Shown piece after piece: positions 1 through 64,000 of a stretch of 64,000 nt of DNA. The translations under genes were made by a program, and so were the position numbers. The DNA is from Rhizobium sp. GN54 (GTDB lineage Bacteria > Pseudomonadota > Alphaproteobacteria > Rhizobiales > Rhizobiaceae). Within the stretch, counting starts at the first letter, position 1. The number at the start of each line of letters is the position of its first letter. The DNA lies in the NCBI RefSeq assembly GCF_021026345.1, contig NZ_JAJNCZ010000002.1, forward strand, positions 1-64,000, read 5' to 3'. The notes below the pieces were generated by a model that did not search any database, was not told the DNA's origin, and saw only the letters and a program-made list of their open reading frames with translations.

Positions 1-1
1 G

Positions 2-517
2 AACCTGACGGGCACCAGCCATGCCGACAAGCTGACCGGCAACGGCAGCGCCAACGTGCTGACCGGGGGCAACGGCAACGACGTGCTTTCGGGCGGCGGC
101 GGCAACGACACGCTGGTCGGCGGTTCGGGGGCCGATGTGCTCAAGGGCGGGACTGGCAAGGACACGCTCTACGGCGGCAAGGGTGCCGACGACCTCTATG
201 GCGGCGGCGGCAAGGATGTGTTCGTGTTCAAGGCGGTATCGGATTCGACCAAGTCGGCCCGCGACACGATCTTCGACTTCGGCTCGGGCGACATCATCGA
301 CCTGAAGGCGATCGACGCCAACACGACGAAGTCGGGCAACCAGGCCTTCAGCTTCATCGGCACGGACGCCTTCTCCGACAAGGCCGGCGAACTGCGCTAT
401 TCGAAGAGCGGCAAGGATACCTACGTCACCGCCGACACCAACGGCGACGGCAAGGCAGACTTCGCCCTCCATATCGACAAGCTCGTCACCCTCGACAAGG
501 GAGACTTCCTGCTGTGA
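2..517 (+). CDS. RTX calcium-binding repeat protein, C-terminal part (5' end outside window)
   Basis: The reading frame is open from the left edge to a TGA at 515-517, so about 171 C-terminal residues are present and the start is not. The visible part begins with RTX nonapeptide repeats (GGxGxDxLx type, for example GGNGNDVLSGGGGNDTL), which bind calcium in beta-roll proteins. A non-repetitive tail of about 115 residues follows, containing the IFDFGSGDIIDL stretch usual in C-terminal secretion domains of type I secreted RTX proteins. The protein is therefore probably exported by a type I ABC/MFP/TolC system without a Sec signal. No type I secretion genes are visible downstream. The passenger domain and function cannot be judged from this fragment. 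A second RTX protein lies at 13779-15758, but its tail differs in detail. Confidence 0.85.
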   Translation, partial: NLTGTSHADKLTGNGSANVLTGGNGNDVLSGGGGNDTLVGGSGADVLKGGTGKDTLYGGKGADDLYGGGGKDVFVFKAVSDSTKSARDTIFDFGSGDIIDLKAIDANTTKSGNQAFSFIGTDAFSDKAGELRYSKSGKDTYVTADTNGDGKADFALHIDKLVTLDKGDFLL

Positions 518-850
518 GGCGCGGCGGGGTGACTTGACCCCACAGGACTTGCCGCGAACGCGGACCGCAGCAGCGCAAGGCTGCGGTTCGATAACGCATT
601 CGAGGCTCCTTTGCGGACAGGTGGGCCGGCTCGATCCCGGATCGCCGGGGGCTGAGTGTCTCGCGCCTCGTTCCGATCGGGGCAGGAGCGGCGCAGATGT
701 GCCCCGGAGGCTCCGCGCATTTCCCCGGTTGGCGGATGCCGTACTTTCTCTCACCACCGCTGTCGCGCACCCTCTCTCCGGCCCTTCCTGTCCTGCATCG
801 TGCCGGGAGGCTCTCTCCTGTCCGCGGCCGTCCCCAATGGCCGGATGGCG

Positions 851-899
851 ACACACTCACACACACACACACACTCTCTCTCTCTCTCTCTCTCTCTCT
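851..899. repeat. Compound microsatellite (AC)n(TC)n
   Basis: An alternating AC tract (851-874, interrupted once by a T at 857) passes directly into an uninterrupted TC tract (about 875-899). Dinucleotide arrays this long are rare in bacterial genomes of high GC. The AC part is an alternating purine-pyrimidine run and the TC part is a polypyrimidine run. Such tracts can change length by replication slippage. It lies in non-coding DNA about 310 bp before the dehydratase gene and 330 bp after the RTX gene. Confidence 0.95.
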
Positions 900-991
900 T
901 TCGTGCGCGCCTGATCCGCTTTCCGCGATCGCCGGCCGGCGGACCGGGGCCGACGGCCGGTTCCGGTTATGATTCGCATCCAAAATGCCAT

Positions 992-1020
992 TTGCAGTTA
1001 CGTACTGGTTAGTACATTAT
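992..1020 (+). promoter_or_regulatory. Candidate promoter with embedded palindromic operator upstream of quiC
   Basis: A perfect inverted repeat GTACT-GGTT-AGTAC lies at 1002-1015. It sits between a possible -35 (TTGCAG, 992-997) and -10 (CATTAT, 1015-1020) separated by 17 bp. Palindromes of the type GTACT-N4-AGTAC are commonly bound by TetR-family repressors. No TetR gene is adjacent, so the regulator would be encoded elsewhere. The assignment to the downstream dehydratase gene is inferred from position. Confidence 0.45.
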
Positions 1021-1211
1021 CGGTAAACCGACGGCGAGCGCGGGTGAAGCGGGGCAGGAGGCTCGTTCCGGGGCCGGGGACTGATGTGTTCTGCGGGCTG
1101 AGGTGTGAGGCCTAAGGCCCGGGGCGGAGCGGTCGGAGGCGGCCTGTGCGGTCGGCTTCGTGAGGGGCCGACGCTGCGACGCGCCTTTCGGGGAGAAGGA
1201 GGAGAGGGCGG

Positions 1212-3101
1212 ATGAAGACTTCGATCGCGACCGTTTCGATCAGCGGCGAGCTGCCCGACAAGCTTGCGGCGATCGCGGCTGCGGGCTTCGACGGCGTCGA
1301 GATCTTCGAGAACGATTTCCTCGCCTTCGACGGCAGTCCCGCCGATGTCGGGCGGATGGTGCGCGACCATGGGCTGGAGATCACGCTGTTCCAGCCGTTC
1401 CGCGATTTCGAGGGCATGCCCGAGCCGCACCGCAGCCGCACCTTCGACCGGGCGGAGCGCAAGTTCGACGTCATGCAGCAGCTCGGGACCGACCTCGTGC
1501 TCGTCTGCTCCAACGTCTCGCCGATCTCGCTCGGCGGCATCGACCGGGCGGCCGCGGACTTTCACGAACTCGGCGAGCGGGCGGCGAAACGCGGCCTGCG
1601 CGTCGGCTACGAGGCGCTCGCCTGGGGGCGGCACATCTGGGACCACCGCGATGCGTGGGAGATCGTGCGCCGCGCCGGCCACGACAATATCGGCCTGATC
1701 CTCGACAGCTTCCACACGCTCTCGCGCAAGATCGACATCAATTCGATCCGCTCGATCCCGAAGGAGAAGATCTTCATCGTCCAGCTTGCCGATGCCCCGC
1801 TGATCGACATGGACCTGCTCTACTGGAGCCGGCACTTCCGCAACATGCCGGGCGAAGGCGACCTGCCGGTCACGGAGTTCACCCGCGCGATCGCGGAGAC
1901 CGGCTATGACGGATATTTCTCGCTGGAGATCTTCAACGACCAGTTCCGCGGCGGGGCGGCCAAGCCGATCGCCGCCGACGGCCATCGTTCGCTGATCTAT
2001 CTCGGCGACCAGGTGCGCCGCCATCCGAACGCCGCTTCCCTGAGCGTGACGCCGATGCCGGAGCGCGCCACAGTCGAGGGGATCGGCTTCGTCGAATTCA
2101 CGGTCGCCGAGGACGAGGCGGCGGAGCTGGTGACGATCCTGCGGGCGCTCGGCTTTCGCAAGACCGACACCCATCGCTCGAAGAAGGTCGACGTCTACCG
2201 GCAGGGCGACATCCGCATCCTCGTCAACATGGAGGCGGGCGGGTTCGCCGGCGCGTCCTATGCGGTGCACGGCAGTTCGGCCTATGCGATCGCGCTCGTC
2301 GTCGACGATGCGGCGCGGGCGATGGAACGCGCGCGCGCGCTCGATGCCGAGCCGTTCAGCCAGCCGGTGGCGGCCGGCGAGGTCGAGGTGCCGGCGATCC
2401 GCGGCGTCGGCGGCGGGCTCGTCTACCTGCTCGACGGGAAGGGCGATCTCGGCCGGATCTGGGACATCGATTTCGAGCCCTGTGCCGATGACCGAGAGGC
2501 TGTGCCGGCGGGACTTCGCTTCGTCGACCACATCGCCCAGACGGTCGGCTACGAGGAGATGCTGACCTGGGTGCTGTTCTACACCTCGATCTTCGAGGCG
2601 GCGAAGACGCCGGTGGTCGACATCATCGACCCGGCCGGCGTGGTCCGCAGCCAGGTGGTGCAGAACGCGTCCGGCTCGCTGCGCATCACCCTGAACGGCG
2701 CGGAAAACCGCCGCACGCTGGCCGGCCACTTCATCGCCGAGACATTCGGCTCGGGCGTGCAGCATCTCGCCTTCCACACCGACGACATCTTCGCGACCGC
2801 CGCAGCCTTGCGCAGGAACGGCTTCCGGCCGCTTGCGATCTCGCCGAACTATTATGACGACGTCGAGGCCCGCTTCGGCCTGGAGCCGGAGCTGACCGAG
2901 AGGCTGCGGGCGGAGAACATCCTCTATGACCGCGACGAGCAGGGAGAATACTTCCAGCTCTACAGTCCCACCTATGGCGAGGGCTTCTTCTTCGAGATCG
3001 TGGAGCGCCGCGCCTATGGCGGCTACGGCGCGGTGAACGCGATCTTCCGCATTGCCGCGCTCAAGAAACACCTGCGGCCGGACGGGCTGCCGAGGCTTTA
3101 G
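1212..3101 (+). CDS. quiC: 3-dehydroshikimate dehydratase, bifunctional isomerase-like/HPPD-like protein
   Basis: 629 residues. Residues 1-270 form a sugar-phosphate isomerase/AP-endonuclease-2 type TIM barrel. Residues about 285-620 resemble 4-hydroxyphenylpyruvate dioxygenase (vicinal oxygen chelate fold). This fusion is typical of QuiC1/QsuB dehydratases, which convert 3-dehydroshikimate to protocatechuate in quinate/shikimate catabolism. Expected metal-binding residues of the barrel are visible: Glu134 (GYEALAWG), Asp165 (LILDSFHT), Gln191 (VQLADAP) and Glu239 (SLEIFND). The ATG at 1212 follows a strong ribosome site (GGAGGAG). No other quinate or protocatechuate gene is nearby, so the gene appears solitary. 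It overlaps the convergent DUF1643 gene by 41 bp at the 3' end. The role of the C-terminal domain in this family is less certain. Confidence 0.9.
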   Translation: MKTSIATVSISGELPDKLAAIAAAGFDGVEIFENDFLAFDGSPADVGRMVRDHGLEITLFQPFRDFEGMPEPHRSRTFDRAERKFDVMQQLGTDLVLVCSNVSPISLGGIDRAAADFHELGERAAKRGLRVGYEALAWGRHIWDHRDAWEIVRRAGHDNIGLILDSFHTLSRKIDINSIRSIPKEKIFIVQLADAPLIDMDLLYWSRHFRNMPGEGDLPVTEFTRAIAETGYDGYFSLEIFNDQFRGGAAKPIAADGHRSLIYLGDQVRRHPNAASLSVTPMPERATVEGIGFVEFTVAEDEAAELVTILRALGFRKTDTHRSKKVDVYRQGDIRILVNMEAGGFAGASYAVHGSSAYAIALVVDDAARAMERARALDAEPFSQPVAAGEVEVPAIRGVGGGLVYLLDGKGDLGRIWDIDFEPCADDREAVPAGLRFVDHIAQTVGYEEMLTWVLFYTSIFEAAKTPVVDIIDPAGVVRSQVVQNASGSLRITLNGAENRRTLAGHFIAETFGSGVQHLAFHTDDIFATAAALRRNGFRPLAISPNYYDDVEARFGLEPELTERLRAENILYDRDEQGEYFQLYSPTYGEGFFFEIVERRAYGGYGAVNAIFRIAALKKHLRPDGLPRL

Positions 3102-3612
3102 GAACGAGGTTCATCCGCGGCTGACCGGCCGCGACATAGAGCGGGTGGCGGGGGTGGCCGGCCCGGGTGGTGCCGAGGCAGAAGACGTTGCCGCCGGCCG
3201 CCGCGAGCACAAGGGCGCTGCGGCCTGCCGCGAGCGGATGTGCGCCCCAGGCCGCGACGATGTCGGACCCGGCGGATGCCGCGCCGGCCGTGCCGCGCAA
3301 GACCGCGGCGATATGGGCGTCGTTTTCCGGGCCGACCGGATCGGGCGTCCCGCAGAGGGCAGCCGGATGGGTGGCACGGAGCGCAAAGAGATTGACGACC
3401 ACCATGCCGCCATAGCCCCAAAGGCGCGAAAAGGCGATGCAGCGGCGGATGGTCGGATCGTCCGTGCCCGCATCCGCCCGGGACGGATTCAGCATGATCC
3501 AGACGACGTTGCCACCCCCGGCGGACCAGCGGCGATCCAGCCGGTAGCGGTACTGGCCGCAGGCGGAGAAGACGGCCTCGCCGGTGCAGGCGTGCGGGGT
3601 CTGGCTGCTCAT
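3061..3612 (-). CDS. DUF1643 family protein
   Basis: 183 residues. The central part matches the DUF1643 family: an RYRL start, the WIMLNPSRADAGTDDPTIRRC block, and WGYGGMVVVNLFALRAT. The molecular function is not established. Members are small cytosolic proteins scattered across bacteria. The gene starts with ATG at 3612 and overlaps the stop codon of the upstream putative lipoprotein gene by 4 bp (ATGA), so the two are probably co-translated. Its 3' end overlaps the convergent dehydratase gene by 41 bp. Confidence 0.85.
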   Translation of the reverse strand: MSSQTPHACTGEAVFSACGQYRYRLDRRWSAGGGNVVWIMLNPSRADAGTDDPTIRRCIAFSRLWGYGGMVVVNLFALRATHPAALCGTPDPVGPENDAHIAAVLRGTAGAASAGSDIVAAWGAHPLAAGRSALVLAAAGGNVFCLGTTRAGHPRHPLYVAAGQPRMNLVPKASAARPAAGVS

Positions 3613-3848
3613 TTGCCGGCGCCTTTCGGGGTGGCATTTCCCGGACCGGCGTTCCTCGGATCAACATCTGCGGGGCCAATGTATCTCGGGCCGCCATCGA
3701 TGCAGTCCGGACAGCGCTGCCTCAGCCATTCGACGGATCGCGGCTCGGGCTTCTCCGTCTCCGGGGCGTCGCTGCGGAGAGCGTCGCCGGCGGAGCAGGA
3801 GACGAGGGTTGTCAGCAGCATGGCGAGCAGCCCGTCCTTCGCGCCCAT
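3609..3848 (-). CDS. Small putative lipoprotein
   Basis: 79 residues starting at ATG 3848, chosen because GGAGG lies 8 bp upstream. The N-terminus MGAKDGLLAMLLTTLVSC ends in a lipobox-like TLVSC, suggesting cleavage and lipidation at Cys18. The mature part is short, proline/glycine-rich and contains a CPDC pair. It overlaps the DUF1643 gene by 4 bp, which supports it being real. The signal is weakly charged, so export is uncertain. I recognise no family. Confidence 0.5.
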   Translation of the reverse strand: MGAKDGLLAMLLTTLVSCSAGDALRSDAPETEKPEPRSVEWLRQRCPDCIDGGPRYIGPADVDPRNAGPGNATPKGAGK

Positions 3849-4086
3849 CGCGCCGGCCTCCGTTCGTTGTCCCGATGCCATATTCTGCGCGCCAATCACG
3901 GAATTCTGAGGGACGGGCAAAATATCGCCGTGGTTGACGGGTCTACCGGCGCGCAAGGCCCTTGCGTCGGCGGCGATACTTCTTATCTGGAAGCCATTGT
4001 CCGCGCCGGCTCCGGAGGCAACGTGCCACGGCTGCGAGGTGGCGGACCGGCGCTTGCGAGCGCCTGTGAAATCAAGGACGACTTCG

Positions 4087-4680
4087 ATGTGGAATTTCGG
4101 GCCCCTGGCGAAACTGCGGGCGTTCTTCTCCGGCGGATCCCTGAAGATCGGCAAACGGCCCAAGATGCCCAATCTGCCGCGGTTCCGCTGGGGAAAGGGA
4201 ACGATCACGATCGGCGACCGGATCTCGATGCGCAGCGGCGTGGTCATCAATGCGCAAAGCGGCGCGATCGAGATCGGCAACGACGTCTCCCTCAACGACT
4301 ACACCGTGCTTCTCGGCCATGGCGGCATCCGCATCGGCGACGACGTCCGCGTGGCCGCCCATGTCGTGATGGCCTCCTTCGATCACGGTTATGACGAGGT
4401 CGACATACCGATCCGCAAGCAGGCGAACGTCAAGAAGCCGATCGTCGTCGAGGACGACGTCTGGATCGGTGCGGGGGCGAAGGTTCTCGGCGGTTCGCAT
4501 ATCGCCCGCGGTTGCGTGATCGGCGCCAACAGTGTGGTGAAGGGCAGGACCGTGCCCTATGGCGTCTATGCCGGCGTGCCGGCACGGCTTATCAAGATGC
4601 GGGGCGACGCGGCCCCGGCGCGGACGGTGGCGCTCGCCGATGCCCGGGCCAGACGTGGCCGTGGCGGCGCCGTGGATTGA
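4087..4680 (+). CDS. Left-handed beta-helix (hexapeptide repeat) acyltransferase
   Basis: 197 residues from ATG 4087, preceded by AAGGA. The middle is a run of hexapeptide repeats (GAIEIGNDVSLND, GGIRIGDDVRVAA, KPIVVEDDVWIGAGAKVLGG, CVIGANSVV, ending VYAGVPARLI). This is the left-handed parallel beta-helix of LacA/WbbJ/VatD-type acetyltransferases. FDHGYDEV contains the histidine expected to act as catalytic base (HGY). The enzyme probably acetylates a sugar precursor or polysaccharide. It opens a cluster of glycosyltransferase-like genes. The C-terminal tail of about 25 residues is basic and low complexity. Confidence 0.85.
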   Translation: MWNFGPLAKLRAFFSGGSLKIGKRPKMPNLPRFRWGKGTITIGDRISMRSGVVINAQSGAIEIGNDVSLNDYTVLLGHGGIRIGDDVRVAAHVVMASFDHGYDEVDIPIRKQANVKKPIVVEDDVWIGAGAKVLGGSHIARGCVIGANSVVKGRTVPYGVYAGVPARLIKMRGDAAPARTVALADARARRGRGGAVD

Positions 4681-4720
4681 CAGTTGCCGGGTCCGCGGAT
4701 TTTATCGCGGCGATTCCCGA

Positions 4721-5461
4721 ATGCAGATGGGCGGCAACAGAGTGTCCTTTTCCGAAACCAAGCAGCGCCTCTACCGACGTATCAAATACAAGCTGACGCG
4801 ACCCAGGCCGCCTGCCTCGGTCGTTCCGCTCGACGGTCCCGTGCTGGTCGTCGGCTCCGCGCCGGTGTCGCACCTGCCGACCGGGTTCGACGGCAGTTAC
4901 CGGGTGGTCACCATCAACGGCGCGCAGACGGTGACGCAGCGCTGGGGGATCGAGGCGCCCGACATCACCTTCATGATGTTCAACCAGATCCGCGGCATCA
5001 ACACCAATGCCGTCGAGGTCCGGCGGGTGCTGGCCGGCCAGCGGACCGGCGCGCTCTACATGCTGCTCTGGCGGGACGGGCTGCCCTCGCTCGTGGACGG
5101 CCTGAAGGCGTTCGACTATCGCTACGAAACGCTCGAAATCGTCGACCGCTACCAGCGCATGGCGCTGCTGGACCGCGTCTGCGGCTTCAAGAGCGACGAG
5201 CTGGACGCGGAGAGCAAATGCTCCAACGGCATCAATGCGGCGCTGTTCTCTCTCTATAACGGCGCGCCGGCGGTGATCCTGTCCGGCATCAATCCGCAAT
5301 CGACCGGGCATGTCTACAACCAGGAGAACCTGGCGCGGTTCCATCGCGACATGGACCAGAAGGTGCTGCAGACGCTGCGCGACAGGAACTATCCGGTCTT
5401 CACCGCCGATCCCGGGGTGGCGGAAAGCTCGGGCCTGCCATTGTGGACGGGCCGGGCCTGA
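4721..5461 (+). CDS. Putative glycosyltransferase of sialyl/Kdo-transferase-like type
   Basis: 246 residues. ATG 4721 is the first plausible start; GTG 4742 is an alternative, and no strong ribosome site decides. A Rossmann-like N-terminus GPVLVVGSAPVSHLPTGFDG and the later block SNGINAALFSLYNGAPAVILSGINP resemble, in order and spacing, the nucleotide-sugar binding parts of GT42-type bacterial sialyltransferases (GNGPS motif, then SSGxxxxxxA, then xLxGID). This is a pattern judgement, not a family assignment. There is no signal peptide or membrane segment. It sits 40 bp after the acyltransferase gene on the same strand and converges with the GT92 gene 19 bp later. A role in lipo- or exopolysaccharide decoration is inferred from context. 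Confidence 0.55.
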   Translation: MQMGGNRVSFSETKQRLYRRIKYKLTRPRPPASVVPLDGPVLVVGSAPVSHLPTGFDGSYRVVTINGAQTVTQRWGIEAPDITFMMFNQIRGINTNAVEVRRVLAGQRTGALYMLLWRDGLPSLVDGLKAFDYRYETLEIVDRYQRMALLDRVCGFKSDELDAESKCSNGINAALFSLYNGAPAVILSGINPQSTGHVYNQENLARFHRDMDQKVLQTLRDRNYPVFTADPGVAESSGLPLWTGRA

Positions 5462-5480
5462 GCGCCGGCGCAGGTTGGTA

Positions 5481-6434
5481 TCAGCCGGCGGCGGTGCCCT
5501 CGCGCCGGGCAGCGCCTTCGTCCTTTGCGAGGCGGATGTCGTTGTCGGCGATGAAGTCCACCATGGCGCGATCCTCGACCTCGGACCGCTGGATATTGGC
5601 CAGCGTGATCCGCATCTTCTCCTCCAGCTTCTCCGCCGAGACGGCATAGTTCGAGCCGCGCGCCATCTTCGCCAGCATCTCTTCCTCGGACTTGCTGTAA
5701 TAGTGGTTCAGCTGCAGGTGCGCGTTGGAGTAGAAGCGCCGGTCCTTGCGGCCGTTGCGGCTGGTGCGGTAGCCGGCATCGTTGACGGTCAGGTCGCCGT
5801 GGGCCTTCGTCCTGAACTGGTGGATCGTGACTTCCACGACCTCGCAGGGATCGACGATGCACTTGAAATTGGTGGAGTGTTCCTGCGGGCCGAGCGGATC
5901 GGAGCCGCGCTTCGTATAGGCCCGGGTGACCGGCCCGGCCGGCCTCTTCTTGTGGCCGCTCGTGCCGAACATGTGCCAGGGCAACGAGACGTTGGGGAAG
6001 TCGCCGGTCGCCGCAAGTGCCTCCTCAAGGGTCGCGCCCGTCTTCGGCAGCAGGAATTCGTCGGCGTCGATGAAGGCCATGCGGCGGAAGCGGCTGCCGA
6101 AATTGAGGATGGCATGGGCGAAGGCGAGCACCTGCCCGTCGATCAGTTGCTCCGTCTTGCTGGAGGCGACCTTGCCGGCCCACGGCACCAGCGTCAGTTC
6201 GGCCGGCGCGAGCACGCTTCTGACGACGTCGCAGGTCGCGTCCGTCGAGCCGTTGTCGTAGACGATGAAGTGACGGACGCCGATGGCCAGGTGGAAGCGC
6301 AGCCATTCCTCGATATAGGCCGCCTCGTTCTTCACGCACAGCGCGATCGCAATGCCGTGCCGGTCCGGCGCCGGCTCCGGCGGGGTGATCGACAGGGCCT
6401 TGATTCCGCTCTTCCTGTTGGCGAACCAGCGCAT
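5481..6434 (-). CDS. Glycosyltransferase family 92-type protein
   Basis: 317 residues. The N-terminal GT-A core begins after residue 28 with IALCVKNEAAYIEEWLRFH, followed by HFIVYDNGSTDATCDVV. A metal-binding DxD motif lies in AFIDADEFLLP. The pattern of asking for new sugar transfer at a 'kNE..Y..EW..yH' start and 'DnDEF'-like motif is that of GT92 (formerly DUF23) proteins. A C-terminal region with NHYYSKSEEEM is also typical of these proteins. It is probably a cytosolic or membrane-peripheral enzyme of surface polysaccharide synthesis. Transcribed toward the preceding gene and divergent from the gene at 6733, with about 300 bp between them. Confidence 0.8.
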   Translation of the reverse strand: MRWFANRKSGIKALSITPPEPAPDRHGIAIALCVKNEAAYIEEWLRFHLAIGVRHFIVYDNGSTDATCDVVRSVLAPAELTLVPWAGKVASSKTEQLIDGQVLAFAHAILNFGSRFRRMAFIDADEFLLPKTGATLEEALAATGDFPNVSLPWHMFGTSGHKKRPAGPVTRAYTKRGSDPLGPQEHSTNFKCIVDPCEVVEVTIHQFRTKAHGDLTVNDAGYRTSRNGRKDRRFYSNAHLQLNHYYSKSEEEMLAKMARGSNYAVSAEKLEEKMRITLANIQRSEVEDRAMVDFIADNDIRLAKDEGAARREGTAAG

Positions 6435-6732
6435 TCCAACTCCGGGTCAAATTCGTGCGCCGGGACGCCTTCGCCCCGGCCGGCGGGCACTATAGGGATG
6501 CGCGCGCGGGCATTCCAGTGGTATCGGCCGCGATCCCCGGTCCACGCCGTCCGGCCGGGCGTCCGGGGGCTGCTTAACGGAGCGTTCTGGCGCATTGACA
6601 TCGCTTCTGTCCTCATGCACACGATACCCGAAGTCGCCGGCGCCAAATCGAGCGGCGCGGCGTCAAATCGAGATTTGCCAAAAGACAAGCTGAATAGCCC
6701 GCAATGCGGGATGAAAAGCGGAAGGTATCGGT
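6435..6732. promoter_or_regulatory. Divergent promoter region of two glycosyltransferase genes
   Basis: 298 bp separate the start codons of the GT92 (minus) and GT8-like (plus) genes. A perfect TTGACA hexamer at 6595-6600 is a candidate -35 for the plus-strand gene, but no convincing -10 follows at standard spacing. From about 6600 to 6900 the DNA is clearly lower in GC than its surroundings, including the start of the downstream coding sequence. No gene is supported here. Confidence 0.35.
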
Positions 6733-7422
6733 ATGAGAGATGACGTTGCACGTATTTTCGTAGGTTTCGATTCCAAGGAAGTTGTTGCCTATCACGTCCT
6801 TTGCCAGAGCATTATTGAGCGCTCCTCCATTCCGGTGGTGTTTTCTCCAATCGTTCTAAACAACCTGGGTCCGATGTTCTACCGGGAACGTAACGCGTTG
6901 CAGTCGACGGAGTTCTCGTTCTCGCGCTTCCTGGTGCCCTACCTCAGCAATTTCGAGGGCTGGAGCATCTTCATGGATTGCGACATGCTGGCCCGCGCCG
7001 ACATCGCCGAACTCTGGGCGCTGCGCGACGACAGGTATGCCGCCATGTGCGTCAAGCACGACTACGTGCCGAAGATCGAGACGAAATTCCTCGGCCAGAC
7101 GCAGACCAAGTACGAGAAGAAGAACTGGTCGAGCATGATCCTGTTCAACAACGCCAAGTGCACGGCGCTGAGCAAGGAATTCGTCAACACCGCCACCGGC
7201 CTGCAACTGCACCAGTTCAAGTGGCTGGACAGCGACGACCAGATCGGCGAGGTGCCGGTGGTCTGGAACTATCTCGTCAACGAGTACGACTATCGCGACG
7301 ACGCCAAGCTCGTCCACTTCACCGACGGCGGCCCGTATTTCGAGGAATACAAGAACGACGACTACGCCGAGGAGTGGTTTGCGATGCGCGAGCAGGTCGT
7401 CTCGGTGCAGCAGAAGGCCTGA
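6733..7422 (+). CDS. GT8-like glycosyltransferase
   Basis: 229 residues from ATG 6733 (AAGG 8-9 bp upstream). The start ARIFVGFDSKEVVAYHVLCQSI and the metal-binding FMDCDMLARADIAELW (DCD at about residues 81-83) are those of GT8-like, retaining-type galactosyl/glucosyltransferases using a DxD motif. HFTDGGPYFEEY near the C-terminus may contribute the second metal/nucleotide contact usual in GT8. There is no signal peptide. The next gene begins 3 bp after its stop codon, so both are likely one operon. The first 60 codons are lower in GC than the rest, which may mean a different origin or an mRNA-structure constraint. Confidence 0.8.
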   Translation: MRDDVARIFVGFDSKEVVAYHVLCQSIIERSSIPVVFSPIVLNNLGPMFYRERNALQSTEFSFSRFLVPYLSNFEGWSIFMDCDMLARADIAELWALRDDRYAAMCVKHDYVPKIETKFLGQTQTKYEKKNWSSMILFNNAKCTALSKEFVNTATGLQLHQFKWLDSDDQIGEVPVVWNYLVNEYDYRDDAKLVHFTDGGPYFEEYKNDDYAEEWFAMREQVVSVQQKA

Positions 7423-7425
7423 GCC

Positions 7426-8289
7426 TTGACGCAGGTCCCCGACAGGCCCGCGGAAGGCGACCTGCCGCCGCGGGCCGCAGCCGCCGGGCTTGCGGCTGCG
7501 GACGACTGGCGGGCGCTGTTTGCGCGCTATTCGGATATCGTGCTTGTCGCCAACAGCACGGCCTCTGATGTCGCCGCCCTGCGCGCGCAGTATCCGCGGG
7601 ATGCGCTCTTCGTCTTCTTCAATAAGGTCTTCAAGGTCCTCGACCAGCCCTTCGAGGGGCATGCCATCCTCGTCACGCGCGGGCAGCCGCGCGGGGCGGG
7701 CATCGTCTATCGCGGAGAGGTCGACGAGGTCCTGTCCTTCTTCGATAAGGCGCATTTCCTCGGCATCATGAACATCCGCCTCGCCGAGGAGGAAAAGCCG
7801 AACACGTCGGCGGATTTCCACGACGCGCCGACGGGACACTTGGACCTGCGCGGTCATTTCGATCCGCTCTATACTGAGGGCAAGGTGCCGACGAGCGGCT
7901 TTGCCATGGCGCTGTGGCTGAGCGAGTTGCGGCTTCCGGGCACGATCACGCTGGCCGGGTTCTCCGCCCGGCGCAGCGAGAAGTGGCGGGTCGTCTCGGT
8001 CCACGACTGGAGCTTCGAGCAGGTCTTCCTGCGGCTGTTCGCAAGGCTCGGCAAGATCGCGATCCATGGCGGTGCCGGCACCAATGCCTATGCCAGGCTC
8101 GCCGAGCGCTTCCCGGAAATCCCGCCCTCGGAGATCGCGCTGGCGGCATCCGAGGTCCTGTCGGAGCGGCTTTCCAACACCGACGGGGAAGTCGACAAGC
8201 TGATCTCGCTGACCAATTTCATCCGCGCCGCCGACAATTTCCTGCGCCGGCTCAAGCCGTCCGCGCTCAGGCGACGCCGGCGGTCCTGA
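7426..8289 (+). CDS. Putative polysaccharide-biosynthesis protein, possibly sialyl/Kdo-transferase-like
   Basis: 287 residues from TTG 7426, 3 bp after the previous stop; this start is the only one that keeps the conserved N-terminal strand SDIVLVANSTASDVAALR. Further blocks are TSGFAMALWLSELRLPGTITLAGF and VHDWSFEQ. The order of a nucleotide-binding-like N-terminus, a TSG helix, a GI/GF strand end and a VHDW-type histidine again recalls GT42/GT29 sialyltransferase architecture and parallels the protein at 4721-5461. A basic tail ends the protein. Translationally linked to the GT8-like gene. No enzyme activity can be assigned from sequence alone. Confidence 0.6.
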   Translation: MTQVPDRPAEGDLPPRAAAAGLAAADDWRALFARYSDIVLVANSTASDVAALRAQYPRDALFVFFNKVFKVLDQPFEGHAILVTRGQPRGAGIVYRGEVDEVLSFFDKAHFLGIMNIRLAEEEKPNTSADFHDAPTGHLDLRGHFDPLYTEGKVPTSGFAMALWLSELRLPGTITLAGFSARRSEKWRVVSVHDWSFEQVFLRLFARLGKIAIHGGAGTNAYARLAERFPEIPPSEIALAASEVLSERLSNTDGEVDKLISLTNFIRAADNFLRRLKPSALRRRRRS

Positions 8290-8326
8290 GGACGGCCGCG
8301 GCCGTTGCCGCGGCCAGGAGGAGCCC

Positions 8327-8944
8327 ATGCCGCTGCAGAACCGGGTCACGCCCTTCGGCGATATCGTCGCCGTCAGCGCGCGCGGCCTTTTCACCGGAAA
8401 TCGCGGCATCATCCACGATCCCGCCACGCGCAGGCTGACCGGACGGCGGTGGACGACGCGGGCGTGGATCGTCTGCCGGTGCGACTACAAGAACGTCCGG
8501 CGCGCGGTGATGGCGCAGCGCAGCTGGACGGAGCTGTTCTTCCTCGACGAGGCGACCGCCCTTTCCGCCGGGCACCGCCCGTGCTTCCTCTGCCGGCGGG
8601 CGGAGGCGCGTTCGTTCCGGGAAAACTGGAGCGCCGGCAACCGGGTCGCTCTGCCGAAGGCGCCGGACATGGACCTGCGCCTGCACGCCGAACGGCTGGA
8701 GCGCAGCGGCAAGCGGCTGCATCCGCTCACCGGACCGCTCGACGCGCTGCCCGACGGGGCCTTTCTTGCCGCACAGGGGGACGCCTATCTCGTCCGGGAC
8801 GGCGAGACCCTGCTGTGGCGGCCGGAGGGGTACCGGCGCGCGAGCCTGTCCGGTCCCGTCGACGGCCTGCTGACGCCGCCCTCGACGCTTGCCGCCCTTG
8901 CCGCCGGCTACCGGCCGGTACTGCATCCCACGGCCTTCGACTGA
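8327..8944 (+). CDS. Conserved protein of unknown function with CxxCRR motif
   Basis: 205 residues from ATG 8327, with AGGAGG 6 bp upstream. I do not recognise a named domain. Conserved-looking blocks are GNRGIIHDP, RRWTTRAWIVCRCDYKN, WTELFFLDEATALSAGHRPCFLCRR and LHAERL. The HRPCFLCRR segment (about residues 84-92) could bind a metal. No signal peptide or membrane segment is evident, so it is probably cytosolic. It begins 37 bp after the glycosyltransferase-like gene and may be its last operon member, although nothing links it functionally. It converges with the hydrolase gene at 8985. Confidence 0.75.
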   Translation: MPLQNRVTPFGDIVAVSARGLFTGNRGIIHDPATRRLTGRRWTTRAWIVCRCDYKNVRRAVMAQRSWTELFFLDEATALSAGHRPCFLCRRAEARSFRENWSAGNRVALPKAPDMDLRLHAERLERSGKRLHPLTGPLDALPDGAFLAAQGDAYLVRDGETLLWRPEGYRRASLSGPVDGLLTPPSTLAALAAGYRPVLHPTAFD

Positions 8945-8984
8945 CGCCAACCTGCGCTGATACTGGCCGGTTGCGTGGGGGGCA

Positions 8985-9626
8985 TCAGCGGTCGAGCCCT
9001 TCCGCCCAGTCCTTCACCGTCGCGGCCATGGTGCGCAGGTGGTCGGCTGCGGAGAAGCCGGAGAGCTTCTTGCGCGGCTTCAGGTCGTGATCGCCGTCTT
9101 CCAGCCAGAGCAGCCTGATCCGCTCGGAGAGCGGGTAGGTCTCGACTTCGGCGCGGGTGCCGAATTCGTCGCGGGTGCCCTGGCAGATCATGGCGGGCGT
9201 CTGCAGGCCGGTCAGATGGGCGGTACGGAGGGTTTCAGGCTTCCCGGGCGGATGGAAGGGGTATCCGAGGCAGAGCAGGCCCGCGACCGTGCCGGCTGCG
9301 TGCAGATCGTCGGCGATCATGCTCGCGACACGCCCGCCCATCGACTTTCCGCCGATGACGAGCGGGCCGGACGCACCGAGCGCCCGCACGGCGTCGCAAT
9401 ATTCGGGCTTCAGCGTCTCGGCGCGGGGCGGCGGCTTGCGGGCGCCGTCCGTGCGCCTGGCCGCCATGTAGGCGAACTCGAAGCGGGCGACGCGAAGACC
9501 TTCGGTGGCCAGCGCGTGCGCGGCGGCCGTCATGGAGGCGGAATCCATCGGCGCGCCGGCGCCGTGGGCCAGCAGGATCGTGATCGGCGCATCGTCGAGG
9601 CCGTCGAAGAGGAAGCGGTCGGTCAT
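8985..9626 (-). CDS. Alpha/beta hydrolase, KANL3/Tex30-like
   Basis: 213 residues from ATG 9626, chosen over upstream in-frame starts because AGGGA lies 6-10 bp before it and the hydrolase fold starts right there. HGAGAPMDS forms the oxyanion-side loop, GGKSMGGRVAS carries the nucleophile serine (Ser95), and LEDGDHDLKPR near residue 180 carries the catalytic histidine. This GKSMGG version of the nucleophile elbow is typical of small KANL3/Tex30-like hydrolases of unknown substrate. Cytosolic, with no signal. Monocistronic; its promoter would lie in 9627-9700. Confidence 0.85.
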   Translation of the reverse strand: MTDRFLFDGLDDAPITILLAHGAGAPMDSASMTAAAHALATEGLRVARFEFAYMAARRTDGARKPPPRAETLKPEYCDAVRALGASGPLVIGGKSMGGRVASMIADDLHAAGTVAGLLCLGYPFHPPGKPETLRTAHLTGLQTPAMICQGTRDEFGTRAEVETYPLSERIRLLWLEDGDHDLKPRKKLSGFSAADHLRTMAATVKDWAEGLDR

Positions 9627-9726
9627 GGCGGGTCCCTTTGTCCAGGGGCAGGACCATGCGGGCATTCGCGCCGGAGGTAAAGCCTCGCCCGCTATCCGGC
9701 ATCTCGGGGTTTGCGCACGAGTGCCC

Positions 9727-9755
9727 TTGAAATCCGCCGGCGCCGTCCTCATATC
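9727..9755 (+). promoter_or_regulatory. Candidate sigma-70-type promoter
   Basis: TTGAAA (9727-9732), a 17-bp spacer and CATATC (9750-9755) form a reasonable alphaproteobacterial housekeeping promoter pointing right. Transcription from it would start near 9762 and meet the terminator at 9827-9859 about 98 nt later. No coding sequence lies between. Confidence 0.45.
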
Positions 9756-9761
9756 ACCGGT

Positions 9762-9859
9762 CTGCCTGAAAAACGGACGGAAATGGCGTTGGCGTTAGCC
9801 GAGCCGTTTCGTGCCCGACAGGATAAGGGCGCTCCCCGAAAGGGTCGAGCGCCCTTTTT
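9762..9859 (+). ncRNA. Candidate small RNA or transcription-attenuating leader
   Basis: About 98 nt between a promoter-like sequence and a strong intrinsic terminator, with no open frame of consequence. Two internal stems can be drawn: AAACGG (9771-9776) with CCGTTT (9804-9809), which encloses GGC-GTTA-GCC (9791-9800), and then the terminator stem. It could be an independent small RNA, or a conditional leader of the LysE-type gene that starts 135 bp beyond the terminator. I cannot match it to a known family by eye. Confidence 0.4.
9827..9859 (+). terminator. Intrinsic terminator
   Basis: A perfect 8-bp stem GGGCGCTC (9827-9834) / GAGCGCCC (9847-9854) with a 12-nt loop is followed directly by TTTTTG. 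The T-run is only on the right, so it stops rightward transcription. There is no plus-strand gene upstream of it for about 880 bp; the gene before it is on the opposite strand. Between 9627 and 9994 I see no coding sequence. Confidence 0.8.
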
Positions 9860-9994
9860 GCTGTCGGGGTCATGGATTTCTGCAGGCTGCGGCGGATGGG
9901 CGCGGGGCGGGCTTGGCGTCGGGGCGCGGCTTGCGCGGCTGTCCCGGATCGGCGAAAGCTGCAGCGGAGACAAACCGCCAGAGCCGTATCCGAC

Positions 9995-10546
9995 ATGATC
10001 GCCTTTGTCCTGACCTCTTTTGTCATCCTCCTGACACCCGGGCCGACGAACACGGTGCTGGCCGCTTCCGGCGCCGCCTTCGGGCTTTCCTGGGCGCGCC
10101 TGCTGCCGCTGGCCGAAGCTGCCGGCTACGCGCTGGCGATTTCCTTCTTCGCCGTCTTCGCCGCGCTGGTGGCGGACCTGTGGTGGGCGCTGCCGTCGCT
10201 GAAGATCGTCGCCGCCTGCTGGCTGGCCTATTCCGCCATCCGGCTCTGGATCACGTCGCTGGAGATGAAGGGGGCAATGCGCCGGGGCGCCTTCGCTCGC
10301 GTCTTCCTGACCACGCTGGTCAATCCGAAGGCGATGATCGTGGGCATGATGATGATCCCGCAGCCGAACCCGGACGAGATGGTGTGGCGGATTTCGATCT
10401 TCATCGCGCTGTCGTCGCTCGCAGGCCTCGGCTGGGTCGCGCTGGGGGCAGCACTGCCCGGCGGTATCCGCCGCCATTCCTATAAGGGCGCGGCCTTCGT
10501 GCTGGGCGGCTTTTCGCTCTACGCGCTGACGAGCGCGCTCGCCTGA
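9995..10546 (+). CDS. LysE/RhtB-family amino acid exporter
   Basis: 183 residues from ATG 9995; the frame is open further upstream but the first transmembrane helix of the family begins here. The N-terminus IAFVLTSFVILLTPGPTNTVLAAS contains the TPGPTN motif of LysE/RhtB translocators. About five to six hydrophobic segments follow, including a second conserved LVNPKAMIVGMM block near residue 108. It sits in the inner membrane and probably exports amino acids or related metabolites by proton exchange. It is slightly shorter than the usual 200-210 residues. Ribosome site weak. A terminator-bearing leader precedes it (9762-9859). Confidence 0.85.
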   Translation: MIAFVLTSFVILLTPGPTNTVLAASGAAFGLSWARLLPLAEAAGYALAISFFAVFAALVADLWWALPSLKIVAACWLAYSAIRLWITSLEMKGAMRRGAFARVFLTTLVNPKAMIVGMMMIPQPNPDEMVWRISIFIALSSLAGLGWVALGAALPGGIRRHSYKGAAFVLGGFSLYALTSALA

Positions 10547-10673
10547 GGCGTCCTTTCCGCGTCGCCGGAAGCTGCCCTTGATCTGCCCGGCGGATTGGTC
10601 CAACCTTCCGCTTCAGGGCTTTGGCCCGGTTGATCGGCAGACGGTCCTGCCGTGGGGAGGAAAGGGCTGCGCC

Positions 10674-11642
10674 ATGGACGAGCGTGTTCCGCAGAGGGCC
10701 GAGGCAGGCGGTGATCCCGCCGCGCCTTCGCGCCAGATCTGGATCGAGGGCGGCACCTTCCTCATGGGCTCGGACGTCCACTATCCGGAGGAGGCGCCGG
10801 CGCATCCGGTGCGGGTCGACGGTTTTTGGATCGACGTGACGCCGGTGACCAACCGCCAGTTCATGGCCTTCGTCGAGGCGACCGGCTACGTGACCGTCGC
10901 CGAGCGGCCGCCGAGGGTTGAGGACTATCCGGGCGCGAAGCCGCACATGCTCCGTCCGGGCTCGGTCATCTTCGACCCGCCGAAGCGGCTATCCGGAACC
11001 GATCCCTCGCAATGGTGGAACTACAAGTTCGGGGCGGATTGGCGCCGCCCCTATGGCGGGCAGAGCAACATCCGCGGCAAGTACGACCATCCGGTCGTGC
11101 AGGTATCGTTCGAGGATGCGGTTGCCTATGCGCAATGGGCCGGGCGCGACCTGCCGACGGAGGCGGAATGGGAGTTCGCCGCCAAGGGCGGGCTGGAGGG
11201 AGCCGAGTTTGCCTGGGGCGACGAGCTCGTGCCCGACGGTCGGTTCATGGCGAACACCTGGCACGGGCAGTTCCCGACGGAAAACCGCAAGCCCGACGGC
11301 TATGAGCGGACCTCGCCGGTCGGCCGCTTTCCGGCGAATGGCTACGGGCTGCTCGACATGATCGGCAACGTCTGGGAATGGACGAGCGACTACTGGTCCG
11401 TGCGCCATCCCGATCCCGCGCCGTCGCCCTGCTGCGTACCGGCCAATCCGCGCGGCGGGATGGCGGAGGCCAGCCGGGATCCGCGCCTGCCCGACGTCTT
11501 GATCGCGCGCCGCGTGGTCAAGGGCGGATCGCACCTGTGCGCGCCCAACTACTGCCGCCGCTACCGCCCCGCCGCCCGGCATCCGCACGAGGAGAACGCG
11601 GCGACGACCCATATCGGCTTTCGCTGCATATCGCGCGGCTGA
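10674..11642 (+). CDS. Formylglycine-generating enzyme family protein with both active-site cysteines
   Basis: 322 residues from ATG 10674 (GGAGG about 13 bp upstream). FGE-sulfatase fold throughout: GGTFLMGSD, EEAPAHPVRVDGFWID, TNRQFMAFVEATGYVT, PVVQVSFEDAVAYAQWAGRDLPTEAEWE, GNVWEWTSDYW and a C-terminal GGSHLCAPNYCRRYRPAAR. The last block has both cysteines (Cys289 and Cys294) that bind copper and activate oxygen in true formylglycine-generating enzymes, which convert a sulfatase cysteine (CxPxR) to formylglycine. Many relatives without the pair have other functions; here the pair argues for genuine sulfatase maturation. There is no signal peptide. No sulfatase gene is in the window, so it would act on distant partners. 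Confidence 0.88.
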   Translation: MDERVPQRAEAGGDPAAPSRQIWIEGGTFLMGSDVHYPEEAPAHPVRVDGFWIDVTPVTNRQFMAFVEATGYVTVAERPPRVEDYPGAKPHMLRPGSVIFDPPKRLSGTDPSQWWNYKFGADWRRPYGGQSNIRGKYDHPVVQVSFEDAVAYAQWAGRDLPTEAEWEFAAKGGLEGAEFAWGDELVPDGRFMANTWHGQFPTENRKPDGYERTSPVGRFPANGYGLLDMIGNVWEWTSDYWSVRHPDPAPSPCCVPANPRGGMAEASRDPRLPDVLIARRVVKGGSHLCAPNYCRRYRPAARHPHEENAATTHIGFRCISRG

Positions 11643-11729
11643 CGGCCTGCGGCCCGCTTCGGCAGCGCCCTCACTTGTGCCGTCGGCCCGGGCGGGTTAG
11701 GCAGGGGCGACGCCCGGCGCGAGGAGGAC

Positions 11730-12233
11730 ATGATGACGGAAGACCTGAAGGGCGATATCGCCCGGCTCGAGCAGCAGGAGCAGATCCTGCGTTTTTCCCG
11801 CTTCGACCCGGATACGGCGTGGACGCTCGGCGGCATCCTGCGGGAGATCGCGATCGAGCGGCGCGCCGCCATCGCGATCGACATATCCCTGCGGGATCGC
11901 ATCCTCTTCCACACCGTCCTCGACGGCACGTCGACGGATAACGGCGAATGGATCCGTCGCAAGCGCAACACCGTGCTGCGGCTGTGGAATTCGTCCTATC
12001 TCGTCGGGCGCCGGCTGGCGCTCGCCCATCGCGGCCAGGAGGAAGCGCACAACCTGCCGCTCTCCGATTTCGCCACCCATGGCGGCGGCTTCCCGATCCT
12101 GCTGGACGGGATCGGCTGCGTCGGCGCGGTCACGGTCTCCGGCGTGCCACAGCGCATCGACCACGCGATCGTGGCCGACGGCCTCGCCCGGTTGCTCGGC
12201 GTGGATCTCAAGGATGCGCGCCTGCCGGAGTGA
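11730..12233 (+). CDS. UPF0303 / heme-degrading-domain (HbpS-like) protein
   Basis: 167 residues. The gene starts at tandem ATGs (11730 or 11733) after GAGGAGG. The sequence matches the UPF0303 branch of the DUF336/HbpS family: WTLGGILREIAIERRAAIAIDI, WIRRKRNTVLRLWNSS, FATHGGGFPILLDGIGCVGAVTVSG. Members form oligomers, and some related proteins bind heme, corrinoids or small ligands; the role of UPF0303 proteins is not settled. Cytosolic. It lies 87 bp after the formylglycine-generating enzyme gene on the same strand, so co-transcription is possible. It converges with the dipeptidase gene 30 bp later. Confidence 0.85.
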   Translation: MMTEDLKGDIARLEQQEQILRFSRFDPDTAWTLGGILREIAIERRAAIAIDISLRDRILFHTVLDGTSTDNGEWIRRKRNTVLRLWNSSYLVGRRLALAHRGQEEAHNLPLSDFATHGGGFPILLDGIGCVGAVTVSGVPQRIDHAIVADGLARLLGVDLKDARLPE

Positions 12234-12263
12234 CTGGCAGGGGCAAGGTGCGGCCGATCGCGG

Positions 12264-13316
12264 TCAGTGCTCGTGCCAGGCCTCGCCGAGCACGCGCAGC
12301 CAGTTCCTGCGGCAGATCTTCCTGAGGCTGTCGGCATCGTAGCCGGCGGCCGAAAGCGCGGAGACGAGATTCTGGTTTCCGGCCGCGTCGGCGATCGTGG
12401 CGGGGATCATCGCGCCGTCGAAATCCGAGCCCAGCGCGACGCAGTCGATGCCCATCCGCTCGACCATGTAGTCGATGTGGCGGACCATGTCGAAGAGCGG
12501 CGTGCCGGCGCTTTCGCGGCCGTCCGGGCGCAGCATCGTGGTCGCATAGTTCAGCCCGACGACGCCGCGGCTCTCGCGGATCGCGTCCATCTGCCTGTCG
12601 GTGAGGTTGCGGGCGACCGGGGTCAGTGCATGGGCGTTCGAATGGGTGGCGACCAATGGTTGGTCCGTGGTCCTGGCCACGTCCCAGAAGCCCTTTTCGG
12701 TGATGTGCGACAGGTCGATCATGATGCCGAGCCGGTTGCAGGCGCGCACCAAGTCGAAGCCGGCGTCGGTGAGGCCGGGGCCGGTGTCGGGCGACGATGG
12801 AAAGGCGAAGGGGACGCCGTGGCCGAAGATATTGTTGCGGCTCCAGACCGGCCCGAGCGAGCGCAGGCCGGCGGCATGGAAGACCTCGAGGGCGGCAAGG
12901 TCCCGGTCGATCGCCTCGCAGCCCTCCATGTGCAGGACGGCGGCGAAGATGCCTTCCTCCATCGCGTCGCGGATCTCCGCGGTCGAGCGGCACAGGCGCC
13001 AGGCGCCGGCGCGGTCGAGCTGGAAGGCGATCGCGGCCATGGCAAGGGCGGTATCCAGCGACGGCTGGCGTTCGAGCGGCGGCTCCATCGGGGTGTCGTA
13101 GTGGCCGTCGGCATCGGGCCGGCGCAGTTCGAAGCGGCCGGACGAGACGTAGATGGCGCACATGCCGCCGGCGAGGCCGCCTGTGCGGGCCCGCGGGCCG
13201 TCGATATGCCCCTGGTCGGTGCCGTCCCGGAACTCCGCGACCGGATCGCCGCCGCCCTGCATGTTGACGAGCAGCCGCAGCAAGACGTCGTTGTGTCCGT
13301 CGAAGACCAGTTCCAT
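12264..13316 (-). CDS. Membrane dipeptidase (peptidase family M19)
   Basis: 350 residues from ATG 13316 (AGGAAA 7 bp upstream). Zinc-binding motifs of M19 renal-dipeptidase homologues are visible: FDGHNDVLLR at the N-terminus (His8, Asp10), a central LHMEGCEAI with the bridging acidic residue, DLSHITEKGFWDVA and ATHSNAHAL with the histidines, and ALGSDFDGA near residue 270. These enzymes hydrolyse dipeptides, some with D-residues at the C-terminal position. There is no signal peptide here, so it is probably cytosolic, like many proteobacterial members. Length is normal. Divergent from the RTX gene with a 462-bp gap. Confidence 0.9.
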   Translation of the reverse strand: MELVFDGHNDVLLRLLVNMQGGGDPVAEFRDGTDQGHIDGPRARTGGLAGGMCAIYVSSGRFELRRPDADGHYDTPMEPPLERQPSLDTALAMAAIAFQLDRAGAWRLCRSTAEIRDAMEEGIFAAVLHMEGCEAIDRDLAALEVFHAAGLRSLGPVWSRNNIFGHGVPFAFPSSPDTGPGLTDAGFDLVRACNRLGIMIDLSHITEKGFWDVARTTDQPLVATHSNAHALTPVARNLTDRQMDAIRESRGVVGLNYATTMLRPDGRESAGTPLFDMVRHIDYMVERMGIDCVALGSDFDGAMIPATIADAAGNQNLVSALSAAGYDADSLRKICRRNWLRVLGEAWHEH

Positions 13317-13778
13317 GTCGTTTCCTGTCTGCTCCGCCCGGATGCCGTGCCGGCGGAGCGCGTGCACGTCGTTGAGGCCGCCGTCCCGAACCGGGGACGT
13401 GGTTGCCGGCCTGCAACCTAGAGCCGGAACGGACGGGCCGCAAGGGACGGGTGGCGAAGCGATTTACATCGGATTAACAGGTATTTCTAATATATGGACG
13501 GCGTGGGCCTGCGGCGGGTCGTTTCCGGCGTTCAATCCATACGGGAACGCGGGCCAAGCGAGGGGAGCGATCAGCCATGCCGGTGGGCGGCTGCGGGTCT
13601 TCGATGCCGCGTTCTCGCCCGGGAAAACCCCGCAGGCGTTCGTGCTGCATGCGGTCGTTTGCGTCCGGCTCACCGCGGCGGCCGACCGGCTGCGCGCAAA
13701 AGCAGGTCGCCTGCAAGATTTACAACTGTCACAGACAGCTTCTAGTGTGGCCCGCTCAGTTAGCGCGGGAGGCATGTG
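13317..13778. other. Divergent intergenic region before RTX gene
   Basis: 462 bp without a supported gene. An AT-rich patch at 13462-13496 contains a possible promoter (TTTACA 13463-13468, 17 bp, TCTAAT 13486-13491). A second promoter-like pair with an embedded inverted repeat lies close to the RTX start and is listed separately. Small frames open across the region have no ribosome site or recognisable product. Confidence 0.4.
13719..13747 (+). promoter_or_regulatory. Candidate RTX promoter with palindrome in the spacer
   Basis: TTTACA (13719-13724) and CTAGTG (13742-13747) are separated by 17 bp. The spacer holds a perfect inverted repeat CTGTC-ACA-GACAG (13726-13738), placed where a repressor would block polymerase. 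The start codon of the RTX gene is about 30 bp downstream. No candidate regulator gene is adjacent. Confidence 0.4.
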
Positions 13779-15758
13779 ATGGCAGTGGAATTCCGGGTCA
13801 ACAGCTATCAGGGCAACTGGCAGGACGATTCGAACGTCCTGGCACTTCGAAGCGGCGGCTTCCTGGTGACCTGGTCGAGTTATCTCAACGAGTACGACGA
13901 TTCCGATTCGGTCGCCACCTATGTCGCCGGGCAGTTCTACGATGCCAGCGGCCGGCCTTCGGGCGGTGAAACGGTGATGCGGGGCATCATTGGCGCGCAT
14001 TCGGGCTCGCCGCAGGCCACGCAACTGAAGAACGGCAACATCGTCGTGACCTGGGCCGAGGCGCTGGATGACGCGATCTTCTCGAACGGCGCCCATATCA
14101 TGGCGCAGATCTTCGACACCAAGGGCGGAAGGGTCACCGGCGCGTTTCAGGTCGATACCGTTTCGTCCTTCGAGGCGCTCGCGCCGGACGTGGTCGCGAC
14201 CGGCGACGGCGGGTTCGTCGTGTCCTTTGGCCTCGACAGGTCGCAATCCCGGTTCGACGAGGTCTATTCGCGCGCCTATACCGCCAGCGGCCAGGCGCAG
14301 GGTCGGGACAAGGTCCTGAACACCAAGTCATACGACTTCGACGAACTGTTGACCAAGTCCACGGCGCTGACCAACGGCAACAGCGTGATCATCTGGAACT
14401 CCGAGGCGGCGATCAACGACGGCACCAATGACGGCCGCAACCAGTTGCGTGCCAGCCTGCTGGACGAGAAGGGCAGGGTGATCAAATCCGACTTCGCGCT
14501 GACACCGCACAAGGGCGGCGCCGGCGGCTTCTGGAGCGACAGCGAGAACTATGGCTATTCCGTCGCGGCCCGTGCCGGCGGCGGTTTCGCCGTCGTCAAT
14601 CTGGACTGGACGAAATCGGACGATGACGACGCCGGCTCGCTGTCGCTCTATTTCTCCGCCTATGACGACCGGGGCAGGAAAGTGACGGCAGCCACCCCCA
14701 TCTTCGAGAAGGGAACCGTCGTCGGCGACCTCGAGATGGCACGGCTGACGACCGGGCAGTATGTCGTGACCTGGACCCAGGATTCGCTGGTCGCGAGCGA
14801 CATTGGCGACGACGCCTATGGCCTGATCCTGTCGGCGAGCGGCAAGCCGCTCAGCAAGGTGTTCGAGGTCGGAATCGATGCCGATCGCTACGACGATCAG
14901 CAGGACGTGTCCGTCGCGGCGCTGTCGGGCGGCGGCTTCGTCATCACCTACACGTCCGATTCGATCGACATCGACGACGAGGGCATTGCGGGGATGATCT
15001 TCGGCCGCGGCACGGCCGGTGCCGACGACCGCACCGTCGACGCGACCGGCATGCTTTCGGGGCTGGACGGCGACGATCGGCTGAGGGGCGACGGACGTGC
15101 CAATATCCTGTCGGGCGGCCGCGGTGACGATACGCTGCTCGGCAAGAAGGGGGCGGACGAACTGATCGGCGGCACCGGTGCGGACAAGCTTTCCGGCGGC
15201 TCCGGCACCGATACCGCTTCTTACGCCGGGGCGAGCAAGGGCGTGGTGGCGAGCCTGGCGAAGCCGTCGACGAACACCCGGGAGGCGAAAGGGGACAGCT
15301 ATTCCTCGATCGAGAACCTCACCGGGTCGAGCCATTCCGACACGCTGACCGGCGACAAGGGCGCCAACAGGATCTCCGGCGGCTCGGGAAACGACAAGAT
15401 CTACGGCGGCCCTGGCAAGGACGTCCTGATCGGCGATTCCGGCAAGGACAAGTTCGTCTTCAACACCAAGCCGGGTTCGAAGAACGTGGACCGGATCGAC
15501 GATTTCTCGGTCAAGGACGACGTGATCTGGCTCGACAACGATGTCTTCACCCGGGCCGGCAAGGTCGGCGATCTCGCCTCCAAGGCGTTTCACATTGGCG
15601 CCAGGGCGCACGACAAGGACGACCGCGTCATCTACGACAGCAAGAACGGCAAGCTCTGGTATGACCGCGACGGAACCGGTTCGTCCGACGCGATCCTTTT
15701 CGCCACCCTCGACAAGAAGCTGAAGATGACCGCCGGCGACTTCGACATTCTCGCCTGA
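13779..15758 (+). CDS. RTX calcium-binding secreted protein
   Basis: 659 residues from ATG 13779; a GTG immediately before it is in frame, but GGGAGG at 13767-13772 fits the ATG spacing better. Residues 1-420 form a beta-rich passenger with recurring blades ending in GGFLVTW, GGFVVSF, NGNSVIIW, GGFAVVN, GQYVVTW and GGFVITY, suggesting a beta-propeller-like or VCBS-like array. Residues about 430-560 are RTX nonapeptide repeats (GLDGDDRLRGDG, GGRGDDTLLG, GGSGNDKIYGG), interrupted by a GTDTASYAGASKGV segment. The C-terminal 90 residues resemble serralysin-type C-terminal secretion domains (DRIDDFSVKDDVIWLD). There is no Sec signal, consistent with type I secretion. No catalytic motif is seen, so it is probably structural or adhesive. 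It converges with nagA. Confidence 0.85.
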   Translation: MAVEFRVNSYQGNWQDDSNVLALRSGGFLVTWSSYLNEYDDSDSVATYVAGQFYDASGRPSGGETVMRGIIGAHSGSPQATQLKNGNIVVTWAEALDDAIFSNGAHIMAQIFDTKGGRVTGAFQVDTVSSFEALAPDVVATGDGGFVVSFGLDRSQSRFDEVYSRAYTASGQAQGRDKVLNTKSYDFDELLTKSTALTNGNSVIIWNSEAAINDGTNDGRNQLRASLLDEKGRVIKSDFALTPHKGGAGGFWSDSENYGYSVAARAGGGFAVVNLDWTKSDDDDAGSLSLYFSAYDDRGRKVTAATPIFEKGTVVGDLEMARLTTGQYVVTWTQDSLVASDIGDDAYGLILSASGKPLSKVFEVGIDADRYDDQQDVSVAALSGGGFVITYTSDSIDIDDEGIAGMIFGRGTAGADDRTVDATGMLSGLDGDDRLRGDGRANILSGGRGDDTLLGKKGADELIGGTGADKLSGGSGTDTASYAGASKGVVASLAKPSTNTREAKGDSYSSIENLTGSSHSDTLTGDKGANRISGGSGNDKIYGGPGKDVLIGDSGKDKFVFNTKPGSKNVDRIDDFSVKDDVIWLDNDVFTRAGKVGDLASKAFHIGARAHDKDDRVIYDSKNGKLWYDRDGTGSSDAILFATLDKKLKMTAGDFDILA

Positions 15759-15789
15759 CCCCGGGCTAGCCTGACCCGGGCGCGATCCG

Positions 15790-16965
15790 TCACTTGCCCG
15801 TGCGGTCGATGCCGTAGGCCTGTGCTCCTCCGATGAAGGTCGCGCGCACGGCGAGGTCGTCGTCGAGCACGGCGAAATCGGCATCGTGGCCGCGCGTGAG
15901 GCGGCCCTTGCGCCCGGTCATGCCGATGGCTTCGGCCGGGTAGAGCGAGGCCATGCGCAGCGCCTCCTCCAGGTCGAGGCCGGCCTGTGCATGCATGAAG
16001 CGGACGCAGGCGATCATGTCGATGTCGGCGCCGGCGAGCGTTCCGTCGGCGAGCGTCAGCCGACCGTCCTTGCGGAAGATCTCGCGGCCGTTGAGGGTGA
16101 AGCCGGTCATGTCCGTGCCGATCGTCGACATGGCGTCGGTGACGAGGAAGATGCGGCCCGGGCCCTTCTTGGCGCGGAGCGCCACGCCGATCGAGACGGG
16201 ATCGACATGGAAGCCGTCGGCGATCAGGCCGGCGTTGAGGTGGCCGAGGTCGAGGGCGGCGCCCACCATGCCCGGCTCGCGGTGGCCGAGCGGGCTCATG
16301 GCGTTGAAGAGATGGGTCATCATGCTGGCGCCGGCCGCAACCGCGTCCGACACCGCCCTGTAGCCGCTGTCGGAGTGGCCGAGGCTGACGGTGACGCCGG
16401 CTTTGGCGAGGGCTGTGATCTGGTCGTTGTCGACGCTTTCCGGCGCCACCGTCGCCAGCAGCGCATCGAGCTTTCCGCGTGCCGTGGCGATGCGTTCGAG
16501 GTCGTCCGCCTCCATCCGGCGGATCAGTTTCGGATCGTGTGCGCCCTTGCGGGCGATCGACAGATGCGGGCCCTCGAGATGCAGGCCAAGGAAGCCCGGT
16601 ACGTTTTCGGCCTTGGCGGCGATGCCGGCGGCGACCGTGCGGGCGGTGACTTCGGGGGTATCGGTGATCAGCGTCGGCAGGAGTGCCGTGGTGCCGAAGC
16701 GGGCGTGGGCGGCGCAGATCGTGCGGATGCCGTCGACGTCGGGCTGCTCGTTCAGGAGCACGCCGCCGCCACCATTGACCTGCAGATCGACGAAGCCCGG
16801 CACGATGCTGGCGCCGTCGAGCGGGATATGTGCGGCGCCGGCCGGAATGTCCCCGGCCGTGGCGATGGCTTCGACCTTGCCGTCCTCGACCAGCAGGGCC
16901 GCAGCCTCATGCCAGAGGTCGCCGTCGAATATCCGGGCGCCGGTGAATGCGGTGAGCGCGCTCAT
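15790..16965 (-). CDS. nagA: N-acetylglucosamine-6-phosphate deacetylase
   Basis: 391 residues, the usual length. The amidohydrolase barrel shows GFVDLQVNGGGG, GTTALLPTLITD, LGLHLEGPHLS (catalytic Glu), a VSLGHSDSGY histidine, MTHLFNAMSPLGHREPG, and the catalytic aspartate in IFLVTDAMSTIG. It removes acetate from GlcNAc-6-phosphate to give glucosamine-6-phosphate. It is the last gene of the minus-strand operon kinase-gntR-SIS-nagA and overlaps the SIS gene by 4 bp, so translation is coupled. Cytosolic. Confidence 0.95.
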   Translation of the reverse strand: MSALTAFTGARIFDGDLWHEAAALLVEDGKVEAIATAGDIPAGAAHIPLDGASIVPGFVDLQVNGGGGVLLNEQPDVDGIRTICAAHARFGTTALLPTLITDTPEVTARTVAAGIAAKAENVPGFLGLHLEGPHLSIARKGAHDPKLIRRMEADDLERIATARGKLDALLATVAPESVDNDQITALAKAGVTVSLGHSDSGYRAVSDAVAAGASMMTHLFNAMSPLGHREPGMVGAALDLGHLNAGLIADGFHVDPVSIGVALRAKKGPGRIFLVTDAMSTIGTDMTGFTLNGREIFRKDGRLTLADGTLAGADIDMIACVRFMHAQAGLDLEEALRMASLYPAEAIGMTGRKGRLTRGHDADFAVLDDDLAVRATFIGGAQAYGIDRTGK

Positions 16966-17984
16966 CTCGTCTCCGTCACTTTCTTGAGGTTGACGGGCTT
17001 GTCCGGGTCCAGGCCGCGGGCGCGCGACCAGGCCTCGACGAAGCCGTAGAAGGGCACGATCAGCGCCAGGGCGTCGGTGATCGGATGGCCGGTGGCGACG
17101 AAGGGCAGCGGCTTCGCCGTGCTCGCGCCTGCCGAGGTGACGCAGGCGTAGGCGCCTTTCTCAGCCAGCCCGTCGGCCATGCCCGTGACCGATTGCTCGG
17201 CGGCGTCGCGGGCGGCGAGCGCGATCACCGGGAAGGAGGGGCCGACGAGGGCGACGGGGCCATGCAGGACCTCGGCGGAGGAATAGGCTTCCGCATGCAG
17301 ACCGGAGGTCTCCTTGAATTTCAGCGCCGCCTCGCTGGCGATCGCAAGGCCGGGGCCGCGGCCGAGCACGTAGAGCGACTGCGCGGCGGCGAGGTCTTCG
17401 ATCAGCCCGCTCCAGTCGAGCGCGATCGCCTTTGCGAACTGGTCGGGCAGGGCGGCGACGGCCGTCTTCAGCGCGGCGTCGCCGGTCCATTCGGCGAGAA
17501 TGGCGAGGCCCGCCACGATCGAGTTCACGTAGGACTTGGTGGCGGCGACGCTGACTTCCGGCCCGGCGCAGATGTCGAGCGGATGGCTGCAGGCATCGGC
17601 GAGCGGCGAGGGGAGCGTATTGGTCAGCGCCATCGAGATCGCCCCGGCATCGGTCGCAGCCTTCGCCATGGCGACGATGTCGGGGCTCTTGCCGGACTGA
17701 GAAATCGCGATGGCCGCGCCGCCGTCGAGCTTCAGCTTCGCGCCGTAGATGGAGGCGAGCGAGGGGCCGAGCGAGGCGACGGGCCGGCCGGCGGTCAACT
17801 CGATCGCATATTTGAGGAAGAGGGCGGCGTGGTCGGAGGAGCCGCGCGCGACGGTGACGACGAATCGCGGATCGGCGGCCCTGAGTGCGCTTCCGGCGCG
17901 CGCGATCGCATCCTTCTGATCGGACAGCAGGCGGGCTGCGGCCTCCGGGATCTCGTTGACTTCACGGCGCATATTGGTCTGCAT
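16962..17984 (-). CDS. SIS-domain glucosamine-6-phosphate deaminase-like protein (NagB-II/GlmS isomerase domain type)
   Basis: 340 residues from ATG 17984, which has AGGA just upstream; a GTG at 18017 overlapping the previous stop is an alternative. Two SIS (sugar isomerase) domains in tandem: VARGSSDHAALFLKYAIE and AISQSGKSPDIVAMAKAA, then LGRGPGLAIASEAALKFKETSG. It equals the isomerase half of GlmS without the glutaminase half, the form known as NagB-II or AgaS-like. In this operon the most likely reaction is glucosamine-6-phosphate to fructose-6-phosphate plus ammonia, replacing a classical NagB, which is absent. The direction is inferred from context. It overlaps nagA by 4 bp. Confidence 0.88.
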   Translation of the reverse strand: MQTNMRREVNEIPEAAARLLSDQKDAIARAGSALRAADPRFVVTVARGSSDHAALFLKYAIELTAGRPVASLGPSLASIYGAKLKLDGGAAIAISQSGKSPDIVAMAKAATDAGAISMALTNTLPSPLADACSHPLDICAGPEVSVAATKSYVNSIVAGLAILAEWTGDAALKTAVAALPDQFAKAIALDWSGLIEDLAAAQSLYVLGRGPGLAIASEAALKFKETSGLHAEAYSSAEVLHGPVALVGPSFPVIALAARDAAEQSVTGMADGLAEKGAYACVTSAGASTAKPLPFVATGHPITDALALIVPFYGFVEAWSRARGLDPDKPVNLKKVTETR

Positions 17985-18013
17985 GGTCCTGTCTTTCGGT
18001 CTGTGCGGCGCGC

Positions 18014-18778
18014 TCACGTATCCGAGAGCGTCAGCTCCGCCACGAAGTCATAGGCATCGCCCCGGTAGAGCGAGCGGGTGAATTCCACGACCCTGCCGGA
18101 GGCAAGGTAGGAGACGCGTTCGATCGACAGGCCGGCAACGCCGGCCGTGACGCCGAGCAGAGCCGCGTCGGGCTCCTTGATATTATAGGCCGATATGCGC
18201 TGCACCGCGCGGACCGGGCGGAATCCGCGCTGCCCGAGCGCGGCATAGAGCGAGCCGGTTACCTGCACCGGATCGGGCAGGAACTCCGACGAGATGCAGG
18301 CGCGCTCGATCGCAAGCGGCATGTCGTCGGCGATGCGCAGGCGGCCGAGCCGCGCCACCAGCGCGTCCGCCGGCAGGCCGAGGATCATCATCTCGTCGGG
18401 CGAGGGGTGGAACAGGCCGCGGTCCAGCCATTGCGCCCGCGTCGTCAGGCCGCGCCGGGCCATGTCCTCGGTAAACGAGGTCAGCCGCGACAGCGACTGC
18501 TCCACTTTGGAGACCGGCTTGACGACGAAGGTGCCCGAACCGTGCCGGCGCACCAGCAGTCCGTCCCTGACGAGGTCGTCGACCGCCTTGCGGACGGTCA
18601 CCCGGCTGATGTTGGCATAGTCGGCGAGATCGCGCTCGGGCGGCAGCGCATCGCCATGGTTGAGCTTGCCGGACTGGATCGCATCCTCCAGCGTCTGGCG
18701 CAGCTTCAGGTACAGCGGGCCGGATCCGCCGGCCTGCAGGCGCTCGGGCGACAGGATCGCGGCCAGCAATGCCGTCAT
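18014..18778 (-). CDS. GntR-family regulator, HutC/NagR subfamily
   Basis: 254 residues. The N-terminal winged helix-turn-helix (residues 20-90) has LYLKLRQTLEDAI, GDALPPERDLADYANISRVTVRKAV and RRHGSGTFV, typical of GntR proteins. The C-terminal UTRA domain (100-245) includes the REYLxxG-like end, here EFTRSLYRGDAYDF. This subfamily senses phosphorylated amino sugars such as GlcNAc-6-P or GlcN-6-P. It overlaps the upstream kinase gene by 4 bp and precedes the SIS gene by 29 bp. It is the best candidate to bind the paired CCAAAAAMATACCA motifs in the divergent promoter region (19686-19830). Confidence 0.9.
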   Translation of the reverse strand: MTALLAAILSPERLQAGGSGPLYLKLRQTLEDAIQSGKLNHGDALPPERDLADYANISRVTVRKAVDDLVRDGLLVRRHGSGTFVVKPVSKVEQSLSRLTSFTEDMARRGLTTRAQWLDRGLFHPSPDEMMILGLPADALVARLGRLRIADDMPLAIERACISSEFLPDPVQVTGSLYAALGQRGFRPVRAVQRISAYNIKEPDAALLGVTAGVAGLSIERVSYLASGRVVEFTRSLYRGDAYDFVAELTLSDT

Positions 18779-19662
18779 GCGGCGCCTCCGGCTCTCGTCC
18801 GGTGGCGCTTGGCCGCGAGTGCTACGGCGCCGGAAAGGGCATCGGCCTGGGGCTCAACCAGGATCTTGCGGTGGCGGGGTTCCAGCCAGGCCGGATAGAG
18901 GGGGGCGAGGCCGCCGAGCAGGCAGAGCCGCTCGTGGCCGCCGATGCGGGTGATCGCGTCGAGCGCCTCGTTGACGGAGCGCGCCGCCTGGCCGAGCAGC
19001 GCCAGCGCACCGGGGTCCTCCTGCTCCGCATGCTGGAAGACGAGGGGGGCGTAGCGGCCGAAATCGCCGGGCTTGGAATGGCGGGCGAACTCGACCATGG
19101 CGGTCGGGTCGTGGCGGAATTCGTTGAGGACGGCGTCGGTGACGGCCGAGCCCGGGCGGATGCCGTCATGGGCCAGCAGCGCCTCCTGCAGCAGCGCATG
19201 GCCGAGGCGGGCGCCACCGCCGAGGTCGCCGATGGTGAAGCCCCAGCCGCCGATATAGTGGACCTTGCCGGCCTTGCGGGCCATGAAGATGGTGCCGGTG
19301 CCGAGGATCGCGACGGAGCCCTCGGCATCGCCGATCGCGCCCTGCAGGGCGATCAGGCCGTCGGAATCGATGTCGGTGTGGCGGAAGGGCAGGCGCTCGC
19401 GCACATATTGCGTGAGGTTACCGACATTGGTGCCGGCGAGGCCGAGGAAGGCTGCGGCCTCCTTCACCCCGTCCATAGGCAGCTTCGCATCGCGGAAGGC
19501 CGCCTGCGCCGCCTCGGTGATGCTCTGGATGGCGCTGTTCGGATCGGTCAGGATGTTGGCGGAGCCGCTCTTGCCGCGGCCGAGGATCTTTCCCTGCGGA
19601 TCTGCGACCGCCGCGCGGCAACTGGTGCCGCCGCCATCTATGCCGATGATGAAATCTGCCAT
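18775..19662 (-). CDS. BadF/BadG-type N-acetylglucosamine/N-acetylmuramate kinase
   Basis: 295 residues from ATG 19662, with GGAGG 5 bp upstream; longer in-frame starts would place the promoter inside the gene. ASKHA-fold sugar kinase: the N-terminal phosphate-1 motif FIIGIDGGGTSCRAA, LGLAGTNVGN, a GTGTIFMAR phosphate-2 loop and GGWGFTIGDLGGGARLGHALL. It belongs to the BadF/BadG/BcrA/BcrD group that includes eukaryotic-type GlcNAc kinase and the clostridial dual MurNAc/GlcNAc kinase MurK. Given murQ opposite, phosphorylation of GlcNAc, MurNAc or both is the likely role; the specificity cannot be read from sequence. First gene of the minus operon. Confidence 0.85.
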   Translation of the reverse strand: MADFIIGIDGGGTSCRAAVADPQGKILGRGKSGSANILTDPNSAIQSITEAAQAAFRDAKLPMDGVKEAAAFLGLAGTNVGNLTQYVRERLPFRHTDIDSDGLIALQGAIGDAEGSVAILGTGTIFMARKAGKVHYIGGWGFTIGDLGGGARLGHALLQEALLAHDGIRPGSAVTDAVLNEFRHDPTAMVEFARHSKPGDFGRYAPLVFQHAEQEDPGALALLGQAARSVNEALDAITRIGGHERLCLLGGLAPLYPAWLEPRHRKILVEPQADALSGAVALAAKRHRTRAGGAA

Positions 19663-19685
19663 GGGGACCTCCGAAGCTGACAATA

Positions 19686-19699
19686 CCAAAAAAATACCA
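19686..19699 (+). promoter_or_regulatory. Putative GntR-type operator, nagK-side copy
   Basis: CCAAAAAAATACCA, 24 bp upstream of the kinase start codon on the minus operon. The same 14-mer with a single mismatch occurs in opposite orientation at 19817-19830, 30 bp before murQ. The extended left copy contains ATACCA twice. Placement close to both start codons fits repression of both operons by the GntR protein encoded within the minus operon. Binding is inferred. Confidence 0.6.
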
Positions 19700-19757
19700 T
19701 TAACCAAGGGGGAATCGGTCGGGTCTGCCTGGTTGTGTTTTATGCGATTGAAATAAA

Positions 19758-19770
19758 ATGATAAAATCAT
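19758..19770. promoter_or_regulatory. AT-rich palindrome in divergent amino-sugar promoter
   Basis: ATGAT-AAA-ATCAT is a perfect inverted repeat at the centre of the region between the two amino-sugar operons. The surrounding 19735-19800 is strongly AT-rich for this genome. It could be a second regulator site or just promoter DNA; no factor is known. Confidence 0.3.
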
Positions 19771-19816
19771 AAATCGCGACTTTTCCACCGGCGGTCGTTA
19801 ATTTCCTATGGACAAT

Positions 19817-19830
19817 TGGTATGTTTTTGG
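19817..19830 (-). promoter_or_regulatory. Putative GntR-type operator, murQ-side copy
   Basis: On the minus strand this reads CCAAAAACATACCA, differing from the copy at 19686-19699 at one position. It ends 30 bp before the murQ start codon. The mirror-image arrangement of the two copies relative to the two operons is what makes the pair convincing. Confidence 0.6.
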
Positions 19831-19860
19831 CCTTAAATTCCCGCCAAGGGAGAACACTTC

Positions 19861-20754
19861 ATGGCATCAGCCAGAACCGAAGCCAGGCATGAACAGGCGG
19901 AGGGCCTCGACGAGCGCAGCCCGGTCGAGGTGCTCAAGGTGCTGTCTTCGGCCCAGCGGCAGGCCGCAGGCGCCGTCGATGCGGCGATCGAGGACATTGC
20001 CGAGGCGGCGAAGCTTGCGGCGGACGCCCTGCGTTCCGGCGGGCGGCTCGTCTATGTCGGCGCCGGCAGTTCCGGGCTGATGGCAATGGCGGACGCGCTG
20101 GAGCTTCCGGGCACCTACGGCATCGCGCGCGACCGGATCGTCATCCTGCTGGCCGGCGGTGCCGCCAGCCTCGAGGATCTTGCCGGCGGCTACGAGGATG
20201 ACGAGGCGCTTGCGCTCGCCGACGCCGAAAAGGCGGGGCTCGGCAAGGGGGACTGCGTGATCTGCGTCACCGCCAGCGGCACGACGCCCTATGCGATCGC
20301 CATTGCCGACCACGCCCGCGAGCACGATGCCAAGGTGATCGCGCTCGCCAACAATCCCGGCGCGCCGCTGTTTGCCTATGCCGACATCTCGATCCTGCTG
20401 CAGACGCCGCCAGAAGTGATTTCCGGCTCGACGCGCATGGGGGCGGGGACGGCGCAGAAGATCGCCTTCAACATGTTCTCGACGCTCGTCGGCATCCAGC
20501 TCGGCCATGTGCACGACGGCTACATGGTCAACCTCAAGGCGGACAACATCAAGCTGAAGGACCGCGCGGCGCGCATCGTCGCCGGTATCGCCGGTGTCGA
20601 CGTCGAGACGGCGGGGCTGTTGCTGGAACAGTCCGAAGGATCCGTCAAGGTGGCTGTGCTGATCGCCGCCGGCGCAAAAGACAAGGCCGCGGCCGACGCC
20701 GCGCTCAATCATTCCGGGCAAAGCCTGCGGCGCGCCCTGAAGACCTTCCAATAA
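19861..20754 (+). CDS. murQ: N-acetylmuramic acid 6-phosphate etherase
   Basis: 297 residues, normal length; ATG 19861 after GGGAG. A single SIS domain with RLVYVGAGSSGLMAMADALELPGTYG, VTASGTTPYAIAI, a TPPEVISGSTRMGAGTAQK block and NLKADNIKLKDRAARIV. The latter two blocks are diagnostic for MurQ, which cleaves the lactyl ether of MurNAc-6-phosphate to give GlcNAc-6-phosphate and D-lactate. GlcNAc-6-P then feeds the NagA encoded on the opposite strand. First gene of the plus operon; an ABC binding-protein gene follows 39 bp later. Presence of MurQ points to cell-wall sugars as a substrate of this locus. Confidence 0.95.
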   Translation: MASARTEARHEQAEGLDERSPVEVLKVLSSAQRQAAGAVDAAIEDIAEAAKLAADALRSGGRLVYVGAGSSGLMAMADALELPGTYGIARDRIVILLAGGAASLEDLAGGYEDDEALALADAEKAGLGKGDCVICVTASGTTPYAIAIADHAREHDAKVIALANNPGAPLFAYADISILLQTPPEVISGSTRMGAGTAQKIAFNMFSTLVGIQLGHVHDGYMVNLKADNIKLKDRAARIVAGIAGVDVETAGLLLEQSEGSVKVAVLIAAGAKDKAAADAALNHSGQSLRRALKTFQ

Positions 20755-20793
20755 CGGGAACGCGCCAAACAGGCGCACAAAAGGGAGAATGTC

Positions 20794-22053
20794 ATGACAC
20801 GCAATCTGATCAAGGGGCTGCTCCTTGCCACGAGCGTCCTCGGCACGGCGGGCCTCGCCCAGGCACAGGACGCCACGTTGACGATCGAGAGCTGGCGCAA
20901 CGACGACCTGGCGATCTGGCAGGAAAAGATCATCCCGGCCTTCGAGGCGAAGAACCCGGGCATCAAGGTGGTGTTTTCGCCGACCGCGCCGACCGAATAC
21001 AACGCTGCGCTGAACGCCAAGCTCGACGCGGGCTCGGCCGGCGACCTGATCACCTGCCGTCCGTTCGACGCCTCGCTGGAACTGTTCAACAAGGGGCATC
21101 TGGCCGCCCTGAACGATCTTTCCGGCATGGAGAACTTCTCCGACGTCGCCAAGTCCGCCTGGACCACCGACGACGGCGCCACCACCTTCTGCGTGCCGAT
21201 GGCCTCGGTCATCCACGGCTTCATCTACAACAAGGACGCCTTCGACCAGCTCGGCATCGCCGTGCCGACGACGGAGGCCGAGTTCTTCGCAGTGCTTGAC
21301 AAGATCAAGGCCGACGGCAACTACATCCCGATGGCCATGGGCACGAAGGACCTCTGGGAAGCCGCGACCATGGGCTACCAGAACATTGGCCCGACCTACT
21401 GGAAGGGCGAGGAAGGCCGCGCGGCGCTGATCAAGGGCGAGCAGAAGCTGACCGACGAGCCCTGGGTCGAGCCGTACCGCGTGCTCGCCAAGTGGAAGGA
21501 CTATCTCGGCGACGGCTTCGAGGCACAGACCTATCCGGACAGCCAGAACCTGTTCACGCTCGGCCGTGCCGCGATCTTCCCGGCCGGTTCCTGGGAGATC
21601 GGCCTGTTCAACACCCAGGCACAGTTCAAGATGGGCGCATTCCCGCCGCCGGTGAAGGCTGCCGGCGACACCTGCTACATCTCCGACCACAACGACATCG
21701 GCATCGGCCTGAACGCCAAGAGCGCCAATGCGGATGCCGCGAAGAAGTTCCTGACCTTCGTCGCCTCGCCGGAATTTGCCGACATCTATGCCAACTCGCT
21801 GCCGGGCTTCTTCAGCCTGAACTCGACGGCGGTGAAGATGGCCGATCCGCTGGCGCAGGAATTCGTCTCCTGGCGCGAGAAGTGCAAGCCGACGATCCGC
21901 TCGACCTACCAGATCCTGTCGCGCGGCACGCCGAACCTGGAAAACGAGACCTGGACGGAATCGGCCAACGTCATCAACGGCACCGACACGCCGGAAGTGG
22001 CCGGCGAGAAGCTGCAGAAGGGCCTCGACAGCTGGTACAAGCCGGCGAAGTGA
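20794..22053 (+). CDS. ABC transporter sugar-binding protein
   Basis: 419 residues from ATG 20794 (AGGGAG upstream). A Sec signal peptide, MTRNLIKGLLLATSVLGTAGLAQA with cleavage near residue 24, sends it to the periplasm. The mature part is a group-1 extracellular solute-binding protein (LTIESWRNDDLAIWQEKIIPAFE, PGIKVVFSPT, GSAGDLITCRP, FPAGSWEIGLF). It sits between murQ and the permeases and probably binds an amino sugar, muropeptide-derived sugar or chito-oligosaccharide; the ligand is inferred from context. The gene is separated from the first permease gene by 347 bp containing a palindromic repeat element, which may lower downstream expression relative to the binding protein. Confidence 0.9.
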   Translation: MTRNLIKGLLLATSVLGTAGLAQAQDATLTIESWRNDDLAIWQEKIIPAFEAKNPGIKVVFSPTAPTEYNAALNAKLDAGSAGDLITCRPFDASLELFNKGHLAALNDLSGMENFSDVAKSAWTTDDGATTFCVPMASVIHGFIYNKDAFDQLGIAVPTTEAEFFAVLDKIKADGNYIPMAMGTKDLWEAATMGYQNIGPTYWKGEEGRAALIKGEQKLTDEPWVEPYRVLAKWKDYLGDGFEAQTYPDSQNLFTLGRAAIFPAGSWEIGLFNTQAQFKMGAFPPPVKAAGDTCYISDHNDIGIGLNAKSANADAAKKFLTFVASPEFADIYANSLPGFFSLNSTAVKMADPLAQEFVSWREKCKPTIRSTYQILSRGTPNLENETWTESANVINGTDTPEVAGEKLQKGLDSWYKPAK

Positions 22054-22073
22054 GTGTGGTTCGGGGCCAGGTT

Positions 22074-22224
22074 TGCCCCCTCACCCTGGCCCTCTCCCCG
22101 CAAGCGGGGAGAGGGGACTTGCTCAGCGATTGCCGATCCCTTCGTGACCATCACCGGAGGACCGTGCGGCAACCGTCCTTCTCCCCGCTCGCGGGGAGAA
22201 GGTGCCGGCAGGCGGATGAGGGGC
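22074..22224. repeat. Mosaic palindromic intergenic element, copy 1
   Basis: About 151 bp. It begins GCCCCCTCACCCTGG and ends CAGGCGGATGAGGGGC. Inside are two perfect 12-bp hairpins: CCCTCTCCCCGC-AA-GCGGGGAGAGGG (22090-22115) and CCTTCTCCCCGC-TC-GCGGGGAGAAGG (22177-22202). It is related to copies at 24222-24350, 32002-32030 and 57270-57430 and is reminiscent of RIME-type rhizobial intergenic mosaic elements. The rest of 22225-22385 shows no gene; the permease ribosome site follows. Confidence 0.85.
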
Positions 22225-22400
22225 AATTCGCTCGCTGTCGATTGCGGCCGGACGCCGCGCCATCCGCGCCAAAACGTGTAAGCTGAACGTCATCTGCCGG
22301 GCTTCCGGCATGGCATCGCGCGGCGGGACCGGCTGCGTGAGGTCCGTCCGCCTGTTGCGGGCAACGCATCGAACCACCGGTCGACAAGCGGGCAGGAACC

Positions 22401-23351
22401 ATGACGGACGCCACAGTTTCAGAAGCCGAATTGGAAGCCGTCCGCCGGCCGCGGCGCTGGCATATCGCCGTCTTCCTGCTGCCGGCGCTCGTCGTCTACA
22501 GCGCGGTGATGATCCTGCCGCTGTTCGAGACGCTCAGGCTCTCGCTGTTCAACACCGTCGACGGGCAGTCCACCTTCGTCGGCCTCGCCAACTTCAAGAC
22601 GCTGTTCGGCGATGCCCGCTGGGCGTCTGATTTCTGGAATGCACTGAAGAACAACTTCATCTTCTTTGCCATCCACATGCTGGTGCAGAACCCGATCGGG
22701 ATCGCGCTCGCAGCCCTGCTGTCGGTGCCGAAGCTGCGCGGCGCCGCCTTCTACCGCACCGCCATTTTCCTGCCGACACTGCTCTCCTTCGTCATCGTCG
22801 GCTTCATCTGGAAGCTGATCCTGTCGCCGATCTGGGGCGTGTCGCCCTATCTGATGGACGTCGTCGGGCTGAAGTCCCTGTTCGCGCCATGGCTCGGAAG
22901 GCCCGGCTCGGCGCTGATCGCGGTCTCGCTGATCTCGGTCTGGCAATATGTCGGCATTCCGATGATGCTGATCTATGCGGCGCTGCTCAGCATTCCGGAA
23001 GAGGTGATCGAGGCGGCCGAATGCGACGGGGTCACCGGCTGGGCGCAGTTCTTCAAGATCAAGCTGCCGTTGATCCTGCCGGCGATCGGCATCATCTCGA
23101 TCCTGACCTTCGTCGGCAATTTCAACGCCTTCGACCTGGTCTACACCGTGCAGGGGGCTCTCGCCGGGCCGGACGGCTCGACGGACATTCTCGGCACGCT
23201 GCTCTACCGCACCTTCTTCGGTTTCCAGCTGCAACTGGGAGACCGTTCGATGGGGGCGACGATCGCGACGGTGATGTTCCTGATCATCCTCGCCGGCGTC
23301 TCGCTCTATCTCTTCGTCATCCAGCGGCGCATCCGCCGCTACCAGTTCTGA
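22401..23351 (+). CDS. ABC sugar transporter permease (MalF-like)
   Basis: 316 residues from ATG 22401 (AGGA upstream). Six predicted transmembrane helices, the first at about residues 22-45. The cytoplasmic EAA loop is visible as EEVIEAAECDGVTGWAQFFKIKLPLILP, which docks to the ATPase. Partner of the permease starting 11 bp after its stop. Together with the binding protein (20794) and ATPase (25462) it forms a complete CUT1-type importer. Substrate inferred to be an amino sugar from the locus. Confidence 0.92.
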   Translation: MTDATVSEAELEAVRRPRRWHIAVFLLPALVVYSAVMILPLFETLRLSLFNTVDGQSTFVGLANFKTLFGDARWASDFWNALKNNFIFFAIHMLVQNPIGIALAALLSVPKLRGAAFYRTAIFLPTLLSFVIVGFIWKLILSPIWGVSPYLMDVVGLKSLFAPWLGRPGSALIAVSLISVWQYVGIPMMLIYAALLSIPEEVIEAAECDGVTGWAQFFKIKLPLILPAIGIISILTFVGNFNAFDLVYTVQGALAGPDGSTDILGTLLYRTFFGFQLQLGDRSMGATIATVMFLIILAGVSLYLFVIQRRIRRYQF

Positions 23352-23362
23352 GGGAGCCGACC

Positions 23363-24202
23363 ATGTCCAAGGCACGCACCTCGCTGTCCCGTACCGCCTT
23401 CGTCCACGCCGCCCTGATCGCCTATACGCTGATCGCGGTCTTCCCGGTGTTCCTGACGATCATCAACTCGTTCAAGAACCGCAACGCGATCTTCCGCAAC
23501 CCGATGCAGGTCCCGACGCCCGCGACCTTCGATCTCGTCGGCTACCACACGGTGCTGGGGCAGGGGGATTTCGCGCTCTACTTCCAGAACAGCCTGATCG
23601 TCACGATCGTCTCGATCTTTCTCGTACTGCTGTTCGGCGCGATGGCGGCGTTTGCGCTGTCGGAGTATCGTTTCCGCGGCAATACGCTGATGGGGCTCTA
23701 TCTTGCGCTCGGCATCATGATCCCGATCCGGCTTGGCACGGTGGCGATCCTGCAGGGGATGGTGGCGACCGGGCTCGTCAACACGCTGACGGCGCTGATC
23801 CTCGTCTATACCGCGCAGGGGCTGCCGCTCGCCGTGTTCATCCTGTCGGAATTCATGCGCACCGTCTCCGACGACCTGAAGAATGCCGGGCGGATCGACG
23901 GGCTTTCGGAGTATTCCATCTTCTTCCGGCTGGTGCTGCCGCTGGTGCGGCCCGCCATGGCGACGGTGGCCGTCTTCACCATGATCCCGATCTGGAACGA
24001 CCTGTGGTTCCCGCTGATCCTTGCGCCCGGCGAGGCGAACAAAACGGTCACGCTCGGCTCGCAGATCTTCATCGGCCAGTTCGTCACCAATTGGAACGCG
24101 GTGCTGGCCGCCCTGTCGCTGGCGATCCTGCCGGTCCTCGTCCTCTATCTCGCCTTCTCGCGGCAGCTGATCCGCGGCATCACGTCGGGAGCGGTGAAAT
24201 GA
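23363..24202 (+). CDS. ABC sugar transporter permease (MalG-like)
   Basis: 279 residues from ATG 23363 with GGGAG 8 bp upstream; frames extending further left lie inside the previous gene. Six transmembrane segments, and an EAA-type loop DDLKNAGRIDGLSEYSIFFRLVLPLVRP in which the usual EAA is replaced by KNA. Forms the heterodimeric inner-membrane channel with the previous gene product. A second palindromic repeat element follows its stop codon. Confidence 0.92.
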   Translation: MSKARTSLSRTAFVHAALIAYTLIAVFPVFLTIINSFKNRNAIFRNPMQVPTPATFDLVGYHTVLGQGDFALYFQNSLIVTIVSIFLVLLFGAMAAFALSEYRFRGNTLMGLYLALGIMIPIRLGTVAILQGMVATGLVNTLTALILVYTAQGLPLAVFILSEFMRTVSDDLKNAGRIDGLSEYSIFFRLVLPLVRPAMATVAVFTMIPIWNDLWFPLILAPGEANKTVTLGSQIFIGQFVTNWNAVLAALSLAILPVLVLYLAFSRQLIRGITSGAVK

Positions 24203-24221
24203 ATGTTTGCCGACCGGAGCT

Positions 24222-24350
24222 TCCCCCTCATCCGCCCTTCGTGAACCTTCTCCCCGATGGGGAGAAGAGGGAGATCGCCGCAACGCTTCCGATCCTCCTC
24301 TTCCCTCGGGGAGAGGGTGGCCGAGCGCAGCGGAGGCCGGGTGAGGGGGC
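24222..24350. repeat. Mosaic palindromic intergenic element, copy 2
   Basis: About 129 bp between the second permease and the oxidoreductase genes. It starts CCCCCTCATCCGCCCTTC and ends with GGGTGAGGGGGC. It contains a perfect 9-bp hairpin CTTCTCCCC-GAT-GGGGAGAAG (24247-24267) and a second, one-mismatch hairpin near 24296-24317. Same family as copy 1, but more diverged. Together the two copies bracket the permease pair inside one operon. Confidence 0.8.
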
Positions 24351-24385
24351 GCCTGCGCCGACGTCTCTTGCGAAGGAATAAATGT

Positions 24386-25447
24386 ATGTGCTCCACTTCT
24401 CCCATCCGCGTCCTTTCCGCCGGCCTCGGCAATATGGGGCGCAGCCATGCGCTCGCCTATCACGAGAATCCGGGCTTCCAGATCGCGGGCCTCGTCAACC
24501 GTTCGAAGGTGGAGCTGCCGGAGGCACTTTCCGGCTATGAGATCCTGCCGTCGTTCCCCGAGGCGTTGAAGGCGCTGAAACCCGAGCTCTGCTCGATCAA
24601 CACCTATTCCGACAGCCATGCCGATTTTGCGGTGATGGCGATGGAGGCCGGCGCGCATGTGTTCGTCGAGAAGCCGCTGGCGACGACGGTGGCCGATGCC
24701 GAGCGCGTCGTCGCCTGTGCCAGGGCTAACGGCCGCAAGCTCGTCGTCGGCTATATCCTGCGCCATCATCCTTCCTGGATGCGGCTGATCGCCGAGGCGC
24801 GAAAACTCGGTGGCCCCTACGTGTTCCGCATGAACCTGAACCAGCAGTCGAGCGGCCCGACCTGGGAGACGCACAAGGCGCTGATGCAGACGACGCCGCC
24901 GATCGTCGATTGCGGGGTGCATTATGTGGATGTCATGTGCCAGATCACCGACGCGAGGCCGGTCGAGGTGCGCGGCATGGGCTTAAGGCTCTCCGACGAG
25001 ATCGCGCCGGACATGTACAACTACGGCCACCTGCAGGTGCTCTACGACGACGGTTCGCTCGGCTGGTACGAGGCCGGCTGGGGGCCGATGATCTCGGAGA
25101 CGGCCTTCTTCGTCAAAGACGTGATGTCGCCGAAGGGGTCGGTATCGATCGTCATGGACCCGAACGCCAAGTCCGACGATATCGACACGCACACCAAGAC
25201 GGCGGTGATCCGCCTGCACAATGCCGAGACCGGGCCGGACGGCCGCTTCCTGAAGGCCGACGAGGACCTGAAGATGGCCGGCGAGCCGGGCCACCAGGAG
25301 CTCTGCGACCGCGAGCAGGCCTATGTGCTGAAGGCGATCCGCGAGGACATCGACCTGAGCCGGCACATGGACGATGCGGTGCAGTCGCTCAGGATCTGCC
25401 TTGCCGCCGATGAAAGCGTGCGCACCGGCCGGCCGGTGAAACTATAA
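24386..25447 (+). CDS. Gfo/Idh/MocA-family oxidoreductase
   Basis: 353 residues from ATG 24386 (AAGGA 8 bp upstream). N-terminal Rossmann fold [23 protein letters not shown], then the family signature [15 protein letters not shown] (about residues 98-112) with the catalytic lysine of the EKP motif, and [12 protein letters not shown]. An NAD(P)-dependent dehydrogenase of a sugar or sugar-derived substrate. It is embedded between permease and ATPase genes of the amino-sugar importer. Its reaction is unknown; oxidation of an imported amino sugar or of a 3-keto-type intermediate is possible. Fourteen bp separate it from the ATPase gene. Confidence 0.88.
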
Positions 25448-25461
25448 AAGAAGGAACGACG

Positions 25462-26463
25462 ATGGGCTCCCTGCAACTGAAATCCGTGCGCAAGTCCTTC
25501 GGGCCGGTCGATGTGCTGAAGGGCATCGATCTCGACGTTGCCGATGGCGAGTTCGTCATCTTCGTCGGACCGTCGGGCTGCGGAAAATCGACGCTCCTGC
25601 GCATCATTGCCGGCCTCGACGATGCGACGTCGGGCAATATCCTGATCGACGGCGCGGAAGTCGGCGCGGTGCCGCCGGCCAGGCGCGGCATCGCCATGGT
25701 GTTTCAGTCCTATGCGCTCTATCCGCATCTGAGCGTGAAGGACAATATGGGCCTCGGCCTCAAGCAGGCCGGCGCGCCGAAGGCGGAGATCGAGGCGCGG
25801 ACGAAGAAGGCGTCTTCCATGCTGTCGCTGGAGAAGTACCTCGACCGGCGCCCGGCCGAGCTTTCGGGCGGGCAGCGCCAGCGCGTGGCGATCGGGCGCG
25901 CCATCGTGCGCGAGCCGAAGCTGTTCCTGTTCGACGAGCCGCTCTCCAACCTCGACGCGGCCCTGCGCGTCAATACGCGCCTCGAGATCGCGCGGCTGCA
26001 CCGCGAACTGAAGGCGACGATGATCTACGTCACCCACGACCAGGTGGAGGCGATGACGCTGGCCGACAAGATCGTCGTCCTCGACGGCGGCGTCATCCAG
26101 CAGGTCGGTTCGCCGATGGAGCTCTACAACAAGCCGGCCAACCTGTTCGTCGCCGGTTTCATCGGCTCGCCGGCGATGAATTTCATCGACGCTTCGAGGC
26201 TCGGACGCAGCGACGCGACCACGATCGGCATCCGCCCGGAACACATGGCGCTGTCGCGCGAGAGCGGCGAGTGGAGCGGCAGGATCGTCCATGTCGAGCA
26301 CCTTGGCGCCGACACGATCGTCTATCTCGACAGCGACAAGGCCGGGCTCTTGACCGTGCGGCTGTTCGGCGAACACCACTACGAGCCGGACGAGATCGTG
26401 CATGCCACGGCCAATGCCGGGCAGCTCCATCGTTTCGGGGTTGACGGTAAAGTGATACGATGA
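25462..26463 (+). CDS. ABC transporter ATP-binding protein (MsmK/UgpC type)
   Basis: 333 residues; ATG 25462 after AAGGAA. Walker [10 protein letters not shown] (about 37-45), Q-loop in [10 protein letters not shown], signature [14 protein letters not shown], Walker [13 protein letters not shown] and switch histidine VTHD. The C-terminal regulatory domain (240-333) with IGIRPEHM is that of CUT1 sugar importer ATPases. It energises the binding protein-permease set of this operon. Last gene of the plus operon; the following 200 bp hold a promoter for the efflux genes. Confidence 0.93.
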
Positions 26464-26530
26464 GGTCCCTCATCACAATTTCGTGATTGGTCCATTGTGC
26501 AGTGCGAAATCGGATTGCGCTTGGACAGGA

Positions 26531-26557
26531 ATTAACATACAGAACTGTTTGTATAAC
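26531..26557. promoter_or_regulatory. AcrR-like operator upstream of efflux operon
   Basis: An inverted repeat ATACA (26537-26541) / TGTAT (26550-26554) is embedded in AACATACA-N6-TTTGTATAA. It resembles the operators of AcrR-type TetR repressors, which contain ACATACA/TGTATGT arms. The matching TetR gene is downstream of acrB (31092-31703). It lies about 115 bp before the acrA start codon. Binding is inferred. Confidence 0.5.
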
Positions 26558-26597
26558 GGCGATGCGGGGGACTTACGGTTCTCCGCATCGATTCTTT

Positions 26598-26644
26598 TCA
26601 AGGCCTTCCGGCCTTGACCTGACCATTTTCGAGGCCGCTGGCCT
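26598..26644 (+). other. Two hairpins in the acrA leader
   Basis: TCAAGGCC-TTCC-GGCCTTGA (26598-26617, perfect 8-bp arms) is followed by AGGCC-GCT-GGCCT (26632-26644), the second ending 24 bp before the acrA start. Neither has a T-run. Because the GGCC cores match, the two stems could also pair with each other. They may affect translation or mRNA stability of the efflux operon. Confidence 0.45.
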
Positions 26645-26667
26645 TCCCTCGTTTCGTGGAAAAACCG

Positions 26668-27894
26668 ATGCGCATCATCAGACCGATTGCAATTGCGACA
26701 CTGGGCAGCCTGCTGTTTTTGGCCGGATGCCAGAAGGAGGAGGACAAGCAGGCCGCTGCGCCGGCGATGCCGCCGACGCCGGTCGCAGTCGTCACCACCA
26801 AGTCCGAGGAAGCGCCGATCATGAACGAGCTGCCGGGCCGCATCGCCGCGACCCGCATCGCCGAGGTCCGCCCGCGCATCTCCGGCATCGTCGTCGAGCG
26901 CGTGTTCGAGCAGGGATCGATCGTCACCGAGGGCGAGGTGCTCTACCGCATCGATCCGGAGCCTTTCCGTGTCCAGGTCGACAGCGCCGAGGGCACGCTC
27001 CGGCGGGCGAAGGCCGTGCAGTTGCAGGCCAAGCAGGCGGCCGACCGGCAGGAGCAGTTGAAGAAGTCGAACGTCGCCTCCGCGCAGCAGTTCGACGACG
27101 CGGTGGCGCAGCTTGCCGCGGCGGACGCCGACGTCGCCATCGCCGAGGCCGGCCTTGCGACGGCAAAGCTGAACCTCGAATATTCCGAGGTGAAGGCGCC
27201 GATCACCGGCCGCATCGGCCGGGCGCTGATCACCGAGGGCGCACTCGTCAGCAGCAGCAGCAGCGAGGCGCTGGCGACGATCCAGCAGCTCGACCCGGTC
27301 TACGCCGACTTCACCCAGTCGGCCACCGATCTGATCCGCCTGCGAAAGGCGCTTCAGGACGGCGACTTGATGAACGACGATTCTGCTGATGTTACGCTGC
27401 TGTTCGACGACGGCACCGCCTATGGCCATATCGGCAAGCTGCTGTTCTCCGAAGCCGCCGTCGACGAGACGACCGGCCAGGTGACGCTGCGCGGCGAGTT
27501 CCCGAACCCCGACAACGATCTGCTGCCGGGCATGTATGTTCGCGTCCAGATCCAGCAGGGCATCCAGAGGAACGCGATCCTCGTGCCGCAGCAGGCCGTC
27601 CAGCGCGACACGGCCGGGCAGGCCCAGCTCTACGTCGTCAATGCGGAGAATGTCCTGGAGGTCCGGCGCGTCAATGTCGGTCGCGCGGTCGACCAGCGTT
27701 TCATCGTGACGAGCGGGCTGCAGCCAGGCGAGAAGGTCGTGGTCGAGGGTTTCCAGAAGATCGGCCCCGGCGCCACCGTCGCACCCGCCGACTGGCAACC
27801 GGCCGGTCAGGCACCGGCAGAGAAGCCGGCCGAGGCCGCCGAGGCCCCTGCGGCCGCCGGCGAGGCGGCAGAGCCGGCTGCGAAAGCGAACTGA
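26668..27894 (+). CDS. acrA: RND efflux periplasmic adaptor (membrane fusion) lipoprotein
   Basis: 408 residues from ATG 26668; a GTG four codons upstream is possible. Lipoprotein signal MRIIRPIAIATLGSLLFLAGC with lipobox LAGC, so the mature protein is anchored by Cys21. HlyD/AcrA architecture: barrel-sandwich halves around RISGIVVERVFEQGSIVTEGEVLYRID and YSEVKAPITGRIGRALITEGALV, a coiled-coil hairpin between them, and a C-terminal beta-barrel/membrane-proximal domain. The tail is rich in Ala, Pro and Glu. It bridges AcrB to an outer-membrane TolC-type channel, which is not encoded here. The acrB gene starts 11 bp later. Confidence 0.93.
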   Translation: MRIIRPIAIATLGSLLFLAGCQKEEDKQAAAPAMPPTPVAVVTTKSEEAPIMNELPGRIAATRIAEVRPRISGIVVERVFEQGSIVTEGEVLYRIDPEPFRVQVDSAEGTLRRAKAVQLQAKQAADRQEQLKKSNVASAQQFDDAVAQLAAADADVAIAEAGLATAKLNLEYSEVKAPITGRIGRALITEGALVSSSSSEALATIQQLDPVYADFTQSATDLIRLRKALQDGDLMNDDSADVTLLFDDGTAYGHIGKLLFSEAAVDETTGQVTLRGEFPNPDNDLLPGMYVRVQIQQGIQRNAILVPQQAVQRDTAGQAQLYVVNAENVLEVRRVNVGRAVDQRFIVTSGLQPGEKVVVEGFQKIGPGATVAPADWQPAGQAPAEKPAEAAEAPAAAGEAAEPAAKAN

Positions 27895-27905
27895 GGTCCT
27901 GAACA

Positions 27906-30900
27906 ATGCCTAGATTTTTCATCGACAGGCCGATCTTCGCCTGGGTCGTCGCCATTTTCATCATGCTGGCCGGCGTGATCACGATCCCGATGCTGCCGGT
28001 GGCGCAGTATCCGAACGTGGCGCCGCCGCAGATCTCGATCTCGACCAACTATCCGGGCGCGTCGCCCGAGGACATCTACCAGTCGGTGACGCGGCCGATC
28101 GAGGAAGAGCTGAACGGCGTGCCCGGGCTGATCTACTTCGAATCGACCTCGGAATCGTCCGGCCGTATCTCCATCAATGTGACGTTCGCGCCGGGAACGG
28201 ATATCGGCGAGGCGCAGGTCGAGGTGCAGAACCGCATCGCCCGCGTCGAGCCGCGTCTGCCGCAGGCCGTGACCCAGCAGGGCATGCGCGTCGAGCAGGC
28301 CAGCACATCCTTCCTCATGGTGGTGGCGCTGTCGTCGACCGACGGCAACACTGACGCGATCGGCCTCGGAGACTATCTGAGCCGCAACGTGCTGGGCGAA
28401 ATCCGCCGCGTCCCCGGTGTGGGCAGTGCGACGCTGTTCTCCACCCAGCGCTCGATGCGCGTCTGGCTCGATCCCGACAAGATGGTCGGCCTCAACCTGA
28501 CGGTCGATGACGTCAACAACGCGATCTCGGTGCAGAACGCCCAGGTCTCGGCGGGACGGATCGGTGCGCAGCCGAACCCGATCGGCCAGCAGATCTCCGC
28601 GACCGTCCTCGTCCGCGGCCAGCTGACCTCGCCGGAGGAATTCGGCTCGATCGTGCTGCGCGCCAATCCGGACGGCTCGTCGGTGCGGCTGCGCGACGTC
28701 GCCGCCATCGAGGTCGGCGGTGAAGACTACAACTTTTCGACGCGCCTGAGCGGCAATCCCACCGCCGCCATCGGCGTGCAGCTGTCGCCGACGGGCAACG
28801 CCATGTCCACGGCCGCCGGCGTGCGCGCAAAGATGGAGGAGCTGGCGAAGTTCTTCCCGGCCGGCGTCGAATACAGCATCCCCTACGACACGACGCCCTT
28901 CGTCGAAGTGTCGATCGAGAAGGTCATCCACACGCTGATCGAGGCGATCGGGCTGGTGTTCATCGTGATGTTCCTGTTCCTGCAGAACATCCGCTACACG
29001 ATCATCCCGACGCTCGTGGTGCCGGTGGCGCTGCTCGGAACCTGTGCCGCGATGTACGTCTCGGGCTTCTCGATCAACGTGTTGACCATGTTCGCCATGG
29101 TGCTCGCGATCGGCATCCTCGTCGACGACGCGATCGTCGTGGTCGAGAACGTCGAGCGCATCATGGCCGAGGAGGGGCTGTCGCCGAAGGAAGCCACGAA
29201 GAAGGCGATGGGCCAGATCACCGGCGCCGTCGTCGGCATCACGCTGGTGCTTTCGGCTGTGTTCATTCCCATGGCGTTCTTCCCGGGCGCCGTCGGCATC
29301 ATCTACCAGCAGTTCAGTCTGACCATGGTGGTGTCGATCCTGTTCTCGGGCTTCCTGGCGCTGTCGCTGACGCCGGCGCTGTGCGCGACCTTCCTCAAGC
29401 CGATCCCGCAGGGACACCACGAGAAGCGCGGCTTCTTCGGCTGGTTCAACCGCGGCTTCGACAGGACCGCGCATGGCTATTCCGGCGTGGTCGGCAAGGT
29501 CGTGCGGCGTTCCGGCCGGCTGATGGTCGTGTATCTCGCGCTGCTCGTCGGTCTCGCCTATGCCTATCTGCAGCTTCCGACCTCGTTCCTTCCCAACGAG
29601 GACCAGGGCTACCTGATCGTCGACATGCAGGCTCCGTCCGAGGCGAGCGGCACGCGGACCGCCGAGGTCATCCAGCAGGTCGAGAAGATCTTCCTGGGTG
29701 AGAAGGCAGTCGCCGATATCGTGGCCATCTCCGGCTACAGCTTCTCCGGCACCGGCCAGAACGCCGGCCTTGCCTTCGTTCCGCTGAAGGACTGGTCCGA
29801 ACGCGGGCCGGAAGATTCGGCCGAGGCGATTGCCGGCCGCGCCAACATGCAGCTCTTCGGCATCAAGGACGCGCTGACGTTCTCGCTGTCGCCGCCGCCG
29901 ATCCAGGGGCTTGGCAACTCGACCGGCTTCACCTTCCGCCTGCAGGACCGCGGCGGTATGGGACAGGCTGCGCTGTCTGCCGCACGCGACCAGCTGATGG
30001 CCGCGGCCGCGAAGAGCCCGGTCGTGACCGGCCTGCGCATCGAGGGCATGCCGGACGCGGCGCAGGTCAACCTGCTGATCGACCGCGAGAAGGCCAACAC
30101 CTTCGGGGTGACCTTCGCCGACATCAACTCGACGATCTCGGCGAACCTCGGCTCGTCCTACGTCAACGATTTCCCGAATGCCGGCCGCATGCAGCGCGTG
30201 ACGGTGCAGGCGGGGGCGGAAAAGCGCATGCAGACCGCCGACCTCCTGAACCTCAACGTCCGCAACGCCAGCGGCGGCATGGTGCCGCTGTCGTCCTTCG
30301 CCACCGTCGAGTGGATCCGCGGGCCGCAGCAGATCGTCGGCTACAACGGCTATCCCTCGATCCGCATCGCGGGCCAGGCCGCACCCGGCTATTCCTCCGG
30401 TGACGCGATCGCCGAGATGGAGCGGCTGGCAGGCGAACTGCCGACCGGCTTCGGCTACGAATGGACGGGCCAGTCGCTGCAGGAGATCCAGTCCGGCTCG
30501 CAGGCGCCGGCGCTGATCGCGCTGTCGATCCTGTTCGTGTTCCTGCTTCTGTCCGCGCTCTATGAAAGCTGGTCGATCCCGCTGTCGGTCATGCTGGTCG
30601 TGCCGCTCGGCGTCATCGGCTCGGTGCTGGCGGTGACCTGGCGGGGCATGCCGAACGACGTGTACTTCCTCGTCGGCCTGATCACCATCATCGGCCTGTC
30701 GGCGAAGAACGCGATCCTGATCATCGAGTTCGCCAAGGACCTGCGAGCGGAGGGCAAGCCCCTGCTCGAGGCGACGATCGAGGCCTGCCGGCTGCGTTTC
30801 CGCCCGATCCTGATGACCTCGCTGGCCTTCACCCTCGGCGTGCTGCCGATGGCGATCGCCTCTGGCGCCAGCGCCGCCAGCCAGAACGCGATCGGCACGG

Positions 30901-31043
30901 GCGTGATGGGCGGCATGATCTCGGCAACCGTTCTCGCCATCTTCTTCGTCCCGGTGTTCTTCGTGTTCGTCATGAACCTCTTCGGCCGCAAGCCGAAGGA
31001 AGAAAAGCCGGCGGCGGAACCAATGCCGGCGCCCGGCGAGTGA
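27906..31043 (+). CDS. acrB: RND multidrug efflux transporter (AcrB/BmeB type, HAE1)
   Basis: 1045 residues, normal for HAE1 transporters. It begins MPRFFIDRPIFAWVVAIFIML (first helix). Porter domains follow with YPGASPEDIYQSVTRPIEEELNG, then helix 4 with the proton-relay aspartates in GILVDDAIVVVENVER (near residue 405). The two-fold repeated 12-helix layout is visible, with a second helix-7 to -12 half after residue about 870. It exports hydrophobic drugs, detergents or plant/host compounds using the proton gradient. Co-transcribed with acrA. Confidence 0.95.
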   Translation: MPRFFIDRPIFAWVVAIFIMLAGVITIPMLPVAQYPNVAPPQISISTNYPGASPEDIYQSVTRPIEEELNGVPGLIYFESTSESSGRISINVTFAPGTDIGEAQVEVQNRIARVEPRLPQAVTQQGMRVEQASTSFLMVVALSSTDGNTDAIGLGDYLSRNVLGEIRRVPGVGSATLFSTQRSMRVWLDPDKMVGLNLTVDDVNNAISVQNAQVSAGRIGAQPNPIGQQISATVLVRGQLTSPEEFGSIVLRANPDGSSVRLRDVAAIEVGGEDYNFSTRLSGNPTAAIGVQLSPTGNAMSTAAGVRAKMEELAKFFPAGVEYSIPYDTTPFVEVSIEKVIHTLIEAIGLVFIVMFLFLQNIRYTIIPTLVVPVALLGTCAAMYVSGFSINVLTMFAMVLAIGILVDDAIVVVENVERIMAEEGLSPKEATKKAMGQITGAVVGITLVLSAVFIPMAFFPGAVGIIYQQFSLTMVVSILFSGFLALSLTPALCATFLKPIPQGHHEKRGFFGWFNRGFDRTAHGYSGVVGKVVRRSGRLMVVYLALLVGLAYAYLQLPTSFLPNEDQGYLIVDMQAPSEASGTRTAEVIQQVEKIFLGEKAVADIVAISGYSFSGTGQNAGLAFVPLKDWSERGPEDSAEAIAGRANMQLFGIKDALTFSLSPPPIQGLGNSTGFTFRLQDRGGMGQAALSAARDQLMAAAAKSPVVTGLRIEGMPDAAQVNLLIDREKANTFGVTFADINSTISANLGSSYVNDFPNAGRMQRVTVQAGAEKRMQTADLLNLNVRNASGGMVPLSSFATVEWIRGPQQIVGYNGYPSIRIAGQAAPGYSSGDAIAEMERLAGELPTGFGYEWTGQSLQEIQSGSQAPALIALSILFVFLLLSALYESWSIPLSVMLVVPLGVIGSVLAVTWRGMPNDVYFLVGLITIIGLSAKNAILIIEFAKDLRAEGKPLLEATIEACRLRFRPILMTSLAFTLGVLPMAIASGASAASQNAIGTGVMGGMISATVLAIFFVPVFFVFVMNLFGRKPKEEKPAAEPMPAPGE

Positions 31044-31052
31044 GAAACGAGT

Positions 31053-31070
31053 GCCCGCCGCAAGGCGGGC
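31053..31070 (+). other. Stable GCAA-tetraloop hairpin between acrB and tetR
   Basis: GCCCGCC-GCAA-GGCGGGC is a perfect 7-bp stem with a GNRA loop. It lies 9 bp after the acrB stop and ends 21 bp before the regulator start. There is no T-run, so termination is doubtful. It could protect the acrAB transcript end or lower expression of the regulator. Confidence 0.5.
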
Positions 31071-31091
31071 GCTCCCGGCTACGGGGGGACC

Positions 31092-31703
31092 ATGCGCAGG
31101 ACCAAAGCTCACGCCGAAGCCACGCGCCAGCAGATACTCCATGCAGCGGAGCGTGTGTTCTTCGAAAAGGGCGTCTCCAACGCCTCGATGGAAGAGGTGG
31201 CGCTTGCCGCCGGCGTGACCCGCGGCGCCATCTACTGGCATTTCGCCAACAAGTCCGATCTCTTCATGGAGCTCTACAAGTCCGTGCCGCTGCCGCAGGA
31301 GGACATGATCGCCCGCGAGCTCGAGGTGGAAGGCGTTGACGTGTTCGCGGTGATCGAGCGCATGGCGGCGGAATGGCTCGAGGTGCTGGCGAAGGACGAG
31401 CAGCGCCAGCGGATCCTGTCGATCCTGCTGCGCTGCGACTATGGCGGCGAACTGGCGCCGGTGCTGGCGCAGCAGCAGCAGGTCTTCGACGAGCATGTGC
31501 GCATCCTTGAGAAGGCCTTCGCCCGGGCAGCCGAGATGGGCAAGCTCGACCGCTGCTGGACGCCGCGCGCGCTCGCCTCTTCCTTCTGCTGGATGATGAA
31601 GGGGCTTTGCGTCGAATGGCTGCTGTTCGGCCGCCGCTTCGACCTCGCCGCCGAAGGCCGCGACGGCCTTTCGCGCTTCATTCGCGGCCTGCGGGCGGCC
31701 TGA
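31092..31703 (+). CDS. TetR-family repressor, AcrR type
   Basis: 203 residues from ATG 31092 after GGGGGG. The N-terminal helix-turn-helix (residues 9-55) shows TRQQILHAAERVFFEKGVSNASMEEVALAAGVTRGAIYWHFANKSDLF in overlapping blocks, close to AcrR. The C-terminal domain also follows the AcrR pattern (RILSILLRCDY, WMMKGLCVEWL). It is the likely repressor of acrAB and of itself through the site at 26531-26557. Placement downstream of acrB rather than divergent is unusual compared with enterobacteria, and makes negative feedback within one transcript likely. Confidence 0.88.
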   Translation: MRRTKAHAEATRQQILHAAERVFFEKGVSNASMEEVALAAGVTRGAIYWHFANKSDLFMELYKSVPLPQEDMIARELEVEGVDVFAVIERMAAEWLEVLAKDEQRQRILSILLRCDYGGELAPVLAQQQQVFDEHVRILEKAFARAAEMGKLDRCWTPRALASSFCWMMKGLCVEWLLFGRRFDLAAEGRDGLSRFIRGLRAA

Positions 31704-31714
31704 TCCGCTTCGTA

Positions 31715-31954
31715 TCAGCCGTCTTCACCCGTCATCCTGTCGATCCACTCCTTGCCGATATTCCAACGCCTTAGGACGGATAGCGGATCTTCCGCGTCAA
31801 GCCGCGAGCAGATGCGGTAGATCTCCAGCACCTCAGCGCTCATCTCGCCCTTCTGGTGGAAATACATGGCCGCCGCATAGCGGGTCCGCCCGGACCAGTC
31901 GATGCCTGTCGCGGTGCGGATGAGGTTCCAGTGGTGGCGGGTCTCTTCGTCCAT
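31715..31954 (-). CDS. Small conserved hypothetical protein
   Basis: 79 residues from ATG 31954 with AGGGA upstream. It begins MDEETRHHWNLIRTATGID and ends RRWNIGKEWIDRMTGEDG. There are no cysteines beyond one, no membrane segment and no signal. Charged, helical and probably cytosolic. I recognise no named family. It converges with the efflux regulator, leaving only 11 bp, and is separated from the following minus-strand operon by about 100 bp holding a repeat remnant. Confidence 0.6.
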   Translation of the reverse strand: MDEETRHHWNLIRTATGIDWSGRTRYAAAMYFHQKGEMSAEVLEIYRICSRLDAEDPLSVLRRWNIGKEWIDRMTGEDG

Positions 31955-32001
31955 CGGTGTCGTCCCTGCCTTGCCTTCGGCCGATGGGCTGCAACAGGAT
32001 T

Positions 32002-32030
32002 GCCCCTCACCCCGCAGGCGGATGAGGGGC
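32002..32030. repeat. Remnant of mosaic palindromic element
   Basis: 29 bp with 8-bp perfect ends GCCCCTCA / TGAGGGGC and the inner CGCAGGCGGA. These are the outermost tips of the element seen complete at 57270-57430, joined without the internal hairpins, so it is probably a deletion derivative. It lies just upstream of the small minus-strand gene. Confidence 0.7.
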
Positions 32031-32055
32031 GTTCCGCTTTCAGCCCTTCCAAACG

Positions 32056-33294
32056 CTATCGCAGTCCCGGCGGCGTGGCCGTGCGTCGCGCCAGCTTCAC
32101 GAAGGGTCGCGGGACGATCTTCGCACGCTTCATCATCTTCTGGTACTTCAGTTCGCGCATCGCATAGATTTCCACCCAGAGGTCGTCGACGAACCGCGTG
32201 CCATAGGGTCGGTCGAGACTGGCAATCGCGACGTTGCGCTTGGCGGTGGGCGACCAGATGGCGGCGGTGACGAGGCCCGCCTCGCGCTTGCCGCGGTGAT
32301 AGACGAAAGCATGCTCGGCCGGAATATTCCCTTCGATTTCAAGGCCCACGAGGACATGCTTCAGAGTTTGATTCCGGCGCGCGTCGAGAATGGCGCGGCG
32401 GCCGTTGAAGTTCGGCTTGTCCGGATCGACCAGCCAGTCGAGGCCGATCTCGTCGGGCAGGCGCACGCGGTCGGCGCGAAGCGCTGCCTCGGCGGTGACG
32501 AAGTCGGCATTGGCGACGATGAAGCCGGCCTCGATGCGCGTGCGATTGAGCGCGGCGTAGCCGATGGCGCGGATGCCGTGGTCGGCGCCGGCCGTCCAGA
32601 GACGGTCCCAGAGCGGCAGGGCGGCCTGGCGCGGGACGAACAGCTCGTAGCCGAGGTCGCCGGTGAAGCCCGTGCGCGAGACCGTGACGGTCCCTCCGTC
32701 ATGGGCAAAGCTTCCGATGTCGAAGGGCTTCAGCCGTTCGGCACCGGAAAAGCCGGCTTTGGCGAGCACGGCATAGCTCGTCGGCCCCTGCAGGGCGACG
32801 CCGGCGATTTCCTCGGTCTCTTCGCGGATGTCCACGGCAAGGCCGAAGGCGCTGTCGAGCAGCCAGGGCAGGTGGCGCTCCTGGCAGCAGAGGCGGAAGT
32901 CCTGGTCGCCGAGCCGGAACAGCGTGCCGTCGTCCAGCACGTGGCCGTCGTCGTCGCACCAGGCGGTGTAGTGCACGCGGCCGACGCCGAGCTTGCGCAC
33001 GTCGCGCAGCGTCAGCCGGTTGAGATAGCGTTCGGCGTCAGGGCCGTCGATCCGGTATTTCACCATCGGCGAGATGTCGAAGAGCGCTGCCGTCGAGCGG
33101 ATTGCGAAATATTCGAGCTCCTCGTCGAAGAGCGCATGCGGGGCCTTGCAGCCTGCCCAGTTGTACCAGTCGTTGACCGCGTCGAGGGCGGAAAGCCGCG
33201 GATGGAAGGGCGTTTCCAGCCGCGGGGTGGCGATATGGTCGCGCGCCGCGCGGCGCGCCTCGGCCGCGTTTGCAGGCTTGGTCAGGGCGTTCAT
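32056..33294 (-). CDS. Aminomethyltransferase-like (GcvT family) protein
   Basis: 412 residues from ATG 33294, overlapping the stop of the upstream flavoprotein gene by 4 bp (ATGA). GcvT fold: VNDWYNWAGCKAPHALFDEELEYFAIRSTAALFDIS near the start, GRVHYTAWCDDDGHVLDDGTLFRL, VSRTGFTGDLGYELFVPRQ and GYAALNRTRIEAGF. A C-terminal barrel follows. Members transfer a one-carbon group from a methylamine or sulfonium donor to tetrahydrofolate (glycine cleavage T protein, DMSP demethylase, the T half of dimethylglycine dehydrogenases). No other glycine-cleavage gene is nearby, so it probably serves N-demethylation. Last gene of a three-gene minus operon under the operator at 36558-36576. Confidence 0.85.
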   Translation of the reverse strand: MNALTKPANAAEARRAARDHIATPRLETPFHPRLSALDAVNDWYNWAGCKAPHALFDEELEYFAIRSTAALFDISPMVKYRIDGPDAERYLNRLTLRDVRKLGVGRVHYTAWCDDDGHVLDDGTLFRLGDQDFRLCCQERHLPWLLDSAFGLAVDIREETEEIAGVALQGPTSYAVLAKAGFSGAERLKPFDIGSFAHDGGTVTVSRTGFTGDLGYELFVPRQAALPLWDRLWTAGADHGIRAIGYAALNRTRIEAGFIVANADFVTAEAALRADRVRLPDEIGLDWLVDPDKPNFNGRRAILDARRNQTLKHVLVGLEIEGNIPAEHAFVYHRGKREAGLVTAAIWSPTAKRNVAIASLDRPYGTRFVDDLWVEIYAMRELKYQKMMKRAKIVPRPFVKLARRTATPPGLR

Positions 33295-34892
33295 CGGCGG
33301 TCTCCGGCAAGGATATGGCGGGCGGCGTTCCAGCCGGCGAGGCCGGAGATGCCGCCGCCGGGGTGGGCGCCGGCACTGGCGAGATACAGGCCCTCGATCG
33401 GCGTGGCATAGCCGGAGGCCGCCCCCGTCGGCCGGTTGACCAGCAACTGGTCGGCCTGCAATTCGCCATGATGCCAATGGCCGCCGGGAAGATTGTATTC
33501 CGCCTCGATGTCTGCGGGCGTGGAAAGCTCGGCAGCGAGGATCGTGTCCGAGAGGCCCGGCGCGTGGCGCTCGAGGATGTCGATCACGATCCGCAGGAAG
33601 GCGGGCTTGCCGGTCTCCCAGCCCGCCTTGAGCTTGTAGGGTGCGTATTGCACCAGCGCCGAGAGCGTGCAGGCGCCGTCCGGCGCGAGCGTGCTGTCTG
33701 CCAGGCTCGGCAGCACGATCTCCATCACCGGATCGGGCGAGAACTCGCCGTACTTGGCCGGGTTGAAGGCGTTTTCGACATGGGTCATCGAGCGGGCGAT
33801 GACGATGCGGCCGGCGTGGTCGCGGCCGGAGAGGCCGGCGAAGCTCGGCATGCGCGAGAGCGCCAGGTCGAGCTTGGCGACGTTGCCGGCGGAGCGGACG
33901 TGGCGGATGGCGCGCAGGAAGCCTGTGCCGGTCTCTGCGGCATCGACGAGTTGCAGGAACGTCGCCTGCGGGTGGATGGCCGAGACGACCACCGGGGCGG
34001 ACAGCTCCGAGCCGTCTGCCAGCACGACGCCGCCGGCCTTGCCGCGATCGGCGAGGATGCGGCCGACGCGGGCGCCGCAGCGGATGGTGACGCCGGCCGT
34101 CTCCGCCGCCTTGAGGAAAGCGGGAGCGACCGCGGCCATGCCGCCCTGCGGGATGAACTGGCCGCCCGCCTTGCCGTCCGCTTCACCGGTGAGGCGATAG
34201 TAGAGGCCGAGCAACGATGTCGGCGAGCGCGGCCCGAGGTGAATGCCGAGCGTGGCGTCGAAGGCGAGCAGGCCCTTCAGCCGGTCGTCTTCGAGGTATT
34301 CGTCGGCGACGTCGGCGACGTTCATCAGGAGCATGCGCAGGAAATCGCGACCCTCGGCGCGGCCCTTGCGGATGACGCCGAAGCCGGCGGCCATCAACGT
34401 CGAGATGTCGCCGATGCCGATCGCGCCGAGTTGCGGCGGGGCGCGGCGCAGGAAACGCTTGAGGATGCCGGCCTGGAAGGTGAGCTTGTCGCGCAGGCGG
34501 GAGAAGGCCGCCGCCTCGTCCGCCGTCACGCCGTCGATCGTTTCGCCATAGGCGCCGCGGAGCACCGCCGGCTCGCGCTCGCCGTCGAGGACGGCGGTGG
34601 GCATGGCGGGGCCGGGCGTCGCCGCAAGCGCGATCCCGAGGTCGCGGGCGACTTCTGGATCGAGCCGGTTGACGAGGTGGGCGAGGCCGGCGGAGCGGAA
34701 GCCGGGGGCGAATTCGCGCCCGCGCATTGCGCCGCCCGGCGCATTCGCCGCCTCCAGCACCAGAACCCTGCGGCCGCTGCGGCCGAGCTTGGCGGCGGCG
34801 GCGAGGCCGTTGTGGCCGGCGCCGATGACGATCGCGTCATAGCTCTGCGCGGCGGTTTTCGGGGAACTCGGCGGTGCGTCAGATGACGTCAT
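33291..34892 (-). CDS. FAD-dependent oxidoreductase, PYROXD2/CrtI-like (second of pair)
   Basis: 533 residues. The N-terminal dinucleotide-binding motif AIVIGAGHNGLAAAAKLGRSGRRVLVLE begins at about residue 20. The middle shows PQGGMAAVAPAFLKAA and the C-terminus ends with GLYLASAGAHPGGGISGLAGWNAAR, the phytoene-desaturase-type FAD loop. This NAD(P)/FAD oxidoreductase group includes human PYROXD2 and many bacterial proteins of unknown substrate. It is not a carotenoid gene by context. The start overlaps the end of the upstream homologous gene by 14 bp, and its stop overlaps the aminomethyltransferase start. A heteromer with the preceding gene product is possible. Confidence 0.85.
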   Translation of the reverse strand: MTSSDAPPSSPKTAAQSYDAIVIGAGHNGLAAAAKLGRSGRRVLVLEAANAPGGAMRGREFAPGFRSAGLAHLVNRLDPEVARDLGIALAATPGPAMPTAVLDGEREPAVLRGAYGETIDGVTADEAAAFSRLRDKLTFQAGILKRFLRRAPPQLGAIGIGDISTLMAAGFGVIRKGRAEGRDFLRMLLMNVADVADEYLEDDRLKGLLAFDATLGIHLGPRSPTSLLGLYYRLTGEADGKAGGQFIPQGGMAAVAPAFLKAAETAGVTIRCGARVGRILADRGKAGGVVLADGSELSAPVVVSAIHPQATFLQLVDAAETGTGFLRAIRHVRSAGNVAKLDLALSRMPSFAGLSGRDHAGRIVIARSMTHVENAFNPAKYGEFSPDPVMEIVLPSLADSTLAPDGACTLSALVQYAPYKLKAGWETGKPAFLRIVIDILERHAPGLSDTILAAELSTPADIEAEYNLPGGHWHHGELQADQLLVNRPTGAASGYATPIEGLYLASAGAHPGGGISGLAGWNAARHILAGDRR

Positions 34893-36498
34893 GGGCGTTG
34901 CTCATCGTCTCGGGGCTGCGCTTGAGGTCGCGGAGGATCTCCATCGCGGCGTTGCGTCCGGGCGCGCCCATGACGCCGCCGCCCGGGTGGGTGGAGGAGC
35001 CGCAGATATAGAGGCCGGCGATCGGGCTGCGGTATTGCGCGTAGCCGGGCACCGGGCGGTTGAACAGGAGCTGGTCGAAGGTCAGTTCGCCCTGGAAGAT
35101 ATTGCCCTCTGTCAGCCCGACCTCGGCCTCCAGTTCGCGCGGGGTGCGCACCTCCATGTGGACAATGCGGTCGCGGAAGCCGGGCGAATAGTCGGCGATC
35201 TGGCCGACGACGGTCTCGGCGAAGGCTGTGCGGTCGGCGTCCGTCCAGTCGCGGCCCTCGACCTTCGGCGGGCAGTACTGCACGAAGCAACTCATGAAGT
35301 GCCTGCCGGGCGAGGTCATGGTCGGGTCGAGCGTCGTCGGGATCATCGTGTCGAGCATGGGATCGGCCGACCAGCGCCCTGCCTTCCAGTCGTCATAGGC
35401 GCGCTCCATGCGCTCGATGCTGTCGGTGAAATGCAGGTCGCCGCGGATGCAGGACGAGCCCTCCGGCAGGGCAGGGAACTCCGGCAGGCTGTCGAGCGCG
35501 ATGTTCACCTTGCCGGACGAGCCGCGCATCTTGAAGTGCTTGACCCGGTGGACGAAGTCTTCGGGCAGGTCGGCCTCGTCGACCAGTTTCAGAAAGGTGC
35601 GTTTCACGTCGGCATTGGAGACGACGAGGTTGGCGCGGATCTCTTCGCCGCTGTCCAGAACGACGCCTGTCGTGCGGCCGCCGCGCGAGAAGATCCTTGC
35701 GACCTCGGCGTCGGTGCGGATCGTGCCGCCGGCGGCGAGGAAGGAACTTGCCAGCGCCTGCGTCACCGCGCCCATGCCGCCACGGGCATAGCCCCAGGCA
35801 CCGACCGAGCCGTCCACCTCGCCCATGTAGTGATGCAGCAGCACATAGGCGGTGCCCGGAGACATGGGGCCGAGAGCGGTGCCGATGATGCCGGAGATCG
35901 CCAGATAGGCCTTGATCACGTCGGTCTCGAAATATTCGTCGAGGAAGTCGGAGATCGACATGGTCCAGAAGCGCAGCGTCTGCGCCATCTCGGCCGGGCT
36001 GAACTCGCCGAATTTCCTTGCGAGGTAAACGAGTTCGGCGATGTCGCGCGGGCGAAAACCGAAGGGATCGGGGGCGGTGCGCATCAGAAGCGGCTGGATG
36101 AAGCGGCACTGGCGGGTGACGTCGCGGGCATAGCGCTCATAGGCCTCGGCGTCGCGCTTCGAATAGCGGGCGAATTCGCGGCGGTGGCTGTCGTGGTCGC
36201 GGTAGGAGGCGAGGTAGTCGCCGTCGCGCGTCAGCACCGCGCCGCCCTCGTAGGCGACGACCTGCAGGCCGTGCCGCGGCAGGTCGAGGTCGCGCATGAT
36301 CTCGGGGCGGAACAGCGAGCAGACATAGGAACAGTTGGAATAGAGGAAGCCCGGCGTCAGCTCCCGGCTGGTGGCAGCCCCGCCGACCCAGCCGTTCTTC
36401 TCCAGCACTGCGACCTTCAGGCCGGCGCGCTGCAGGTAGCCGGCGGTCACCAGGCCGTTGTGGCCGCCGCCCACCACGAGGACGTCATATCGTTGCAT
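34879..36498 (-). CDS. FAD-dependent oxidoreductase, PYROXD2/CrtI-like (first of pair)
   Basis: 539 residues from ATG 36498. The FAD-binding start YDVLVVGGGHNGLVTAGYLQRAGLKVAVLEK, a middle YARGGMGAVTQALASSF and the C-terminal GLYICGSSTHPGGGVMGAPGRNAAMEI repeat the architecture of its neighbour, pointing to an old duplication. The substrate is unknown; amine or imine oxidation would fit the gene set. It is the first gene of the minus operon, 60 bp from the BetI-type operator. It overlaps the second flavoprotein gene by 14 bp. Confidence 0.85.
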   Translation of the reverse strand: MQRYDVLVVGGGHNGLVTAGYLQRAGLKVAVLEKNGWVGGAATSRELTPGFLYSNCSYVCSLFRPEIMRDLDLPRHGLQVVAYEGGAVLTRDGDYLASYRDHDSHRREFARYSKRDAEAYERYARDVTRQCRFIQPLLMRTAPDPFGFRPRDIAELVYLARKFGEFSPAEMAQTLRFWTMSISDFLDEYFETDVIKAYLAISGIIGTALGPMSPGTAYVLLHHYMGEVDGSVGAWGYARGGMGAVTQALASSFLAAGGTIRTDAEVARIFSRGGRTTGVVLDSGEEIRANLVVSNADVKRTFLKLVDEADLPEDFVHRVKHFKMRGSSGKVNIALDSLPEFPALPEGSSCIRGDLHFTDSIERMERAYDDWKAGRWSADPMLDTMIPTTLDPTMTSPGRHFMSCFVQYCPPKVEGRDWTDADRTAFAETVVGQIADYSPGFRDRIVHMEVRTPRELEAEVGLTEGNIFQGELTFDQLLFNRPVPGYAQYRSPIAGLYICGSSTHPGGGVMGAPGRNAAMEILRDLKRSPETMSNAHDVI

Positions 36499-36557
36499 CC
36501 GCGTTCTCCCTCATTGATCGAAAGGCTGCATCAAACGCAAAAACTTGTCCAGATATT

Positions 36558-36576
36558 TTGAATGAATATTCAGCAA
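36558..36576. promoter_or_regulatory. BetI-type operator, copy 1 (divergent promoter)
   Basis: TTGAATGAATATTCAGCAA. The core TGAAT-GAAT-ATTCA is an inverted repeat. It matches the sites at 43659-43675 and (reverse strand) 46526-46544; the shared consensus is TTGAAYGAAYRTTCA. It lies between the flavoprotein operon (minus) and the methyltransferase-regulator operon (plus), so one site can control seven genes. The likely binder is the BetI-like protein of 37470-38174. Confidence 0.7.
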
Positions 36577-36657
36577 GTATGTTGCAATCGCCTGATAATG
36601 CGCTAGAATTTCGCGTCGGGAATGACAGGGCGCGGGACGGTCTTGCGAGGGGAGATC

Positions 36658-37473
36658 ATGGCGGCGAACGGCGAGGCCGGGCAGGAGCACGAGCCGGAAT
36701 ACGACGACGAGGCGATCCGTTTCCTCGCGGTCGTATGGGGCGAGGGGTATCTGTCGCCCGGCGGTTCGCAGGAGGTGGACCGCGTGCTCGCGGGCATCGA
36801 TCTTTCGGGGAAGTCGGTGCTCGATTTCGGCTGCGGCGCGGGCGGCGTCACGCTGCACATCGCCAAGGCGCACGGGCCGGCGGAGATCGTCGGCTACGAC
36901 GTCGAGCAGCCGGTGGTCGACCGGGCGCGGGCGGCAGCGGTGCGCGAGGGGCTGACGGCGCAGGTCCGCTTCATCGCCACGCCGCCCAGCCGGCTGCCCT
37001 TCGACGACTGTGAGTTCGACCTCGTCTTTTCCAAGGATGCGATGGTGCATGTGCCCGACAAGGCGGCGCTCTTTGCCGAGCTCTTCCGCGTGCTGAAGCC
37101 CGGCGGCAGGCTTGCCGCCTCCGACTGGCTGATTTCCCATGACGGCGAGCCGTCGCAGGAGATGAAGGACTATATCGAAGCCGAGGGGCTGAGCTTCGGC
37201 ATGGCCTCTCCGTCGCATTACCTGCAGGCGATGGGTGCGGCCGGCTTTGCCGACGTCTCGACCACCGATCGCAACGGCTGGTACCGCGAGGTGGCGCGCA
37301 CCGAGCTGGAGCGGCTGCAGGGCGCTTTGCATGCCGCTGCCGTCGCCGCTGTCGGCGAGGCCTATGTCGCAAAGAATATCCGCACCTGGATCGCCATGCA
37401 GAAGGTGCTTGACAGCGGCGAACATTGCCCCACTCATCTTTTCGGCAGCAAGCCGGCCGGTGATCTTCCGTGA
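36658..37473 (+). CDS. SAM-dependent methyltransferase, phosphoethanolamine-methyltransferase-like
   Basis: 271 residues from ATG 36658, after GAGGGGAG 3-10 bp upstream. Class I Rossmann methyltransferase: SAM motif VLDFGCGAGGVTLHIA (about residues 58-73), acidic loop YDVEQPVVD and motif LVFSKDAMVHVPDKAALFAELFRVLKPGG. The segment FLAVVWGEGYLSPGG before motif I resembles the FGENYISxGG stretch typical of phosphoethanolamine/phosphocholine-type N-methyltransferases. It may methylate an amine, or move methyl groups in the same pathway as the demethylases around it. It leads the plus operon and overlaps the regulator gene by 4 bp (GTGA). Confidence 0.8.
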   Translation: MAANGEAGQEHEPEYDDEAIRFLAVVWGEGYLSPGGSQEVDRVLAGIDLSGKSVLDFGCGAGGVTLHIAKAHGPAEIVGYDVEQPVVDRARAAAVREGLTAQVRFIATPPSRLPFDDCEFDLVFSKDAMVHVPDKAALFAELFRVLKPGGRLAASDWLISHDGEPSQEMKDYIEAEGLSFGMASPSHYLQAMGAAGFADVSTTDRNGWYREVARTELERLQGALHAAAVAAVGEAYVAKNIRTWIAMQKVLDSGEHCPTHLFGSKPAGDLP

Positions 37474-38174
37474 ACGAGGCGCTGCGAAATCCCAAAATGA
37501 GAACGGCGGTGAAGATGCGGGCGAATGCGGCGCAGAAGGACGTGACTGACATCGAGAAGAAGGGCCGCAAGGCCTCCAAGGAGGCGAGGCGGCTGCAACT
37601 GATCGAGGCGACGATCGATTCGCTCGCCCGGCGCGGCTATGCCGAGACGACGCTGGCCGATGTCGCCGACGGGGCCGGGCTGTCGCGCGGCATCGTCAAT
37701 TTCCACTTCGAGAGCAAGGAAAAGCTGCTCGTTGCCACGCTGCAGGCGATGGCGGACGAATATGCCAACCACTGGAACTCGGCGCTGGAGAAGGCGGGGC
37801 CGCGGCCGGCCGAACAGCTCTGGGCGCTCGTCGCCGCCGATTTCGACCGGCGGATCTGCACCAAGCGCAAGCTGGCCGCCTGGTGCGCCTTCTGGGGCGA
37901 GGCCAAGTCGCGGCCGACCTACCAGGCGCTCTGCGGCGCGCGCGACGTCAAGTACCAGGAGATGGTGATCTCGCTCTGCGCCGCGCTGAAGGCGGAGGGC
38001 GGCTACGACTATGCGGCCGAGCCGATGGCGCTTTCCGTCTCCAGCATGCTGGAAGGGCTGTGGCTGCGCCTGATGATGGGCAACGGCCTCACCCGCGAGC
38101 AGGCGCACGAGGCGGCGATCGAGGCGATCGTCGCGCTGTTTCCGAAGCACATCGCCAGAAACGGACCGAAATAG
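37470..38174 (+). CDS. BetI-like TetR-family regulator
   Basis: 234 residues from GTG 37470, coupled to the methyltransferase by a 4-bp overlap. Later in-frame ATGs at 37497 and 37515 are alternatives. The helix-turn-helix lies at about residues 36-80 (RRLQLIEATIDSLARRGYAETTLADVADGAGLSRGIVNFHF in overlapping blocks). The C-terminal domain follows BetI: KRKLAAWCAFWGEAKSRPTYQ and LSVSSMLEGLWLRLMMG. BetI itself represses choline-betaine genes and responds to choline. The three conserved palindromes at 36558, 43659 and 46526 are the likely targets. The ligand here is unknown, probably the imported amine. Confidence 0.87.
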   Translation: MNEALRNPKMRTAVKMRANAAQKDVTDIEKKGRKASKEARRLQLIEATIDSLARRGYAETTLADVADGAGLSRGIVNFHFESKEKLLVATLQAMADEYANHWNSALEKAGPRPAEQLWALVAADFDRRICTKRKLAAWCAFWGEAKSRPTYQALCGARDVKYQEMVISLCAALKAEGGYDYAAEPMALSVSSMLEGLWLRLMMGNGLTREQAHEAAIEAIVALFPKHIARNGPK

Positions 38175-38199
38175 CCAACCAGAAAAAGGGGGAATGCGC

Positions 38200-39279
38200 A
38201 TGAGCAACTCGAACAGGGCCGGAGCTTTTCTCGCGGCCGTCATGGCCGCGGCGTTGTCCCTCTCGACCGCCCCGCCAGCCGCAGCCGACGGGCTGACGGT
38301 GTTCGACTGGTCGGGCTACGAGGATCCGGCCTTCTTTCCCGCCTATATGGAGAAATACGGAAGCCCGCCGGATTTCGCCTTCTTCGGCGACGAGGAAGAG
38401 GCGTTCCAGAAGCTGCGGGCCGGCTTCAAGGCCGATGTCGCCCATCCCTGTTCGCAGAGCGTGGCGAAATGGCGCGACGCTGGGCTGCTGGAACCGCTGG
38501 ACACCTCGAGGCTGAGCCACTGGGACGATGTCCTGCCGGGCTTCAAGGCGATGAAGGGCCTGATGACCTCCGATGACGGCACCGCCTGGCTGATCCCGTT
38601 CGAATGGGGCAATACCGTGCTCACCTACCGTACCGACACCGTCAAGCCGGAGGAGGTGGCCTCGCTGAAGGCCTTTGCCGATCCGAAGTTCAAGGATCGC
38701 GTGTCGATCGGCGACAATGTCGACGATGCCTATGCGCTGGCGGCGCTCGCGATCGGGCTGAAGGATTGGTCGAAGATGACCGACGAGCAGTTCCAGGCGG
38801 CTTCCGATTTCCTGCGCGAGGTGCACCAGAACGTCAGGCTCTACTGGACCGACAACACCGAGGTGAGCCAGGCGATGGCGGCCGGCGAGATCGACCTCGC
38901 CTGGGCCTGGAACGAGACGGCGGCGACGCTGCAGTCGGAAAGCGTGCCGGTCGACATCAGGCGCGACACGGTCGAGGGGCTGTCCACCTGGGTGTGCGGC
39001 TACGTGCGGCTGAAGGGGGGGACGGGAAGTGCCGACCAGGCCTACGACTATCTCAACGCGCTGACCGATCCGGCCATCGCGCCCTACATGGTCGAGACCT
39101 GGGGCTACGGCCACGCCAACGCCAAGGGCATGGCGTCCGTCGATCCGGCCATCCTGAAGCAGAAGGGCTACGGCGACGTCGAGGCCTTCATGGCCGATAC
39201 GCTGTTCCAGTCCCCCTTGCCGAACGCGTTGCGCCAGAAGATGATCGCCGAGTTCGAGAAGATCAAATCGGGATACTGA
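38200..39279 (+). CDS. PotD-like ABC substrate-binding protein
   Basis: 359 residues. Tandem ATGs occur at 38194 and 38200; GGGGG sits 8 bp before the second, which is preferred. Sec signal peptide with cleavage near AAA-DG (residues 29-31). The mature part opens LTVFDWSGYEDPAFFPAYMEKYG and has an FGDEEEAFQKLRAGFKADVAHPC segment, the pattern of spermidine/putrescine-type binding proteins (PotD/SpuE class). These bind cationic amines. The cognate permease and ATPase genes are in the converging minus operon 40644-43495. Last three bases of its stop overlap the start of the amine oxidase gene. Confidence 0.88.
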   Translation: MSNSNRAGAFLAAVMAAALSLSTAPPAAADGLTVFDWSGYEDPAFFPAYMEKYGSPPDFAFFGDEEEAFQKLRAGFKADVAHPCSQSVAKWRDAGLLEPLDTSRLSHWDDVLPGFKAMKGLMTSDDGTAWLIPFEWGNTVLTYRTDTVKPEEVASLKAFADPKFKDRVSIGDNVDDAYALAALAIGLKDWSKMTDEQFQAASDFLREVHQNVRLYWTDNTEVSQAMAAGEIDLAWAWNETAATLQSESVPVDIRRDTVEGLSTWVCGYVRLKGGTGSADQAYDYLNALTDPAIAPYMVETWGYGHANAKGMASVDPAILKQKGYGDVEAFMADTLFQSPLPNALRQKMIAEFEKIKSGY

Positions 39280-40541
39280 TGTCGCAGCGTCATGACGTCC
39301 TTGTCGTCGGGGCCGGCTTTGCCGGCCTTTCGGCCGTGGCCTCGCTGCTCGACAGGGGCATGGACGTGGTGGTGCTGGAAGCTGCGGCTCGCGTCGGCGG
39401 GCGGGTCGAGTCCGCCGTGTTCAATGACGGGACCCGCGTCGACACCGGCGCGCAGTTCGTCTGCGACGACATGGAAAACGTCATCGCGCTCCTCGCCCGC
39501 TACGGCAAGACGCTGGTGCACACGCCGATGGCGGGCGAAAGCGTCGTTCAGCCGCCCGGGCGTGATGATGACGAGGCCTATGCGCGCTCGCGCGCCCTGC
39601 GGCTGCAACTGCGCGGGCTCAATCCGGCCGATCCGGCGCTCGCCGGGCTGACGGTCGCCGACTGGCTGGCGGCGCAGTCCGTCAGCCCGGACACAGCACT
39701 CGCCTTCCGCTCGACCGTCGAGGGCCTGTGGTGTCGGCCGATCGGCGAACTGCCGCTCTGGTATCTGGTCTCGAACGACCGGCGCATCACCAACCGGCAG
39801 ACCGAGATCGAGTATTTCGTCGGGGAGACCATCCATTCGCTGGCCGAGGACATGGCCGCCGCTCTCGGCAGCCGCCTGCGGACCGGCCATCCGGTGACGC
39901 GGATCGCGACCGGGCCGGACGGCGTCGAGGCCAGTGCCGCCGGCGCAAGCATTTTCGCCCGGCAGGCGATCGTCGCCGTGCCGCCGGTGATGGCCTCGCG
40001 CATCGCCTACGAACCCGGCCTGCCGCCGAAACTCTCGGCCGCGCTCGGCGCCTGGCGCAGCGGCACGGTGATCAAGGCGCTCGTCCGCTACCGCAGGCCG
40101 TTCTGGCGCGACGAAGGGCTCAGCGGGCTGGTGGCCTGGCGCGATCCGGTCGGCCTGTTCTCCTGCGACGTTAGCCGCGACGGGCCGGGTGCGACCCTCG
40201 TCGTCTTCATCGCCGGACCACTGGCGCAGTCCTGGCGGCAGGGGCCGGAAGCGCAATTGCGGGAAACGATCCTTGAGAAACTCGCCGCCGCCCTCGGCGC
40301 GGAGGCTGGAAACGCCGTTGATCTGATCGTCCGCGACTGGACCGACGACCTCTGGTGCGGCGGCGGCTATGGCGACACGATCTTCGACATGCAGGCCCGG
40401 GACGCCGAGGACATCCTTCGCGCCGGCTTCGGCCCGATCCGTTTCGCCTGCGCGGAACTGTCGCCGTCGTTTCCCTGCTATGTCGAGGGAGCGATCGTGG
40501 CGGGGAGGGCTGCGGTGGAGGCGATGAGTTGCAGGCAGTAG
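39279..40541 (+). CDS. Flavin-containing amine oxidase
   Basis: 420 residues from ATG 39279, which shares its A with the previous stop (TGATG). FAD-binding start HDVLVVGAGFAGLSAVASLLDRGMDVVVLEAAARVGGRV, typical of monoamine oxidase-type flavoproteins. The substrate domain follows with VEGLWCRPIGELPLWYL, and the C-terminal FAD contact SPSFPCYVEGAIVAGRAAVEA. Oxidative deamination or demethylation of an amine is expected. The covalent-FAD cysteine motif of eukaryotic MAO is not evident. Its last codons (CRQ-stop) fall within a GGCARTA heptamer repeat. Confidence 0.88.
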   Translation: MSQRHDVLVVGAGFAGLSAVASLLDRGMDVVVLEAAARVGGRVESAVFNDGTRVDTGAQFVCDDMENVIALLARYGKTLVHTPMAGESVVQPPGRDDDEAYARSRALRLQLRGLNPADPALAGLTVADWLAAQSVSPDTALAFRSTVEGLWCRPIGELPLWYLVSNDRRITNRQTEIEYFVGETIHSLAEDMAAALGSRLRTGHPVTRIATGPDGVEASAAGASIFARQAIVAVPPVMASRIAYEPGLPPKLSAALGAWRSGTVIKALVRYRRPFWRDEGLSGLVAWRDPVGLFSCDVSRDGPGATLVVFIAGPLAQSWRQGPEAQLRETILEKLAAALGAEAGNAVDLIVRDWTDDLWCGGGYGDTIFDMQARDAEDILRAGFGPIRFACAELSPSFPCYVEGAIVAGRAAVEAMSCRQ

Positions 40542-40561
40542 CCAATAGGCAGTGGGCAGTA
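40534..40561. repeat. Heptamer array, left arm (GGCARTA)4
   Basis: Four consecutive 7-mers GGCAGTA GCCAATA GGCAGTG GGCAGTA. The first supplies the end of the amine oxidase gene (its last codon and TAG stop). The array is the inverted counterpart of the longer array at 40610-40658, so the transcript can form a long stem with a 48-nt loop. Confidence 0.85.
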
Positions 40562-40609
40562 GAGCGCCGTTGTTCCGCAGCATTGGCACTCCGGGAATCG
40601 CGGACAATC

Positions 40610-40658
40610 TATTGCCTATTGCCTATTGCCTATTGCCTATTGCCTATTGCCTACTGCC
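40610..40658. repeat. Heptamer array, right arm (TATTGCC)6 TACTGCC
   Basis: Six perfect copies of TATTGCC followed by one TACTGCC, reading rightward; on the minus strand GGCAGTA then six GGCAATA. The end of the converging ATPase gene (SRQ-stop) lies inside it. With the left array it forms an inverted repeat between two convergent genes, where it could act as a bidirectional stop or mRNA-end stabiliser. Perfect copies suggest recent slippage expansion. Confidence 0.9.
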
Positions 40659-41750
40659 TCCTTCCTCCGCCAGCAGCACGAACGCCTCCGGATCGTAGGC
40701 CAGCCTGATGTCGGCGCCGAGCGGCAGGTCGTCGGCGCCGTAGTCGTTGGTCTCGATCATGGAGAGCGGCTGCTCCAGCCCGTCGACGCCGATCGTCAGG
40801 TGCGTCACCTCGCCGAAATAGGCGCGATTCTCGACGCGGCCGACGAGTTCGTGCGGCGCGCGTTCGTCGTCCCACAGCAGGCGCAGGCGTTCCGGGCGGA
40901 TGCCGACTGTGACGTGGCCGTTGGTGGGTGCGAAGCCCTTCGGCCGCTCCAGCCTGATCGTGCCGAAGCGGGCGGTCTCGACGCTGACGCTGTCGCTGCG
41001 TTCGGAGGTGAGCTTCGCCTGCAGGAAGTTCATGCCGCCGAGGAAGTCGGCGACCCTGCGGGTGCGGGGGCGCTGGTAGATCTCCTTCGGGGTGGCGACC
41101 TGGGCGATCCTGCCGCCGAACATCACGGCGATGCGGTCCGACAGCGCCAGCGCCTCGTACTGGTCGTGGGTGACGAGGATGAAGGTGATGCCGACCGCCT
41201 TCTGCAGGCTGCGCAGTTCCACCTGCATCTGCTCGCGCAGCTTCTTGTCCAGTGCCGACAGCGGCTCGTCGAGAAGCAGCACCTTCGGCCGCATGACGAG
41301 CGCGCGGGCAAGCGCGACGCGCTGGCGCTGGCCGCCGGACAGTTCGTTCGCCTTGCGCCGGTCGAGCCCCGTCAGCCGGACCTGGTCGAGCGCGTCGGCG
41401 ACGCGACGGCGCTCCTCGGCGGCGTCGAGCTTCAGCCGCTTCAGCCCGTAGGCGACGTTCTCGCCGACGTCGAGATGGGGGAAGATCGCGTAGTTCTGGA
41501 AGACCATGTTGGTGGGGCGCCTGTTGGCGGGCAGGAGCGTGCTCGGCGTGCCGTCGATCCTGATCTCGCCGGCCGTCGGCACGTCGAAGCCCGCGATCGA
41601 GCGCAGCAGCGTGGTCTTGCCGCAGCCGGAGGGGCCGAGCAGCGAGAAGAACTCGCCGGCGCCGATTTCCAGCGATACGTCGTCGAGCGCGCGGTAGCTG
41701 CCATAGTATCGCGAGACGTTTTCGATCGAGATCATCGGGCGGTCCGGCAT
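40644..41750 (-). CDS. PotA-like ABC transporter ATPase
   Basis: 368 residues from ATG 41750. Walker A GPSGCGKTT, Q-loop MVFQNYAIFPH, signature [16 protein letters not shown], Walker B VLLLDEPLSALD, switch VTHDQYEAL. A C-terminal TOBE domain with VGIRPERLRLLW is typical of polyamine/2-aminoethylphosphonate-type importers. Last gene of the minus operon permease-permease-ATPase, 12 bp after the PotC-like gene. Its final residues are encoded by the heptamer array. Confidence 0.92.
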   Translation of the reverse strand: MPDRPMISIENVSRYYGSYRALDDVSLEIGAGEFFSLLGPSGCGKTTLLRSIAGFDVPTAGEIRIDGTPSTLLPANRRPTNMVFQNYAIFPHLDVGENVAYGLKRLKLDAAEERRRVADALDQVRLTGLDRRKANELSGGQRQRVALARALVMRPKVLLLDEPLSALDKKLREQMQVELRSLQKAVGITFILVTHDQYEALALSDRIAVMFGGRIAQVATPKEIYQRPRTRRVADFLGGMNFLQAKLTSERSDSVSVETARFGTIRLERPKGFAPTNGHVTVGIRPERLRLLWDDERAPHELVGRVENRAYFGEVTHLTIGVDGLEQPLSMIETNDYGADDLPLGADIRLAYDPEAFVLLAEEGGSRQ

Positions 41751-41762
41751 GGCGGGCTCCTG

Positions 41763-42578
41763 TCAGGGCGCGGGGGTGGCTTGCGTGCGTCGCTCCGCCC
41801 GCCGGCGCATGACCTCGGCTGCGGTGAGAAGGAGGACGGAGGCGAGGATCATCAGGCTGCCGAGCGCGAGCACGCCGGGCAGCTTCGCGGCGAAGCGGAG
41901 CTGGCCCCAGATATAGACCGGCAGCGTCGGCTCGGTGCCGGAAAGGAAGAAGGCGAGGATGAACTCGTCGAGCGAGATCGTGAAGGTGACGAGCAGGCTG
42001 GAGACGATCGCCGGCGCCACGACCGGCAGGGTGACGCGCCGGAAGGTGCCGATCGCCGTCTCGCCGAGGTCGTAGGAGGCTTCCTCGAGGCTGCGGTCGA
42101 AGCCCTCGAATCCGGAGACGAGCACGGACATGGAATAGGGGATGCAGAAGACGACCTGACCGAGGATGACGGTCACGAGCGACAGTTCCAGCCCCATCTG
42201 CAGAACGATCATCAGGAGCGACACGGCGACGATGATCTCGGGCAAGAACAGCGACGCCATGATCAGGCCCGTGGCGGGGCGCTGGCCGCGGAAGCGGTAG
42301 CGGGTGATGGCGCGGGCGGCGCAGATGCCGAGGATGGTGCTGATCAGCGAGACGCAGACGCCGACGATCAGGCTGTTGCGCGCCGCCTGCAGGAGCACCG
42401 TGTTGCCCCAGAGCGAGGCGTACCACTTGGTCGTGAAGCCGGCGAGCGGCAACGTCGTGGTGGCCGCGTCGTTGAAGGAGAACACCGGCAGGAGCAGGAT
42501 CGGCAGGTAGAGGAAGAGGAAATAGACCGCCACATAGACGGGCAGGAAGGGGAGGAGGCGGAGCCTGTGCAGCAGCAT
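41763..42578 (-). CDS. PotC-like ABC transporter permease
   Basis: 271 residues from ATG 42578, which touches the stop codon of the upstream permease gene (TGATG). Six transmembrane helices; the first spans about residues 10-33. The EAA loop is present: LEEASYDLGETAIGTFRRVTLPVVAP. Inner-membrane partner of the PotB-like protein for uptake of a cationic or amino compound. Confidence 0.92.
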   Translation of the reverse strand: MLLHRLRLLPFLPVYVAVYFLFLYLPILLLPVFSFNDAATTTLPLAGFTTKWYASLWGNTVLLQAARNSLIVGVCVSLISTILGICAARAITRYRFRGQRPATGLIMASLFLPEIIVAVSLLMIVLQMGLELSLVTVILGQVVFCIPYSMSVLVSGFEGFDRSLEEASYDLGETAIGTFRRVTLPVVAPAIVSSLLVTFTISLDEFILAFFLSGTEPTLPVYIWGQLRFAAKLPGVLALGSLMILASVLLLTAAEVMRRRAERRTQATPAP

Positions 42579-43495
42579 CAGCGGATCCTCCGGACGACGA
42601 GGCGCAGGGCCAGCACGACGGCGGCCGCGACGAGGGAGACGAGCACCATGGTGGTGACCGAGAGTGCTGCGCCCAGCGGCCAGTTGGCGCCCTTGCCGAA
42701 CTGCGCCTGGATGGCGGTCGCGATCATCACCCCGTCCTTGCCGCCGACCAGCTTGGGCGTGACATAGTCGCCGACGGTGGGGATCATCACGATCAGGAAG
42801 GCGGAGACGACACCGGGCATGGACAGCGGCAGGGTGACGCGCAGAAAGGCGCGCATCGGCCCGTCGCCGAGATCGCGCGCCGCCTCGATCAGCGAGCGGT
42901 CGATCTTCTGCAGGGAGACGTAGATCGGCAGGATGGCGAAGGCCGCCCAGCTGTGGACGAGGGTGATGACGACGGCATTGGCGTTGTAGAGAAGCGAGGT
43001 GATCGGCTGGTCGATCAGGCCGGCCGACATCAGGCCGGTGTTGAGCACGCCGCCGTAGCCGAGGATCACCTTCCACGACATGACGCGCAGCAGGTAGCTG
43101 GTCCAGCAGGGAATGGTGACCAGGAAGAGCCAGAGGTTCCTGTGCGCCCCGCCATGGAAGGAGATGAACCAGGCGACCGGATAGGAGAAGCCGACGGTGA
43201 TCGCGCTGGTTGCGAGCGAGATCCACAGCGAGCGGATGAACAGGTCGCGGTAGATCGGCTCGGTCAGGGCCTGGCGATAGTTCTCCAGGGTGAAGGAGCG
43301 GTCGATTTCGAGGTAGTTCTGCGTCCAGAAACTGTAGGCGACGACGAGCGTGACCGGGACGAGCAGCAGCGCGAGCGCATAGAGGAGGGTCGGCGAGATC
43401 ATCGCCAGACCGCGGGCCTCCTCGCTGCGCATCCACCGGCCGCGAGCCGCAGGCTTGACCGCTCCCGGCGACGAGTCGATCGCCACGGAACTCAT
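42578..43495 (-). CDS. PotB-like ABC transporter permease
   Basis: 305 residues from ATG 43495. About 30 cytosolic residues precede the first helix (MISPTLLYALALLLVPVTLVV). The EAA loop reads IEAARDLGDGPMRAFLRVTLPLSMP. First gene of the transporter operon, starting about 165 bp from the operator at 43659-43675 it shares with the divergent aminotransferase gene. The binding protein gene is in a separate unit (38200), so transporter assembly depends on coordinated control of two promoters. Confidence 0.92.
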   Translation of the reverse strand: MSSVAIDSSPGAVKPAARGRWMRSEEARGLAMISPTLLYALALLLVPVTLVVAYSFWTQNYLEIDRSFTLENYRQALTEPIYRDLFIRSLWISLATSAITVGFSYPVAWFISFHGGAHRNLWLFLVTIPCWTSYLLRVMSWKVILGYGGVLNTGLMSAGLIDQPITSLLYNANAVVITLVHSWAAFAILPIYVSLQKIDRSLIEAARDLGDGPMRAFLRVTLPLSMPGVVSAFLIVMIPTVGDYVTPKLVGGKDGVMIATAIQAQFGKGANWPLGAALSVTTMVLVSLVAAAVVLALRLVVRRIR

Positions 43496-43658
43496 GGTTT
43501 CGCTCGTTTCGCGCGCTGATCGTGGCGAACCGGTGCGGGACAGCGCCCGCTCCCCTGCATTTGCGACATCGCGACCGCCTTTTCGGCTCGTTGCTGTTCC
43601 CGGATTGAAGATGAGCGCAAACCGGCATTGAAATCAAGCGGTTTTTCTGAGATATTGA

Positions 43659-43675
43659 TTGAACGAACATTCAAT
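43659..43675. promoter_or_regulatory. BetI-type operator, copy 2
   Basis: TTGAACGAACATTCAAT, in a wider ATTGATTGAACG...TTCAATATA context. Matches the sites at 36558 and 46526. It lies between the divergent permease and aminotransferase genes. The ATTGAT...TTCAATATA frame resembles, from memory, the bet operator bound by enterobacterial BetI. Confidence 0.7.
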
Positions 43676-43680
43676 ATATT

Positions 43681-43703
43681 ATTGAAACTCGTTTTGTTTC
43701 AAT
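43681..43703. promoter_or_regulatory. Second inverted repeat beside operator copy 2
   Basis: ATTGAAAC-TCGTTTT-GTTTCAAT, perfect 8-bp arms with a 7-bp spacer, 5 bp beyond the BetI-type site and 46 bp before the aminotransferase start codon. It shares the ATTGAA half-site and may be an auxiliary regulator site or a second regulator's operator. Confidence 0.5.
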
Positions 43704-43749
43704 ATGTTGAATGCCTGAGTATACTGTCAATATTGGTCCGGAGTGGGGA

Positions 43750-45174
43750 ATGGCTGCGATACCGAAGACGATCCTGGAAGCCGGCTCTGCAGGCGAAGAG
43801 GCAAAGGACGAACTGACCCGCCTTGCCGAGGGGCACCTCGTGCAGCCCTGGCCGGTATCGGGATCGATCGGGGCGGAAGCGCGCGGGCGGCTCGAGGCCG
43901 GCGAGGGGATCTACGTCACCGACGCGGCGGGCCGCAGGCTGATCGACGGACCGGCGGGCATGTGGTGCGTCAATGCCGGCCACCGGCGCCGGGAACTCGC
44001 CGACGTCATGGCCGCGCAGGCGATGGAGCTCTCCTACAACTCGCCCTGGTACACGACGAACGCGCCCTCTGCGATCCTGTCGAAGCGGCTCGCCGATCAT
44101 GCGCCGCAGGGCGTCGACCACGTGTTCTACACGACCGGCGGCTCGTCGGCCGTCGAGACGGCGCTGCGCTTCATGCAGTTCGCCAACAACGTCAAGGGAC
44201 GGGGGGAGAAGAAGCTGATCGTCTCCCGCCAGGGCGGCTATCATGGCTCGACCTATCTGTCGGCCTCGCTGAACGGCCGTCCGCGCGACCACGACTGGAT
44301 GGACAGCGCCGGCGAGCAGGTGGTCAAGCTCACCTGCCCGAACCCGTTCCGCCGGCCCGACGGCGTCGGGGCGGCGGAGTTCTGCGACTATCTCGTCGCC
44401 GAGTTCCGCACTCTCATCGAGACGGCCGGGGCCGAGCGCATCGGCGCCTTCGTCGCCGAACCGGTCATGGCCTCGGGCGGCGTCATCGTGCCGCCGGACG
44501 GCTATCTCTTGCGGATGCGCGAACTCTGCCGGGAACACGATATCCTCTTCATCGCCGACGAGGTGGTGACGGCCTTCGGGCGGCTCGGGCAGGTGTTCGC
44601 CTCCGAAGACGTGTTCGGGCTCGACCCGGACATGATCACCTTCGCCAAGGGCGTCACCTCGGGCTACTTCCCGCTCGGCGGGGTGATGATCGCAGGGCGG
44701 CTCCTGGAGGAACTGCGCCGCTCCAACCACTCCGAGGCGATGTTCGCGCACGGGCTGACCTATTCCAGCCATCCGGTCGGCTGCGCGGTGGCCCTGAAGA
44801 ACCTCGACATCCTCGAAGATGGCCTGCTGGAGCATGCCCGCGCCGTCTCCGCCCACTTCCAGTCGCGGCTGAAGGCGCTGGAGGACCTGCCGCTCGTCGG
44901 CGAGGTGCGCGGCATGGGGCTGATGGCCTGCGTCGAATGCGTGGCCGACCGGGTCAGCAACAATCCGCTGACGCTCGACCTGGAGGTGGGCAAGCGCATC
45001 GACGGGCACTGCCAGGAACTGGGGCTGCTGGTGCGGCCGCTGATCAACATGTGCGTGATGTCGCCGCCGCTGACGATCACGCAGGCCCAGATCGACGACA
45101 TGGCCGACATCCTGCGCCGCGGCATCGAACTGACGATGGACGATCTTGTGCGGGAGCGGCTCTGGAAGGGTTGA
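43750..45174 (+). CDS. Class III (omega-)aminotransferase
   Basis: 474 residues from ATG 43750, with GGAG 6 bp upstream; an earlier in-frame ATG at 43711 lies inside the operator region and lacks a ribosome site. Fold type I PLP enzyme: YTTGGSSAVETALRFMQF, IADEVVTAFGRLG with Asp270 contacting the pyridine nitrogen, and the Schiff-base lysine Lys300 in TFAKGVTSGYFPLGG. The sequence falls with putrescine/beta-alanine:pyruvate-type omega-transaminases. It probably transfers the terminal amino group of the imported amine or of a breakdown product to an oxo-acid. Monocistronic, divergent from the transporter operon. Confidence 0.9.
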   Translation: MAAIPKTILEAGSAGEEAKDELTRLAEGHLVQPWPVSGSIGAEARGRLEAGEGIYVTDAAGRRLIDGPAGMWCVNAGHRRRELADVMAAQAMELSYNSPWYTTNAPSAILSKRLADHAPQGVDHVFYTTGGSSAVETALRFMQFANNVKGRGEKKLIVSRQGGYHGSTYLSASLNGRPRDHDWMDSAGEQVVKLTCPNPFRRPDGVGAAEFCDYLVAEFRTLIETAGAERIGAFVAEPVMASGGVIVPPDGYLLRMRELCREHDILFIADEVVTAFGRLGQVFASEDVFGLDPDMITFAKGVTSGYFPLGGVMIAGRLLEELRRSNHSEAMFAHGLTYSSHPVGCAVALKNLDILEDGLLEHARAVSAHFQSRLKALEDLPLVGEVRGMGLMACVECVADRVSNNPLTLDLEVGKRIDGHCQELGLLVRPLINMCVMSPPLTITQAQIDDMADILRRGIELTMDDLVRERLWKG

Positions 45175-45319
45175 GGCGGGGGCCTCCGGGGGCGGGCGAT
45201 GATCCTCGGATCAGGCGTCCTGGCCGCAAGGCCATGTCGTCGCCCGCTCCCGTTGTCTGTCCGGGTGGACTTGCTGCGCCGTCCGCGCCCCGCTCGCTCG
45301 AAGCGGCGATCGTTGCCGC

Positions 45320-46510
45320 TCACCGCATCCCGGCATTCACCGCCGCCATGCCGCCTTCCTCCGGGGCCTCGGCAAGGGTCATCACCGGCAGGACCTTGCG
45401 CAGGTGATCGTGGTGGGTGCGCACGCCGTATTCGAGGTCGGAGAGGTAGAAGCCGGCGAAGGCGGCAGACGTCATTGCCTCGTTGGACCAGATCGTCAGT
45501 TGCACGTCCTCGGCCTGGGTGTCGCGATCGATGCGGGCGGCGAGGTAGCGGGCGGCGGCCTGCTCGCGGGTCTCGTCGCGGTAGCGGTAGACGGCGCCGC
45601 GCAGCATGGTGCGGCCGACCGCGAGCGGGAATTCCTGGTAGAACTGCAGGCTCTCCGGCGTCACCGCAATCACCGCGTTCGGGAACAGGCCGAAATAGAT
45701 CCACGCCTTGCGCAGGTGCGCGGGCAGGGCGGTGTTTTCGGGCGCGATCTTGACGTAGCGTCCGACGCTCCAGCGGCGGCCGGCATGCGGGTTGAAGGTC
45801 GCGAAGGACCGGCAGAGCCCGTCGACGAAGGGCTCGTCGTAGTAGGTTGAGCCGTAGAGATCCTGCAGCGCCGGATGGGCCATGGCCACGTGGTAGCCTT
45901 CGTTGTCGACGTCGCGCACCGATTTCCAGTTGACCGGCGTCTCCTGCGTGTGGATCTCCCCGACCGGCACCATTTCGGCCGGGCGGTAGTGGGAGAGTTC
46001 GGCCTCGAACGGGCGCATCATCTCGGCGACGGAGGGCTGCGGCCCGGGGGCGAAGCGGATGAAGACGAAGCCCTGCCACACCTCGCATTCGATCGTCTTC
46101 AGCGCGAATTCGTTCTTGTCCATCGGCGGGAAGGAGCGGGGGCGGGCAGCGCCCCTAAGCGTTCCGTCAAGATTGTAGACCCAGCCGTGGAAGGGACAGA
46201 CGAGCGCGTTGCGACAGGTGCCGCTCCCGTCGGCGACGAGCCGCGAGCCGCGGTGGCGGCAGATATTGTGGAAGGCCTTCACCGCGCCTTCCTGGTCGCG
46301 CAGGACCAGAGCCCGCTCGCCGACGATGTCGAGGGTGATGTAGTTGCCGGCCTCCGGAATGTCGGAGACGTGGCAGGCGATCTGCCAGTGCTCGCGGAAG
46401 ACATGCTGCTTTTCCAGCTCCAGCAGGGCGGCGCTGTGGTAGCACCAGCCGGGCAGTCCGCTGCGATCCCAGTCGTTCGGAATGGAGATGTCACGGATCA
46501 CCTCGTTCAT
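45320..46510 (-). CDS. Rieske non-heme iron oxygenase, alpha subunit (N-demethylase type)
   Basis: 396 residues from ATG 46510 (GGGGAAG upstream). Upstream in-frame ATGs overlap the operator and are rejected. The Rieske [2Fe-2S] site is C84xH86 (ICRHRGS) with C105xxH108 (CPFHGW). The mononuclear iron site is H207 and H212 in DNEGYHVAMAHPAL. This arrangement is that of glycine betaine, carnitine and stachydrine monooxygenases, which remove methyl groups or cleave quaternary amines. No reductase or ferredoxin gene is adjacent, so electrons must come from a distant partner. Controlled by the operator at 46526-46544. Confidence 0.9.
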   Translation of the reverse strand: MNEVIRDISIPNDWDRSGLPGWCYHSAALLELEKQHVFREHWQIACHVSDIPEAGNYITLDIVGERALVLRDQEGAVKAFHNICRHRGSRLVADGSGTCRNALVCPFHGWVYNLDGTLRGAARPRSFPPMDKNEFALKTIECEVWQGFVFIRFAPGPQPSVAEMMRPFEAELSHYRPAEMVPVGEIHTQETPVNWKSVRDVDNEGYHVAMAHPALQDLYGSTYYDEPFVDGLCRSFATFNPHAGRRWSVGRYVKIAPENTALPAHLRKAWIYFGLFPNAVIAVTPESLQFYQEFPLAVGRTMLRGAVYRYRDETREQAAARYLAARIDRDTQAEDVQLTIWSNEAMTSAAFAGFYLSDLEYGVRTHHDHLRKVLPVMTLAEAPEEGGMAAVNAGMR

Positions 46511-46525
46511 GGTCTTCCCCATATT

Positions 46526-46544
46526 TTGCTGAACGTTCATTCAA
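46526..46544. promoter_or_regulatory. BetI-type operator, copy 3 (Rieske gene)
   Basis: On the minus strand TTGAATGAACGTTCAGCAA, centred on the perfect palindrome TGAACGTTCA. It shares TTGAAYGAAYRTTCAGCAA with copy 1 over all 19 positions. It ends 16 bp before the Rieske start codon, where it would block transcription initiation. Confidence 0.7.
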
Positions 46545-46680
46545 TTAAAGCACGTTTTCATAAGCAGAGGAATAGGTTGCGGGCCTCTCGGAGGAATTTC
46601 CGGCCGATGCGGCAGGTCGTGGCCCGGCCGGCCGGGGCCTGCCGGCGCCTGTCCGTGCGCCCGGCGGACCCGGCGAGTCC

Positions 46681-47478
46681 CTACCGGTCGAGTTCGGGAT
46701 AGGTGCGGTCGAAGCCGGGCCGGAGCTTCTCGCCGATCATGCAATCGGCATCGCCGGCGACGGGGATGACGGTTGCCGGCGGCCGGTTGCCGCTGACCTC
46801 GAGGATCAGCTTGCGGCGGATCGCGATCGCGAAATCCTCGGGCTCCTGCACCGAGACGACGAAGGCGCCGGGGCCGCCGATGACGCAATCGGCATAGTAG
46901 CGGTCGAGCGGGCCGTAGGCGGCCGATGGGCGGATCATGATCGCGAGCCCGTTGACGACGATGCCGAGCGCGGTCGCGGCGTCGCGCGCCGGCGTGACGG
47001 GGGCGCCGTAATTGTTCGGACCGTCTCCGGACACGTCGATCACCCGGCGGGTGCCGGCATAGCCGTTGCCGGCGAAGAGGGTCGAGCCATAGGCGATGGC
47101 CGCCGAGAGGGAAGTGCCGCGCATGGAGGCGAAGGGCCGTTCCTTGATCATCCGGGCAAAGCGCTCGGCGTCGGCCGCCGTCTCGATCAGCATCCACGGC
47201 ATCTGGGAATTCTTGCTGATCGTGCCGCCCCATTCGAAATAGCTGATAGCGATGCGCCCTTGGAATCCCTCGCGGACCGCGGACAAAAATTCCGGGTGCA
47301 TCAGCGCCGACACGTAGCCGGCGCGCTGGATCTGCGCCTCCTCCAGGTCCATCGAGCCGGACACGTCGACGGCGAGGACCAGTTCGAGATCGACACTGGT
47401 GCCGGCTTCGGCGGCGACGCCGGTCGGCTCGCCATAGGCGGTGATGCTCAGGAGCGTGGCGAGTGCGGCAGCCAGCAT
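46681..47478 (-). CDS. DUF1194 / VWA-domain secreted protein
   Basis: 265 residues from ATG 47478, with GGAGG 8 bp upstream. N-terminal signal MLAAALATLLSITAYGEPTGVAAEA suggests export to the periplasm. LELVLAVDVSGSMDLEEAQIQ gives the DxSxS metal-ion-dependent adhesion site of von Willebrand A domains. RVIDVSGDGPNNYG is the second MIDAS-region strand. DUF1194 proteins are frequent in Rhizobiales, with no settled role; ligand or metal-dependent protein binding is likely. Monocistronic; divergent from the DUF1772 gene. Confidence 0.88.
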   Translation of the reverse strand: MLAAALATLLSITAYGEPTGVAAEAGTSVDLELVLAVDVSGSMDLEEAQIQRAGYVSALMHPEFLSAVREGFQGRIAISYFEWGGTISKNSQMPWMLIETAADAERFARMIKERPFASMRGTSLSAAIAYGSTLFAGNGYAGTRRVIDVSGDGPNNYGAPVTPARDAATALGIVVNGLAIMIRPSAAYGPLDRYYADCVIGGPGAFVVSVQEPEDFAIAIRRKLILEVSGNRPPATVIPVAGDADCMIGEKLRPGFDRTYPELDR

Positions 47479-47707
47479 GCAGCATTCCCTCCTTCGGACG
47501 TGTTCGCAGGCGCCCGGTGGGGCGAAAACGAAACCGGCAGGAAATGCGCGACACATCGTCCTGCGTCAGCCATATCTTGCGGAACTGTAACACGGCCCGG
47601 TGTCCCGGCAGAATCGCAATTGCGTTCAACTCTCGGTGATGCGATCCCTATGCGCCGGAACCGACGGTTCGCCGCGCGGACCCGCAAGCCGAAACGAGGA
47701 GACGCCA

Positions 47708-48196
47708 ATGGCATCGGTACTGATCTATCTCGTCCTGATCGCGTCGGTCGGCGCCGGCCTGAACGCCGGCCTGTTCTTCATCTTCTCCGTCTGCATCATG
47801 GCCGCACTCGCGCGCCTGCCGGTGCCGGACGGCATCACGGCCATGAACGCGATCAACGAGGTCATCCAGAGCCCGCTGTTCTTCATCGTCTTCCTCGGCA
47901 CGGCGGTCGTGGCGCTCGCCGTCATCGTCATCGCCTTCCTGCAGGGCACGCCGGGAAGCGGGCTCGCCATGGCGGCGGCGCTCGTCTTCCTCGCGGGCAC
48001 GATCGGTGTGACGATCGTCGTGAATGTGCCGATGAACGATGCGTTGGCCGCCGCAGCGCCGGAGAGCGCCGAGGCGGCCGCGCTCTGGGGCGGCTACCTT
48101 GCGACCTGGACCGCCTGGAACCACGTGCGCACGGCGACCTCGCTCGCAAGCCTCGTTCTGTTCGTGCTCGCCTACGGACGGATGGCGGGCGCCTGA
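47708..48196 (+). CDS. DUF1772 family membrane protein
   Basis: 162 residues from ATG 47708 (GAGGAG 7 bp upstream). Four hydrophobic segments: YLVLIASVGAGLNAGLFFIF, FFIVFLGTAVVALAVIVIAF, MAAALVFLAGTIGVTIVVNV and a C-terminal SLASLVLFVLAYG. The segment NVPMNDALAAA and the later WTAWNHVRT are typical DUF1772 signatures. The family includes anthrone-oxygenase-like proteins, but most members have no known function. Inner membrane. It converges with the GH32 gene. Confidence 0.88.
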   Translation: MASVLIYLVLIASVGAGLNAGLFFIFSVCIMAALARLPVPDGITAMNAINEVIQSPLFFIVFLGTAVVALAVIVIAFLQGTPGSGLAMAAALVFLAGTIGVTIVVNVPMNDALAAAAPESAEAAALWGGYLATWTAWNHVRTATSLASLVLFVLAYGRMAGA

Positions 48197-48230
48197 CAGC
48201 CGGCCGGATGCGAGAACAGTTGCCACCGCC

Positions 48231-49940
48231 TCAAGGCTTGAGCGCCCAGACCGTCGCCTGCGCGACGGCGCCTGCGGCCGCCGTCATCCGGGCCGAACGG
48301 ATCGGCTTGAAGCCGTCGATGCGCTTGGTGCCGGTCCAGCGGCCGCGGTCGGCGAAGACCTCGATCGAACCGTAGTCGAGAAAGATGCGCACCCGGCGCG
48401 GGTTTGCGCCGCGGGCGACGTAGTGCGGCGACGGCGGCTGCCCCGGCCGTTCGTAGCGGATGCCGAGACCGTGCTGGTCGCGGAACACGGCGATCTCGGC
48501 GTCGGGATGGTCGAGCGCCAGCTCGAACGCCGTGCCCGGCTCGGCGAGATCGAACAGGATCTCGACGGCGCCGCCGTCGAAGGTCACCGTTTCGCCGGCC
48601 GAAAGCCGCGTCCGGTCGAGGATGCGCGCGCGCAGGCTTTCGGCCGCGCCGATCGGCGGCGTCAGCAGCTTGCCGTCGACGAGGTGCAGCGCGCGCGGCA
48701 AGGTCATGGCGGTCGGGAAGTCGATGTCCGGGTCCGCGTCGGCCCAGTTGGCGAGCCAGCCGATTCCCACCACGCGGTCGCCGTCGAGGAAGGCCTGGAA
48801 GGCGTAATTGTCGGTGCCGAAGTCGAGTTCCTGGCCGAACTCCTTGGAGAAGTGGCGGCCGTCGAACCAGCCGACGTCGGCCATCGTCAGGTTCTGCCGG
48901 CCGGTCGCCTCGTCGCGGCTGTGCATCAGCCCGTAGATCAGCACCCAGCGGGTCGAGGGGCTGGTCGCCGGTCCGTCCAGGGGCAGCAGGCAGGGGCATT
49001 CGATTGCGGTGGTGCGATAGCGCTCCTCCACCAGCAGCTTGCCGAGATAGGTCCAGCCGGCCGCGGCGGTCGGGTCGTGCGTCTCGTAGAGCAGGATCAC
49101 GCCGCCGTCGTCGCTCTGGCTGCCGAGCAGCATCTTCCACAAGCCGTCCGGTCCGCGGAAGACATAGGGGTCGCGGAAATCGAGCGTCAGCCCCTGGCCG
49201 GTCGGCCGGCTCGGCAGGATCACCTCGGCCTGTCCGGCGGTGATCAGGTCGGAGGAAGTGGCCGTCAGCTGGATCTGCTGCTCGGGCTGGCGGTCGGCCA
49301 CCTGCTCGGTGAAGAAGACGCGGATGCCGGGGCCGTCGACCAGCGGGATGGTGGTGCCGGAAAAGGCGCCGCCGCGCTTGTCGGGCCGGACCATCAGGTC
49401 CTCGGAGGGAAAGAGGAAGATCGGCAGGTGGCGCCAGCGCAGGTAGTCGGAAGAGACCGCATGGCCCCAGTGCATCGTGTTCCAGCGCAACCCGTGCGAA
49501 TAGTGCTGGTAGAAGAGATGCGGCCGGCCGTCGAAGCGGCCAAAGCCGTTCGGGTCGTTCATCCAGCCGAAGGGCGGGCGGAAGTGATAGCCGCCGGGAA
49601 GGTCCGGAGGGGCGTTGTTCTTGCTGGTATGGACGACGGTGATGCCGGTCTCCAGCACGTCGGCGGCGGTGAACCAGTAGATCACCGAGACGGCCGTCGT
49701 CGCCGTGTCGTAACTCACCTCCACCGGGCCACCGCCGAAGACCTGGTAGAGCCTGAGGCCATATTCCTCGGCGTTCGCGCTCGCCACCTCGCCGAACTTG
49801 CCGCGCGTATTGGAGAAGGAGACCGAGCCCATGCCGCCCGGCTCGACGGCCTTCAGCCAGATGTGGAAGGTGGCGTTGACCGGAAGGTCGACCGCAAGGG
49901 TGCGGATGGTGTCGGTTTCGGCGGGTGTCCGGTCGTTCAT
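48231..49940 (-). CDS. Glycoside hydrolase family 32 (fructosidase/sucrose hydrolase)
   Basis: 569 residues from ATG 49940; upstream in-frame ATGs at 49964 and 49976 are possible but have no ribosome site. After an atypical N-terminal beta-rich region of about 125 residues, the GH32 propeller begins with HFRPPFGWMNDPNGFGRFDG (Asp nucleophile in WMNDPNG). It continues with LDFRDPYVFRGPDG (transition-state stabiliser Asp in RDPY) and ECPCLLPL (acid/base Glu). The C-terminal beta-sandwich contains RVRIFLDYGSIEVFADRG. It hydrolyses sucrose, sucrose-6-phosphate or fructans. No signal peptide, so probably cytosolic. No sugar transporter or regulator is adjacent. The extra N-terminal region is unusual and may bind carbohydrate. 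Confidence 0.9.
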   Translation of the reverse strand: MNDRTPAETDTIRTLAVDLPVNATFHIWLKAVEPGGMGSVSFSNTRGKFGEVASANAEEYGLRLYQVFGGGPVEVSYDTATTAVSVIYWFTAADVLETGITVVHTSKNNAPPDLPGGYHFRPPFGWMNDPNGFGRFDGRPHLFYQHYSHGLRWNTMHWGHAVSSDYLRWRHLPIFLFPSEDLMVRPDKRGGAFSGTTIPLVDGPGIRVFFTEQVADRQPEQQIQLTATSSDLITAGQAEVILPSRPTGQGLTLDFRDPYVFRGPDGLWKMLLGSQSDDGGVILLYETHDPTAAAGWTYLGKLLVEERYRTTAIECPCLLPLDGPATSPSTRWVLIYGLMHSRDEATGRQNLTMADVGWFDGRHFSKEFGQELDFGTDNYAFQAFLDGDRVVGIGWLANWADADPDIDFPTAMTLPRALHLVDGKLLTPPIGAAESLRARILDRTRLSAGETVTFDGGAVEILFDLAEPGTAFELALDHPDAEIAVFRDQHGLGIRYERPGQPPSPHYVARGANPRRVRIFLDYGSIEVFADRGRWTGTKRIDGFKPIRSARMTAAAGAVAQATVWALKP

Positions 49941-50118
49941 CGCATTCTCTCTCGTCTGGTTCATGGGACAAGACATAGAAGCGCAAGGCGAAACGGAAAC
50001 CCCGAAGCCGGCAGGGCGGGCTGCGACCGGGTCCGTTCACGCAGAAACGCCGCCCGGTCGGGCGGCGTCGGCTGTCAAGGATCCATGGGTGCCCGGGCAA
50101 CCGGTCGGGACCTGGTCT

Positions 50119-51120
50119 TCAGGACCGGGCGAACTCCAGAAGGTCGGCGTTCAACTGGTCCTTGTGGGTGTCGGTCAGGCCGTGCGGGGCGCCCGGATAG
50201 ACCTTCAGGATCGCCTGCGGCACCAGTTTCTTGGAAGCGCGGCCGGCGGCGTCGATCGGCACGATCTGGTCGTCCTCGCCGTGGATGATGATGGTCGGCA
50301 CGTCGAACTTCTTCAGGTCCTCGGTGAAGTCGGTCTGCGAGAAGGCGACGATGCTGTCATAGGTGTTCTTGTGGCCGCCCGTCATGCCCTGCAGCCAGAA
50401 GCTGTCGATCATGCCCTGCGAAGGGGTGGCGCCCGGCCGGTTGAAGCCGAAGAACGGACCCGAGGCGATGTCCCTGTAAAGCTGCGAGCGGTCCTTGAGG
50501 CTCGCCGCCTGCAGGCCGTCGAACACCTCCTTCGGCAGGCCGCCGGGGTTCTTGTCGGTCTTGACCATCAGCGGCGGCACCGCTGAGATCAGGCCAAGCT
50601 TCTTGACACGGCCCGTGCCGTGGCGGCCGATGTAGCGGGTGATCTCGCCGCCGCCGGTGGAGAAGCCGACCAGGAAGATGTCGTTCAGGTCCAGCTGTTC
50701 GATCACGTCGGCCAGGTCGTCGGCATAATGGTCCATGTCGTTGCCGTCCCAGGGCTGGCTGGAGCGGCCGTGACCGCGGCGGTCATGGGTGATGACGCGG
50801 AAGCCATTGCTGGCGAGGTGGAAGGCCTGCGCCTCCCAGCTGTCGGACGACAGCGGCCAGCCATGGGCGAGGACGACGACCGGGCCGTCCTTCGGGCCCC
50901 AGTCCTTGTAGTAGATCTCGACGCCGTCGCGGGTGATGATGGTGCTGCCCATGGTCCTTGCTCCTTCTGATTTCGTCCCGGTTGCGGCAGTGTCGGCTGC
51001 CTTTGCAGGAGACTGGATTGCGCCGATCGCGGCGGCGGTTGCGGCTGCCCCGAATGCGCCGGCGAGGATGTTGCGGCGGGAAACGGTGGCTGTTGCGGTG
51101 GTTGCGGTTGCCTTTGCCAT
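50119..51120 (-). CDS. Tat-exported alpha/beta hydrolase (chloroperoxidase/esterase-like)
   Basis: 333 residues from ATG 51120 (AAAGGAA upstream). A twin-arginine signal, [21 protein letters not shown], predicts folded export to the periplasm. The hydrolase part has [23 protein letters not shown], the nucleophile elbow VGFSTGGGE, acid HGEDDQIVP and histidine GAPHGL. The order equals cofactor-free haloperoxidase/arylesterase homologues. The metabolic substrate is unknown. Divergent from the GlxA-type regulator gene, whose start lies 118 bp away, so regulation by that protein is plausible. Confidence 0.9.
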
Positions 51121-51238
51121 AACTGCGTTCCTTTCAAGCAGGTCGTTGTTTTGTTTCAACTCTTGGCTTCCGTTCCGAAGCTGTGCTTGAATAGATACAA
51201 CCGCTCGCCGAACCGCTCGACCGGCAAAGCTGACAACG

Positions 51239-52279
51239 ATGGGGGCAGAATTGACAAACGTGACGGCCATGGACCCGGCCGAGATCGGCATCGTCGTGCA
51301 CGAGGAGGCGCTGATGTCGGCCGTCTACGGGCTGACCGACATGTTCAACGTGGCCAACCTGAAGAGCCGGGAACAGCACGAGACGAATGCGCCGCAGATC
51401 CGCGCCAGCCACTGGAAGCTCGGTCTGGACGGATCGGTGACGCGGGGCTTCGACAGCCATCCGGAACTGCCGCCAGGCCAGCTTTCGGCGTTGATCCTGC
51501 CGCCGACGCTGAAGATCGAGATGCAGGTGAAGCGGGACCTCTCGCAGATATCGGAGTGGCTGCGGCAGCGGCACGCCGAGGGGACCGTGATGAGCTCCGT
51601 CTGCGGCGGCGCCTACCTGCTGGCCGAATCCGGCCTGGTCGAGGGACGGGCGCTGACGACGCACTGGTCGCATGCCGAGCAGATCGCCCGGCGCTTTCCC
51701 CAGGTGCATGTCGATACCGACAAGCTGATGATCGACGAGGGCGACATCATCACCACCGGCGGCATGATGGCGTGGATCAACCTCGGGCTGAAGCTGGTCG
51801 ACCGCTTCATGGGCTCCACCGTGATGCTGGAGACGGCGCGCTTCATGGTGGTCGATCCGGGTGCGCGCGAGCAGAGCTACTACAGCGTGTTCGCCCCGCG
51901 CATGGACCATGGCGACCAGGTGATCCTGAAGATCCAGCACTGGCTGCATGGCGCGAACACCAAGGGCATCACTCTGCAGATGATGGCGGAGAAGGCGGGG
52001 CTCGGCGAGCGGACGTTCCTGCGCCGCTTCCACAAGGCGACCGGCATCAACCCGACCGAATATTCCCAGCGGCTCCGGATCGCGAAATCGCGCGAACTGC
52101 TCGAGCGCTCCTATCTCTCCATCGAGCAGGTGGCCTGGCAGAGCGGCTACGACGACAGCAACGCCTATCGCAAGATCTTCCGCAAGATCCTCGGGATCTC
52201 GCCGAGCGAGTACCGCATGCGGTTCTCCATCGCAGGCGGACAGCGTCCGCCTGGACCTGCGGAGACGGTTTCGGCCTGA
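51239..52279 (+). CDS. GlxA-type AraC-family transcriptional regulator
   Basis: 346 residues from ATG 51239; ATG 51269 is an alternative and no ribosome site decides. Residues 12-190 form a DJ-1/PfpI-like amidotransferase-fold sensor domain ([40 protein letters not shown] with the nucleophile-elbow cysteine). Residues 235-335 form an AraC DNA-binding domain ([26 protein letters not shown] and [29 protein letters not shown]). It likely controls the divergent Tat-exported hydrolase gene. Ligand unknown. Confidence 0.88.
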
Positions 52280-52307
52280 AGGGCGGGCAGGGCGTCAGGA
52301 AAGGGCT

Positions 52308-52988
52308 TTAGTGGGGAAGCTGTGAGGCCGCCGACATCAGTTCGTCTGCCTTCGGGATTGCGAACATGCTCGACCCGTCGCCCTCCACTTCGGTGAAGGA
52401 CCAGCGGACGATGCCGTCGCGGTCAAGCAGGAATTCTCCCACCAGTTGCCCGCCCGCCCGCTCGTCGGTCCTGTCGTCCTCGGGCGTCATCTCGTAGCCG
52501 TCGCGCCGGTTGAGGTAGGTCGAGGCGTCGAAGGGGTTCATCGGCCCGGGCAGTTCGCCGGGCATCTCCACGCGCATCGCCATCACCGTCGGGATCGAGA
52601 TCTTGTAGGGCCACTGGTCCTCGTCCTCGGTGTACTGCGCGTTGGGCAGGCCGAAGGCACGATGGGCGATGCTGTCGGGATCCGACGCGGCGATCACGCC
52701 GGGAAGCGGATGGTAGCGGAAATAGAGCCGTGCACGCTCTATCGGGGTGTTGACGACGGTCAGGCTGTCGATGCCCTTCTCGTGCAGCGACGAGGCGAGT
52801 TCGGCCGTGGCGGCAATGTGCCGGCGGCAGAAGGGACATTGCAGCCCGCGATAGAGCCCCACCAGCACTGCCGATTGTCCGCGGAAATCCTCGAGTGCGA
52901 CCTTGCCCCCGTGGTTGATCGCGTCGAGCACGACGTTGGGAGCGCGATCCCCCGGGCGAAGCGGCCGTTCCATTGCATGCTCTGCCAT
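52308..52988 (-). CDS. Peroxiredoxin-like (AhpC/TSA family) protein
   Basis: 226 residues from ATG 52988 (GAGGAG 7 bp upstream). The thioredoxin fold opens RPGDRAPNVVLDAINHGGKVALEDFRGQSAVLVGLYRGLQCPFCRRH in overlapping blocks; QCPFC (about residues 50-54) carries the redox-active cysteine pair. The rest (STYLNRRDGYEMTPEDDR, LLDRDGIVRWSFTE) is typical of AhpC/TSA-like proteins of unknown partner. It lies 18 bp downstream of the cyclase-ATPase gene on the same strand, so both are probably co-transcribed. Confidence 0.85.
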   Translation of the reverse strand: MAEHAMERPLRPGDRAPNVVLDAINHGGKVALEDFRGQSAVLVGLYRGLQCPFCRRHIAATAELASSLHEKGIDSLTVVNTPIERARLYFRYHPLPGVIAASDPDSIAHRAFGLPNAQYTEDEDQWPYKISIPTVMAMRVEMPGELPGPMNPFDASTYLNRRDGYEMTPEDDRTDERAGGQLVGEFLLDRDGIVRWSFTEVEGDGSSMFAIPKADELMSAASQLPH

Positions 52989-53006
52989 TGCTATGCTCCT
53001 CTCTGG

Positions 53007-56000
53007 CTAGTCGAGAAACGGCAGGACGATGAGCGCGTCAGGGTCGAGGCCGTGTCTGGCGCAGACCTGCCGCGCCAGCTCGAAATACCGTTCGGCCTCG
53101 CCCAATTCGTTGAGATCGAGGCAGAGCGTCGCCAGTCCATCATAGCACGGAAACAACAGCTGCGCCTCCGCGCTGTCGCGCGCGAGGTCCAGCGCCTCGA
53201 GGTAATGACCGCGGGCGGCTGCGGTCGCGCCGTGGCACTGGCGGATCTGGCCGAGGACCAGGAGCGGCACCGGCAGGTGGTCGCGCAGGCCGAGCGCACG
53301 GTCGATCGAAAGCGCTTCCTCGATCGCCGGCAGGCCCTCGCTCAGGCAGCGGTCGGTGAAGGTGCAATAGGCGACGGCGAGGTTGGTGAGCAGGCGGGCC
53401 TGGTGGCCGAGATCGCCGATCTGCTGCGCCATGTCGTAGCCGCGCCGGCAGACGTCGATCGCGCGGGCGGGATCGATGGTGGTGTAGAGCGCCCCGAGGT
53501 TCGTATAGCCACGGCAGGCGGTGTTGAGGTGGCTTGCGGCCAGCGAAATCTCGACGCTGCGTTCGACCATCTGCACGGCGTCGCGGGTCTGGCCGAGGCG
53601 GGCGAGGGCGACGCCCTTGGTGTTGAAGGCGCGAGCGATGGCGAGGGCGATCTCCGCCTTCTCCGCGGGGCCCGGATGCGAGGAGAGATGATTGGCGCAT
53701 TCCAGCGCCCGGTCGGCCCATAGCATTGCGCGCCTGTAGTCCCCGGCGCGGAAGGCAAGGTGGCCCTGGCGCTGCATCAGGTGGGCGAGCTCGATCGGTG
53801 CGTCGACGCCTTCGAGAAGGCCCGCCGCCTCGGCAAAGCAGGCGGTCGCCCGCTCGCGGTCGCCGGTATCGAAGGCGAGCTGCCCGAGCTTGCGCGTCAG
53901 GCGTGCCACCGTGGTCACCTCGCCCTTGTCGCGGGCTGCGGCCAGAAGCTCGTCGTAGAGGTGCCGCGCCTCCTCGCTCCGCCCGGTCGGGTGGCAGAGG
54001 TCGGCATAGCGCTCGCCCGGCGCCCGCCAGCCGTCGCCGCCTGCGGCCTCGGCGGCCGAAAGGGCGCGGGCATAGAGGCGCAGCGCATCGGCATTGGCGT
54101 TGGCCATGCGGGCGAGGTCGCCGGCGGCGGTGAGGTAGCGCACGCCCTTTTCCTTTTCGGGCGAGGCGGCAAAGTGATGGCCGAGCTCGATCAGCTGGTT
54201 CATGTGTTCCGGCGAAGGGCCATAGCGGCTCTCGAGCACGGCGCCGATCGCCCCGTGCAGCTCGGTGCGGCGGCGCAGCAGAAGGTTGTCGTAGAAAACC
54301 TCCTGCAGCAGCTTCTGGCGGAAGGCGTAGCGCGGTGCCGTCTGGGAGGGAATGTCCGCCAGTTCCTCGACGATGTCGGCCTCGCCGAGCTGGCGCAGGC
54401 TTGCGCTGATGTGGTGGACGCCACAGGGCAGCGCCTTCAGGAGTGCCAGGTCGAAGCTGTGGCCGATGACGGCCGCGACCTGGGCCAGACGCCGGGCATC
54501 GGCGGGGAGGCGATCGATGCGGGCCAGCATCATTGCCTGGATGCCGAGCGGCGTCCCGGTCTCGTCGGCTGACGTCGTCACCTCCCAGCCCGCGGCCTCC
54601 CGATGCAGCACGCCGGTCTCGATCAGCGTGCGCAGGATCTCCTCGATGAAGAACGGATTGCCCTCGGCCCGCTCGACGATGCGCTCGCGCAGCCCGTGGG
54701 GCAGGACATCGCCGCCCAGCGCCTGCTTAAGCAGGGCCTTTGCCTCCTCGAGCGCCAGCGGCCTGAGCCGCAGCATCGTCTGGCTGGCGCGGGCGGAACT
54801 CAGCATTTCCGTCTCGAAGCCGGGGCGATGGGTGACCAGGAGCATCAGCCGGCGGCTCTCGATCCGGTCCATGATGAAGCGCAGCGCGTCGATCGAGACG
54901 CTGTCGGCCCAGTGGAGGTCCTCGATCACCACCAGAAGCGGCGCCTGCTCCATCCGGCGCTCGAACAGCATCCGCATGGCATGGAAGATCTGCCGGCGCA
55001 GCTGGTCCGGCTCCAGGTGCCGCAGCGCCTCGTCCGGATCGCCGAAGCCGAGGAGGAACAGGAACAGGGGCTCCAGCCGCCCGATCTCCTCGCCGGAGAG
55101 GCCGAGCCCGTTCAGCCCGGCGAGCAGAAGCGGGCGGGTGTGCTCCAGACTGGCAGCCGGGTCGATCTGGTAGGCGCGGCGAAGGGCTGCCGCCAGCGTG
55201 CCGTAGGACGGTTCTCCGAGCGAGGAGCAGGCGGTCTGCCGGATGGTGATGTCCGGCTGCCCGGTGCGGACGCGATCGAGGAAGGTCTCGACCAGGCGGG
55301 TCTTGCCGATGCCGGCGTCGCCGGCGACGCGGACCAGCTGGGTCGCTCCGGCGCGGACGGACTCGAGGCAGCGCAGCAGGGCGGCAAGCTCGGCGTCGCG
55401 GCCGATCATGGCGATGTCGATGCCGAAGCTCGAAAGCCCGCGCGCCGGCGGCGGGGCGTCGAGGGACGCCTCCAGCCGGAACACCGGCGTCTCGCCGGCC
55501 TTGCCGCGCAGCGGCATGGTGCCGAGGGCTGCGAAGGTGAAGGCGTGCTGCGTCAGCCGGCAGGTGAGCGCGCCGACCAATATTTCGCCGGTGCCGGCCA
55601 TGGCCTGCAGGCGCTGGGCGGTGTTCACCGTGTCGCCGGTGACGGAATAGGACTTGCTGCCGCCCGCGCCCACCGCGCCGGCGACGACGGGACCGGTGTT
55701 GACGCCGATGTGCAACGCCAGCGGCTGGCCGAGGCGCGCCTGCCAGCGTTCGGCGATGCGCCCCATCCGCGCCCGCATGTCGAGGGCGGCCAGCAGCGCC
55801 CGCTCCGGGTCGCGCTCGTGGGCGACGGGCGCGCCGAACAGGGCCAGCAAGGCATCGCCGACGAACTTGTCGACAAAGCCGCCTTCGGCCGCGACGGCAG
55901 CGCTCAGTTCCTCGAAGATCTCGTTCTGCAGCGCCTGCAGCACTTCCGGATCGATCGTCTCGCCAAGCGTGGTGTAGCCACAGAGATCGGCGAAGAGGGC

Positions 56001-56282
56001 GGTGACAATGCGCCGGTCGGCCTCGGCTTCTGCATCCGGGCGAGGCGGGGGCTGGTCCTGCGCTGCCGGCCGGCGGGCAGGCTTGCCACCCTGGCGGCGG
56101 TCGGCGGGTGCCCCCGCATTCCGGGCCGCGGGGGCAAGGGCCGTCCCGCATTTGGGGCAGAAGGCATAGTCGGGCGGGCAGGCCTGGCCGCAGGAGGTGC
56201 ATCGCCTCTGCTGCGGCGCCCCGCATTTCGGGCAGAAGGCAAAGCCGCCCTCGACCTTGAAACCGCATGCCGGGCAATTCAT
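53007..56282 (-). CDS. Zinc-ribbon / class III adenylate cyclase / ATPase / TPR multidomain protein
   Basis: 1091 residues from ATG 56282. Residues 1-50 hold two CxxC...CxxC zinc ribbons (CPACGFKVEGGFAFCPKCG and CTSCGQACPPDYAFCPKCG). Residues about 88-270 form a class III nucleotide cyclase domain: TALFADLCGYTTLGE with a metal-binding Asp, FVDKFVGDALLALFG with the second Asp, and GVNTGPVVAGAVG, SVTGDTVNTAQRLQ. An AAA/NACHT-like ATPase follows at about 290-560 (Walker A VAGDAGIGKTRLV, Walker B-like LLVVIEDLHWAD). The remainder is TPR-like helical repeats. Such proteins link a cyclase with a STAND-type ATPase; the signal is unknown. Both catalytic aspartates are present, so cAMP synthesis is plausible. 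Confidence 0.9.
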   Translation of the reverse strand: MNCPACGFKVEGGFAFCPKCGAPQQRRCTSCGQACPPDYAFCPKCGTALAPAARNAGAPADRRQGGKPARRPAAQDQPPPRPDAEAEADRRIVTALFADLCGYTTLGETIDPEVLQALQNEIFEELSAAVAAEGGFVDKFVGDALLALFGAPVAHERDPERALLAALDMRARMGRIAERWQARLGQPLALHIGVNTGPVVAGAVGAGGSKSYSVTGDTVNTAQRLQAMAGTGEILVGALTCRLTQHAFTFAALGTMPLRGKAGETPVFRLEASLDAPPPARGLSSFGIDIAMIGRDAELAALLRCLESVRAGATQLVRVAGDAGIGKTRLVETFLDRVRTGQPDITIRQTACSSLGEPSYGTLAAALRRAYQIDPAASLEHTRPLLLAGLNGLGLSGEEIGRLEPLFLFLLGFGDPDEALRHLEPDQLRRQIFHAMRMLFERRMEQAPLLVVIEDLHWADSVSIDALRFIMDRIESRRLMLLVTHRPGFETEMLSSARASQTMLRLRPLALEEAKALLKQALGGDVLPHGLRERIVERAEGNPFFIEEILRTLIETGVLHREAAGWEVTTSADETGTPLGIQAMMLARIDRLPADARRLAQVAAVIGHSFDLALLKALPCGVHHISASLRQLGEADIVEELADIPSQTAPRYAFRQKLLQEVFYDNLLLRRRTELHGAIGAVLESRYGPSPEHMNQLIELGHHFAASPEKEKGVRYLTAAGDLARMANANADALRLYARALSAAEAAGGDGWRAPGERYADLCHPTGRSEEARHLYDELLAAARDKGEVTTVARLTRKLGQLAFDTGDRERATACFAEAAGLLEGVDAPIELAHLMQRQGHLAFRAGDYRRAMLWADRALECANHLSSHPGPAEKAEIALAIARAFNTKGVALARLGQTRDAVQMVERSVEISLAASHLNTACRGYTNLGALYTTIDPARAIDVCRRGYDMAQQIGDLGHQARLLTNLAVAYCTFTDRCLSEGLPAIEEALSIDRALGLRDHLPVPLLVLGQIRQCHGATAAARGHYLEALDLARDSAEAQLLFPCYDGLATLCLDLNELGEAERYFELARQVCARHGLDPDALIVLPFLD

Positions 56283-56390
56283 CGCACGCGCCCCGTCGCA
56301 ATGCCGGGACCGGTGATCCCGACAACCGGATCATGCGCCTGCGGGCGCGGCGTTGCAATTGCATCGGGCGGCTTTCGGGTCGTCCCGGCC

Positions 56391-57239
56391 TCAGTCTTTC
56401 AGGAGTGCCTGCAGCAGGCCGATGATGCGGCGGTGCTGGTGGGCGTGGCGGGTGCGGACGTTGACGGCGGCATGGACGGTCTGCGGGATCGGCTCGGCGT
56501 CCTGGACGCGGCTGACCGCGCCTGTCCGCGTCAGCCGCCGCGCATCCGGCGCCATGACGAAAGCGGAGCCGCCGAGCTTGGTCAGGAGTGCGATGATCGC
56601 CGTCGTCTCGCCGCTGGCGATCGGTGCTGTGGAAAGATGCGGCAGCGCCTGCCGGTGCAGGCGGTCGAAGGCCGGCGAATAGACCGCCTGGATATAGTCT
56701 TCCGGGCGCACGTCAGCGAGTGTCGTCACCTTGCTGGAGACGAGTTCGTAGTTCACCTCGCCGATGCGCTCGTAATGCAGGTCCGGGAGATGGTGGGGGG
56801 TGTAGAGGATCGCAAGGTCCAGGTCGCCGGCGGCGAGGTCGCCGTTCATCTGCTTGGAATAGTCGATTTCGAGATAGATCGAGGTGCCCGGCAGTTCCTT
56901 GCGGATGGCCGCCAGCCAGTCGCCGGCATAGTGGGCGGCGAGGTCGTGCTGCAGGCCGATGCGCATCGAGCGCTCGTAGGCGCCGGCGCTCTCCACCGCA
57001 CGCGCCGCCTCGCGCCACTGGTGCTGGATCGCCTTGGCGTGGTCGTGGAAGCGCAGGCCCGCAGCCGTCGGCTGGGTGCCGCCCTTGTTGCGGGCGAAAA
57101 GCGGCCGGCCCAGCACCGCCTCCAGCGCCTTCATCCGGTGTGAGACGGTGGATTGCGTCAGGTTCAGCCGCTCGGCGGTGCGGTTGAAGCTGCGGCTCTC
57201 CATCAGGTCGAGATAGGTCTCGATGAGTTCGATCTGCAT
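56391..57239 (-). CDS. LysR-family transcriptional regulator
   Basis: 282 residues from ATG 57239; an apparent N-terminal extension reads through the repeat element and is rejected. The winged helix (residues 1-62) is IELIETYLDLMESRSFNRTAERLNLTQSTVSHRMKALEAVLGRPLFAR in overlapping blocks. The substrate-binding domain follows from about residue 90 (SMRIGLQHDLAAHYAGDWLAAI). Shorter than most LysR proteins by some 15 residues. It is divergent from the demethylase operon at 57560 and probably regulates it through the T-N11-A palindromes at 57470-57538. A mobile-type repeat element sits directly upstream of its start. Confidence 0.88.
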   Translation of the reverse strand: MQIELIETYLDLMESRSFNRTAERLNLTQSTVSHRMKALEAVLGRPLFARNKGGTQPTAAGLRFHDHAKAIQHQWREAARAVESAGAYERSMRIGLQHDLAAHYAGDWLAAIRKELPGTSIYLEIDYSKQMNGDLAAGDLDLAILYTPHHLPDLHYERIGEVNYELVSSKVTTLADVRPEDYIQAVYSPAFDRLHRQALPHLSTAPIASGETTAIIALLTKLGGSAFVMAPDARRLTRTGAVSRVQDAEPIPQTVHAAVNVRTRHAHQHRRIIGLLQALLKD

Positions 57240-57269
57240 GGGTTGTGCCCGCGCCTTGCCCTGGAGTTT

Positions 57270-57430
57270 GCCCCTCATCCGCCTGCCGGCACCTTCTCCC
57301 CGCAGGCGGGGAGAAGGGACGCTGTCGCGACGCCTCGCCCGGCCATTGACGCTGCCTCGGGAAGCGGCCGCGCAACTTGCGGCCTTCTCCCCGTTCACGG
57401 GGAGAAGGTGCCGGCAGGCGGATGAGGGGC
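57270..57430. repeat. Mosaic palindromic element, complete copy with 33-bp perfect terminal inverted repeats
   Basis: 161 bp. The left end 57270-57302 begins GCCCCTCATCCGCCTGCCGG; the right end 57398-57430 is its exact reverse complement over all 33 bp. Two hairpins of about 11-12 bp are nested inside the ends: CCTTCTCCCCG...GGGGAGAAGG at 57292-57317 and 57383-57408. It encodes nothing. The related copies at 22074 and 24222 are less symmetrical and the one at 32002 is a remnant. The 320-bp gap between LysR and the demethylase genes is half filled by it. Confidence 0.92.
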
Positions 57431-57469
57431 ACGCCCCAAATTCGAAGTGAATTCCTAGCGCCGACACTA

Positions 57470-57484
57470 ATCGAATTCTTCGAT
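57470..57484. promoter_or_regulatory. Candidate LysR box 1
   Basis: ATCGAA-TTC-TTCGAT, perfect 6-bp arms. T57471 and A57483 give the T-N11-A core expected for LysR-type regulators. It lies between the divergent LysR and demethylase genes, 76 bp before the latter's start. Confidence 0.5.
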
Positions 57485-57517
57485 CAATAAAGCGGATTCT
57501 GGCCGCTTGCCGGGCGT

Positions 57518-57538
57518 CGATTTGGTTGCCACAAATCG
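57518..57538. promoter_or_regulatory. Candidate LysR box 2
   Basis: CGATTTG-GTTGCCA-CAAATCG, perfect 7-bp arms, also containing a T-N11-A spacing (57522-57534). It is 21 bp before the start codon of the first demethylase gene. LysR proteins usually bind two adjacent sites, so this may be the activation site next to box 1. Confidence 0.45.
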
Positions 57539-57559
57539 CTGGCAATCAAGGGGAAGAGA

Positions 57560-60010
57560 ATGTCGAACCTGCCGTCGCATGCGCGTGTCGTGATCATCGG
57601 GGGAGGGGCAGTCGGAGCGTCGGCGCTCTACCATCTGGCGCGGGCCGGATGGACCGACTGCGTGCTCCTGGAAAAGAACGAACTGACCGCCGGCTCGACC
57701 TGGCATGCGGCCGGCAACGTGCCGACCTTCTCGTCCTCCTGGTCGATCATGAACATGCAGCGCTATTCGGCCTCGCTCTACCGCGAGCTCGGCGGTCTCG
57801 TCGACTATCCGATGAACTACCACGTCACCGGCTCGATCCGGCTCGGGCATTCGAAGGAGCGGCTGCAGGAGTTCAAGCGCGTCGTCGGCATGGGCCGCTA
57901 CCAGGGCATGGACCTCGATATCCTTTCGCCCGACGAGATGCGCGGCAGGTATCCCTTCCTCGAGACGCACGAACTGACCGGCGCGCTCTACGATCCCTAT
58001 GACGGCGACATCGACCCCGCGCAGTTGACGCAGGCCTTGGCGAAGGGGGCCCGCGACCTAGGCGCGAAGATCTTCCGTTTCTGTCCGGCGACCGGCGCAC
58101 GGCGCGAGAACGAGGAATGGGTGATCTCGACCGCGCAGGGCGAGATCCGCTGCGAGGTCGTCGTCAACGCTGCCGGCTACTATGCCCGCGAGGTCGGCAA
58201 ATGGTTCGGCCGCGACGTGCCGATGATGGTGATGAGCCACCAGTACATCCTGTTCGAGGAGATCCCCGAGCTCGCCGCCTGGTCGAAGGAGGCCGGGCAC
58301 AAGCTGCCGCTGCTCCGCGACGTCGACAGCTCCTACTATCTGCGCCAGGAAAAGACCGGGATGAACCTCGGTCCCTACGAGAAGAACTGCAAGGCGCACT
58401 GGGTAACGCCGGACGATCCGATGCCGGACGATTTCTCGTTCCAGCTGTTTCCGGACGATCTCGACCGGCTGGAATGGTATCTCAACGATGCCTGCGAGCG
58501 TGTGCCGATCCTCGGCACCGCCGGCCTGTCGCGGATGATCAACGGGCCGATCCCCTATGCGCCCGATGGAAACCCGCTGATCGGACCGATGCCGGGCGTG
58601 CCGAACGCGTTCGAGGCCTGCGTCTTCACCTTCGGCATCTGCCAGGCGGGCGGCGCGGGCAAGGTGCTGGCCGAATGGATCACCGAGGGCGAGACGGAAT
58701 GGGATATGTGGTCCTGCGACCCGCGCCGCTACACGAGCTTCGCTTCGGCTGAGGACTACTGCATCGAAAAGGGCATGGAGATCTACGGCCACGAATATGC
58801 GATGCATTTTCCGAAGCACGCCTGGCCGGCCGGCCGCAACCGCAAGCTCTCGCCGATCCACGACCGGATTGCGGCCCTCGGCGCCCAGTTCAAGCCCTAT
58901 AACGGCTGGGAACGCGCCAACTGGTATGCGGCCCCCGGCGACGATACCTCCGAGGAGGCGACGCAGACCTGGAACCGCGAGGGCCCTTGGCGGCCGCGGA
59001 TCGAGGCGGAATGCCGTGCCGTCACCGAGGCCGCCGGCATCCTCGACCTCCCCGGCTTCTCGCGCTACCGGGTCAAGGGCGAGGGAGCGACGGCGTGGCT
59101 GTCCTCGCTCATTACGGGCCGCGTCCCGAAACCTGGCCGCATCGGCCTCGCCTACTTCGCCGACGACAAGGGACGGATCGTCACCGAGATGTCGGTGATG
59201 ATGCTGGACGAGGACTTCTTCTTCCTGATCACGGCGGCGACCGCGCAATGGCACGATCTCGAATGGCTGAAGAAGCACCTGCCCGGCGATGCGGCGTTCA
59301 CCATCGACGACGTCACCGACAATTTCTCCTGCCAGATCCTGTCCGGTCCGAATTCGCGGGCGATCCTCGCCGAGGTCTCGGATGCCGACCTTGCGAAGGG
59401 CTGGCTGACGCATCAGAGCTGCCAGATCGCCGGCCGCTGGTGCCAGCTGGTGCGGGTCTCCTTCCCCGGCGAACTCGGCTGGGAGATCCACACCAAGGTG
59501 GAGGATACGGCGACCATCTTCGACGCCGTCTGGGCGGCGGGGCAGGCGCACGGGCTGAAGCCGTTCGGCATGGAGGCGCTGGACTCCTTACGCATCGAGA
59601 AGGGCTACCGCGCCTGGAAGGGCGACCTCTCGACCGATTACACCGTGCTGCAGGGCGGGCTGGAACGCTTCGTCGACTGGTCCAAGCCCGACTTCAAGGG
59701 CAAGGCGGCGCTGGAGCGGGAGAAGCAGCAGGGTGTTTCCAAGCGCTTCGTGCTGCTCACCGTGGACGCCGGCGAATGCGATGCGCCCTACATGTCGACG
59801 CTCTGGCATGGCGGCAAGGTGGTAGGCGAGACCACGTCGGGCAACTGGGGTTACCGCACCGGCAAGTCGATCGCGCTCGGTATGCTGCGCGCCGACCTCG
59901 CTGAACCCGGCACCGAAATCGAGGTCGAGATCTACGGCGACCGCTTCAAGGCCATCGTCCAGCCGGACGGCCCGCTCTTCGATCCCAGCAATGAAAGACT
60001 GCGCGCATGA
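57560..60010 (+). CDS. Dimethylglycine/sarcosine dehydrogenase-like flavoprotein with GcvT domain (first)
   Basis: 816 residues from ATG 57560 (GGGGAAGAG upstream). Residues 8-370 form a DAO-type FAD domain starting RVVIIGGGAVGASALYHLARAGW. GSTWHAAG holds His49, at the position of the covalent-flavin histidine of dimethylglycine and sarcosine dehydrogenases. A FAO_M linker follows, then a GcvT/aminomethyltransferase domain (about 430-700: FSRYRVKGEGATAWLSSLITG, FPGELGWEIH, GMEALDSLRIEKGYRAWKGDL) and a GcvT C-terminal barrel. It oxidises an N-methyl group and passes formaldehyde to tetrahydrofolate. Overlaps the next gene by 4 bp (ATGA). Target of the adjacent LysR protein by inference. Confidence 0.92.
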   Translation: MSNLPSHARVVIIGGGAVGASALYHLARAGWTDCVLLEKNELTAGSTWHAAGNVPTFSSSWSIMNMQRYSASLYRELGGLVDYPMNYHVTGSIRLGHSKERLQEFKRVVGMGRYQGMDLDILSPDEMRGRYPFLETHELTGALYDPYDGDIDPAQLTQALAKGARDLGAKIFRFCPATGARRENEEWVISTAQGEIRCEVVVNAAGYYAREVGKWFGRDVPMMVMSHQYILFEEIPELAAWSKEAGHKLPLLRDVDSSYYLRQEKTGMNLGPYEKNCKAHWVTPDDPMPDDFSFQLFPDDLDRLEWYLNDACERVPILGTAGLSRMINGPIPYAPDGNPLIGPMPGVPNAFEACVFTFGICQAGGAGKVLAEWITEGETEWDMWSCDPRRYTSFASAEDYCIEKGMEIYGHEYAMHFPKHAWPAGRNRKLSPIHDRIAALGAQFKPYNGWERANWYAAPGDDTSEEATQTWNREGPWRPRIEAECRAVTEAAGILDLPGFSRYRVKGEGATAWLSSLITGRVPKPGRIGLAYFADDKGRIVTEMSVMMLDEDFFFLITAATAQWHDLEWLKKHLPGDAAFTIDDVTDNFSCQILSGPNSRAILAEVSDADLAKGWLTHQSCQIAGRWCQLVRVSFPGELGWEIHTKVEDTATIFDAVWAAGQAHGLKPFGMEALDSLRIEKGYRAWKGDLSTDYTVLQGGLERFVDWSKPDFKGKAALEREKQQGVSKRFVLLTVDAGECDAPYMSTLWHGGKVVGETTSGNWGYRTGKSIALGMLRADLAEPGTEIEVEIYGDRFKAIVQPDGPLFDPSNERLRA

Positions 60011-62454
60011 CCAAGCCCATCCCCACCAAAGCCCGCGCGGTCATCATCGGCGGCGGCGTCTCCGGCTGCTCGGTCGCCTATCATCTCGCCAAGCTCGGCT
60101 GGACCGACGTCGTTCTCCTGGAGCGCAAGCAGCTGACCTGCGGCACCACCTGGCATGCGGCAGGCCTGATCGGCCAGCTGCGCGCCTCGCAGAACATGAC
60201 GCGGCTGGCGAAGTACTCCGCCGACCTCTACGTCAAGCTCGAGGCCGAGACCGGCATCGGCACCGGCATGCGCCAGAACGGCTCGATGACGGTGGCGCTG
60301 ACCGAGGAGCGCAAGGAGGAGATCTACCGCCAGGCCTCGCTGGCGCGCGCGTTCGACGTCGATGTGCGGGAGATCTCGGTCGACGAGGTCAAGGCGATGT
60401 ATCCGCACCTCAACACCGCCGACATCAAGGCGGCGGTGCATCTTCCGCTCGACGGCCAGTGCGACCCGGCCAACATCGCCATGGCGCTGGCGAAGGGCGC
60501 GCGCCAGAACGGCGCGACCGTGATCGAGGGCGTGAAGGTGACCTCCGTGGTCACGAAGGACGGCCGGGTAGCGGGCGTCACCTGCGAGCGGGACGGCGAG
60601 AGCTTCACCATCGAGACGGAGAACGTCGTCAATGCGGCGGGCATGTGGGGACGGACGCTCGCCGACATGTCGGGCGTGTCGCTGCCGCTGCATGCCTGCG
60701 AGCACTTCTACATCGTCACCGAGCCGATCGATGGGCTGAAGCAGCTTCCGGTGCTGCGCGTGCCGGACGAATGCACCTACTACAAGGAGGACGCCGGCAA
60801 GATGCTGATCGGCGCCTTCGAGCTGAAGGCCAAGCCCTGGGGCATGGACGGCATCCGCGAGGACTTCTGCTTCGACCAGCTGCCGGAGGATTTCGACCAC
60901 TTCCAGCCGATCCTGGAGATGGCGGTCAACCGCATGCCGATGCTGGAAACGGCCGGCATCCACACCTTCTTCAACGGGCCGGAAAGCTTTACGCCTGACG
61001 ACCGCTACTATCTGGGCGAAGCGCCGCAGATCAAGGGATACTGGGTGGCGGCCGGCTACAATTCGATCGGGATCGTCTCCTCCGGCGGCGCCGGCATGGC
61101 GCTGGCGCAATGGATGAACGATGGCGAGCCGCCGTTCGACCTGTGGGAAGTCGACATCCGCCGGGCGCAGCCGTTCCAGCGAAATCGCGCCTATCTGAAG
61201 GATCGTGTATCGGAGACGCTCGGCCTGCTCTATGCCGACCATTTCCCCTATCGCCAGATGGCGACCGCGCGCGGCGTGCGCCGCTCGCCGATCCACGAGC
61301 ACCTCAAGGCCCGCGGTGCCGTCTTCGGCGAGGTCGCCGGCTGGGAGCGCGCCAACTGGTTTGCGAGAGACGGTCAGGAGCGGGAATACAGGTACAGCTG
61401 GAAGCGGCAGAACTGGTTCGAAAACCAGCGCGAGGAGCACATGGCCGTGCGCGAGGGCGTCGGCCTGTTCGACATGACCTCCTTTGGCAAGATTCGTGTG
61501 GAGGGGCGCGATGCGCTCGCCTTCCTGCAGCGGATGTGCGCCAACCAGATGGACGTGGCGGCCGGCCGGATCGTCTACACCCAGATGCTGAACGATCGCG
61601 GCGGCATCGAGAGCGACCTGACGGTCACGCGGCTTTCGGAGACGGCCTTCCTGCTCGTCGTTCCCGGCGCGACCCTGCAGCGCGACCTCGCCTGGCTGCG
61701 CAAGCACCTCAAGGACGAGTTCGTCGTCGTCACTGACGTGACGGCGGCGGAGAGCGTGCTCTGCGTGATGGGGCCGAAGGCGCGCGAACTGATGGGCCAG
61801 GTCAGCCCGAACGACCTTTCCAACGCCGGCCATCCGTTCGGCACCGCCCGCGAGATCGAGATCGGCATGGGTCTCGCCCGCGCCCACCGCGTCACCTATG
61901 TCGGCGAACTCGGCTGGGAGCTCTACGTCTCGACCGACCAGACGGCGCATGTGTTCGAGGCGCTCGAGGCGGCGGGTGCGGATGTGGGCCTCAAGCTCTG
62001 CGGCCTGCACACGCTCGACAGCTGCCGCATCGAGAAGGCCTTCCGCCATTTCGGCCACGACATCACCGACGAGGACCATGTGCTGGAGGCCGGGCTCGGC
62101 TTTGCGGTGCGCACGGGCAAGGGCGATTTCATCGGCCGCGAGGCGGTATTGCGCCGGCAGGACAAGGGGCTCAATCGCCGGATGGTGCAGTTCAGGCTCG
62201 CCGATCCGGAGCCGCTGCTCTTCCACAACGAGGCGCTGGTGCGCGACGGCAGGATCGTCTCGACGATCACGTCCGGCAATTACGGCCATTTCCTCGGCGG
62301 CGCTGTCGGCATGGGCTACGTGCCCTGCGAGGGCGAGAGCGAGGACGAGGTGCTGGCGTCGGACTACGAGATCGAGATCGCCGGCGTGCGGGTGAAGGCG
62401 GAGGCGTCGCTTGCGCCGATGTACGACCCCAAGGCAGCGCGGGTACGCATGTAG
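60007..62454 (+). CDS. Dimethylglycine/sarcosine dehydrogenase-like flavoprotein with GcvT domain (second)
   Basis: 815 residues from ATG 60007, translationally coupled to the first copy. Same domain order: FAD domain from AVIIGGGVSGCSVAYHLAKLGW, GTTWHAAG with His50 as the flavin-linkage candidate, FAO_M, GcvT domain (FGKIRVEGRDALAFLQRMCANQ, YVGELGWELYVSTDQ, GLHTLDSCRIEKAFRHFG) and C-terminal barrel. Clearly diverged from its neighbour, so the pair likely handles two successive demethylations, for example dimethyl to monomethyl and monomethyl to free amine. It fits a betaine pathway started by the Rieske oxygenase downstream. Confidence 0.92.
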   Translation: MTKPIPTKARAVIIGGGVSGCSVAYHLAKLGWTDVVLLERKQLTCGTTWHAAGLIGQLRASQNMTRLAKYSADLYVKLEAETGIGTGMRQNGSMTVALTEERKEEIYRQASLARAFDVDVREISVDEVKAMYPHLNTADIKAAVHLPLDGQCDPANIAMALAKGARQNGATVIEGVKVTSVVTKDGRVAGVTCERDGESFTIETENVVNAAGMWGRTLADMSGVSLPLHACEHFYIVTEPIDGLKQLPVLRVPDECTYYKEDAGKMLIGAFELKAKPWGMDGIREDFCFDQLPEDFDHFQPILEMAVNRMPMLETAGIHTFFNGPESFTPDDRYYLGEAPQIKGYWVAAGYNSIGIVSSGGAGMALAQWMNDGEPPFDLWEVDIRRAQPFQRNRAYLKDRVSETLGLLYADHFPYRQMATARGVRRSPIHEHLKARGAVFGEVAGWERANWFARDGQEREYRYSWKRQNWFENQREEHMAVREGVGLFDMTSFGKIRVEGRDALAFLQRMCANQMDVAAGRIVYTQMLNDRGGIESDLTVTRLSETAFLLVVPGATLQRDLAWLRKHLKDEFVVVTDVTAAESVLCVMGPKARELMGQVSPNDLSNAGHPFGTAREIEIGMGLARAHRVTYVGELGWELYVSTDQTAHVFEALEAAGADVGLKLCGLHTLDSCRIEKAFRHFGHDITDEDHVLEAGLGFAVRTGKGDFIGREAVLRRQDKGLNRRMVQFRLADPEPLLFHNEALVRDGRIVSTITSGNYGHFLGGAVGMGYVPCEGESEDEVLASDYEIEIAGVRVKAEASLAPMYDPKAARVRM

Positions 62455-62549
62455 AGCAGGAGTTCGAGACGGCAGACAGGCATTCAGGACAGCAGACGGA
62501 AATTTTCGATTTTGGTTGCCGCCCGCACGCGGCCTGACTGGAGGTTTCG

Positions 62550-63026
62550 ATGAGCTTGCAGGATCTCGCCTGGCTGGCGATGGCGGCCTATGCCATCCAC
62601 ATCATGGAGGAACACACGTTCGACTGGCGCAACTGGGCGCGGGGCGTCATCGGGTTGCCGGTCGAATGGACGGATTTCTACGTCACCAATGCGGTGGTCA
62701 TCGCGGTCGGCATCGCCCAGGCGCAACTGGCGCCCACCGTGCCGCTGATTCCCCTGATCTTCGCAGCGCTGATGCTGATCAACGCCGTCTTCTTCCACAT
62801 CCTGCCGGTGATCCGGACGAAGGGGCGCTTCTCGCCGGGGCTCGCCACTGCGGTGGTGCTGTTCCTGCCGCTCGGGACGGCGATCTTCATGAAGGCGGCG
62901 GAGGAGGGGCACCTCGATGTCGCGACGGGCCTCTCGGCCTTCCTCGGCGGGGCGCTGCTGATGGCCTATCCGGTGGTGATGCTGCACCTGAAGGCGCGAG
63001 CCTATTTCCAGCAGGCTGAAAAATGA
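62550..63026 (+). CDS. HXXEE-domain membrane protein
   Basis: 158 residues from ATG 62550 (GGAGG 6 bp upstream). It begins with the HIMEE motif (His18-x-x-Glu21-Glu22) that names the HXXEE family; a matching FFH lies in NAVFFHILP near residue 90. About five hydrophobic segments fill the rest. The paired His/Glu residues inside a helix bundle suggest a metal site. Function unknown. It sits between the dehydrogenases and the Rieske gene on the same strand, so it may belong to the demethylation operon. Confidence 0.85.
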   Translation: MSLQDLAWLAMAAYAIHIMEEHTFDWRNWARGVIGLPVEWTDFYVTNAVVIAVGIAQAQLAPTVPLIPLIFAALMLINAVFFHILPVIRTKGRFSPGLATAVVLFLPLGTAIFMKAAEEGHLDVATGLSAFLGGALLMAYPVVMLHLKARAYFQQAEK

Positions 63027-63063
63027 CAGTGACTTCCTCTTTCTCGCTTCATGGAGCTTTCAG

Positions 63064-64000
63064 GTGATCGTTACCGATCTCAAGGACCTCAACACGCCCT
63101 CCGGCGACCGGATCGACCGCCTCGTGGCCGAGCACCGGCCGGGCCATGGCCTGGCGCGCGCCTTCTACCACGACCAGGACATCTACGAGCGGGATCTCGA
63201 ACGGGTCTTCCGCCGCCACTGGCACTGCATCGCCCATGAGAGCGTGATTGCGAACGCCAATGATTTCGAGCTGTTCCGCATCGCCGACGAGCAGGTGATC
63301 CTGACGCGCCATGCCGACGGCTCGATCCATGCGCTGCTCAACGTCTGCCGCCACCGTGGCGCCGAGGTGTGCACGAAGGACAAGGGCAACGCCCGGGTCT
63401 TCGTCTGCCCCTATCATGCCTGGACCTATTCCAACGACGGGGCCCTGCGCGCCGCGCGGCTGATGCCGAAGGAGTTCAAGCGCGAGGACCACGGGCTGAA
63501 GAAGCTGCACGTGCGGGTGGTCGAGGGGCTCGTGTTCATCTCGTTCGCGGCCGAGCCGCTTGATTTCACCGAGGTCGAGCACCTGCTGCATGCGACCTGC
63601 GGCCAGTACGGCTGGGCAAACGCGAAGGTCGCGCACCGGAAGAGCTATGCCGTCAACGCCAACTGGAAGCTCGCGGTCGAAAACTACGTCGAGTGCTACC
63701 ATTGCGGCCCGGCGCATCCGGAATATTCGCAGACCCATGCGCTGGAGCAGCCGCTGCACATGATCGAGGCGATGAACCTAGCGATGGAGCAGCGCACCTG
63801 CTCGCTCGGCATCGAGGTCGGCTCGGGCAACCACTGGCAGACGTCCGGGGACGGCAAGGAGGCGATCCACGCCTTCCGCTACGCGCTCTATGAAGGGGTA
63901 AAAAGCGGCAGCGAGGACGGCGGCGCGGTGGCGCCGCTGATGGGCCGCTTCACCGATTTCGACGGCGGGGTCACCTCGATCCACCTCGGCGGCACCACTT
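63064..64000 (+). CDS. Rieske non-heme iron oxygenase alpha subunit, GbcA/Stc2-like (3' end outside window)
   Basis: GTG 63064 follows GGAG by 7 bp, and the frame is open to the window edge (312 codons), so the C-terminus is missing. The Rieske cluster ligands are C95xH97 (VCRHRGA) and C115xxH118 (CPYHAW). The mononuclear iron ligands are H213 and H218 in VENYVECYHCGPAHPEY. This set matches glycine betaine (GbcA), stachydrine (Stc2) and carnitine monooxygenases, which demethylate or cleave quaternary amines using NADH through a separate reductase. Together with the two dehydrogenases upstream it would remove all methyl groups from a betaine. The reductase gene may lie just beyond the window. 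About 35% by eye similar to the oxygenase at 45320, mainly around the metal sites. Confidence 0.9.
   Translation, partial: MIVTDLKDLNTPSGDRIDRLVAEHRPGHGLARAFYHDQDIYERDLERVFRRHWHCIAHESVIANANDFELFRIADEQVILTRHADGSIHALLNVCRHRGAEVCTKDKGNARVFVCPYHAWTYSNDGALRAARLMPKEFKREDHGLKKLHVRVVEGLVFISFAAEPLDFTEVEHLLHATCGQYGWANAKVAHRKSYAVNANWKLAVENYVECYHCGPAHPEYSQTHALEQPLHMIEAMNLAMEQRTCSLGIEVGSGNHWQTSGDGKEAIHAFRYALYEGVKSGSEDGGAVAPLMGRFTDFDGGVTSIHLGGTT

Follow-up and report, generated by a model that had tools for sequence, protein, structure and literature searches.

Three copies of a near-palindrome occupy the promoter regions of a 12-gene block in Rhizobium sp. GN54, which raises the question of whether they are the operators of a single regulator and, if so, of which one and to what end. 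An earlier note on the window (the whole stretch of DNA analysed, 64,000 nucleotides) had described these genes as one switchable, BetI-like regulon. The gene layout that it proposed was recovered, with the 12 genes in five apparent units behind three promoter regions, as follows:

32056..33294, minus strand: GcvT-like folate-dependent aminomethyltransferase (GCV_T 187.9 bits; TMAO-demethylase model 262.8 bits, cut-off 1100)
33291..34892, minus strand: FAD oxidoreductase 1 (FAD1), of the same superfamily as FAD2, which it overlaps (NF045689 205.3 bits)
34879..36498, minus strand: FAD oxidoreductase 2 (FAD2), CrtO/phytoene-desaturase-like (NF045689 298.7 bits, cut-off 1000)
36558..36576, plus strand: operator 1, between the divergent FAD2 and methyltransferase-TetR-SBP-amine oxidase units; exact 15-mer at 36558-36572
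36622..37473, plus strand: SAM-dependent methyltransferase (MT; Methyltransf_25/11)
37470..38174, plus strand: TetR-family regulator, predicted repressor and autoregulator (TetR_N 47.9 bits; BetI-type C-terminal domain TetR_C_6 58.1 bits)
38194..39279, plus strand: PotD-like substrate-binding protein (SBP; PotD model 81.9 bits, cut-off 582; PDB 8y5h, E 1.1e-21)
39279..40541, plus strand: FAD amine oxidase (AO; Amino_oxidase 175 bits)
40644..41750, minus strand: ABC ATPase, PotA-like (ABC_tran and TOBE_2)
41763..42578, minus strand: ABC permease B (BPD_transp_1)
42578..43495, minus strand: ABC permease A (PermA; BPD_transp_1)
43659..43675, plus strand: operator 2, between the divergent aminotransferase and ABC permease units; exact 15-mer at 43659-43673
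43711..45174, plus strand: class III aminotransferase (AT; PRK07036 677.9 bits, over the cut-off of 618; Aminotran_3)
45320..46510, minus strand: Rieske oxygenase (Rsk; Rieske 71.6 bits and Ring_hydroxyl_A 96 bits)
46526..46544, minus strand: operator 3, 19 bp upstream of the Rsk start codon; exact 15-mer at 46530-46544

Exact matching in the window recovered the 15-mer TTGAAYGAAYRTTCA at all three claimed positions, and copies 1 and 3 indeed agree over 19 positions (TTGAAYGAAYRTTCAGCAA at 36558-36576 and 46526-46544, nowhere else in the window). Operator 2 has a 16-bp core, TTGAACGAACATTCAA, with an extra TTGA at 43655. A scan of the whole genome (5,567,253 bases, 28 contigs) returned three exact matches, all at the promoters of the block. 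Allowing one mismatch added two more, C12:234869 and C25:22879, with one match for the reversed control; according to the ORF lists, the former lies inside an ORF and the latter over the first codons of one. With both extra matches in apparent coding sequence, other regulon members in the genome were ruled out at one mismatch or fewer. Base composition alone predicts ~0.005-0.02 exact matches per genome at 60-67% GC, an expectation that flatters the motif because the degenerate 15-mer was derived from the three copies themselves. The real test of the three sites is the cross-genome comparison, which they passed.

The motif is present at two or fewer mismatches in 77 of 80 loci (reversed control, 0/80), although its co-occurrence with the regulator is here partly by construction, since the regulator served to retrieve all 80. 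At this threshold it precedes FAD2 in 75/75 loci, the Rieske oxygenase in 47/47, the aminotransferase in 64/67 and permease A in 58/65, and was found before SBP in 0/72, before ABC in 0/66 and before GcvT in 0/72; these counts cover rows of at least 50% identity and coverage whose starts lie far enough from the locus end. Among 31 permuted control patterns, the means per promoter were at most 0.16 and the maximum was three loci. The amine oxidase was scored in 30 of the 80 loci (at least 50% identity and coverage). When loci were reduced to 31 non-redundant ones by an 85% regulator identity cut, operator 3 lay 15-20 bp before the Rieske start in 16 of 16, the listing of distances being limited to two or fewer mismatches. 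The same three promoters carry sites in Rhizobiaceae, Phyllobacteriaceae and Paracoccaceae, and the sites travel with modules that have been inverted or split (e.g. L038, L039, L043, L048, L055); in L040, L042 and L050 the regulator is present without the enzymes and without the motif. In a set of 61 genomes (our own and 60 relatives, 7 of the 61 from one genus) picked independently of the regulator, 12 have both the regulator and the exact motif, three the regulator only, three the motif only and 43 neither (Fisher p 1e-7, uncorrected for kinship). Of the 30 exact matches in these genomes, 26 are within 13 kb of a FAD2 orthologue on the same contig. In de novo 10-mer counts the top word at each operator promoter comes from within the operator; such counts are high also at operator-free gene starts, because upstream DNA there is coding.

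The candidate reader of the sites is the TetR-family protein encoded at 37470-38174 (helix-turn-helix PF00440, 47.9 bits against a cut-off of 24), and site 1, a near-palindromic operator conserved among relatives, precedes its own unit. Because the sites are conserved in dozens of relatives together with this one regulator gene, the block is very probably one on/off unit; footprinting across relatives supports the earlier proposal of a single switchable local regulon under the putative control of this protein. Its DNA-reading helix, LSRGIVNFHF, is shared unchanged by 32 members of the regulator family. Of three regulators that are 55-66% identical, two have this helix too, and the clusters of all three have a site at two or fewer mismatches. 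Seven remoter stretches with a Rieske enzyme (L102-L108) have no site at this threshold; their regulators are at most 43% identical or were not found, and those adjoining the enzyme set in L102, L107 and L108 are 33-43% identical. Helix and operator are jointly changed in one clear case only, L108, where the helix is LSQGVAVFYF, TTTGAGCGCTCAAA lies before FAD2 and TTGAGCGCTCAA before SBP. L102 and L103 have only imperfect operator look-alikes, chosen by eye, and the search for a palindrome at L105 and L107 found none. As nine of the 18 inner branches of the regulator tree are open and long branches are present, the tree was used for pairwise identities and family names only. The AcrR-type TetR gene at 31092-31703 was rejected as the reader, since its homologues lie near the block in only four of the 41 loci compared (a set without L040 and L042, with ~10 kb of flanking DNA). 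The count of recurrent genes was swamped by antisense ORFs, and few families were used.

Most probably, then, the three sites are the operators of the TetR regulator, an autoregulated repressor that would control the uptake of a quaternary or N-methyl amine together with its stepwise demethylation and deamination. Without inducer, the 37470-38174 protein would sit on all three promoter regions and block them, with site 3 placed about where transcription must start, and it would repress its own gene as well, as part of the unit behind site 1. Its release by an amine or a breakdown intermediate may turn on both uptake, via the PotABCD-like transporter, and catabolism. In the predicted order of reactions, a quaternary amine would lose its first N-methyl (or a C-N bond) to the Rieske enzyme. 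The FAD pair, with the GcvT protein, would transfer further N-methyls to folate, leaving a free amine for the aminotransferase to deaminate. Dimethylglycine oxidase and TMAO demethylase likewise pair FAD oxidoreductases with a GcvT-like folate protein, whereas the FAD proteins of the block are CrtO-like and separate rather than fused.

The nearest solved relative of the Rieske oxygenase is carnitine monooxygenase CntA (6y9c, E 4.3e-32), followed by 3vca and 4qup (about 6e-27), and its best profile match is the glycine betaine oxygenase model NF058607, at 140 of 670 bits and far under the cut-off. The bridging glutamate (CntA E205) corresponds by alignment to E204 and is conserved. In its kinship to CntA and in this glutamate the enzyme resembles group V Rieske oxygenases (CntA, GbcA, Stc2), but it has Asp202, lacks the Cys-X-X-Cys pair and has no reductase gene in the block, domain searches of the block genes having found no reductase domain. 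Asp202 stands at CntA position 203 in 55 of 55 rows of at least 65% identity and in all 10 rows at 43-57%, with certain places of a genome counted twice among these rows. For this position, the available part of PMC7948474 gives Tyr/Phe in group Va and Asn in group Vb, and that of PMC10952381 reports the Cys-X-X-Cys pair in only some group V members.

A different reader is conceivable, namely the genome's real BetI, in which case the sites would be bet operators and the block would answer to choline; we consider this very improbable. The genome does encode a true BetI (C1:449042, 235 bits), adjoining betC-betB and another palindrome, and the outer arms TTGA...TCAA are common to both kinds of site. 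To that extent copy 2 does resemble the bet operator, as had been remarked, but the palindrome beside betI-betC-betB, TTGACTGGCCAATCAA, is four mismatches away from the 15-mer, and the core of the block sites is unlike both this palindrome and the published BetI1 box, ATTGACGCGTCAAT, as given in the accessible portion of PMC12442346. The helices are unlike as well (VSPALAHHYF in BetI, LSRGIVNFHF in the block regulator), and with palindrome and helix both different BetI was rejected as the reader of the three sites. The description of the block regulator as BetI-like similarly stands only for the family of its C-terminal domain. It shares with BetI a TetR architecture with a BetI-type C-terminal domain, the operator arms and a local amine regulon, but it is 23% identical to the separate true BetI and falls below the cut-offs of both BetI models (TIGR03384, 117.8 of 201.3; NF001978, 112.0 of 118, a near miss), and family and model searches found no bet genes among the 12 genes of the block. 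The alphaproteobacterium Ruegeria pomeroyi likewise has a further BetI-type regulator, BetI2 (SPO1086), whose two boxes do not fit the bet box and have AAACTTGAAC in common; it differs in driving betTA, with choline as effector (PMC12442346, available part). No BetI operator is given in the available part of PMC4560400.

That the regulator is wholly or partly an activator rather than a simple repressor is also improbable, if slightly less so. The distances from site to start codon vary (about 60, 25 and 19 bp, with 164 bp between site 2 and the permease A start), which would suit activation, but site 3, only 15-20 bp upstream of its start codon, fits a block of initiation, and TetR proteins are mostly repressors. 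Promoter scans gave consensus-like matches near sites 1 and 2, too weak for placing start sites, and no such match at site 3. A chance likeness of the three sites, in a block without co-regulation, is hardly credible: the window taken alone exceeds shuffles only modestly at three or fewer mismatches (seven matches, six of them overlapping the three sites, against a mean of 2.3, with 2 of 100 shuffles reaching seven), but the same promoters are conserved over many genera and the controls are near-empty. A more serious alternative keeps the regulation and changes the substrate to a polyamine-like cation instead of a betaine- or carnitine-like trimethylammonium acid, which seems unlikely on balance. 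The PotD-like binding protein and the amine oxidase gene of some loci favour it, whereas a GbdR-like, crotonobetainyl-CoA-hydratase-like or carnitine-3-dehydrogenase-like gene near the enzyme in some relatives, all below cut-offs, argues against it. Homarine was considered as a substrate too; according to the available part of PMC13390433, a homarine pathway is described in work cited there.

The proposed repressor and its candidate operators would form an apparently undescribed pair. A broader, joint reading, to which we give somewhat less than an even chance, is that the block represents a new non-BetI regulator family with its own operator, an uncharacterised alphaproteobacterial pathway and, at its first step, a separate Rieske clade marked by RDVDNEGYH, with helix and operator core changed together in remote relatives; in this clade an acidic residue would replace the cation-binding aromatic residue or Asn, and the substrate would be a quaternary or N-methyl amine. 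The operator and helix differences among relatives may serve to test what sets the DNA specificity of TetR proteins and, if the joint change is true, would constitute a natural series for it. An unannotated 12-gene block thereby becomes a testable unit with a predicted regulator and exact candidate binding sites, and finding which amine frees the regulator protein would offer a route to the substrate of a block shared by many bacteria associated with soil and plants, and partly by more distant alphaproteobacteria.

The 12 genes of the block (32056-46510), whose proteins were classified by Pfam and NCBIfam searches, lie behind three promoter regions, as the earlier note had claimed, and form five apparent units by gene layout. 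Each promoter region holds a candidate operator:

36558-36576 (+), site 1, between FAD2-FAD1-GcvT (-; FAD2 and FAD1 are FAD oxidoreductases) and methyltransferase-TetR-SBP-amine oxidase (+; SBP is a PotD-like substrate-binding protein)
43659-43675 (+), site 2, between the class III aminotransferase (+) and permease A-permease B-ATPase (-)
46526-46544 (-), site 3, upstream of the Rieske oxygenase (-)

Adjoining the regulon, and outside it, the stretch 27906-31703 holds a gene for an efflux transporter, presumably RND-type to judge by the translated sequence, and after it an AcrR/MtrR-like TetR gene.

The 15-mer TTGAAYGAAYRTTCA is exact at all three places, and a pattern match reproduced the agreement of sites 1 and 3 over 19 positions. 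A pattern scan of the whole genome returned these three sites as the only exact matches in 5.57 Mb, together with two one-mismatch matches, both within apparent coding sequence. From base composition alone, about 0.005-0.02 exact matches are expected per genome; since the three copies had themselves supplied the pattern, other genomes, and not this expectation, served as the test.

We mapped the 12 proteins and the motif in loci of the best 80 of 353 regulator relatives in species genomes. In these 80 loci, the sites are kept at the same three promoters, inverted or split modules included. Allowing at most two mismatches, the motif lies upstream of FAD2 in 75/75 loci, the Rieske gene in 47/47, the methyltransferase in 54/55, the aminotransferase in 64/67 and permease A in 58/65, and upstream of the TetR gene itself in 17/80; at this threshold none was found upstream of SBP (0/72), ABC (0/66), GcvT (0/72) or the amine oxidase (0/30). 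Any site is present in 77 of the 80 loci and the reversed pattern in 0/80, while 31 control patterns gave a mean of at most 0.16 loci per set and a maximum of 3. Among non-redundant loci, the Rieske operator lies 15-20 bp ahead of the start codon (16/16) and the FAD2 operator 57-68 bp ahead (24/27). Two operator subtypes stay distinct across genera in the non-redundant loci: the ends of FAD2/methyltransferase and Rieske operators are mostly TTCAGCAA or TTCAACAA, and aminotransferase/permease operators mostly have TTGATTGAACGgACATTCAAtAT. These subtypes may correspond to different affinities. Three Shinella loci (L040, L042, L050; about 10001-10702) carry a lone regulator of 68-70% identity without enzymes or operator, which in L042 comes after an AcrR-type TetR gene resembling the one that adjoins the window's block at 31092.

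Because the 80 loci had been selected by the regulator, a second test, free of that selection, was performed in 61 genomes (the genome itself and 60 relatives). The exact motif occurs in 15, the regulator in 15 and both in 12 (Fisher p = 1e-7, kinship not corrected). Genomes G016, G040 and G049 have the regulator without the exact motif, but carry a cluster site at two mismatches or fewer. Most exact matches (26/30) are located within 13 kb of a FAD2 orthologue on the same contig; the remaining four belong to G007, G018, G060 and a different contig of G036, on which the surrounding 11 kb yielded no cluster gene. With one mismatch allowed, 47 of the 61 genomes have some match, so that single relaxed matches carry little meaning.

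The description of the regulator (37470-38174, +) as BetI-like holds only for the family of its C-terminal domain, which is BetI-type in profile searches and accompanies a TetR helix-turn-helix, but not for its identity: it misses both BetI model cut-offs, one by 6 bits, and a separate true BetI, over the cut-off, is encoded on another contig of the same genome, next to choline sulfatase and betaine-aldehyde dehydrogenase genes and a different palindrome. The two proteins share 23% identity. In TetR proteins the DNA-reading helix presumably corresponds to the stretch that reads LSRGIVNFHF here; it is identical in 32/32 compared members of the family, and the BetI sequence at this place is VSPALAHHYF. 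According to PMC12442346, some alphaproteobacteria encode two BetI proteins, and the boxes read by the second differ from the bet box.

The solved protein nearest to the Rieske enzyme is carnitine monooxygenase CntA, followed by 3vca and 4qup; the latter, described in its entry as a demethylase, is presumably the stachydrine enzyme Stc2. The bridging glutamate is kept in the alignment. According to PMC7948474, CntA position 203 is Tyr or Phe in group Va and Asn in group Vb. The window enzyme (45320-46510, -) has Asp202 there, in place of the cation-binding Tyr/Asn, and Asp is found in 55/55 rows of at least 65% identity plus 10 rows down to 43%. The clade is marked by RDVDNEGYH and has no Cys-X-X-Cys pair, without exception among the rows of 43% identity or more. 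L108 (22245-22799), a stretch of a Parasedimentitalea marina plasmid, has the same FAD-FAD-GcvT-aminotransferase set as the window; its Rieske protein, encoded beside transporter genes, reads ENYNECYH, with Tyr as the diagnostic residue, which would fit replacement by a different oxygenase. In L115 (12254-17824, relative G021), genes for a GbdR-like AraC regulator (226.5 of 480 bits), an acyl-CoA dehydrogenase and a CoA ligase adjoin the Rieske gene; L043 has a crotonobetainyl-CoA-hydratase-like gene (308.6 of 500 bits) and L106 a carnitine-3-dehydrogenase-like gene (590.6 of 592 bits), these three scores being below the model cut-offs. Where such genes are present, they may point to candidate substrates of the carnitine or betaine type.

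Seven remoter Rieske-encoding stretches (L102-L108) have no 15-mer match at two mismatches or fewer. A nearby regulator of 33-43% identity is present in three (L102, L107, L108), and none was found nearby in the other four. The helix reads LSQGVAVFYF in L102 and L108, and LSHGLVLFHF in L107. L108 has TTTGAGCGCTCAAA upstream of FAD2 and TTGAGCGCTCAA upstream of SBP; upstream of the Rieske gene, TTGAACGCTCAA in L103 and TGAGCACTCA in L102 were picked by eye, and a palindrome script found no palindrome at L107, L105 or L103. Comparison of helix and operator thus suggests a joint shift with one clear case, L108; the case of L102 is weaker, and in L107 no such shift was seen.

The operator strings had no match in the literature searched, which took in few subscription papers, and no description of the block together with the regulator was found there. 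The regulator-operator pair and the pathway that it presumably controls appear to be undescribed so far. The view of the block as a single system was right in substance: as judged by genome comparison, the predicted regulon is real, conserved and locally acting, in a form that is ordinary for TetR regulators.
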